From Coniochaeta sp. PMI_546 (lineage: Eukaryota > Ascomycota > Sordariomycetes > Coniochaetales > Coniochaetaceae), in the NCBI GenBank assembly GCA_021432605.1, contig MU271151.1, positions 930,001 through 994,000 of the forward strand: a stretch of DNA of 64,000 nt, written 5' to 3'. This document shows positions 1-64,000 of the stretch, piece after piece; position 1 is the stretch's first letter, and every line of letters begins with the position of its first letter. A model generated the notes under the pieces. The model was not told where the DNA came from, searched no databases, and saw only the letters and a list, made by a program, of their open reading frames with translations. The position numbers were made by a program, and so were the translations under genes.

Positions 1-407
1 GTCTTGGAACGATGCGGAGGGATTTTGGCACGTTCTGCTTGCCCTAACCAATGATAAAGGAAGGGCCGCCGGACGGATTTTCGTCGATAGAAGCCATGGT
101 CCCACCGGAACCACATATTGCCTTCCTGATACTGACCCCAAGACTTCGGAAGATAGACGGGAAGGCGAACAATCCATCCTAACCAACTGTGCTGGACTGT
201 GCTGGCCTAGCTTCCATACCCAACTGAATGCGTATGCCCCTAAGTCATGAAGGGGTCAAAATCATTCTCCAAGTCGTCCTTTCGATTATAGATAAAGTCT
301 CATACGCTGACTCTCCAATAGTTGGATTGGGATAGAGAACTAGACTGTAGTCCTGATATGAAATAAACATAACATCCCCCCGTGGCGATTCCATCATCGT
401 GACCAGC
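1..407. other. Left-edge noncoding stretch
   Basis: This is the 3' flank of the minus-strand transglutaminase-like gene that ends at 408. The open frames here are antisense or overlapping and show no family signature, so I see no gene in it. Confidence 0.5.
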
Positions 408-2810
408 TTACTGCGCGATCCTGACATCCACCTCTTGCACGTACGGAACACCCTCCTCTCCATTAACAGCAATGAACACGATGTCGTCCACTCCGTCACT
501 CGACTCCGGCAACTCTTCTCCCACGTCAGTCCAAAGCTCCTTCCCAAGCACCACGAAGTCAAAAGTCCAAGTGTTTCCCACCCTGGTCCAGCTCGTGTTG
601 AAAAATCTGCTATCGTCATCATCAACCGTGACGTCCGTCGCCCCGTCGCAGCTGACAGTAACCTTGAACTCATCCCACTCCTTGACCGCGTCCGTCGGCG
701 AGTTGATCGTCATCGCAAGCGGGTTCGTCTCTCCCGTGGCGTCACTAATCAACTTCTCGGCATCGGCCGCCAACGCAACACCGACGTCGTAGTCCTCCGC
801 GTCCACCCATGCGAGAATATTCTCGTAGCAAAACACGTTCAGTCCGTTCGGGGCTTTCGCAGCGAGATGCATGTGCCCCAAGTGCCGGCCCCCTTCGACC
901 GGTACGGCGAACAACGATCCCACGTCTTTGCTCAGACAGCTCAACCACTGTCCTGCCTCGGCTACAGCATTATCCGCCGTGTCCAATACCTTCACTGTCA
1001 GGCTCACCAGCGACCTCGGCGCACCAGGCGCGAGGACGTCCATGCCGGCCTGGTAGAAGATGGTCTTCTTGTCCTTGCCGCCGCCGATGCTCTGATACCA
1101 CGGGCGCTGGAAGCTGAAGGTACGGCTACCAGCAGTTGCGGGTGGCAGCCGCTCATTGGCTTTGGCCTGGAAGGCGATGAAGAAGGCGCCGAGGTCGATC
1201 TGCTTGGAATGGTCCGGCGTGGTCTTCACGAAGGAGGCAAAGTTGGCCCAACCCTCGGCCATCTTAGGGCCGAAGTTCTTGAGGTCGTCGTAGGTCATGA
1301 TCTTGCCCGTTGACGTGGCATACCAGATGGACTCTGTACCGTTGCGGACCGTCGTGACGCCGACGCCTTTGTTGGCGGGATCGACCGCGGTGATGGCGAG
1401 TTGGTCGTCGGCGATCTTGGAATGCTCCGCCTTGTACTGTTGGTAGTATCCTTTAGGGCCGGTGGTGATGTTGCTTTCATGAGTGCCATCATAGCTGTCG
1501 TCAATATCGTTGGTCAGGTATTCCTCCACGCTCTCAGCGCCGGTGTGCGGACCTGCGCAGGCGTCGAGAGCCACCCATTTCTTGGAGTTTGTTGTCATGT
1601 ACGATATAAAGGCGTGGTTTGTGAAGGCGTTTGACCTGGCGATCATCTCGGCCGGGGTCGGGATCTCTTTGTCATTGTCAATGTTGCGGTAAAATGGCTG
1701 TTATGAAGTTAGAATCATGGCCTTATGTGCAGATTAGGGATTTCCTCTCGGCAACTTGCATTGTTGGTCTGGCCCCAACCAACGAGGTTGGTGTCTTTAA
1801 TGTACCCAAATGGCTCCTTGAACATCCAACGCACCCGTCCATCAGGAACACCAAGAAGTGTTGCCAGTTGAACGATACCTGCTTGGTCGTAGCAGTTAAG
1901 GGTATTGCCGGCAGCCTCCTTGTTGTAGTCATCCAGCCAGGAATCGAGATGAAAAGAGTTGCCGTAACCGCCTCCAGCATAGCTAGGGCTGCCGTGCCAC
2001 TACAGGATGCGATGTCAGCAAGACATGGGCTTTGAACTAGTCAGGGAGAAGGAAGACTTGGCTTCATACAATGTCATACACAAAATAGTGAATGCGGTCT
2101 TGTACCGGGACTTCCTGAGCAGAAACTCCCTTATCCAGAATGGTCTTGTCCGATCTCGAGGCGTGGCAGCGTTTCACTACCCACGCCACCCAGTCATCCA
2201 GATTGTGTAACGTCGAGACCTTGGAGGCCGGCTCAACGAAGAGCTGCAGGAGCTCCAGCGGCACACCACCGGAAAGATAGTAGGTCGGCAGCTTGGGCGA
2301 GATAGCATATAGCTCGACCTTGGTCCGGGCCATGTCAGAGACACTCGCCGTGACTCCCTCATACGTGAAGGTACATGACCAGATAATCTCGTCCCTAAAG
2401 CCCCACGGCATATCGCTTCCGTCGTCGAAAGTGACAGTACCTATCGTGTATGCAATGGCATTCTTGAAAAGGTTGGTTTCATCGGCCTGAATATCCCAGG
2501 GCTGGCACTTGATTTGGATCCGTGGATTCCCTGCGACTGTGCCAGAGAAGATCCACTGCGATGCGAGGCCCTGAAGCTGTGCAGGGAAACTGCCCATCCA
2601 GACGACAAGCTCCATGCTGCTCTGGAGAGGAGAGCAGGCAGGAGCGGCGTCGACATTGTCATGCCTCCAAAGTGTCAGCTGCCGCGACTGTATTTGGGGG
2701 TTCTTCTTATCCTGTCGGGTTCGCAGAGGGGCGTAGCCTTTTTGCAACTGGATCTCGAAGATCTGGGGCATATCCGGCCTCCATTCATCTTCTGTGCGAG
2801 TAAAGGCCAT
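408..2810 (-). CDS. Transglutaminase-like protein, 756 aa, three exons
   Basis: Exons on the minus strand are 2810-2070, 1999-1760 and 1697-408 (741+240+1290 bases, in frame). Splicing exposes a transglutaminase/papain-like core: catalytic Cys283 in LNCYDQAG, His355 in TNHAFI and Asp372 in WVALDAC, in the Cys-His-Asp order of the transglutaminase-like superfamily. About 250 residues precede the core and about 380 follow it; neither part matches a family I recognise. There is no signal peptide or membrane segment, so it is probably intracellular. Fungal transglutaminase-core proteins may act as amidases, proteases or cross-linkers, and the substrate cannot be read from sequence. The first intron (2069-2000) is GT-AG. 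The second needs a GC-AG pair to keep frame. The start is the first ATG of exon 1. The three catalytic motifs make the fold call fairly safe; the activity is unknown. Confidence 0.8.
1698..1759 (-). other. GC-AG intron in the transglutaminase-like gene
   Basis: The donor reads GCAAGT, the usual strong consensus of rare GC-AG introns, and the acceptor reads AACAG. Using it joins TNN to PFYRNID in frame. The nearby GT donor three bases further in shifts the frame and meets a stop, so the GC donor is preferred. Length is 62 bases. Confidence 0.7.
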
Positions 2811-4920
2811 CGTTGCGATGGTGGATGAAGCTGGAGTACGGTACTACGAGCGAGATGGAAAGGGGGATGCAATGAGAGCGAAGCTGAATTGCCCTCTCAA
2901 AAGCTAGAAGCTGAGCGGAAATGGTGGCCTTTTTTAATGCCCAAGCCTAGCTCTCGGTTGTTCGTCCCGTTCGAGATTCCTCATGATAAACATTACGAAT
3001 AGCGGTGGCGTAGTCATAGGGAAAGGGGCCATTGAGACACTGCAGCGAGCAGGAAAGAGGCGAATCACAATAAGCCTGCCCACGCGGACCCCTGGATTAT
3101 TCCATGACGGGTCTTCAGGCGAGATTCTAGACCCTTTGGGAGGCTTGTCACAGGCTCAGCTGGGGTGAAACAGCATCTCGAAATCACACTAAAAGCGTTA
3201 AATTGGCGATAGTGGTGCGCTAGATACTGACGTAGTCCACACTCTGCATCTGCAATAGGCATGTCTATTGGAAAGACCCCACCATCGCGGATTTCAGCCA
3301 GAGTCCAACGCGGTTTAGTGGAGAGGTGGTAGGGAGCTGATCGTGGCATTAGTATGGGCTCAAATACAATAGCCGTGGCGGGGACAGCGGGTGGCGCCGC
3401 CTGCGGGAGCGCCCATCATGGGATGGAGGCCGTCAACCCAGATCAGTCGCAAACACGCAGTGCTTCTTTCGAATCCAGCTCTCGTTTGCAAGCCAATGGC
3501 AGCAGCATGTCAATATACTGGTTTGGACCACCATTTCTTTCCACAAGGAAGCGTCCGAAGGTGTCTGCATACTTCCTCGGCTGACAGGCGCATCGTGGTC
3601 ACTTGAGATCGATCAATGTGCGCACCCTGTCTACACCGCCTTCGACGTGTTAGTTGTTGGCCGAAAAGCCAGACATTGCCTCCCTGCTCATCCTGCAAGA
3701 TCAAGTTTGCCGGTGTGAGGATTGATGACCGTGTGGCCCCGAAACTGATGGGGAACTCCTGGAAACCCTCTATCATGGCTTCCTTCCATACAGCGTCGAG
3801 TACAGGGTGAATCTGCCGGATGAGTCGAACTTTGCGGGCCATGGCAGACGGCCACTGCGTCACTGGTTGGATGGACACAGGGCAGGAGAAATATTGTCAG
3901 ACATTGTGCACCTAGTTCGTGCAAGTGGAATAACTGCGCGAAGTCAGATAAGTTGAAAAGAGCATCCAAAAGAGGGTTTTAGACCGTAGACGTATCATGT
4001 CGTCTTTGGTCAGCATGTTGGCCAAGGTAGCGACGGAGCTTGGAGCGCCCACGACTACCAGCAATGACTCTCCAATCTTTCATTCCTACAATCCAACATT
4101 CGAATAGTGTCGGAGACGCAAGTCGTCAATCGAGGTCAGACCTGACTCAAGAGCTGGACTACTCACTGAAGTCCGCTCACGGGATCGGGTAATTGGGTGA
4201 CGAATACAGGACGAACGCTGGGTGGTAGCACGGCTACATGGGGACACTCTGGAAATGTGATCCAGCGAGGGCATTCTCGCCGCCCCCCGCTTTACCTGGA
4301 GGTACCTTACACGTATAGACTCAATAAGGCGTATACGCATCGTCTCTCTATCACTCCATTTCACTTTGATGATTTCGGTCACATTGATTGCAACAGGCTT
4401 GGTATACACTTCAAAATTTTGGTGAGCACTTTTCCAACCATATAGATCTGTACTTCAAATGAGGGGTTTGATGGTTCTTGCGCGCACCGGACTCCATCGC
4501 TTTGGCACGGAGTGTTGTACCCAAGGTACTTTACCTCCACTGGGCTGCCTACTTTGCTTCTTGTTCATGGACGTTGCCTCACGTTGTATGTATTATGATA
4601 AATCACAACCATTTCGCGGCAGGGCTCCTGCTACATAGGTGACCAAAGTGTCTAGCTACCCTCCGCTACTCACCCCACTCCAAGGTGCTTCCTATCTCCA
4701 CATTCGCCCTGTGTCTTGCTGAGCCCTCACCGAGGCCGAGCCGCTGGCGTTTGAGAACCCTTGTAGAAGGCCAGAGATCGCACGGTTTAGACCTAGAAAG
4801 CATGGAGGGGATAAACCATCAATCGATCAATCTTCGCAAGCAGAACTTAGGAAGGGGGAACGAACTGGAAGCTTTGTTCTGGTGTACAAGATCGATGCTC
4901 AGACAAGTGTTCAAGTCAGG
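2811..4920. other. Gene-poor region right of the transglutaminase-like gene
   Basis: The first few hundred bases are the promoter of the minus-strand gene ending at 2810. Open frames beyond it are short and broken. The longest, on the minus strand around 3510-3878, contains an unbroken protein-like stretch but has no match I recognise and no spliceable extension. I see no supportable gene. Confidence 0.4.
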
Positions 4921-4929
4921 CTAATCTGT

Positions 4930-5220
4930 CTGCACGAGCGAAGCCGAGACAATAAACTCTATTCGCGATAGATCGAGGATTCTCGTCCCGCGTTCACGGA
5001 CGAGCAGTCCGGTCTGGTACACATCGTGATGGAGTTTATCCCGGGCGATAATTCCGATGCTACCTGGGACAAGTATATCGATGCAGAGAATGGAGTCTTG
5101 CACTTTTTACGTTTGCGACTGATCCAAATCAAGGGTCCCCTCTCATCGGCAGCGTCAATGGTTCTTTGGTGTAGTGCGGCCCGAATCTTGCCCTCTCAAA
5201 ACCGGACGCTCGGCGCCGCT
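4930..5220 (+). pseudogene. Relic of an APH-type phosphotransferase gene
   Basis: Three fragments in different frames follow the order of fungal aminoglycoside-phosphotransferase-like (APH, PF01636) proteins. AETINSIRDRSRILVPRSRT resembles the 'isolates xxR..T.IPVP' segment. LVHIVMEFIPG, followed by a Trp, resembles the kinase-hinge 'yIvMEyIpG...W'. PLIGSVNGSL resembles the 'p.IGSVdGg' segment. Frameshifts and stops separate them, and no HGD catalytic loop or downstream DxD was found. The gene therefore appears dead and truncated. Family assignment rests on these motifs only. Confidence 0.45.
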
Positions 5221-6925
5221 TCAGCAGGCGCTAAAGCGGCGCTAAGCGGGGCGAGCACCGCCCAAATGTCCACGGACGACCCGTCAAGCGCCCAACTACC
5301 GAATAGCGACGACCTTACCTTAGCTTCTCCTGTCCCATGCCCATATTGTGCTCTGATATCGGAGCTCATGAATGCCTCTGGGCGTCGTAGCTGCCAGGTC
5401 GCCTAGACATTGTCGACGTATGGTTCGCCGTTGTGGCCCTGCCTCCGAGATACTACTCTAGGCTCGAGGGCTACCATAATGTTCGATTGCAACCGAGCGG
5501 TCGAAGCGCTGCTGAGCATCCCGCCGAACGAGCGGCAGAGCCAGTTACTCGATTGGTGCTAGGATTTTTTCGACCTGTAAATTAGGCCGTTTTATGAGGA
5601 TCTGTCGATGATAACGACCGGCGACTATGATCGAAGACCACAGCCGTAACTTCCGACTACGATGATCTCGCAACCGATTCCGAGGTATCTGTCTCTCAAG
5701 GCCATATTACGAGCGCACGGTACACATACTGTTGCATGGATTGAGCGAGAGTTCAATAGGTAGACAACTGGATCTGCTCTGTGAAGCCAAGACTCTACAT
5801 GAGGGACACCCTCACTTGCTCGAACTATTTGTCGCGCCGGTGACGAATGAATGCCGGGATGCATACACGCCCGTGCCTTTCGTTGACTGACTCGCCAGGT
5901 CAGAACGTCTCATCAGGACGAAAGATGCCTTGTTCCTCCTGCCGGGATAGTCTATCACCGGCATAGGAGTGTACGTTACCACCGAGTTGGCTTGCTCACA
6001 GATCTAACGTCAGCATCTTGTCACGCGTGTATAACAAGCCTTATAAAGTCGACCAGACCGGTCAGGGGAATTGCCGTTATCTCGACTCATACTTCCAGCT
6101 TTCTTGGACTAGCGGTGTCAATTACACGAGAAAGGGACTCATCCTAGAGCCAACAAGTCTGCCTCAAGCAATTGCCATCTGTTCTTTGGCACACACTCCC
6201 GTAGCACTCTGTTATTAGGACTCTGTTAAGAGGAACCAAAGTCTGTCTGCCTGCTTTCCGGAGCTCCCAGTCAATTCTCCCTTGAATCTTCGACGAAGAG
6301 GAGAACTATAAGGAGATTTCTAATGATCGATACTACCACATATCACTCCCAGAGACCCCCGAGATGCCATCGGATTTGTAGGACTCGTCTCATTCAGGTT
6401 ATGGGACACTTAATCCAGCTCGATGCTAGAGTCGAAGAGCTTCAGGACACAGTCGTCTCAATGTCATTGAGACTGACCTGTCAAATCTTCTTCGAGAGTG
6501 AGAGGCTCGTCGGTCCCCAATTGCCCCTATTTTCTCACGCCGTTACGAAGGTCTTGGAAGCCTCAACTATGCTACCGATTGTGGCCTGCGCATCGAAATA
6601 GCAGGCCCAGACGACTTCCAGAACAGCGCTGAAATTTCCGTCCGAAGAACGGTTTTGTCAACTAGAGAAGGACGGTGCACGATACACCACGCAGAGTTCC
6701 TTTCGACCAGGGCCTAGGCCTACAGAGAGCGGTTAAGAATGGCTGTGTTCGCCAAGCCGGTAAGCGGGCGGAATAAGCTCGAAGATAGCCCGACTAGCCC
6801 GTCTCGCCGGAAGTGTGTGCCTTCTAGTTGCATTGAGTTCTCGCCCACAGTCGATCAGTGAAGGACCTATAACCATATGGAAGAATTGCAAGTGCGAGGT
6901 ATCCGCCAACCTTGAGGTAACATAT
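5221..6925. other. Degenerate sequence, no gene recognised
   Basis: Only short frames with stops occur. The frame near 6323-6601 looks protein-like, but I cannot assign it. The segment may be further decay products linked to the APH relic on its left. Confidence 0.35.
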
Positions 6926-6929
6926 CAGT

Positions 6930-7310
6930 TTTTGCAATGGTAGATGCAAAAATTGTCAAATCGCTGCCCTTCAAATGCAAGAAAAACACATGTGGCGAAG
7001 ACATGTGCGGCCTGCAAGGAGAGAGCCAGAAAATCCAGTTGCAATGACTGCTCGCACGACACAGAAGTCAAGACGTCTGAGACGATTCTCAAACGATGTA
7101 TGCCGTCAAGCATTTCTTCCGAAAAGGGGAAATCTTGACTCGCATGTCAAGTTCTGCTGAGGCAGGTGCAAGCGGCAGGACGATGACTTTGGCCAACAAC
7201 GAGGGCTTCCGTCGCCTATGCCTATACATGTGTCGGAAAGTGTAGCAACTGTGCTGCAAAGGTATCCCTTGCAAAAGTCATAAGGCAAGGTTAAATGCAA
7301 GGGTTGAAAA
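6930..7310 (+). pseudogene. Possible decayed cysteine-rich coding repeat
   Basis: The pentamer TGCAA recurs about nine times in roughly 370 bases. In alternating forward frames it encodes clusters such as CNGRCKNCQ, TCAACKERARKSSCNDC, CVGKCSNCAAK and CCKGIPCK, spaced like CxxC repeats. No frame stays open across them. This looks like a former Cys-rich tandem-repeat gene, but no family is recognised and chance enrichment is not excluded. Confidence 0.25.
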
Positions 7311-8061
7311 GCAGACGCAGGTGTCGTCTGTGGCCCTGTAGGGGTTGTTCACATAGTATGCGAGGTCAAGATATACGCCAGCAGTCAGCTGGAAGTGTGA
7401 ATCGACAAGCACCGAGACAACGACTGCCAGGCTGATGCACTATACCTATGTAAAGGTGCCTGAGGAAAGGTATGAAATGCCGAAGAAGATACATTCCTTG
7501 CAAAATACGAAAAGGACAAGACTATCGATTCTTGCCAGTACGGGGGACGCCTGTGTGGCGATTTCTTGGCATCGGCTTGGCGTTGAGGAGAGATGCTAAG
7601 ACTTTGTAAAGTGGGATGGCATTCCCCAGACTGTGGACGAGGAAGAACAGACTGCTTCAGCTAGGAGACTGTACGGTCAATGTAATTATGCGCTTGAAGA
7701 TTTGCAATGGCGACAAGACTAGCCCCTGTGCGAGTTGGTGGCGGATCGCAGACAAGAGCGGTTGCGGGATGAATCTTAGGACGGAACATGGCCAGGCATC
7801 AGACGAAATCTCTCTTCTCCATCACTTGACCATTTCTGGCAGCAGATTCCATTTCAGTCAAGAGTCTGGATTGATAGCTCGAGGATGCCGAGAAAGATCA
7901 GATAAAAGTCGCGAATAGCCAAAGCAAGACCGGTGCATCTCAGGCATCGAAGCATGGCGGATCAAAGGGATCTAAATAAGGAGTCTGACTGCCGGGATTC
8001 ATTTGACTGAGGGATCCAGCCGGCATTGATTACGGTGTTGATGAAATGCCGTTGTTACGAA

Positions 8062-8081
8062 GCGTTTTGTTGACGAAACGC
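8062..8081. repeat. Small inverted repeat
   Basis: The arms GCGTTT and AAACGC are separated by 8 bases. Imperfect outer pairing TTACG/CGTAA extends the hairpin. It lies in noncoding DNA and no element could be assigned. Confidence 0.4.
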
Positions 8082-8326
8082 GTAATGCCGAGGAGTGGCA
8101 CGAACCTGGAAGTTCGATTGAGCGCGGCGCAGGGGTCCGGGGGAGCTGACCCGAGGCGGCGGGCCCGATCTCGGGTGTTGATTGGAACGGCAGCATGTGG
8201 GGGATGTGGGGGAAAGCCGAAAACGGCACATGCAAAAAATTCGGGATTTTACCCCGAAGCATCGGGTGTTGAAGGGTGAAATGTAGGAAAGGGCCGGAAT
8301 GATGTCGGGCGCGCGTTCACGCAGGT

Positions 8327-8338
8327 CCACGGCCGTGG
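8327..8338. repeat. 12-bp perfect palindrome CCACGGCCGTGG
   Basis: A perfect self-complementary 12-mer in noncoding DNA. It is followed about 15 bases later by a related CGGCCACGG. It could be a binding site for a dimeric regulator, but this is not established. Confidence 0.35.
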
Positions 8339-9346
8339 CTACATAATCTTCGGCCACGGTCGCCAGTGGACAAAAAGCATTCCGGCGAAGCTTTTCCGTC
8401 TTGACGTCGGGCGCTCGGCATGACTGTTTTGGAGATGAGGGTTGGCACACGAACATGGGCAAATGAAATACTCAACTAGTGTCCATGGTACACCCCAGCC
8501 ACTCGCGCCCACCATATCACGCTCGAGTATGCTGCATTTTCAACTGGCCGGCACACCGTACGGACCTGCCTTGGTGTAAGCTCACTCAGCCTTGGCCGCT
8601 GCAAACAGCGCTTGGTCCTGGGTAAGAAGTGCTAGCGAGACTGTTTCTGATGGGAGCATTCGTACTCTGTCAGGTCGGGTGTGCCGAAAGCTAAACATGG
8701 CCCCGATGACACTAGGTGGTCTCGACCAGGTCTGATATACCTGTTTATGCAGTAAAGACCAAAAAATGGTGTACCTAAATGAGCGAGTGTCTTGCCAGTC
8801 TGCACTTGGGGCGTGCTCGGCGATAATGTCCCGGCTCCAATTTACTGTAGGAGGGACGTCATTACCTAAGCCTAAGTGTACAGGTAGCTACTACCACAGT
8901 ATGAGTAGAATACTACAGCACCTTCAGGCCTAAAACATACGGTCAGTGGTGTGGTGGGTGAGGCTTTTTCCACTGAAACGTGGGATTGACAATTAGAATA
9001 AGATAACTGGATAACCAACCACAGTACACTACCACCAGAGGACACTACTGTAGGTACATGTAGAAAATTGACTCATGTCCCGCGGGGCCCCACTTTCTTG
9101 CCAGATCTGCCTCAGGCTGCCACACGTGTACCCCGCTTAGCACCCACTGTGACATGATGTATGAGGTGAATGTTACCAGGGTACATGCAGCCAAAAGCGC
9201 TGACCTTATCTAATATGAACAGAATGCGCTACCATACGCTGCATGCAAATAGCTATCTTGCCGGGGAAATGGTGGTGGGGGTGAACCAGGTGGGGCACAG
9301 CTTGCCACTCAGGCCATTCGCTCAGGGTCCCTCCGACCGGCACCAG

Positions 9347-9356
9347 AAAAATATAA
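9347..9356 (+). promoter_or_regulatory. Possible TATA element of glutamine synthetase
   Basis: AAAAATATAA lies 161 bases before the proposed ATG. It is followed by the C/T-rich tract common just upstream of strongly expressed fungal genes. Confidence 0.35.
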
Positions 9357-9516
9357 CACGACTTTCCCCTCCTTCAATCCATGCTTCGTCCTTTCTCACC
9401 ACCCAAATTCTCGGCCCCAGAACAGTCGAGCGTCAGTCAGCCTGCACCAGAAACCCGCAAAGCCTCCTGTCGTATACCTGTCCGAACGTCGACCGCAATA
9501 CCGCAATACCGCAATC

Positions 9517-12086
9517 ATGGTGCGTCCAAGCCTGTGTCCGCCCGTCTCGCCGCTCGGCCAGGTGCCAGCGACACCACACGTGCCCTGCTAATACCGCTAT
9601 TCTGTGTCCAGGCCACGACCGAATCTTTCATGTCCCGGCCCGAGATGGTGAGTGACAGCGACCCAGGACGCGCTGCTCGCCACGCCAACTAATTCGACCA
9701 GCTTGCCCCCTACCTGACTCTCGATCAGAGGGGAAAAATCATTGCCGAGTACGTCTGGGTTGATTCCGAAGGCGGCACTCGGTCAAAGTCGAGGGTGAGT
9801 TCTGTCTCCCCGATGCGTCACCCCTCCGGCCTCGGCGTCTACCGTCGCTTCCCGCCAATTTGACCCCACTTGATCTCTCAAGAACCTCCGTTCCACGCGC
9901 TCGCCAATCAGCGTCGTGCGATTGGAGGTGTCAAGTTGCAGAAGGATTTCGGGCCGCCTTTCCACCCATGAATTTTAGCAAGGCTGACTTTTGCACCCCA
10001 TCCGCGCAGACTCTCGACAAGAAGCCCGCCTCGGTCGATGACCTTCCTATCTGGAACTTCGATGGGTCGGTACCCGTAAAATCATCCCGCGTAAAGTCCT
10101 TGTCGCTAACACATAACAGATCGAGCACCGGTCAAGCACCCGGCGACAACTCAGATGTCTACCTCCGGCCTGTCGCCATATATCCCGTATGTCCTGCTGA
10201 TTCGTACCCCTCACTTTGCACCTGCACTCGGCGAGTCGAGTGTCCCAGCTTGCTCGTAGTCGAGACGAGCTTAGATCCCAGAGCGACTCATTCACGGCAT
10301 CTGCGCACAAAGGACCCAAGACTTGCCCATTGCAGTGGCCTTCTCCTTCTGGTTGTATCAAAACTTTTCGCTGCTCCACGACTGACAAGAGTTACAGGAT
10401 CCGTTCCGGCGCGACCCCAACATCCTAGTCCTCGCCGAATGGTAAGTTTCCTCGCACGACAGACTGAGGAGCCACATCCTGACCGTGTGCCGACACAGCT
10501 GGAATGCAGACGGAACCCCAAACAAGTGAGTGGCCTTTCTCCCTCCGCGAGCCTCCACACCTAGTCTAACATAACATGTCAGGTTCAACTACCGCCACGA
10601 ATGCGCAAAGCTGATGGAGACCCATGCCGATCATGAGCCTTGGTTTGGCTTGGAGTGCGTTCCCTTGCCCTCTTCTAGCTAGGGAGCAAACAACTGACCC
10701 ACAAACAGGCAGGAGTATACGTTCCTCGAACTCTCGGATAGGCCGTTCGGCTGGTGCGTCAACCTCAATCTCACCCACTAACGTCCGCGTACTAACCTTG
10801 ACCAGGCCCGTAAATGTACACCGACCGTGCCCCTACCACCCCCATCTCTTGTCTAGCTTCTAGGAATCTAACAGACCGTGATAGGGATACCCAGCACCTC
10901 AGGGCCCCTACTACTGCAGCGCTGGTGCGGGCAAAGTAGTTTTGCGGGACGTTGTGGAAGCTCATTACCGTGCCTGCCTGTACGCGGGTATCAAAATTTC
11001 CGGCACCAACGCGGAGGTCATGCCGTGAGTAGCCTTATGCCGTGATCCAGTCCCTCTACCCAGCATGCCCGGCCGGGTTCCTCGGAGCCCCGGCCTCTCC
11101 TAATATCTGCATCTCCCTGCCTTGCAACACTCTTTAACACCTGGTAACTACGTGCTAACCCTGACGAAAGTGCCCAGTGGGAGTACCAGGTGGGACCGGT
11201 AAGAACATCTTGCTCGTTTGCTGTGGGATTCGGTAGTCGCTGACTCATGTATAGTGCGTCGGTATCGAGATGGGAGACATGCTCTGGATGAGTCGCTTCC
11301 TGGTAGGTTGATAGCTTTTGTGTATTTTTTGATGCCGCATTACTGACTTTCACACCTTACAGTGTTAGTAATCCCCGAGCCGGTTCCAAGTCTCAGCCAA
11401 CTGCCAGGGACGTACGAGACTGACTATCAATAGTGCACAGAATCGCTGAGCAGTGGGGGGCAAAAGTCAGCCTTCATCCTAAGCCTATCCCTGGTGGTAA
11501 GTATTTTCTTGAGTCGAAGCCATGGTGGCCCGAGATTGGCTAGCCAAAGACTAATCGAGCCTAGATTGGAACGGCGCTGGCCTCCACAGCAACTTCAGCA
11601 CCCGTGAGATGCGGAAGGAAGGAGGCATGAAGGACATCGAGGCAGCCATCAAGAAGCTTGAAGGCCGTCACAAGGAGCACATCCTCGTCTACGGAGAGGA
11701 GAACGATAAGCGTCTGACGGGCCGACATGAGACTGGCGCCATTGATCAGTTCTCGTACGGCGTCGCTGATCGTGGAGCCTCGATCCGTATTCCCCGAGAA
11801 GTCGCTGCCAAGGGATACGGCTACTTTGAAGATCGTAAGTGACCCAGTCCCATACCACACTGCATACAAGATGATCACTGATACTAATACTGCCTTAGGC
11901 CGCCCTGCTGTAAGCAACCATGATTTCTGCGTGCTGAAGACTAAAACTAACTCTATTCCAGAGCAACGCCGACCCGTACCGCATCACCAGCATTATCATG
12001 GAAACGTAAGTAAATCTGAAAATGCCCTTATTGGCGTATCACAGGACTGACAGGTCACCAGCTGCTTCGGTGCCGTGGCGGAGTAA
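9517..12086 (+). CDS. glnA: Glutamine synthetase (GS type II), 360 aa, 19 exons
   Basis: Exons: 9517-9519, 9612-9647, 9702-9794, 10010-10065, 10120-10186, 10398-10441, 10499-10525, 10583-10654, 10709-10753, 10806-10815, 10885-11024, 11171-11198, 11255-11302, 11363, 11434-11496, 11565-11834, 11899-11909, 11962-12005, 12062-12086. They sum to 1083 bases, exactly 361 codons. The enzyme joins ammonia to glutamate using ATP in the cytosol and forms the eukaryotic decamer. Signature segments are [77 protein letters not shown] and FEDRRPASNADPY; length is normal for fungal GS. The first exon is only the ATG. Two exons are 10 and 11 bases, and one appears to be a single T that restores conserved RFLLHRIAE. 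No catalytic residue looks lost. Gene structure is inferred from protein conservation and splice consensus. Confidence 0.92.
11363..11363 (+). other. glnA: Predicted one-nucleotide exon in glutamine synthetase
   Basis: The T at 11363 is flanked by a strong acceptor (pyrimidine-rich, ending CTTACAG, with ACTGAC branch) and a donor GTTAGT. Intron 11303-11362 is 60 bases. Intron 11364-11433 is 70 bases, with its own GACTGAC branch and ATAG acceptor. Joining CTG, T and TGCAC gives Leu-Leu-His, the conserved family sequence. Skipping the T shifts the frame. An alternative donor at 11307 would instead give FLVVHR with one extra residue. Confidence 0.65.
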
Positions 12087-13520
12087 GTAAGCGTCGTGTA
12101 TGGTCAAGCCTTTCGGACGATTCTGGGCTGCGCAGCCTTGACCCGAAAGCTTGGCCTCTCTGGTTCTTGGTGGGGAGGTATGACACTGGCGTGCGATATA
12201 GTCTATCAGCGGCCTATTCAACAATTGATTGCGGTGTTAGTCTAGAGACGTAGCGTTACTCGTTTACTCTATGATACATTCTTACGAATCTTGGTCATTC
12301 TATACTGTGCGTACTCGACGCCGGTCCGATTCTTTCTATGTGACAGCGCGTCTTAACGGCGTGTGACGTTCCTTACCTAGTTACTCGATACGTCGTGGAT
12401 TTGGTATGTTGTTGACTGCATTGCCGACTGGTGTGTCTTTTGCAGGGCCTATTCGTATTTACTACGCCAATCGATCAATGTTTTTTTTTTTTTTTTTTGC
12501 GCTGGTCCACTGTAGCATTTGCTGTAGTTTGTCCATAAGTAAGCGATCCTCTATTTGATATTGAGCATCTGGTAGAAGATTTGGTCCTCTGGCATTAGGT
12601 GTCGACGTATGACACGCTAGTAGAGGTCTATGTTCCGGGTATATTCCTATTAGGACAAGAACATGAGAATATCCAGGTCTCTTGGAGAGACGATTCGGAG
12701 TCCCTGGACGCCAGGCGCAAGGTCATGCCGACAAGTTGCCTGCTCGTTCTACCTGCCTGACTTTCACGGTCAATCCCACCTTTTTAGAGAATTGTTTGCA
12801 GCTCCGTGTCTTCCCAGTAAAGTACTCTTTCCTCCGAGGAAGACTTAAGGGAGACCTGAGGTAGTCCTTAGGCATTCCAGAGCTGGACCGGGAGCTGTCC
12901 GGTTATTATCCTGATTCCTAGGAGGAATTATTGTCAAGCTATGAGGCGACCCGAGCGAGAGAGTCCGGATGGATCCGAGACACAGCTTAGACTATATCTT
13001 CAAGCCGTATAGAAAATATAGAGAGGGGCTGTCAGTCCTTAAAACACCACAGAATTAAATCATCTGGTATTTAGTGGTGATGTTCTTCATCGATCAAGAT
13101 GATACGTGGTCCATGCAATCCATCCAGCTGACCTTTTGACACGCAAAGTCCGTCAATTACGGCGCAGCAGCAACTGTTTTCAGCATCGACTCGCACAAAG
13201 TCGGCCAATGATATAATTACATAGCGCTAGCTGCATCACGGTGCTTCCAGAACATATCACGGGCATATGTCTTTGTTGGGGTTTTGAGCGGGGAAGCAAC
13301 GGATACCTCGGCCGCACAATGGCACTAATAGAGAGGATGCCGTCATTGAAGCCTCAACGCCATACCCAATCCGCATACGCGAGTCCTGCATAAAGAAGGC
13401 GGTGGTTTTGTCTTCCCCCTCGCCCAAAGTCATGGTCGCCTTAACCTCTAGACTTGGCAGACTGAGCTCGGGTCCTGGAGATCTTACATCCACCTTGGTT
13501 CATCTTTGGAAACATTGAAC
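12087..13520. other. Noncoding stretch between glutamine synthetase and lipase
   Basis: It holds the 3' flank of glutamine synthetase and an 18-base T run. The last few hundred bases are the presumed lipase promoter. Short frames around 12660-12860 have no recognisable content. Confidence 0.45.
12481..12498. repeat. Poly-T tract, 18 bases
   Basis: An uninterrupted run of 18 T about 400 bases past the glutamine synthetase stop. Nothing recognisable as a LINE, SINE or processed copy flanks it. Confidence 0.8.
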
Positions 13521-14954
13521 ATGCTGTCTCTGGGTATACGTCTGCTGGTCGTGGTCGTCCTCATAGCTCAAGGATCATTGGCTGCTACGATATCGGATCG
13601 TGCTTCCTCATGCATCCCAAGTGCGAGCTCCTCTCAGACCCCTCTTCCTCCGTCGCAGGACCCTTGGTACACCGCGCCTGATGGGTTCGAACTCAAGGCT
13701 CCCGGCACGGTTCTGCGTGTCCGAACTGCCCCGGGAAACATGACAACTATTGCGAGCAACTGCTCGGCGTCGTACAATGTCTTGTACCGGACCACTGACA
13801 GTCAATACAAGCCAGCCTGGGCGGTGACGACAGTCTTTGTCCCTGTACGGCCGGTCGCTGCACTTCTATCCTACCAGATCCCTTATGATTCTGCCGATGT
13901 TGACGCGAGCCCCAGCTACGCAATGTACAGCGGCATCCCGCTGGACGTGAACCAGTCTCTCTCAAAGGGCTGGTTCGTGAGCGTGCCAGACTACGAGGGT
14001 CCTCTAGCAAGCTTCACAGCTGGCGTCATGTCTGGCCATGCCACGCTGGACGCGGTGCGCGCGACGCTTTCGCTCAAAGACAGCTTCCTCCTTCCCAACA
14101 ACACTCGGTATGCCCTCTGGGGCTACTCGGGAGGAGCTTTAGCCAGTGAATTCGCGGCCGAGTTGCAGGTGCAATACGCACCCGAGATGAACTTCAGCGG
14201 AGCGGCTTTGGGTGGACTGACGCCCAACGTCACGAGCGTGCTGCTGACTATCAACAAGTCATATGCGGCTGGTCTAGCTCCGGTAAGCCCCCAAACAGGG
14301 AGTCTCTGCATGTCCTTGAAATTAGGGACCAAGTGGCCTTGCTCATGCCAGTGCTCGGAGACCTGCTGACATTAGGACTTTCAGTCTGCAATCCTAGGTC
14401 TCACGAGTCAATTCCCAGCAGTGTATCAGTATGTGATATCCAGACTGAAACCATCTGGACCGTACAACGGTACAACGTTCTTGTCGGCATCCAACATGTC
14501 ACTAGCTGAGGCCGGTAATGCGTTTGCCTTCAAGGATATTTCACAGTATTTTATTGGTGGGTTCGATGACCTGCTGAACAACACAATGACGAAGCAGGTC
14601 ACTCTGAGAGACGGGTTGATGGGATATCACGGCGTGCCGCAGATGCCCCTCTTCGCTTACAAAGCGGTTGGTGACCTCATCAGTCCTATCAATGACACCG
14701 ATAAGCTGGTCAGCAAGTACTGCGAGGTCGGAGTGAACATCTTGTACCACAGGAACACGATCGGTGGGCATTCAGCTGAGGCAACCAACGGCCACTCGGC
14801 TGCCGTGGCGTGGCTGAATGCTGTCCTGAACGGAACATACGGCGCAGCGTATAAAACCGAAGGCTGCTCCATACAGACGGTCAGCGTCAACGTCACGTCC
14901 TCTCCGTTGAGGAAGAGGTCGATGGTAGGCAACTTGATAGCTGATCACAGCTGA
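13521..14954 (+). CDS. Secreted lipase, LIP (secretory lipase) family, 443 aa
   Basis: Exons 13521-14282 and 14385-14954 are separated by a 102-base intron. The product is an extracellular triacylglycerol lipase or esterase of the PF03583 alpha/beta-hydrolase family, known from Candida LIP genes and many aspergilli. A hydrophobic signal peptide covers roughly residues 1-21. The nucleophile is Ser203 in LWGYSGGAL. A later ISPINDTDK segment likely carries the catalytic Asp, and the HSAEATNGHS segment the His. There are many N-glycosylation sequons, as expected of a secreted protein. The start is the ATG that begins the signal peptide; the in-frame codons just before it are not ATG. It stands alone and its neighbours give no pathway clue. 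The family call is confident; substrate preference is not known. Confidence 0.88.
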
Positions 14955-16484
14955 GACAACTCGCTGATGATAATTAATCCTCTTATTTGACGCTGTATGC
15001 TCACTACTTGCCATCTGAATTTGGGCACGCTGCGGCCGCAAGCTCGAATCGTGCGTGACAGTAATGCTTAAAAACTGTATGAATTCTTGGCTGTCGGTAT
15101 AGTCGTGAGAATCTTCGTGTTTGTCGCCTCTCTCCTTCGTGGAGTAGCCCAGACTACCAGAAATACCTCCAAGCATAGCGCCAGGACGCCATCCATCAAT
15201 ATCACAACGCCCAAGGAAGGATGTTGTGTTTCTGATTCGGTGTGGCTGGATTTCAATCTTGTATTTGTCGTCGACTCCGCAGCCTCGATTGTAGGACTGG
15301 TACTGTGGCCCTTCGAGATGAAAGAAGACTGGACCGGAGGTGAATCCTGATTAGTAACCTCCGACATCACGATCACAACATACGGCTTTTATCAAGGTGT
15401 TGTGGAATGTCTCTTGAATGCAATACCAGCGATGATGTGGCAGACCTGACGAACGCCGAAATCACCTCTTCACGTATTACTTCTGCTCGTGGCCAATGTA
15501 TTCTCGGCCGTCCGTCTACCTAGTCAAAGTCATTGGTCCTTCGAGGGTGCCCTGTTCATCGTCTTCACCCAGTCTTAACTCACCAGTCATGCAGACTGCA
15601 AGCGAAGACCCTGATATCTCTTTTCCCAGGGGGCTTCTGGCGTTTAGACGATGGTCTTTCTCTGGACTCAGAGGATTGTTAGGTGAGATTTCCATTGCAC
15701 ATTTTGCGTGATTCTCCTCGAGCTGTTCGATATGGGTCTTCAGTCGTTCTGCTTTTTCTTGAGCTGGTTATGGCCGAGGGCGACTCGTCCAAGCATGGGC
15801 ATTTGGAGCCTCAGATCTTGTCGTGGGTGCCCATGGTCTCTTCGTGGCGGCTATGAAACTGAGTGACTTATTGATATGCAGCAATTTCCATAGGCTGAGA
15901 GGCTATTAAGCAGGTACGGTCTACAGGAAAGTTGCGGTTGGAGGCTCGGGACTGGTGGGTGTGGACTGTGGGCTTGGTTACCTGGAGTCGTGAGTCAATG
16001 TGTCTTCCAAGGATGACAGACAGACAAACGGTCTGATTTCACTTCAAGATACGCTCATATGCATTTCTTTCACGGTGGAGGTAGGTGCCTATACCTAACC
16101 CGTAATGTTCGAGGACGGGATAATACCTCTATCACAGAAGGAATGTGATGTGGAGACTGTTGCCTCGACATGAACCGAGATAAAGGCTTGAAAGGGTCAA
16201 GCAACAGTGCCTTTAGCACCTGCTGCCTGCGCTAAGCACACTTGTGGATCGCCTCATCCACCTTGGCCAACAACGACCAAGTCAGGAGTCTTGATGTCCA
16301 AGGCCAAGACTTAGTCGTGTATTTAATCGCACGTCCGCCAATTCTCGAGCACTTGGTTTTTTTTTTCATCTCATACTCCAGCTCTCGAATATCGAGCAAT
16401 ATCAGGGAACTTCGTTAGCACTCTCGGATCTTGTTGCACCCACAACCAATCACACATCTTCTCCTTTCAGCTCAACCACCCGTC
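14955..16484. other. Intergenic region with a possible membrane-protein relic
   Basis: On the minus strand, frames starting near 15697 and 15361 read as a Pro/Ser-rich start followed by a hydrophobic stretch ending VFLVVWATPRRR, then terminate. A joined gene could not be made convincingly. The right part carries the DUF4246-gene promoter, with a T run just before the 5' leader. Confidence 0.3.
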
Positions 16485-18566
16485 ATGCCATACGACAACT
16501 CCGGCTCCGGGCCACTTCGCGTCCCCGGGTTCTCAATGGAGATCGACGCTGACCTGAAAGAAGATTCCCTCCGGCCAGACGGAGAGCACGGTTGCTACTT
16601 CGCAGATGGCATCGAGGGGTGGAGCGGCCAGCGACTGACCGTGCGCGAGATCGCCATGCTCAACCTCATGGAGAGCATCACGGACAAGCCCGACTGGGAC
16701 AAAAAAGTCTTTGACGACGCCATTGTCGACAAGTGGCACGATGAAGCCGTGGCATTGCCCCTGATCAGCGAGCCTGCCTGGAAATGGGTGCTCGCTGAGA
16801 TTCGCGACAAGGCAAACGCTTTCAAAGAGTCCCGGAGAGTTCTCGCTCTGGACAGCAACGCTCGCTGCGTGAAGTCCGATGTACTCGTTGGAGCAGACCT
16901 CAGGGCGGAGCTGATCGCTGGTGTTGCGGAGCTGATGTCAATTCCTGACAGTCAGAAAGACTGGCATCCAGGGTCCAACAATCAAGTTCTGAACCTTGTA
17001 CATCCATCGCTGTACCCTCTGGTATATGGGAGAACCCGTGTCTTGACCAATGGTGGCCGGGTGGCGCTGACCGACATCCTTGCCTCCTGCGGCCAAGGTG
17101 AAGTGGCAGCAAAATCCGAGCATACCTTCGACGATAATTATGCCTGGTCAGCTCGCTTTCAGTGGCTGCCTTGCGAGGTGGAGTTTTCAAGTGGTACGGA
17201 TGGAGAAACTGACGTGCGCATCACGTCTTACATCAACAATCTGCACCCAAATAAACACCGCGGTCTTTATCGCACCATCGAGAAGATCATCAGTCTCTCT
17301 GTGCCGCTGTGGAACGACGTCGTCATGTATGAGGAAGGCGTGCGGACAGCTCGCCGGATCGTCACTTACGGCGCAGAGTGGGAACCCAAATTGCCCGAGT
17401 GGGCTCAATATTCAAATCGGCCGACAAAGACTACCGACCCGAACTTCTCTGAGATTATGCAATGGATCAGGGAGTACCTTGCACTGCCAGACCTACGTGA
17501 GAACGATCCGGATGATGAACCCGAGTTTGACGAAGACAACCTGGACGACGTGGACGACGAAGGCGAAGAGATTGACCTAGGTGCCGAGCATGAGGAGGCC
17601 AGGATTACGACTGCGCAAAGAATCGTTGCTTCACTTGAGCGAAGGCTTGCGCAGATTGAGACAACCCCCGATACTCATTGGGGCCAATTCATAAGCACCC
17701 TGGGAAGTCCGGTAGAGCAAAAGTGGAAGCGGATTCGCTATGTGGCTCATCCAGAGCCAGGCCAATCCTTCACATACGAAGAATGGAAGGATGATGGGGT
17801 GCAGCGACCAATTATTTCATCAGCCGGCGGCTATGATCTGGCGGAACCTTCGATCTCGCCCAAGCAGGTATCACTCGAGAAATGGTTTCGCGCCCAAGGG
17901 CTGCAGGTCATCGTTAAACTGGCCTCAATCGAGCTTACCCCGGAGAACCCAAAGTACCCCGGCGGAAGTTGGCATCTTGAGGGTATGAAGAATGAGCATA
18001 TTGTCGCTACGTCGATCTACTACTACGACGTGGATAATACCACCTCTTCTCACCTGTCTTTCCGCCAAGGTGCCGCTCTGGACGATACGGAGCTGCAGTA
18101 CGAGCAAGATGACCATGAGCCGCTGTCGACTGTTTTTGGGACGGGGAGCATGCGTGACGAACCAGCTGTCCAGGTGATTGGTAGGATTTCCACCCCAGAG
18201 GGCCGGCTCCTTGCCTTTCCAAACACGCTGCAGCACAAGGTCGAACCCTTCGAGCTCTCCGACAAAACGAAGCCTGGCCACCGCCGGTTCCTGGTTCTGT
18301 GGCTGGTCGACCCGCACTTCCGCATATGCTCGACTCGGAACGTGCCACCGCAGCAGCATGATTGGTGGGCTGAGGAAGCGCTGGACGTTGTCGACTTCAG
18401 ACCACTGCCGCAGGAGGTGATAGATATGGTGAAGGGCGAGATTGGAGATTGGCCGATGGGGCTGGACGAAGCAAAGGCTCTGCGGCTGGAGCTTATGGCT
18501 GAGAGAACCAGGGCGACGGAGTCGGTGGAAAGCACCTTTGAAGAGTACAACCTATGCGAGCATTGA
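16485..18566 (+). CDS. DUF4246 family protein, 693 aa, likely Fe(II)/2OG oxygenase fold
   Basis: A single exon. The start is the ATG giving MPYDNSGSG; the longer frame upstream has no ATG. The body matches the fungal DUF4246 (PF14033) family: WHPGSNNQVLNLVHPSLYPLVYG-type segment, WSARFQWLPCEV, and an acidic linker near residues 345-380. The C-terminal part has the elements of a double-stranded beta-helix oxygenase: His497-x-Glu499 in SWHLEG, distal His584 in TLQHKVEPF, and Arg600/601 before FLVLWLVDP. These could bind iron and 2-oxoglutarate. The oxygenase role is my inference; the family has no settled function. There is no signal peptide, so it is probably cytosolic. Length is normal for the family. 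Confidence 0.85.
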   Translation: MPYDNSGSGPLRVPGFSMEIDADLKEDSLRPDGEHGCYFADGIEGWSGQRLTVREIAMLNLMESITDKPDWDKKVFDDAIVDKWHDEAVALPLISEPAWKWVLAEIRDKANAFKESRRVLALDSNARCVKSDVLVGADLRAELIAGVAELMSIPDSQKDWHPGSNNQVLNLVHPSLYPLVYGRTRVLTNGGRVALTDILASCGQGEVAAKSEHTFDDNYAWSARFQWLPCEVEFSSGTDGETDVRITSYINNLHPNKHRGLYRTIEKIISLSVPLWNDVVMYEEGVRTARRIVTYGAEWEPKLPEWAQYSNRPTKTTDPNFSEIMQWIREYLALPDLRENDPDDEPEFDEDNLDDVDDEGEEIDLGAEHEEARITTAQRIVASLERRLAQIETTPDTHWGQFISTLGSPVEQKWKRIRYVAHPEPGQSFTYEEWKDDGVQRPIISSAGGYDLAEPSISPKQVSLEKWFRAQGLQVIVKLASIELTPENPKYPGGSWHLEGMKNEHIVATSIYYYDVDNTTSSHLSFRQGAALDDTELQYEQDDHEPLSTVFGTGSMRDEPAVQVIGRISTPEGRLLAFPNTLQHKVEPFELSDKTKPGHRRFLVLWLVDPHFRICSTRNVPPQQHDWWAEEALDVVDFRPLPQEVIDMVKGEIGDWPMGLDEAKALRLELMAERTRATESVESTFEEYNLCEH

Positions 18567-19993
18567 AAACGTTGTCTTGGGGAACGAGTCATTTTTTCTT
18601 TAACCCTTTGTTTATCTCTCATTTGAATATTTTCTCTTTCTGGGGAGGAATTGTCTCTGTGGACACCCTTCGTCCCTGTGCTCGCTCTGGCGCCGTAGCC
18701 GATGTCGGTGTTTTTGGAATTCCAGCTATGAATCTACCCCAAGATTTTGTTATTTGGAGGAGTGCTTGGTCGTGGCAAGGTACGGATATTCTTTTCGGAA
18801 CAATGAATAGGGAGGACAAACAAGGACCCTTGGGCTTAATCGTGCCTAGCATATGATGAAGTTGGAGGACTAGACTCCCCAGCGACACACCGTACTCACG
18901 AGATTGTGGCCACGCGACAACGTCAGGTTTGAAGCTTTCTGCAAGGTTTGCACTAGCAAACCTAAGAAGAGTACAGATCAGCGAAATAGGCCATATTTTT
19001 ACCATTGTGAAGGCTGGCACCGTGCCCAGATCTGGGTGTGCCAAAGCGTCAAAGTGCTCAAGCCCAGATGAAGTCCACACCCTGCTCAGCTACTGTACTG
19101 CCGGTTTTGGCACCAGTCGGAGAGACTGCGAGGTCTGTCAGGGGTATATGCCGTCCGCGCGCCAAGCCATTTAGCAGATCTAGAACGTCAATGCTTTTGT
19201 TGTATGTACACCTACTGGTCATGAACATGATGTCGTACGAGCATGTCTGTACATCACTAGGAAAGAATCCCATCAAGTCATAACGTAGACTTGAGCGACA
19301 TAACGATGATTAAGCTAAAGCAGTAGCCAAGACGGCAAATTCCTGAAGCTGCGCAATGTGATCAATGCAGAAGCGATAATCGGACCGGTTGACAGATCCG
19401 CGCGTGGGACCCCCCCGCCGCGGAGGTTCTCCAGGATTAGCAATCGGCGCCGGGATCAACGGGTGCTGGCCTGCTCTGAAGGAGCGGAATGCGGGGCCCC
19501 ACAAGAAGCGAAGAAGCCAGGCGGAGTTTTCCTGCAGCAACCCCTAACCGAGCATCACGGTACTTATTACTCCTGTTATGCCGCCGAGCAAGCGAACCAA
19601 GAATTCGAGATGTGTGGCTTCTGGAGAAGAACGAGAACCACCACATGCCTACGTGCTAACGCACCCTACTGCCTTTTTTCGGTCCATCTAAGAAACACAG
19701 CCGAACGAATGGCCGACGATACTACGCCTCTAGGTCTAACTCCCGCCACAAAGAATGGGACCGACGAGTCCTCTGGTCCTCACGGAAGTGACGCGTACAG
19801 AACCAGCGATGTTAGCCGGTCCCTCTGTTTAAGCGCATCTGGGCTGAAAGGCTGCCGACGAGTATAGTATATAAGCCCCGAGACGGTTCTGATATGGAAA
19901 ACACCTGATGCTAGGCAGCTCAACAAGACACTCTCCAAGTCAGGCGGTCCGTACTCTTCTTCCCAAGTCTAGCATCTTTTATCAGCCGCAAGT
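18567..19993. other. Intergenic region upstream of the AA13 LPMO
   Basis: No gene is recognised. Frames such as the minus-strand one at 18619-19080 lack any family signature. The right end is the promoter of the LPMO gene, including a TATA element. Confidence 0.5.
19868..19875 (+). promoter_or_regulatory. TATA box of the AA13 LPMO gene
   Basis: TATATAAG lies 119 bases before the ATG, a usual distance for a regulated secreted-enzyme gene in aspergilli. Confidence 0.6.
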
Positions 19994-21267
19994 ATGAAGT
20001 TTCCGGCCGTATCCACGGCTGCTTGGGTTTTGTCAACAGCGACAACCGTCGCGGGACATGGATATCTCACCATTCCGTCCAGCCGTACACGCCTCGGATC
20101 TGAGGTAAGTGTCTCATCCGCGATTTCACTGAGACGGTTTAAGGTCTGCGACCGCCGGGTCGCGAAACGCAACTGACAATGCGTGTGCTCAATTAGGCTG
20201 GACTGGACACTTGTCCTGAGTGCACGATCCTCGAACCGGTGTCGTCGTGGCCGAATCTGACAGCAGCTCCTGTCGGTCGCAGTGGACCTTGTGGTTACAA
20301 TGCACGTGTGAGCATTGACTACAATCAGCCTTCCACCAACTGGGGTGTCAACCCTGTTGTGACCTACACTGCTGGTCAGGTTGTCGACGTGCAGTGGTGC
20401 GTGGATCACAATGGTGATCATGGCGGCATGTTCAGCTACCGTATCTGCAATAACCAGGACCTGGTGAACAAGTTCCTGACGCCTGGATACCTGCCCACAG
20501 ACGCGGAGAAGCAGCAAGCTGAAGACTGCTTTAATGCGGGCACTTTGCCCTGCACTGATGTTACGGGTCAGACATGCGGATACAATCCAGATTGCACCCA
20601 GGACCAAGCATGCTGGCGCAACGACTGGTTCACGTGCAACGCCTTTCAGGCCAGCGATCGCCGGGCCTGCGAAGGTGTTGACAACGCCGCACTCGGGTCG
20701 TGCTACACCACCATCTCAGGGGGCTATACCGTGACTAAAAAGATTCGGATCCCCAACATCGTGTCCAATCACACGCTCCTGTCATTCAAGTGGAACTCTT
20801 TCCAGACCGGGCAGATCTATCTATCCTGCGCGGACATTGCCATTGTGGGCGGGTCTGGCACGAGTTCGTCGTCGTCAACCACGCTGTCCACCAGTACCAA
20901 AACGAGCACCACCTCAACAACAACCTCATCAGCTACAACTTCCTGCTCGCCTGTGAGCACAGTTGCCGTTACTTTCAACGAGCTGGTCACCACAGTCTAT
21001 GGGCAGACAATCAAGGTAGTCGGGTCAATCTCTCAGCTCGGTAGCTGGAGTCCGTCATCTGCACCGGCTCTGTCCGCAAGTCAGTACACCAGCTCCAACC
21101 CGCTGTGGACATACACCGTCAGTCTACCAGCCGGGACAACATTCGAGTACAAATTCGTCAACGTGGCCAGCGACGGTACCGTGAAGTGGGAAAGTGACCC
21201 GAACAGGTCCTTCACGGTCCCTTCAGGCTGCCAGAGTGCTGTTACCGTCAACACCTCATGGCGATAA
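19994..21267 (+). CDS. AA13 starch-active lytic polysaccharide monooxygenase with CBM20
   Basis: Exons 19994-20104 and 20197-21267 (393 aa). It is a secreted copper enzyme that oxidatively cuts starch chains. The signal peptide ends at Gly21, so the mature protein starts [11 protein letters not shown], giving the N-terminal His of the copper brace. The second brace His lies in [15 protein letters not shown], and a Tyr in [11 protein letters not shown] may be axial. AA13-typical Cys pairs are present ([20 protein letters not shown]). A Ser/Thr-rich linker of about 35 residues leads to a CBM20 starch-binding domain ([24 protein letters not shown]). Such enzymes work with amylases and are usually controlled by AmyR; I did not find a clean AmyR site. 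The architecture and length are normal. Confidence 0.95.
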
Positions 21268-21530
21268 ACAATGCGCGAATTGTACTGGTGACTGGAGGAG
21301 TCCGAGTGATGCCCCAGTCAAGAAGTGGGAGCTTACATGGTGATGAGAACAAAATACAAGAGTTCTGGCTTCTTCGTTGATTGGTGACGGGATCGGACGG
21401 AAGACACGGCTTGGTGATTTGTACAAACTGGGGGAATTTGGAAATGTGATATAACAGCAGCCTTTTCAACCTCTATTATCAGATTCTCTTTTATTATATC
21501 ACGTTGACGCAGTGCTGCGGTACTACAACT
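21268..21530. other. Short convergent spacer
   Basis: The LPMO gene (plus) and the AmiE-like gene (minus) end toward each other across this spacer. Nothing else is seen. Confidence 0.5.
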
Positions 21531-22920
21531 TTAGACGGGGAAGGCAACAGTTCTGCCGAGCGCTGTTGCAACCCATGCACCAACCGTTTCCCTTACAATG
21601 TTGTTACTCGACCAGCTTCTGGACGGGTGGACTCTGTTGGCAAAGTGCAGGAACAGCGTATTGCTGGCTCGATCTATGACCAAGGTGGTGCCGGTGTATC
21701 CCGTGTGGCTGGCCGACAGCAGATTTGCCATCGGACCAGCAGTGTAGTACTGATCCAGCTCGAAGCCGATTCCATGATAAGCTCCCGTACCGAAGCGAGC
21801 ATTAAAGTTTGTGAAAATGAGATCGACCGATTCCTTGGACAGGATGCGCTTACCACCGTAAGTTCCGTTGTTCAGGATCATCTGGCAGAACTTGGCCGTG
21901 TCAAGCACAGTAGAAAACAGCCCGGCATGGCCAGAGACACCGTCAAGACCCCATGCATTCTCGTCGTGGACGGTCCCGCGCACTGGTTGGGGTCGCTGCG
22001 GTTCCTGGTTGCCAAGGACAGTGATCTGGAATTCTTCGGCCGCCATCCGACTGTAGAAGGGGAATTCGGGCCCCTCGATGTTGCCGCGATTGAAGAAAGT
22101 ATCTGGCATCCCCATCATTGAGGTATACTCGTAGATGACGTCGTCGAGGCGCTTGCCAGTGACCTCCTCAATGACAAGCATCATTGTCATGTAGTTGATG
22201 TCCGAATATAAGTAAGCCGAACCTGGTGTATTCTGGAGGGTCTCGTTCAAAATCTGCTGCACACGCGACTCGTAGGTCGGGTATTGAGGCATCCAGAGAC
22301 CAACCGCTGGGTCTGCAGGGAAGCCGCTGGTGTGTGTCATGAGCTGCAGAATGGTGATGTTCTCCTTGCCGTTCGTACCGAAGGCTGGCAGATAGGTTAC
22401 GACAGTGCCGTTGAGGGAGATCAAGCCCTGATCAATGCACCGGAGGCCCGCTACCGTGGTGTAGAGCTTGGTCAGACTGGCCATGTCGTAGATGGTGTCA
22501 ATAGTGGTATCCTCTTGCTCGCCGGGGGGAAGCTTAGTGCCCGTAGACCCATTAACAGAAGCCCACAGATTTCGTTTTCCCATGGCGAAGTGACTGACTA
22601 TCACCCCGTTATGCGCAACGAGAGTGGTACCGCCTGGATGTCAAGGTTAGCACTTGGGCCTATGCATAAGAGCGAACGGATGTAGGCGAACCTGGCTCAA
22701 TAGGAACGACCTGGTTAGAGGTCTTTGAGCCCCAATTCCTCGCCTCGGTGAAAAGGGTGAGGTTGGCGACCATGTCCTCCAATGGTTTGGAGAGCATGCC
22801 TACAGACTCTGGCGTGCCATAACGCAAAATATCCTGTTGACAGTTGCTCTTGGCCAGTGTAGGTGATACAGTTGCCAGCACTGCCGCAGCAATGGCGATG
22901 TTCCGTATGATCGTAGCCAT
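21531..22920 (-). CDS. Secreted beta-lactamase-fold hydrolase resembling AmiE (muropeptide amidase)
   Basis: Exons 22920-22692 and 22633-21531 (443 aa). A signal peptide of about 23 residues precedes a class C beta-lactamase/PBP-type domain: nucleophile Ser129 and Lys132 in ASLTK, Tyr219 in YSD, and HTG at 386-388 in place of KTG. The segment VHDENAWGLDGVSGHAGLFS is the hallmark I associate with the Bacillus YbbE/AmiE branch. AmiE removes the peptide from MurNAc and is encoded beside nagZ and murQ. Here the neighbours are a NagZ-like GH3 and a MurQ fusion, which supports the same role outside the cell. Alternatives are an esterase or D-amino-acid peptidase; the fold supports all of them. It is divergent from the GH3 gene across 767 bases. 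The function is inference from motif and context. Confidence 0.82.
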
Positions 22921-23687
22921 TGTTGATAGGAGGGACAGTTCTATCGAAGCCTCCGCTATTGGGTGCCAAGCTCATGGGGCGGCTGGTGCTGGGTTGTTGG
23001 CTGCCTCTATATCACAAGAAACCTGCGCCATTGTCTACTATCGGCAAAAAGAAGCGAATCCTAGGTAGCATTTTCGTCTTAGATCTCGGATTCTCGAATG
23101 CTACCTATAACTATTGATCATTGTTCCATAGCGGGTTGTCGGACTGCAGCCGATGCACCAGCAAAACGATTCCCCGTGGTGGCGGGGAGGATGCGAACCC
23201 CTGCCCGAGCTTTTCGGTAGTGATTGTCCCGCTCAGCCACCCCTGTGTGTCGCAGCGATATCCGACGTTATGGGTCGAGTCACTGCGCTGTCAGCACTAC
23301 CTTGTACTAGTAAAGTTTAAACCGAGGTGTTGATTGACATCTATGCTGCCAACTAGAGCCTCGACTAGTGCTATTAGTGCTATCGACGTTTGACGGTCAT
23401 TTCGCGTTGAGTCCCGCCAGTTACAGGCTCACAGCTCATTGCTTCTTTGGGAAGGTGAGTAACTACCTACTCAAGCTAGGACGTCGGGAATGCAATGTTA
23501 CATCAAGTTCCTCTTGGAGTCCGGGGACCTAACTCCTCAAATTGTATGAAATTAGGGTAGGAGAGAATGCCGAGTTGTTGAGCGTGCTTGTAATTATAGT
23601 TCCTAAAGTCTAGTACTTGACCGGTGACCCTCGTCCAAGCGATTAATCACTCTGACAAGTGACCACCTCCTACCAGCGACTGCCAAG
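22921..23687. promoter_or_regulatory. Divergent promoter region of the AmiE-like and NagZ-like genes
   Basis: The 767 bases lie between two genes read outward, so both promoters must be here. A tRNA-like patch at 23168-23245 (minus strand) does not fold fully. No TATA box or known regulator site is clear. Confidence 0.5.
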
Positions 23688-24806
23688 ATGCGCCGCACAT
23701 TGTTGAGCGTCTATCTGACTCTCGCCCTAGCATTGCCGGGCTGGGCCAAAGTTCCATCCTGTGTCACCGACAGCGACCTGGCCATACTGGCTGGGGCGCA
23801 CGTGATATACTCGTGGCCCAAGACTATTCCTCCTCCAGACGAGCTCGTGAATCTCGTCCGTGATGGAGTTGTAGGCGGCGTCATCCTCTTCGGGGAGAAT
23901 GTCGGCAACGGAACGGCAACGGCCTTGGCGTCCCTGCAATCCGACTATATATCGTCACCGGCGACAGCTGTATTTAGGAGATACTTCCGAACAAGTGGCC
24001 CTTTGTTCATCACGACCGACCAGGAGGGAGGCCAAGTCCGAAGAATTAAGACTGGGGGACCTTTCCTCACTGCCAAGCAGACGGGAGCATCTCCTGATCC
24101 TGCTGCTGCCGGTACGGAAGCCGGCAAAGAGGCCGCTGCGGCGCTGCTGGGCGACAACTTCAATAGCAATCTTGCCCCAGTTCTAGACATATTCCGACAA
24201 GCAAAAGACTTTACGGATTATTTTCAGCGGTCTTACGGCAACACCTCCGCTATTGTCTCGGCGGCCGCGACCGCATTTATCGAGGCGCAGCAAGGAGCCG
24301 GCATTCCTGCGACGGCGAAGCATTTCCCTGGCCTCGGGTCCGCAACTCACCAGCAGGATACCGATGCTGGGCCCGTGACTCTAAACCTGACCCTGGATGA
24401 GATAAGATCTATCGACGAAGTCCCTTACACCTCAGCCATTGCTGCGGGCCTTGACCTAGTCATGCCCTCTTGGGCCGTCTATCCCGCCCTAGACGACGTT
24501 CCATCTGGGCTTAGCGTCAAGTGGATCACCAAAGAGCTCCGTGGTCGCCTGGGCTTCACCGGAGTGACAATAACGGACGCTCTGGAGGCTGGTGCTCTTA
24601 CGCCGTTTGGCGACCTGCCAACAGTGTCAGTAATGGCTACTCAGGCAGGTATGGATATGCTGCTGGCTAGTCAAAGAAATATAACGCAGGGCGAAGTGGT
24701 CAGATCGGCGCTGATTGCTGCTGTCCGGAGCGGTGATGTTGAATGGAAGGATTTTGTTGCCTCCACGAAGAGAATCCTTGCGCTAAGGAGTAAGCTGTAC
24801 GGCTAG
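23688..24806 (+). CDS. Secreted single-domain GH3 beta-N-acetylhexosaminidase-like enzyme (NagZ-like)
   Basis: An intronless gene of 372 aa with a signal peptide of about 20 residues. It has only the GH3 N-terminal TIM barrel, as in bacterial NagZ, without the C-terminal and fibronectin domains of fungal beta-glucosidases. Visible motifs are TTDQEGGQV, NSNLAPVLDI, AKHFPGLG (Lys211-His212) and nucleophile Asp297 in TITDALEAGAL. The canonical NagZ loop with its Asp-His acid pair is replaced by SATHQQDTDAGPV. As far as I recall, that wording is closer to actinobacterial GH3 proteins, which suggests horizontal transfer. The likely role is removing GlcNAc from MurNAc-containing wall fragments. Chitobiose or other GlcNAc glycosides are possible alternatives. 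It is convergent with the MurQ-kinase gene. Confidence 0.85.
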   Translation: MRRTLLSVYLTLALALPGWAKVPSCVTDSDLAILAGAHVIYSWPKTIPPPDELVNLVRDGVVGGVILFGENVGNGTATALASLQSDYISSPATAVFRRYFRTSGPLFITTDQEGGQVRRIKTGGPFLTAKQTGASPDPAAAGTEAGKEAAAALLGDNFNSNLAPVLDIFRQAKDFTDYFQRSYGNTSAIVSAAATAFIEAQQGAGIPATAKHFPGLGSATHQQDTDAGPVTLNLTLDEIRSIDEVPYTSAIAAGLDLVMPSWAVYPALDDVPSGLSVKWITKELRGRLGFTGVTITDALEAGALTPFGDLPTVSVMATQAGMDMLLASQRNITQGEVVRSALIAAVRSGDVEWKDFVASTKRILALRSKLYG

Positions 24807-25194
24807 CTAGGAGCTGCTAGATGGTGGTCAAAGGATTGCTGGCAAACAAGGACAAAGAATTGAAAAGGGATATGGCGATGTAGCCAAGATTACCCACATC
24901 AAAGACCGATTTTTGCAAACTGAATTACCGTAGCCTTTACTCCCATAATACAGGTGTGGCATATCAGGTTCCTACGCGTAAGAGTCACGATAATGAAGCT
25001 ATCGTCCGTGAAACACAAACCTCGCAAACTCACGACAGCTTTTGTCGGCCGTATTTTATTCGAGAGACCTAGCACTCGCGGTGGTTCATTGCTTCACCGG
25101 CATTGTGATACTGATCCCGCCTCATAGTAGCGTCAAAGAAATCGTCGAAATAATCTTGTTTCAAGAGCTAGATAGCACGCCCATAACTCACTAA
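24807..25194. other. Convergent spacer between the NagZ-like and MurQ-kinase genes
   Basis: The 388 bases hold the 3' flanks of the two converging genes. No further gene is seen. Confidence 0.5.
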
Positions 25195-27413
25195 TTATTG
25201 CATTACATCACTGGTCTCTAGGACTTCACTCAACAGATATCGTGCTCCTGTAAGAGCAGGCTGCGTCACACTGTCGGTCTGCTTGAACTTGCCACACTTC
25301 GCCTCTAGTGCTTCCGTCAGGATGGCTCTGTACAGGTCATTCTGCATCATTCCCCCGGCCAAGACGAGGCCTGACTTGGCAGAATCAATGCCTTGAGCTT
25401 GGACGAGTAGCGACACTAAGCCCACCAGGCTGGCCACTCCTGAGTCAACAATGCGCTTCGCCTCGTCGTTAGAGGTAGCCATTGAAAGGACTGTTTTGGC
25501 GACGCCAGCGATACGCTTGGTAGTCGCGAGAGTGGCATCTTCAGCTTGGTGCTGTGCAGGATCTGGAACGAGGATTGTGCTGAGGAGGTCTCCCGGCTGG
25601 GACTCGGGATATAGGTCCTTGAAATGTTGAAATACTGCTTGTGACAAGGACAGTGTTGGGGAGGCGACTGGATTGTTCTTGCCTGCTGTTATTCGGTTTA
25701 GGTCGGAGGAGTACAGCGCCGTGCGAAGCGCCTCGCGTCCAATGCCATAGCCTGAGCCATCATCGCCCAGAAGATATCCCCAACCACCGATGCGCTGTGT
25801 CCGTCGAAATTGGCCGTGAACGTTGGCGTAGCTCATAGCTATGGATCCTGTTCCAGCAACTACAACAACGACATGATCCAGCTCATTTCCACCACTGACA
25901 GACGTAGGAAGGAGGTCGATGTCGGTTGTGACCTTCAGCTTCGCCCCTAGAGGAAGGCCAAGCAGCTCAGAGAGAGCATTGTCAATCGCCGAGGACAGTG
26001 ACGGTCTATCATAGCCAGCAATGCCGACCCGGGCAGCCAACAGCTTGATGGCTTGAAATCGGCGTCCCTGGGTAGTTTTGCAGCTGTCGACTGCCTCCTG
26101 AATCGCCTGCGATATCGTCGCTATAACAGCACTGACTCCAGCGGTTGTTCTGCCAGAGTTAGCAACAAGTACGGGCATTGGTCCGTTCTCGCGGGTACAC
26201 ATACACGTTGCATGGCCCAGCAATTCCAGTTCCTATCTCTCCGGCTTTTGACATAATCACAGCTTTGCAACTCGTTCCTCCTGCGTCAACGCAGAGAACT
26301 AAGCCTTCATCATCGTCTTGTGTCTGCGCCTTCTGCTCGCGAGCTTCTTCGAAGACGCGAGCGAGTACGCCCTGATTCCTTTGCAGCCGTTCTTCGGCCT
26401 CCATTACAGATACCTTAAGGACAATAGTCACCGCAGCAAGCTTTACGCTTCCGCGGCACGCCTGCAGGATTTGGTCTAGCTCCTCATCCGACTGCGTGCA
26501 AGCGTCACCCCCCACGAACCGCAGGATATTCCTGGCTCGCTGCTTGAGCTTCATATTCGTGGCTTTTACATCAATCATCTACAGTCAAATTAGCCAAAAA
26601 CTGTAATTTCTTACAGTGAATGGAGACACCGACCAGATTTCCGTATGTTTTGCCTAGCTTGATCATGATTCCGCTGCTGATCATATTGAGCACTAGCTTT
26701 GTGGCCGTCCCGGCCTTCATCCTCGTGCTGCCAGTAATTGCTTCTGGGCCGGTGACCGCAGAAATAAGGTAGTCTGCATTTCCTTCAGCTCCAGCGGCGG
26801 AGGGTAAGACACAGACAACTGCGACAGTGGTTCCTCCGAGTGTTTTCATGTACGATAGACCACCGAGCACATACGGGGTGCGGCCGGAAGACGCTATGCC
26901 AATCAAGGAGTCCACCGCAGGATCTACAATGAATGGCCGCAGGTCATCTTTTGCAGCGTCTCGGTCATCTTCTGCACCCTCTTTCGCATGACGAAGAGCA
27001 TAGTCGCCACCGGCAATGAGCGCTATGAACTGGCCTGTTGGAGCCGAGTACGTAGGAGGTATCTCGGAAGCATCGAGAACGCCGAGCCTTTGTCACCAGC
27101 GAGTTAGCCTGGTCACCATCAATGCCAACATCGATCGCACAAGACGAGGCCGAGAGAAGCTAAAACTTATTTACCTGCCACTGGTGCCTGCCCCAATGTA
27201 GAAAACGCGCCCACCCTTTCGCACGCGCTCAGACAGAACATCAATGACCGCTGCAATGACTGGAATGCATGGCTCAACTGCCAAAGGCACCGTTGAGTCT
27301 TCTCGATTGAGGATCCGGCATAGTTCGATCGTCGGCACCCGATCGATACGGGTCGTCCGGGGGTTGCGGTCCTCCGTCTGCAGACCGGCAAGCTGAACAA
27401 CAGGCGTCGACAT
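25195..27413 (-). CDS. MurNAc-6-phosphate etherase fused to a BadF/MurK-type sugar kinase
   Basis: Exons 27413-27175, 27087-26634, 26578-26205 and 26149-25195 sum to 2022 bases (673 aa). Residues ~1-315 are MurQ: GAGTSGRLGVLDASE, ALIAGGDYAL, EGAEDDRDAA, GIASSGRTPYV, GSTRMKAGTATKLVLNM and GKTYGNLMIDVKATN, the SIS-fold etherase that splits MurNAc-6P into GlcNAc-6P and D-lactate. Residues ~325-673 are a BadF/BadG-family ATPase: phosphate loop DAGGTSCKAV (from 329), VVVAGTGSIAM, IGGWGYLLGDDGSGYG and adenosine motif LVLAGGM. This is the family of MurK, which phosphorylates MurNAc and GlcNAc. One polypeptide could therefore do two consecutive steps. The MurQ half also resembles the mammalian glucokinase regulator; the complete etherase motifs favour enzyme activity. 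There is no signal peptide, so it is cytosolic. It is divergent from the transporter gene. Confidence 0.9.
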
Positions 27414-28140
27414 GGCTATGTTGGCACTGACAATCTGGTGTCGGCCAGATCAAGCACCCCTGAGCCCGACTGCAAAGTTATGAGCGTGAGGTATTGTGAC
27501 TACCGGTGCACCAGTCCGTTAGTAATCATGACTTCGAGCTCTGCTGGCCCACTGGCGCGTGACTAAAAAGGATCTACACGAGACGCGACCATTTTTTGAC
27601 GCAACGAGCCATTTGATACCCGCTCGCTGCCCGAGCGCCGCTTATGTCCCCGGACTTGGCCTTCTCCACACTTCAATGTTCGGGTCATTTTGCTCCGTCA
27701 ATGTGGTGCAGTGGCATAAATCCGAGCGCGGTCTCGTATCGTCAGATCTCACTCTTTTTTGAGAGGAGGTCTGTCGCCTTTCCGTGCTTCCCCGCTCAAG
27801 AAAGCGGAAAGATTCCATTGTTCCATCGTGCCATTTCCGTGGGGCGTGGAGGTTTTTATTTGCCAATTGTTCGGCACCGTTGGAAACAGTGGAGAGTGTG
27901 AGGCAAGTCTATCGAACAACGGCAGGACGAAAGCTTGATGAGAACGGTAGGTCGCCCTAGATATAGTGCTTATCACTAGCACTTATCAGGCAGTCAGGTA
28001 ATCCCTCCTCATCTCAGTGTCATCGTGAACTTCGATTGGACTATGTGATATTGTGCATCCCCGCATGTGCATGGGCGTTATCGACCCGCGGTAGTCTCGA
28101 TCTAGAGTTATCTTGTCGATCCCTATCCTGGCAGCCGAAC

Positions 28141-28150
28141 TACACGTGTA
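28141..28150. promoter_or_regulatory. Palindrome TACACGTGTA (E-box core) in the MurQ-transporter promoter
   Basis: A perfect 10-bp palindrome with a CACGTG core, a possible bHLH site. The same 10-mer also occurs near 59576 in the spacer upstream of the aldo/keto reductase, so it is not unique to this cluster. Confidence 0.35.
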
Positions 28151-28167
28151 TGTAACGTATCAGACCG

Positions 28168-28182
28168 GACCCGGTTTGGGTC
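28168..28182. promoter_or_regulatory. Inverted repeat GACCC-N5-GGGTC
   Basis: Five-base arms flank GGTTT, 18 bases after the E-box palindrome. It could be an operator for a dimeric zinc-cluster regulator, but the motif is not a known one. Confidence 0.25.
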
Positions 28183-28386
28183 GCCAGACTCGCCTTCGGT
28201 TCGGCTGTCGGCTTCGACACGACAAACAACTGACTGGACATAGGCCCAAGTCTAGTAGGTCTGATCAATGCGTGGTGCAACATATATGGGGGACTCTGAT
28301 CGCCAATCTAAGAACCATTCTGTCGGATTCCCTCCGCAGGTCAAGGTCACACTGAGACTTTACATCAATCTGTAAACCCCTGCACC

Positions 28387-29928
28387 ATGTCCAACGACAC
28401 CAAGAAGGTGCCTCAGGGCGACGTCATGGCATCTGCTCAGGGCCTGGAACCCCGGACCGAGCAGCAGCAGCAGCAGGTCGACACCCTTGGTCAACCGCAT
28501 TCGTCCAAAATAGTACGCCTCTATGCGCATCCGTGGACACAGATCCTACTCATCAGCTTCATCTGCTTCTGTTTACCCGGCGTAAGTGACCGATACCCCA
28601 GATATGCCGTATCTTCGGTCATACTGAGCCGCCCATGATAGATGTACAATGCCTTAGGCGGTCTTGGAGGATCCGGCCAGGTCGACCCTACTGTCGCCGC
28701 CAACGCCACCGTCGCACTGCTCTCGACCACTGCTGCCACGGCCTTGTTCTTCGTCGGCCCAATCTTCTCATGGGTCGGACCGCGCATCTGTTTCCTCATC
28801 GGTGGTTGGACTTACGCTCTGTATAGCGGGAGCCTGCTGTACTTCAACCATCATGAGCAAGGCGCATTTGTCATTGCCTCAGGCGCTATCCTGGGCATTG
28901 GTGCGTCCTTCATCTGGATTGTACAGGGTGCTATAATGACCACCTATGTCGACGAGTCGCAGAAGGGCCGGGCCATCGCAGTGTTTTGGATCATCTTCAA
29001 TCTGGGCGGTGGTATCGGCTCCTTGGCCTCCTTTGGCCTCAACTACAACTCCAAGAGTGGAACGGTGACGGACTCGACGTACATTGCCCTCATGGTTATC
29101 ATGCTATTCGGATGGCTTCTAGGCGTCTTTATTTGCTCACCTTCGCGGATTCGATTAGCACAGCTCCACAACGCCGTCGAGACAGAGAAGCACAGCGTCA
29201 AGGGCACAATCATGATTGCGATCAAGACCATAAGCAATTGGAGGGTCGCTTGCATGATCCCGCTCTTCTTTTCTGCCAATGTCTTCTACAGCTACCAGCA
29301 GAACAACGTTAACGGTCTGACTTTCAACATCCGCACCCGCTCCCTGAACGGCGCTCTATACTGGATAGCACAGATGCTCGGCGGCCTGATCATCGGCCTT
29401 ATTCTTGATATGCCCTGGTTCAACCGCGGCATGCGCGCCCGCATCGGCTGGCTCGTCCTGTTTGTCACTGGAATGGCCATCTGGGGAGGCGGGTACGCAT
29501 TCCAAGTCTGGGAGAACGATCGTCTTGCCGCTGGCCACAAGCAGGATCTTGACTACAAACAAGGAAGCCTTTCAACCGGCCCCATCTTCCTATACATTTT
29601 CTATGGCTGCTACGACGCGTTGTGGCAGGGATTCGCCTACTGGTTGATTGGTACCGAGTCGAACAGTACCGCGCGTGCTGCCGTTCTCGTCGGCGCGTAC
29701 AAGACCTTCCAGGCGAGTGGAGGGGCAATGGCTTGGAGAATTAATAGTCTTCACGCAAGTGCATTCACTCAATTAGGCATGAACTGGGGCCTGTGTATCG
29801 GATCCCTCATCATTGTGGTGCCTACGGTATGGACTGTTTCGACCCACACCACTGTCGAGGCAGAGGCGGGATATGAGGTGGAGAAGGACTTGCCGCCTCC
29901 GAAGACTGTGGAAGACGTCGAGGCTTGA
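28387..29928 (+). CDS. UNC93-like major facilitator transporter, 493 aa
   Basis: Exons 28387-28581 and 28642-29928, with a 60-base intron inside the first membrane helix (FCLPG / MYNALGGLGG). About 11-12 hydrophobic helices are visible. The helix-1 motif GMYNALGGLGGSGQ and the later YQQNNVNGLTFN and YGCYDALWQ-type segments are those of fungal UNC93-like/DUF895 MFS proteins. A polar N-terminus of about 50 residues contains a Gln run. Substrates of fungal members are mostly unknown. Its head-to-head pairing with the MurQ-kinase gene suggests import of MurNAc or another amino sugar released by the two secreted enzymes to the left; this is inference. No residue that would decide substrate can be read. 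Confidence 0.85.
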
Positions 29929-31811
29929 TATTGTTGAGTTGCTCGTTACTAACGTGATGGGAGTCCGGGGGTCCTAGGTGTGACAGGCTAGTGCCTGAGG
30001 GTCTGACAAGGCTAAAAGCCTTGTCTGGCAGATTCCCGCACGTGCGGCGCACGTGCCCACCGAATATGCGGCCGCGGTGCGGATTAACCAGCTACCCGCA
30101 GACGCTATTTACAAGCCCATCTCCCGCCCCTGAACCGCAGGGGACTTTTCTTTCTCCTTTCTTCAACCAATAATAGTCCTTACTAGACCCTATGTATTGG
30201 AACAAGATCACGTACCAGTCTTTCACTAGGCAATTACACCACGGTAAAGACACGCCGACTCAGTTGTCTTTCTGATATAAATTCGTCATGAGAACTGCTG
30301 TACATCCATCATATTATCTTGAATTCAGCTGTGATTTCCTCGCCATTCTCCCTCTGATCGACATGCTTCGTCATATGCTCAAGTGACACTTAGACGTCGA
30401 AGCTCCTCATATACCATTTTGTGCAGGAGGAGTCAAGACACCGACTTGCTACCGAGAGGAATACGCAGAGGATGTTTGTATAAACGAGCCAATCTTAGGG
30501 GTGCTACCAAGAAGCCTAAGCCTTTCATCGGGATGTTGGCAAGGTATTTGGGTCGGATTGGAGTATACTGAGGAGCCGCTAGGAAGAACTGAAAAGAACG
30601 ATCTTTTCGAAGTATTCACTTGCCCCCTCGATACTGCTGCGCAGGTCATGGACTTTACCGCACAGTTGCCAGGATCGTGCCTTCACGACCCGCAGGCATC
30701 ATCAATCGACCCTGTCGACCAAGTGCTCGGCCGCCGTCCGGCCTGCATGAGTATCAGCCCAGGGAAATAATTCCGGCTCTGTGACCGAAGAAGACCAAAT
30801 AGTAGCATGGCCAGGTCTAATATTCTCCCGTCAGTTCGTTTGACTGGGTAACGGAATTCTCCGCTCGCAAAGCGAGGCAAGAAGGATTTCAGTGTTACCG
30901 AGCTATTTGACGCCTAGATCTACCATGACGTTTTGACTCAAACATGACAATGTGAGCACTCGAAGTCGCCGTCTTCTCAGATGCGCTGGTCCCTGCTACC
31001 GCACGACTAGGCTCTGGCGACGTAATGCTTGCGGGACAGGACAAACTTTTTGGACGTTATAGTCGAGCTGGAAAGCTACCGCATAGCCAGTACACGGGAC
31101 CTGGACGCCAATCATGGATCCTTCCAAGCTGCGGTAGCAGCGGTGTCATGCTGCGATGCCTGGCAGATCGTGATGTGGCCAAGAACAGGGAAAACGCCAT
31201 ACCAGTGCATTTCGCTTGAGGTTGCACGTCGCCATACGTCTTACGTGAGAGCCACACTCCTCCCGCACCCCATATTTGACTGACCCGACAATAGCGCTGT
31301 TTAGTACTGCCCAACAGCCCGGGGAAGTGACGCGAAGGAGTTGTCTCGTCCTGAATTCTGTCATGTCGGACTAGGATGGTTTCCCTGCGCCGCTCATGTG
31401 CAAGTCTTTGCCAGTTTAGACATGGGAATGATCGCTATTGTCAAAAGCATGAGAGGCGACATTGCTTGTGGTAGCTCCAGGCCTTGATGTTCAGACCGCA
31501 ATGGTGATTATCATTTCTCTGCCACAAATGCCAGCGTTGAGGAATAGCTATGTCTACATATACTAAGTATCAATCGATGGTTCTGAAACACAGCAGTAGT
31601 TCTCTCCGCAGTCTTACGTAAGGTCAAGATCTGGCGTGCCCCTGGATTTTAAGATCCGGCCAGGAACGGAGCTAAGGCTGTCAGCACGACGTGTCGAGAC
31701 TTCTTTCCGACTTTTCCTCCTCTCGCCACATCTTATTGCTCTGGTCTGCGTGATGCACAAGATTGACTAAAGACAACATTTTCACGCGGTTCGTTTCAGA
31801 GACAAACAGTC
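29929..31811. other. Noncoding stretch, 1.9 kb
   Basis: No gene is supported. A few broken frames (30500-30770, 31000-31220) look weakly protein-like without identifiable motifs. The last few hundred bases are the presumed promoter of the next MFS gene. Confidence 0.4.
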
Positions 31812-33587
31812 ATGGTGGGCACGCTTGACCAGTCTTACCGAAGCTCGCCGGGCTTCGACATGGGAAGCATTGACGCCGGCAGCCATGATGTCGTTCTGGA
31901 CGAGATCGAAGAGATGGGCAACTTCTTACCAGGATATGAGAATTCCACAGGCAAAACTCTGCCTCTTCCTACTCAGCGCCATGTTATCGTAATGTGCGTT
32001 ATTTTCCTCTTTATAGTCGAGTTTAGCATGTTCGTTATGGAGCCACCTCTTCAGGCCGTGATGGAGGACTTTGTCTGCCATGAAATCTACCCCGATCACG
32101 TTATGGAGGCCTCAGCAGCGGAGCAGGATAGCCGCTGCAAGGACCCCAGCGTGCAGACGATCCTCGCCATGGCCAGGTCCTGGCTTATGTGGACGGGGAT
32201 GTTTGTCCGTAAGTACCACTCTCTGCGTACCTATTATTTTGGTGGTCACACGCTGATACGGGCTCTACTCCTGTTCAGCTTTGCTCGTGCAAATTCCCTA
32301 CGGCATGGTTGCCGACAAATACGGCCGCCGGCCTGTATTATTCTGTGGACTTTTCGGTCTCCTGCTCTCCACCATATGGAATATAACCGTGTGTGAGTCA
32401 AGGTCTTTACTTTCGCGTTAGCAGCCTGATAGCAGCGAGCTCTGACAGACAATCCGATAGTGCGAAATCCTGGGACATTCTCTATTTGGCATCTCCTCCT
32501 CGGCTCTATTGCGTTGCTTATCGGAGGTGGCATGCCCGTTACTGAAGCCATGGTGTGGACCATTTTGACGGACTCGACATCTCCAACTAACCGGACCGCC
32601 CTCTTCTACAAGATATACGCCATGATGCTCATTCTCAGTGCAGTATTCCGACCGTTCGCGGCGTGGCTGCTCAGCATCGACCTTTGGCTTCCACTGTGGC
32701 TCGGTTTAGTCGCCCTTGTTCTCAGTATGTTGTCGACCCTCTTCATTCCAGAGACATTACAGCTCCGGCAGGTGGACGCTCATCAAGGGCCATTACATCG
32801 GAGCAATAGCGGTTGGCTGTCACGAATGACTAAGACGGTAGTAAAGGAACTATCTCGGGTCTGGAGTTTCGTCTTGGCATCAAAGCACATCATGCTCCTC
32901 GTTCTTGCGGACGGCCTTTGCAGTCCTATCTACATCGCCTTCGAAATGAACATGCTCCAGTATGTGACAAAGCGCTTCCACTGGGGCTGGTCCATGGTAA
33001 ACAAGCAATCTTATCAGCTACGTCTCAACCAGGGCTAACACTCACCATAGGCCACATACCTGACCACTATCAATAAGGGCACCTCGGTGGTTGTGTTGCT
33101 TGTAGTCTTGCCTCTGGTCACCGGAACGTTGACTAAACGACTGGGACTAGCAGTCTTAACGAGAGAGCTTTACCTATGTCGAGGCTCCGTCCTCTTCATG
33201 CTGGCAGGAAGCCTCTTGACGGCCTTTGCCGCCATGCCCTGGTTGTTGATTGCATCGCTCGTCATCTTCAGCTTGGGTAACGGCTTTGATCCCCAGCTTC
33301 GGGCCCTTCTCGCTGGTCTAGTAGAACAAGACTCCATGGCCACGTTGAACACGACTCTAGCAACAGCCGAAACACTAATGGGATTGGTCGGTGTCCCAGT
33401 TCTTGGTTGGCTGCTGAGTAAGGGATTCGAGCTCGGCGGTACGTTGATGGGCTTGCCATTCTTTATGACATCTGCATGGGCGGCACTTGCTGCTGTGACC
33501 ATGTTTCTGTTTCGACTACCCGTCGGGAGCAATGTAAAAGTGGAAGGTGGTTATCATCTGGTAAATCAACCTGGCGGCGCAATCTAG
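31812..33587 (+). CDS. Major facilitator superfamily transporter, 527 aa
   Basis: Exons 31812-32208, 32279-32392, 32461-32996 and 33051-33587 (1584 bases, in frame). It is a plasma-membrane secondary carrier. A polar N-terminus of about 55 residues is followed by the first helix (VIVMCVIFLFIVEFSMFV). The MFS signature loop GMVADKYGRRPVL sits between helices 2 and 3, and helix-rich sequence follows to the end. A long extracellular loop between helices 1 and 2 carries several Cys, a pattern common in fungal MFS proteins near secondary-metabolite genes. No biosynthetic core gene is nearby, so substrate and role stay open. It converges with the xylanase gene across 267 bases. Confidence 0.82.
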
Positions 33588-33854
33588 CACATGAGGAGGT
33601 ATAGACACTTCAATAGATGATATGCCCTCGTCTTTGACTATTTATGTGGTGATTGTTGACTTCACTCAACGCATTAATTAACGCATAGACGCTACGATGT
33701 CAGAAGCCATATTGTAGGTGGGAACACAACACGTGTAATATTTGGAGAACAGATACACCTTAAATCCTTAAATCGCCCCTTTTCTCATTGCGTTGCGCTA
33801 GCTTTCATAGCTCGCTATCCCATTCTGTTTGAGCTTTAATTGTCGGAAACCAGC

Positions 33855-34640
33855 TTACTTGCTAACAGTCTGCTGAGCTGATCCACTTCCACTCCAACTT
33901 TCGACAGCAATGACCTGTAGATTATGGCTCCCGAGGTTCATACCCTTAGATGCCCAGGCGTTGAAGTGGTTCTGCAATGTAACAGTGCCTGAAGTCCGCG
34001 GGCTATTGCGGATCGAGATGTACTGCCAGAAGGTTGTCGTGCCTTGGATCGATGGCTGGTTGACTTGCTGATGTTTCCAGATTGTGTACGTCGCGCCATC
34101 AGAAGTCACGGTGCCCATGTTTGTGCCACCAGTCGTGATGCCATGGTTTGTCTCCATGATGTAGTACTCGATCAGTGGGTTTGTGGTCCACCCGTAGACC
34201 CCCAGGGAACCGAGGCCAGAGTTGACTGTGAACGAGCCAGTGTGGGTAATGGGCCTAGTGGGTAAGGTCCGTCAGCATCAAGCAAGCGCTAAGAAGAGGA
34301 ATGACTGAGACATTTGACATCCTTAGGGAGCCACTACGTACTGTGTGTTGCCTGGGTTCCAGCCCACTCCAACTACGAAGTCCTGCTGAACATTATAGTT
34401 GAGATTGAACCCGGTACCGGTCGGTGTAAAGTTAACGGTGCCGCCCGTCTTGTAGTTCTGTGTATACGTCGGATTGGTTCTCTCGGTAAGATTGGCAAAG
34501 CGGCGGGCGAGGGGATGGTCCGGATGCAAGATGAAGTCCGCCGGTCCACGCTCCTCCAAATCGGGCTGGGGAGTTGTGGGAGCCGCTAGCGATGGACTGA
34601 TGCCCACGAGGACGAAAAGTAGACTAGCGAAACCAACCAT
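33855..34640 (-). CDS. GH11 endo-1,4-beta-xylanase, 232 aa
   Basis: Exons 34640-34342 and 34254-33855. The donor GTACGT inside the apparent Gln-Tyr codons is needed to join NPGNT to QPITHTGSF in frame; reading further gives a stop. It is a secreted enzyme cutting the xylan backbone. Signal peptide ~1-19 is followed by a propeptide-like stretch. The beta-jelly-roll signatures of family 11 follow: WNPGNTQ, VYGWTTNPLIEYY with nucleophile Glu129, VNQPSIQGTTTFWQYISIR, LQNHFNAWASKGMNLG and acid/base Glu218 in VIAVESW. Length is typical of one-domain GH11 enzymes. A TATA box and a GGCTAAA XlnR-type element lie upstream, fitting xylose-induced control. A sugar porter follows the next spacer. Confidence 0.95.
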
Positions 34641-34744
34641 AGCGGCAATGTGGACGATCCAGATCTGATATATGTGATTGCTTTCAGCTGGGATACTGCT
34701 AGATCAAAGCATGTTCAACTTTGAGGAAGCAGCATCGTTCTCAC

Positions 34745-34751
34745 ATTTATA
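34745..34751 (-). promoter_or_regulatory. TATA box of the GH11 xylanase
   Basis: TATAAAT on the minus strand, about 105 bases before the ATG. Confidence 0.55.
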
Positions 34752-35036
34752 GGTAAGTGGTGTTTGTGTGCTTTCATCGATCTGATCCATCAAGCGGGGT
34801 TCTCCGGCTGTATGGAATGATGGAAGTCGTAGTCTTGGACTCCTGGATGATGTGTGCCCGGCTGGCTTCGCGCCCATGTTACCTGAAGTCAACAGATACA
34901 CCGTAGAGGTCACCAGTCGCCTGTTAGATGAAACACAGCTTGTCCAAAAGAAGCGACGGAATTGGAGAGCATTCTTAAACAAGCATTCGGAACGAAGATT
35001 GCCAAGTATGGGGTGCATCCACCTGTGCGGGAAGAC

Positions 35037-35043
35037 TTTAGCC
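35037..35043 (-). promoter_or_regulatory. XlnR/Xyr1-type element GGCTAAA
   Basis: GGCTAAA on the xylanase coding strand, about 397 bases before its ATG. It matches the element described for the xylanolytic activator XlnR of aspergilli. A 7-mer alone is weak, but its place fits. Confidence 0.45.
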
Positions 35044-36161
35044 TATATGCGAATGTGCCTTTCCTCAATGCCGTCGCACCTGGATCGCGGGGACGCGTGA
35101 ACCAGGTTTGAAGCAAAGACAAGCCGCTCCAATACCGGGTCTTGGTCATTGAAATGGCTGTCATAGGTTGATGTATTATAGATTGACGCGTGTAGTCGGA
35201 TCTGCTCGCGGGAAGCAATTGGCACTCATAGTGGCCTTATTTGCCTATATTAGCTATCTTGCCCTGACCGTCATATCGTACAACAAAGCGGATGTAACTT
35301 TTCACTTGCACTGTAGGGTGACATACCTTTTTTTTCTCTCTTGCATTTTGCCGCTTCGTACGTGGCTCGATTCCATTCCTGTGCCGTATGTGACATCTCG
35401 ATAAGCTTCTGCTACGCATTGCGAACTCCCTTCAACCTTTGTGTCATGAAAGATTGCACGTACGGCCGAAGGGAATGGCGAAGCATATTGACTTCTGATA
35501 CTAGGCGCCTACTATGCGGCAACTTTTCCACCAAGTGCCTCTAACCCCAAACATGACCCTTACGCATACACACTCGATAATGTTACCCCTACGCTAAGAT
35601 GTATATGTGTAGATGCGACTGATATTCGAAACAACCTCCTCGCCTACAGCGTCCAACTTGTCAAGGATTTTTCTCCCACGAGCCGAGACCACTGATAATG
35701 ATGAGGTCAAACCGCGTAGCTTGCAAGTTGCCGTCAAAGTTGGGTATTAACTCTCCCTCGGTGACGTGCTTTGCTTCCACAAAGCGTCCTTTTCCCCGTG
35801 TTCGCGCCAAGCGATGGCACGCCGTCCGGATCCTACGTTACACAAGTGAACGGTGTAGAATGGGGCTAATACAGTCTCTTTCTGCTTTCTTAGACTGATT
35901 AGATGTCTACCGCTTCGAGGAATGTCGCATGGTCCGGGTAAAGTCTGCCTTTTGGGCTCGAATTATGTCTTGGCCCCGTAATGTTGGAATTCACAACTTC
36001 ACAAATATTGGTTTGGAACTTGCATCATTGCCTCCAATTATAGAGTGGCTAAGGAACGTGACATTTCAATCATCGTTGGCAAGGCCTATGTCCTTCACAA
36101 GAGCAATAGTCTTAGTCAGAACCAAGACTCCGTATCCTAACGCCACACAATTACCCTAGAC

Positions 36162-37991
36162 TCAGGCCATCTTCTCTCCAGACACTGTGATATCCTCCAT
36201 ATGAACCGTCTCTACTTCTCTCTCCTTGCGCGCTGCGTTGGCCATAGCCTGGGTGTTCGTACATACGTAACCCTTGAACTTCCGTGCTGGTACTTTGGCT
36301 TCGAACATCTCGTGGATCTCCTCGAGTGTACGGTCTCGTGTCTCAGGAATGAAGAACCACGTAAAGATGAAAAGAACCATGTTGGAGCCAAACCAGATGT
36401 ATCTACGCAATAGGTCAGTCAAGTTGCAGAGCGTCAAACTCATATCGATGGATAACTAACCCGTATTTTGCATTCCAGCCAAGCGCCGTCGGATTTATGA
36501 AGTAGGGCGCCGTGAAAACACCCAGCCAATTGCCAAGGAAGTTGAGGGCAGTCGCCACACCATAAGTGTGCGCTCGGAGATGGTTGTTAGGGAACTCGCC
36601 TCCCAAAAGCCATGCATAAGGTGCTAAAGGAGGTCAGTGAACAGTTGCATTAAACCGCCGAACACAAGGGAGATGAAAGTAGAAAATCACTTACCATAAG
36701 CAACATAGAAGAAAGTGAAGATACAGATAAATGCAATGACGCACTTGGCGGCCGCTTGGCTTCCTGGAGCTGCTGACCAAGCAATGGCAAAAGCGAGTTG
36801 ACATAGACCACAAGCTCCGACGCCAATCATCACGATGACACGACGGTCGACACGTCGAACGATGAAGAAGCTGGCAAAGACACCGAGCAGACCCATACAC
36901 GTCACCATGATGGAATATGAGAATGCATCAGTAACACCGGCGGTAGTGAGGAAATATGTTGTGTAGATATTGACCCAGGAGGATCCTAGATGATGACTTG
37001 TCAGCTGGGGAAATCATAAGACGCGAAAGGCTTAAGTATACACACCATTGGCGCAGTGGAAGCAGATAATGGCAATCGAGAGCAGAGTCCGACGTCTTTC
37101 GCTGCCCTTCCACATCTCCAACCATAAGTGCTTGCCGCTGTGCATCTCCATCTGCTCTTGTGTGGAAATTCGAATCTCGTTGAACTCGGCCTGCAACTCG
37201 GACTCCTCGATGTTCTTGTTTCGCAGCCGTCTCAGAGATGCTTCCGCTTGGTCGACCTTTCCTTGGGTCATCAACCACCGTGGGCTCTCGGGAAAGAAGA
37301 ACAGCGCCACAGTTTGGATTGTCGGTGCAACGAAGAAGATTGCAAGTGGTATGCGGTAAGCTTCGAGACCAGGCATTAAGTGCGTGGCCCGGTCCACTGC
37401 AGCTCCAACGATGGAGCCTGTAGACAGCTGGCATTGATAGATGGCGAATATGACGCCTCGTAGATGGGCGGGAGCTGCTTCGTTGATGTAGACTTGGGCG
37501 AATGTAAGGAACCATCCGACCGAGATACCTAGCACATTGTCAGTACAGCGCCGTGAATATATACTGTAGACCAAAGGCCACTCACCCAGGATGAATCGAG
37601 CAAAGTACAGCGCACCAAGGTTGGTCGTGCCGATCATGACAGCCGTCGCAATGAAGTTGATCAATGACGCCGTCCACAGTCCGTGTCTGCGGCCGAACTT
37701 TGAGCTGAAGGGCCCAACCAGAAGTGAGCCAACGAAGGTGCCAATGGTCATCAGGGACGAAATAAGCTGCTGGACAGTCGGATCAATTGCCCATGCCTTT
37801 GTCTTTGCATCGTAGTAGCCGAACTGTTTCAGGAACCCAGGCATAGCCATGAACCCTCCTACCAGTGCGTAATCCAGACCATATTGAAAGCTGGAGACTG
37901 TGATCACGAAGCAGATGGCCATGCATTTTTTGTGACTGCGAATGTCGAGTTTCAGTGGATTGGCCAACGCGACAGGGGCGCCTCCGGCCAT
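36162..37991 (-). CDS. MFS sugar porter, 527 aa
   Basis: Exons 37991-37586, 37528-37046, 36985-36695, 36623-36461 and 36402-36162 sum to 1584 bases. Sugar-porter family signatures are present: SSKFGRRHGLW after helix 2, FFPESPRWLMTQGK before the central loop, YAPYAWLLGGEFPNNHLR after helix 7-10, and PETRDRTLEEIHEMFE after helix 12. A central cytoplasmic loop of about 65 residues separates the two halves. It likely imports hexoses, pentoses or oligosaccharides through the plasma membrane with protons. Lying near the xylanase, it could take up xylose or xylo-oligosaccharide products, but the 1.5 kb spacer makes this weak. The gene is intact; four introns all follow GT-AG. Confidence 0.9.
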
Positions 37992-39196
37992 GGTGACGAT
38001 GTTGTCTGATCAAGTGAACAATGTCACCTGCTAGCGATGGGAAGGCAGTTGTGGTGGAACGACCTTGCCGACAGGCGGGGGTTTGGTCTTACTATATAGT
38101 TATGCTACATACCAAGTTGAATCCCTTGGTATCCAATGGTCATGCTATAAATGACAACTTGGATACTAGGGATGCTGGGTTCAGTGAGCCACGGACCCAA
38201 GTCCATGGCTTGGCTTCAGCCTCCCGTATTCTCCTATGCGAAGCGCACACTATGCATCTGCCGCGCCTGGTGTCAATCCGGGGGCGGGGTGGTACTAACC
38301 GTGTTAGTCCAAGTTGTTGGGGAAAGAGGAGAAGTTGGTAAACGCCAAGCAACTGTTTGAAGATCCGGATTGTTATATCCGTGCCAAGGTCACTTGGTTC
38401 AAACCACTGACATGTAAACGAGTACAGGCTTGAGACTCCAGATTATTCAGGGCCTCGTAGTGGTAATACGGTAGGATTAGGAGAAGTACCGATTTGGACA
38501 TGGCAACGACCGGCATGACCAACAAGTCTATATGTTGATGATGAAGACACTCTGAGTAGGGCAAGATAGATGCCACTTCTCTTAGGTAGGGTTGCTTCAA
38601 CTACCCTGCCAGAATCTGGGTCATCACGGCGCACAAGGGCGTCGTTCGCGAGTACCGCTCGGTTATCGCTGGTTGGGTTGAACGGAGCCAAACAACAGCT
38701 GCGTCTCGGGTCTAGATGTCGAATCCTTCGGGAACAGTTTATTATACCGAGATAGCAGCTGATGAGTAAATCTACGCCCGGGAGATGAAGGGGTCGGCAT
38801 CTTTCCACACGTTCGTATTTTTACAACCACTGATTTGCCGGCGGTCGCTGTCCAAGACATCGCATTGGGCCCTTGCGTCTGTTGACTCTTTCACCACGGT
38901 GAAGTGTGGAGAACTTCCCCGCAGGCACAAAACCTTGAATGCTTTAAGCACTCCTAGCACCTTGGAAGTCAAAAGCACTAAAACACAAATAGTCTGCCGA
39001 TCTTCCGCCAACCCCTACCTTATCTCGGAGGTTACATAGCGGCAGACGTGGGCCTGGTCCAACCTTAACGTCGGCTTCGCGAAATAGCTTAAATAACAAA
39101 TATCAGACAGGTTCCGTGGTGTCCCAAGCGTTCATCTCGCAGTAACAGCAGCTCTCAATCCGATACTTTGAATACTTCACTTTCCATTTGCACAAT
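37992..39196. promoter_or_regulatory. Divergent intergenic region of the sugar porter and TauD genes
   Basis: The 1.2 kb lie between two genes read outward and must hold both promoters. No coding signal or clear regulator site was identified. Confidence 0.45.
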
Positions 39197-40529
39197 ATGG
39201 GTTCTCTCTCTCATCAAAACACCAATCGCGAGCCCATGAAAAGGGGTAACTCCATCGACCATCTTGAGTATGTCGATGTTACTCCAATCATTGGCCGCGA
39301 ATATCCCACCGCAAGCCTCAAGGAGATGCTTCAGGCACCCAATGCCGAGGAGCAGCTGCGCGACCTGGCCATCACAATCTGCGAGCGTGGTGTTGCCTTT
39401 TTCCGGGCCCCTCAAGATGATCTTTCAGTAGACGAGCAGAAGTACATCACCGACATGCTAGGCAAGTTGACCGGACGACCCGCCGAGAACGGTCTACATG
39501 TGCACCCCTTGTACAATGACCCCAACAATCTGCCTATGGCCGACGGTACCACAGATAAGCATATGTAAGCCCCCATTTATGCATCACTGCCTCCAAAGCT
39601 AGCATTAGGAAACTCTGCTGACACAATCCAGCTATGTGATCAACTCTGAGGCAGCCAAGAAGCTCTATGCTACAATGAAGAACCGTCCCAGCGTGGCAGA
39701 TGAGCCCAAAGACTTGAGCAAAGAATGGCACAGCGATAGTGAGTTCTTCCGTAGCCTTGCTCCGTGTCTGCGAGAGCTGCTACAGGCTCAAGCTGCTACG
39801 CTTCTCTCCTTTTCACCCCGGGAACTAATGTGTCATCGTCCAGGTTTATTCGAGAATTGCCCGTCCGATTTCTCTTTCTTGAGAATGCAATCGACACCAC
39901 CGACAGGCGGCGATACACTCTGGGTGTCTGGATACGAGCTCTATGATCGCTTGTCTCCCCCGTTCCAGCGCTTTCTCGAGACACTGACCGCAACATGCGC
40001 TCAGCCTGTCTTCAAGTCGGCTTGTGAGAGTGGTGGTTACGACGTAATGTCTCCACGCGGCTCGCCCCTGAACGTGGACTATGAGTTCTCGCCCTCGCAT
40101 CCTGTCATCCGCACCCACCCAGTCACTGGATGGAAAACCCTGTTTGCGGGCGTTGGCTTGCACGTCAGCCGCATTAACGGTGTCACGACCTATGAGGACT
40201 CCATGATACGCGACTATGTGTTGCGTCTGATCACACGCAATCACGATTCCGTTGCACGTATGCACTGGACCAGGGGAGCTTGTGCTATTTGGAGCAACGT
40301 GTGCACCTTGCACGCTGCAACTGTAAGTTTTGTGCTTGCTCATAGATGCCCTACCTCTCGTTATCTAGCATCATCATTGGAGCAGAGCTGATTCTCATTC
40401 CCGTAGCCCGATACACACCTTGTAGAAGGAATCAGGACTGGTGTCCGAGCTTCCAGCACCGGGGAAGTGCCCTATCTAGACCCAAACAGCAAGGGCAGAA
40501 GAGAAGCGCTGAATTTGCCCAAGTATTGA
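39197..40529 (+). CDS. TauD/TfdA-family Fe(II)/2-oxoglutarate dioxygenase, 358 aa
   Basis: Exons 39197-39564, 39632-39738, 39844-40322 and 40407-40529 (1077 bases). The start is the ATG of MGSLSHQNT; codons before it are not ATG. The iron triad is visible: His156-x-Asp158 in EWHSDS and distal His315 in TLHAAT. The GGDTLW segment and Arg residues in GIRTGVR (328/332) would hold 2-oxoglutarate, and the family C-terminal PYLDPNSKGRR is present. Fungal relatives hydroxylate sulfonates, phenoxyacids, carnitine precursors or xanthine; the substrate cannot be chosen here. It is cytosolic with no signal peptide, and intact. A second, unrelated 2OG oxygenase gene follows on the same strand 0.9 kb downstream. 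Confidence 0.9.
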
Positions 40530-41449
40530 TCCGGTAAGGTAACTTCAACTGATTTGAGTGTCATGTTGCGTATAGCGAGACCTCCTTGAGTTCTGTGCCT
40601 ATAGAATCCAAATATCTTGCCACTTAGCATCTTCGCCACTTGGTGCGGTATGGTAACTGTTCAATGTGAGGAAATGCAACGATGATGTAAAATCATGATT
40701 TATCATGAAGTGGCCACAACTAGCACTTATGTATACTGCTAGATACATAATAATATGGTGTGCTTTAAACCTGGAGTGAAGGGGTTGAGGCCCGATATGC
40801 ATGCGAGATCGGCATCGTTGTCTCATTAAGACCCCGAATGTCGCCATTTGAAACACCTATCACAGCCTGTGGTTTCTATCGTGACCATGCATCAAACGTG
40901 AGACTTCACATCAACATGTCGAGACTGTCATGTTGGCATAAGCGTGTACACTATGCTCTTAGCTGGTCCGATGGTAGTAGTAGTGCTAGACAAAGTATGT
41001 TGCCGAGTTTCAATGTTCCGATGAGATGAACGCCAACCTCAGTCTCGATCTCTCTCCTCGGTCCTGTTCCCCCTTTGTCGATTACTGCGACTCTGTAGTT
41101 GACGCAAAGTCCAGAAGGATGGAATTTCTGCTTGAATCATGAGTGTACAGTTTTATTCGCTGGTCCATCTTTGCCGTATCGCAGTCAAAGATTACAAGGG
41201 ACTTGATCCCTTCACTTTATCTTGCATGCGCTCTATTACTGACAAATGCAAATGGCGACATCATGAGCAAAGTTGACTCAATAATTACCATGGCCTCTAT
41301 TTGACCCCTCCCGATCTCGACGTCTGGAGTGTAAATCATAAATAGTCGTAGTAACCCCATTTCCATCTCTGTGCCCAGCGTATAAATTTACCTTCGTCTA
41401 ATAGCTCGCTCACTCAAAGAGTCCTGTACACCGACAGAACAGCGTAAAT
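40530..41449. other. Intergenic region between the two oxygenase genes
   Basis: It holds the promoter of the downstream gene, with a TATA box at 41381. No gene is seen. Confidence 0.5.
41381..41388 (+). promoter_or_regulatory. TATA box of the IPNS-like oxygenase
   Basis: TATAAATT, 69 bases before the ATG of the downstream gene. Confidence 0.6.
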
Positions 41450-42613
41450 ATGGCTACATCAACAACGACCGTTACCTCAACACAGCGTCAGCTCTCCACT
41501 GAGGATCCACATAAGTATGACTACAGCAATTTGAAGCCGTATGTGCATCCGCCGGAGACCAAAGCCGACCTTCCATGGGCGGAGCTTGTCACGCTCGACC
41601 TCGAAGATTACGGTCGGCCCGGTGGCAAAGAGCGACTGGCCAAACAGCTCGAGCACGCCGTTCACCACGTCGGTTTCTTCTATGTTAAGAACTATGGCTT
41701 GACTGAGGAGCAAGTGAACCAGCAGTTCACGCTGGCCAAGAACTTCTTTGAGCTGCCAGTGTCTGAGAAGGAGAAGTACGAAATCAACTATGCCGCTGCC
41801 GACTACAACGGCTGGCGCCGACCAGGCCGCTACCAGCAGGCAAACTCCAAGGATAACGTCGAGATCTACAATTTTGCTAAGTTCACGAAAGACTTTGAAG
41901 GTAAATACGACCAGCCGGACCTGCTAAAGGCCCACCTGGACGACATCGCCTTCTTCCAACGAGCCCTGCATTCCAACGTGGTGGTGCCTCTGCTGCGCCT
42001 GTTCGCCATCGTGTTACAGCTTCCTGATGAGGACTACCTTGTTAAGCAGCATACGTTCGAGAAGAAAAGTGAGGACCACTTCCGCTACATGCTGTACCAC
42101 CCCCGGACTGAAGAAGAGTGGGCGGCTGCCAATTACGGGAAGAATGGTGGACACACGGACCTCGGAACCGTAACTTTGCTCTTCCGCCAGCCCGTCGCCG
42201 GCCTCCAGATCCTAGGCGAGGACGGCAACTGGACTTGGGTGTCGGCCCAGCCGGGCACAATCACCGTCAATCTTGCGGATACTATCTCCCATCTAACTGG
42301 CGGATGGCTGAAGAGCTCCGTTCATCGCGTCGTTGCACCGCCTGAAGACCAGAGACAGTATAACCGTACCGGTCTGCTGTACTTTGCTCGTCCTCATAAC
42401 GACACGGTGCTCAAGCCTATCACGGACTCCCCCGTTCTGCAGAAGGCGGGAGTGAAGCCCAGGTTTGAAAGTGAGGTCACTATGGAACAATGGGTGAAGG
42501 CAAAGCAGACGTTGCAGCTCAACCCCGAGATTGCGAAGAAGCGCTGGGCGGAGAGCGGGGATGGAACGGTTGAGGTTCTCGCGGGTTTCCGAGACCGTAA
42601 ATACAAAGAATGA
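41450..42613 (+). CDS. Isopenicillin-N-synthase-like Fe(II)/2OG oxygenase, 387 aa
   Basis: A single exon. The N-terminal DIOX_N part (about residues 40-165) contains HHVGFFYVKNYGL and YNGWRRPGRYQQ. The C-terminal 2OG-FeII oxygenase core has His235-x-Asp237 in GGHTDLGTVTLLF, distal His292 in SSVHRVVAP, and Arg306 in NRTGLLYF, the place of the usual RxS motif for 2-oxoglutarate. The Ser of RxS is Gly here, a common fungal variant. Members hydroxylate or desaturate secondary metabolites, gibberellin-like compounds or flavonoids; substrate is unknown. It converges with the paraoxonase-like gene across 208 bases. Length is slightly above the family norm because of the N-terminal extension. Confidence 0.9.
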   Translation: MATSTTTVTSTQRQLSTEDPHKYDYSNLKPYVHPPETKADLPWAELVTLDLEDYGRPGGKERLAKQLEHAVHHVGFFYVKNYGLTEEQVNQQFTLAKNFFELPVSEKEKYEINYAAADYNGWRRPGRYQQANSKDNVEIYNFAKFTKDFEGKYDQPDLLKAHLDDIAFFQRALHSNVVVPLLRLFAIVLQLPDEDYLVKQHTFEKKSEDHFRYMLYHPRTEEEWAAANYGKNGGHTDLGTVTLLFRQPVAGLQILGEDGNWTWVSAQPGTITVNLADTISHLTGGWLKSSVHRVVAPPEDQRQYNRTGLLYFARPHNDTVLKPITDSPVLQKAGVKPRFESEVTMEQWVKAKQTLQLNPEIAKKRWAESGDGTVEVLAGFRDRKYKE

Positions 42614-42821
42614 GGATCACGGCTACACGGGACGGTAGAACCTACCGCGTATATAGCCTGGTGCGGTATGTCACCTTGGTCAAGGCAATGTACTTTAGCT
42701 CGCATGCATTTCCTATGTACAATTGGGGCTTGAACCTGGTACAATATCAGGTCTCTAATAGTCGTTGATAAACCTCCTCGTTCTTCAACCTTGAATAGGT
42801 ATGATGTCGATCTCAGTGCCT

Positions 42822-44213
42822 TCATGGTTTTTTTGGATTACACACTGTAATGAAGGGAGAGGAAGCTCCTGATATGTAAGTGGTTAGCTTGAGATCCCTC
42901 ACTACTAAGTTCACACGTTCACACGTAAGCCTTTACATACCGCTGAAAAACAGTCTTCCCGTGCTGGCGTCATGCACCACGACTGTTGCAGCTGGAAGAA
43001 CTTCGCCATCACGATCTTCCAAGACTTTCTCCCATTGGTAGCCTGACTGACTGTCTTGGGTCTTGTATATACGAAGCACCGTGGAAGCAGGCACTGGCCC
43101 AAATGGACTTTTGACATAGGCCTGGTTCTTAACACCCAGGGGAAAGACCGCCGCAAAGATGTCACCATTGCTGTCCTCGGACAGATTGTCGATCGCGTAA
43201 AAGGCGTCGATCTCTCCAACCTTCTGCAACGAACCATTCCTGTGTGGTTGGTAGACGTTGATGCCACCTGCCGCAGAGCTTGGTACATATAGCCGTCCGT
43301 CGCTGTGGAGGAGAAGGCCATTAGGATAATAGTGCCCGGAAGACACTATACTGCACTCATTCTCATAGGAACAGAATGTGACGTCCCCCTTGCCTAACAT
43401 AGCTCTCAGCCGTGCTAACTTCGATTTGGATAATGGTCAGCAAAGAAGGAATTGGACCAGGCGCCTCAGTGGGATGCTTACTCCGCCCGACTTGACCTTT
43501 CCATGATCGTTGGTGATATAAAACCCTTCTTTTCTAAATGCTGCAACTCGGTTCGGAGTGGATATATTGGGGCTTGCGACGGTGAGTATGTGAGTCAGGA
43601 CTTGAATGGAGCCTCGCCGGTTATCTTCCTTGCTTTCGAACACTTCGACCGTGGCATTGGCACCTGCTTTGGCTTGATCTGCTGCATAAGTTCCGGTAGA
43701 AGGGTCGATTGACGGCCGGTTGTTGGCGACGAGCAGACGCACAACTCCATTGTCCATATGAATGCCTGTGAAGCCGTTCAGATCCAGAAAGCCGTCATCA
43801 ACTGTGCCACGATAGTTTGGAGCTTCCAGTTTCTGGACAGTGATTAACTCAGACGCAGCCAGAATTCCGGGCTGATCAATATCCAGAACCACGATGGCGT
43901 CCTTTTGGGATCGGCCACTGAGGTTGTAGTGATCGACTGAAGGAAACCACTGGGTCCGCGCATAGGGATCAGAGCATGCCAGATACAATTTCCGACTTCG
44001 CTCCGATAGCCACATGTCCTCGCATGCCTGTAAAAGAGGGTGATCGATGCGTCGACACTGGTATGGGAAGTCAGATACCGGTTGGATGTCTTTACCAAGT
44101 CCATATCCAAGCTTGAGCAAGGTCACAAAATCCCAAGCAGGTAAGACCTGGGTGATAATTGCGAGGGCAACGACCGCAGCTAATCCAACCCGGCTGATGA
44201 TGACGCCTGGCAT
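42822..44213 (-). CDS. Paraoxonase/arylesterase-like calcium-dependent lactonase, 418 aa
   Basis: Exons 44213-43482, 43418-42941 and 42868-42822 (1257 bases). The last exon adds the family-typical ending SSPFITVCN. The start ATG gives MPGVIISRVGL followed by a hydrophobic segment (residues ~5-25), a signal anchor as in animal PON. The six-bladed propeller calcium ligands are recognisable: Glu-Asp in ACEDMWL, Asn in FYITNDHGK, Asn in YYPNGLLL and Asp-Asn in YAIDNLSED. This suggests an active hydrolase of lactones or aryl esters in the secretory path. Fungal members are hardly studied; quorum-lactone or mycotoxin-lactone breakdown are guesses. The neighbour on the right is another hydrolase of cyclic substrates. 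Confidence 0.88.

Positions 44214-64000: not shown

What the first reader, a model, noticed from the sequence alone, without database searches (positions are those of the whole stretch)
21531..29928. Fungal four-gene cluster resembling the bacterial muropeptide-rescue pathway
In sequence: side by side lie a secreted beta-lactamase-fold hydrolase with the AmiE/YbbE-type VHDENAWGLDGVSGHAGLFS segment, a secreted single-domain GH3 enzyme like NagZ, a MurQ-kinase fusion, and an UNC93-like transporter. They form two divergent pairs. Established: in Bacillus subtilis murQ, amiE and nagZ share an operon for recovering MurNAc from cell-wall fragments; NagZ removes GlcNAc, AmiE removes the peptide, and MurQ converts MurNAc-6P to GlcNAc-6P and lactate. 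Inference: this fungus can digest bacterial peptidoglycan fragments outside the cell, import MurNAc and use it. Fungi do not make MurNAc, so this would be a scavenging system, and I know of no described eukaryotic cluster of this kind.
Basis: partly seen in the sequence, partly recalled or inferred. Interest (0 to 1): 0.95.

Follow-up and report, generated by a model that had tools for sequence, protein, structure and literature searches.

The report
Fungal genes for eating bacterial wall
An ascomycete fungus carries, side by side, genes that look able to strip, import and burn N-acetylmuramic acid, the sugar typical of bacterial cell walls, and two of them sit together in many other fungi, so bacterial wall may be an overlooked fungal food.

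Summary
The four genes are real, spliced and where stated: a secreted AmiE/YfeW-type hydrolase, a secreted single-domain GH3, a MurQ-kinase fusion and an UNC93/MFS transporter, in two divergent pairs. The MurQ half passes NCBI's MurNAc-6P etherase cut-off, and its presumed catalytic glutamates are invariant in fungal homologues. The fusion and AmiE-type genes share a contig in 21 of 31 fungi named in both hit lists; locus tags are 1-3 apart in 7 of 10 readable cases and far apart in 3. The closest bacterial AmiE relative found lies in a NagZ-NamZ-AmiE-regulator-MurQ operon, and 20 of 39 further actinobacterial relatives have NagZ+NamZ or MurQ nearby (19 have neither). The genome also has homologues of NamZ, GH25 lysozyme and the GlcNAc-6P deacetylase and deaminase. 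Two corrections: the GH3 lacks NagZ's Asp-His dyad and belongs to another, actinobacteria-like clade; and in four Xylariales the AmiE and MurQ tags are consecutive, leaving no GH3 between. Best reading: an ascomycete pathway for using bacterial MurNAc, undescribed in the papers I searched. No enzyme activity, transport or growth is shown.

The parts
21531..22920 (-). Secreted AmiE/YfeW-type serine hydrolase, 443 aa; exons 22692-22920 and 21531-22633
   Evidence: model; PF00144 167.6 bits; best NCBIfam model YfeW/PBP4B 144.4 bits, below cut-off 385; SLTK in 118 of 120 homologues
22921..23687 (.). Shared intergenic region of the divergent AmiE-type/GH3 pair, 767 bp
   Evidence: no motif shared with the other intergenic region beyond chance
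23688..24806 (+). Secreted single-domain GH3, 372 aa, NagZ-like fold
   Evidence: PF00933 177.5 bits; PDB hits; fold match to B. subtilis NagZ
24318..24371 (+). KHFPGLGSATHQQDTDAG: NagZ signature region without the D[ST]H dyad
   Evidence: alignment
25195..27413 (-). MurQ etherase-kinase fusion, 673 aa; exons 27175-27413, 26634-27087, 26205-26578, 25195-26149; MurQ part residues 1 to about 311, kinase part from about 317
   Evidence: model; TIGR00274 337.1 bits over cut-off 302; kinase part PF01869 and PDB 8zo3
27414..28386 (.). Shared intergenic region of the divergent MurQ-kinase/transporter pair, 973 bp
28387..29928 (+). UNC93-like MFS transporter, 493 aa; exons 28387-28581 and 28642-29928
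   Evidence: model; PF05978 43.1 and PF07690 47.2 bits on exon 2; no PDB sequence match

Best explanation
The locus is the core of an ascomycete pathway for using muramic acid from bacterial peptidoglycan. Outside the cell, secreted enzymes (the AmiE-type hydrolase, probably helped by the unlinked GH25 lysozyme and NamZ homologue, perhaps the GH3) reduce wall fragments to free MurNAc by cutting glycosidic bonds and removing the stem peptide. The UNC93-like transporter imports MurNAc. The kinase half of the fusion makes MurNAc-6-phosphate and the MurQ half splits off D-lactate, giving GlcNAc-6-phosphate, which the known fungal GlcNAc route (deacetylase, deaminase) turns into fructose-6-phosphate. 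Shown: gene structure, MurQ family membership, conserved presumed catalytic residues, linkage of AmiE-type and MurQ-kinase genes in many fungi, presence of downstream genes. Inferred: every substrate, the roles of GH3 and transporter, and nutrition as the purpose.
For: MurQ equivalog over cut-off; 257 bits to solved MurQ; both presumed catalytic Glu invariant where present (113 of 113, 116 of 116); kinase relative of a MurNAc/GlcNAc kinase, Asp kept in 117 of 118. AmiE-type bacterial relatives: operon L007 and 20 of 39 loci with NagZ+NamZ or MurQ. Fungal linkage: 27 shared contig lengths. Same genome: NamZ homologue, GH25, GlcNAc-6P deacetylase and deaminase.
Against: No enzyme, transport or growth data. 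GH3 lacks NagZ's dyad. 10 of 31 fungi show no shared contig; tags far apart in Aphanocladium, Conoideocrella and Phialemonium thermophilum. 19 of 39 bacterial relatives have no muropeptide gene nearby. YfeW and NagK models stay under their cut-offs. Thr before the kinase Asp, a MurNAc mark in one paper, is not constant (Asn 57, Thr 42 of 120). No NlpC/P60 peptidase found.
Confidence: 0.72

Rival explanations
1. Only the AmiE-type gene and the MurQ-kinase fusion form the functional unit. The GH3 is a neighbour of other origin with another or a lost activity (binding protein, other glycosidase), and the transporter may carry something else. This is compatible with MurNAc use and limits only the four-gene claim.
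For: Consecutive MurQ/AmiE tags in four Xylariales; GH3 lacks the dyad and its bacterial relatives (7 of 150 genomes) are not beside AmiE or MurQ; fungal Ngs1/Nag3 GH3 is reported to be a sensor without hydrolase activity (passages).
Against: GH3 is secreted-type, keeps the TDALEAG nucleophile region and lies inside the cluster; one or two tags lie between in Cadophora and Zasmidium, identity unknown.
Confidence: 0.3
2. The genes act on peptidoglycan fragments, but mainly to remove signals or to attack and compete with bacteria, with carbon gain secondary.
For: Fungal antibacterial wall enzymes are known (CwhA of A. fumigatus, passages of PMC12332128); murQ in ants was interpreted as defence (passages of PMC13320244).
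Against: MurQ and its kinase act inside the cell on a monosaccharide and yield a glycolysis precursor, which fits feeding better than killing (family knowledge).
Confidence: 0.12
3. The fusion is a glucokinase-regulator-like (GKRP) protein or acts on another amino-sugar ether, as its database name 'glucokinase regulator family' suggests.
For: Database names; Pfam GKRP domain match; weak similarity to GKRP structures.
Against: 257 bits to bacterial MurQ structures against at most 69 to GKRP; TIGR00274 over cut-off; both presumed catalytic Glu invariant; linkage to the AmiE-type gene.
Confidence: 0.06

Closest known systems
Bacillus subtilis muropeptide-rescue cluster murQ-murR-murP-amiE-nagZ-ybbC (PMC5061867, passages)
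   Same: MurQ, AmiE-type and GH3 genes together; a NamZ homologue also exists in this fungal genome (that ybbC is NamZ is recalled)
   Different: No PTS MurP and no MurR in the four-gene cluster; kinase fused to MurQ; UNC93-like carrier; GH3 of another clade without the dyad; NamZ unlinked; eukaryotic genes with introns
Amycolatopsis alkalitolerans locus L007 (GH3-NamZ-AmiE-RpiR-MurQ)
   Same: Holds the closest bacterial relative found of the fungal AmiE-type protein (40% identity), next to MurQ
   Different: GH3 there is canonical (DSH) and only 30% identical; MurQ not fused to a kinase
Fungal GlcNAc catabolic cluster with Ron1, Trichoderma reesei (PMC4950302, passages)
   Same: Fungal amino-sugar catabolic cluster with a GH3; its products would finish MurNAc breakdown; genes present at C10 here
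   Different: No MurQ, AmiE or UNC93 gene in the passages read; its GH3 is the GNAT-bearing Nag3/Ngs1 type, 30% identical to the one here
murQ acquired by Camponotini ants (PMC13320244, passages)
   Same: A bacterial MurQ gene expressed in a eukaryote
   Different: Single gene of Mollicutes origin; no kinase fusion or gene cluster in the passages read

Membership tests
MurNAc-6P etherase MurQ | Passes equivalog model TIGR00274 | tested here: met
   337.1 bits against cut-off 302
MurNAc-6P etherase MurQ | Glu in DASE and Glu in EGAED (catalytic role recalled) | tested here: met
   E88 113 of 113, E116 and E119 116 of 116 rows with a residue, of 120
MurNAc-6P etherase MurQ | Releases D-lactate from MurNAc-6P | not testable with these tools
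   needs an assay
MurNAc/GlcNAc kinase (BadF/NagK type) | Fold family and catalytic Asp | tested here: met
   PF01869 53.2 bits over 31.5; Asp in 117 of 118
MurNAc/GlcNAc kinase (BadF/NagK type) | Sugar pocket that admits the lactyl group (no bulky Glu/His; Thr before Asp) | tested here: inconclusive
   GGWG as in human NagK and 8zo3 in 119-120 of 120, but Thr position varies; one paper's criteria
MurNAc/GlcNAc kinase (BadF/NagK type) | NCBIfam NagK_SO3507 cut-off | tested here: not met
   81.3 bits against 370
AmiE/YfeW serine hydrolase | SxxK, Y-S-D and HTG active-site motifs | tested here: met
   invariant in 16 rows; SLTK 118, YSD[LI]N 109, HTG[YF]TGT 116 of 120
AmiE/YfeW serine hydrolase | PBP4B (YfeW) equivalog cut-off PRK03642 | tested here: not met
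   144.4 bits against 385; operon-borne L007 relative also fails at 199.5
AmiE/YfeW serine hydrolase | Direct comparison with B. subtilis AmiE; MurNAc-L-Ala amidase activity | not tested
   the B. subtilis sequence was not fetched; activity needs an assay
NagZ (GH3 beta-N-acetylglucosaminidase) | GH3 domain and NagZ-like fold | tested here: met
   PF00933; B. subtilis NagZ top fold match, TM 0.72 (model built with bacterial NagZ-type rows, pLDDT 70.5)
NagZ (GH3 beta-N-acetylglucosaminidase) | Asp-His dyad, KH[FI]PG[HL]GxxxxD[ST]H | tested here: not met
   KHFPGLGSATHQQDTDAG
NagZ (GH3 beta-N-acetylglucosaminidase) | Equivalog cut-off PRK05337 | tested here: not met
   134.6 bits against 207; canonical L007 GH3 also below at 166.2
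Bacterial muropeptide-rescue operon | MurQ, AmiE and NagZ genes together | tested here: inconclusive
   MurQ and AmiE-type together here and in other fungi; the third gene is a GH3 but not a proven NagZ
Bacterial muropeptide-rescue operon | MurP PTS transporter and MurR regulator in the cluster | tested here: not met
   none among the four genes; MurR not sought genome-wide
UNC-93 transporter family | PF05978 over cut-off | tested here: met
   43.1 bits against 22.9; MFS_1 also over
UNC-93 transporter family | Carries MurNAc or muropeptides | not testable with these tools
   needs an uptake assay

The most novel reading that the evidence does not exclude
Ascomycete fungi hold an old, complete and undescribed eukaryotic pathway that uses bacterial muramic acid as food: secreted lysozyme, NamZ, AmiE-type amidase and a dyad-less GH3 free MurNAc, an UNC93-family protein imports it, and a bifunctional MurNAc kinase-etherase feeds it into the fungal GlcNAc route. 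It would be the first muropeptide catabolism described in a eukaryote and the first sugar substrate for an UNC93-family carrier (both 'firsts' as far as my searches and recall go).
Probability: 0.42. Interest if true: 0.9.

Novelty: new variant of a known kind. Interest (0 to 1): 0.8.

Why it matters
Soil fungi live among dead bacteria, and muramic acid is used as a marker of bacterial wall. If ascomycetes burn it, fungi join the turnover of bacterial necromass, soil muramic-acid budgets need a fungal sink, and fungal lysozymes become feeding enzymes as well as weapons. It would also explain a protein found across many ascomycetes that databases call a glucokinase regulator, and it can be tested with a single gene deletion.

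Tried and rejected
Contamination or assembly artefact: rejected; introns in three of four genes, a 33.5-Mb genome in 24 contigs, homologues in many ascomycetes. GKRP-type regulator: rejected as first reading. Shared promoter motif of the two divergent intergenic regions: none beyond chance (k = 7: 19% of 300 shuffles and 97 of 293 random window pairs as good); AGTGCT repeats seen by eye did not survive this. GH3 as a paralogue of the GlcNAc cluster's Nag3/Ngs1: rejected as its direct copy, 30% identity, no GNAT part here. GH3 having come with a bacterial AmiE operon: not supported. A Cutibacterium paper opened as a possible dyad-less GH3 precedent did not serve: its GH3 has the dyad and its mannosidase is GH5 (passages of PMC6160142). 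Seven literature searches listed no paper on fungal MurNAc catabolism; the one fungal murQ in print that I read is a Monascus annotation placed under chitin biosynthesis (PMC9159588, passage). The library lacks most subscription journals, so absence from print is not shown. Rows dropped: 30 low-identity rows (P0091-P0120) before the contig comparison; 6 of 45 AmiE places were not fetched for (one is L007 itself, five are second places in genomes already sampled).
Full report
What is there. The window lies on contig C9 (930001-994000) of a 33.48-Mb, 24-contig genome. The fungus looks close to Coniochaeta: the MurQ-kinase fusion is 84% identical to that of Coniochaeta ligniaria, and the AmiE-type protein pairs with Coniochaeta sp. 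2T2.1 in a tree (support 96/74). The species was not established. Between 21531 and 29928 lie four genes in two divergent pairs: AmiE-type (-) / GH3 (+), and MurQ-kinase (-) / UNC93-like transporter (+). The second MurQ intron has an unusual GTCGGT donor; homologues reading KTYGNL-M[IV]D across the join support it.

The MurQ-kinase fusion. Residues 11-307 score 337.1 bits against TIGR00274 (cut-off 302), and 257 bits against solved MurQ structures, while vertebrate GKRP reaches at most 69. The Glu residues of DASE and EGAED, which I recall as catalytic, are invariant in fungal homologues that have a residue there: 113 of 113 and 116 of 116, of 120 rows. The second half is a BadF/NagK-type kinase whose best solved relative is an N-acetylmuramic acid/N-acetylglucosamine kinase, 8zo3. 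The catalytic Asp is kept in 117 of 118 rows. The GGWG segment, at the place where passages of PMC10465942 say human NagK leaves room for the lactyl group, is kept in 119-120 of 120, and an Arg just before it, also in 8zo3, in 117 of 120. The Thr before the Asp, a second mark in that paper, is not constant (Asn 57, Thr 42), which counts against leaning on it. NCBIfam's NagK model stays below its cut-off (81.3 against 370). A model of the C. ligniaria fusion has pLDDT 83.7 and pTM 0.56; it was not compared by fold. The best 120 of 7173 hits were listed; the named rows I read are ascomycetes, among them Xylaria, Metarhizium, Cadophora, Zasmidium, Cladophialophora, Trichophyton, Penicillium and Talaromyces.

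The AmiE-type protein. It has a beta-lactamase-fold domain. NCBIfam's best model is YfeW/PBP4B at 144.4 bits, below its cut-off of 385; the operon-borne Amycolatopsis relative also fails it (199.5). E. coli carries yfeW, and B. subtilis amiE, in the murQ operon (PMC5061867 passages). SLTK is found in 118 of 120 listed homologues, HDEN in 113, HTG[YF]TGT in 116. Of 101 near-full-length rows 91 have a hydrophobic N-terminus, against 6 of 113 fusion proteins; this is a crude stand-in for a signal-peptide test.

Bacterial context. A scan of GTDB contigs with the fungal alignment confirmed 8 loci. The best, Amycolatopsis alkalitolerans L007 (40% identity), reads GH3 (5058-6815), a NamZ-type gene (matched at 6863-8041 by the fungus's own NamZ), AmiE (8049-9188), an RpiR-type regulator (9492-10589) and MurQ (10586-11563). 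A GH3 lies near AmiE in 4 of the 8 loci and MurQ in 2 of 8. Of 197 genomes of that class, 37 had a relative at E <= 1e-40 (45 places). I fetched 39 of the 45: 17 have NagZ and NamZ matches just upstream, 6 have MurQ, together 20 of 39; 19 have neither. In a tree of 74 rows the 26 fungal proteins form one clade (100/98). That fits one old entry into fungi, but bacteria were sampled mostly from actinobacteria, so no donor is named, and no MurQ or kinase tree was made.

Linkage in fungi. No fungal genome collection was at hand, so I used contig lengths and locus tags in hit lists. Of 31 fungi named in both lists, 21 share a contig length and 10 do not (hand tally, counted): Coniochaeta sp. 2T2.1, Phialemonium thermophilum (a 2-kb contig), Aphanocladium album, Beauveria bassiana ARSEF 2860, Cordyceps javanica, Cordyceps militaris, Conoideocrella, Pleurostoma, Mariannaea, and Sporothrix eucalyptigena (two different strains). 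A row stands for a 90% cluster and shows its longest contig, so some of the 10 may be linked in other strains; megabase contigs among the 21 show only the same chromosome; and in Purpureocillium lilacinum, counted as shared, another strain's row lies on another contig. Locus tags with one prefix could be read for both genes in 10 fungi: consecutive in Xylaria hypoxylon, X. curta, X. multiplex and Nemania bipapillata, two apart in Cadophora M221 and Zasmidium cellare, three apart in Cadophora gregata, and far apart in Aphanocladium, Conoideocrella and Phialemonium thermophilum.

The GH3. It is NagZ-like in fold: PF00933, best PDB sequence hit a GH3 N-acetylglucosaminidase (6k5j), best fold match B. 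subtilis NagZ with GlcNAc-MurNAc, on a modest model (pLDDT 70.5; three of its four alignment rows are bacterial NagZ-type). It lacks the Asp-His dyad: KHFPGLGSATHQQDTDAG against KHFPGHGDAATDSH in L007. Relatives at 47-52% identity occur in 7 of 150 genomes of one actinobacterial order, after which E jumps from 1e-79 to 1e-34. All 7 carry NTD at the dyad's place, and no AmiE or MurQ match was found in the 10-17 kb fetched around them. The fungal Ngs1 GH3 also lost the dyad and is reported to be a sensor, not a hydrolase (PMC5063960 passages). So this GH3 may be a hydrolase with another acid/base, a binding protein, or specific for another sugar.

Rest of the pathway in the genome. A GlcNAc-6P deacetylase match (C10:657626-658759; 184.8 bits, below the 225.65 cut-off, in split pieces), a second GH3 (C10:660501-661301) and a GlcN-6P deaminase (C10:671331-672225, TIGR00502 293.9 bits over 236.9) lie within 15 kb; by eye the stretch also holds hexokinase-like and Ron1-like genes and a GNAT part behind the GH3 (no family test). 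This matches the published fungal GlcNAc cluster (PMC4950302 passages). A NamZ homologue lies at about C8:1404049-1405419 (PF07075 124.9 and 83.6 bits in two pieces; frames; PDB relatives), and a GH25 lysozyme domain at C14:521781-522257 (126 bits). No NlpC/P60 match was found at E <= 0.001.

Verdict. I judge MurNAc catabolism the likely function (0.72). Kind: a eukaryotic variant of bacterial muropeptide rescue, with a kinase-etherase fusion in place of PTS phosphorylation. Papers: passages were seen of PMC13320244, PMC12332128, PMC5061867, PMC4950302, PMC10465942, PMC5063960, PMC6160142 and PMC9159588; all others only as search listings.

Noticed in passing
genome contig C8, about 1404049-1405419 (L023 8050-9420), outside the window: A secreted-looking NamZ (exo-N-acetylmuramidase family, PF07075) homologue in a fungus, not next to the cluster and with no other muropeptide gene noticed around it.
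   Followed up: partly
L030, L050-L055 (7 of 150 actinobacterial genomes): A compact GH3 clade with KHFPG[LI]G...NTD in place of NagZ's D[ST]H; PDB 5bu9 has a similar NTD. Its activity is unknown to me.
   Followed up: partly
MurQ-kinase residue R475, window 25792-25794 (-): An Arg before GGWG in 117 of 120 fungal homologues, also in the bacterial MurNAc/GlcNAc kinase 8zo3; a candidate partner for the lactyl carboxylate.
   Followed up: no
20197-21267 (+): Gene next to the cluster with a C-terminal starch-binding CBM20; the rest had no Pfam match.
   Followed up: no
Monascus purpureus gene g1905 in PMC9159588: A fungal murQ is listed as part of chitin biosynthesis (passage); it is probably the same protein group as here.
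   Followed up: no
L012 (uncultured archaeon ASS_A1, CP009479.1): A record titled archaeon holds matches to AmiE, MurQ, kinase, GH3 and NamZ within 17 kb.
   Followed up: no
16419-18563, 48141-50216, 50750-52429, 58204-59199: Other window genes: DUF4246 protein, HET-domain protein, aldehyde dehydrogenase, aldo/keto reductase; no sign that they belong to the cluster.
   Followed up: no
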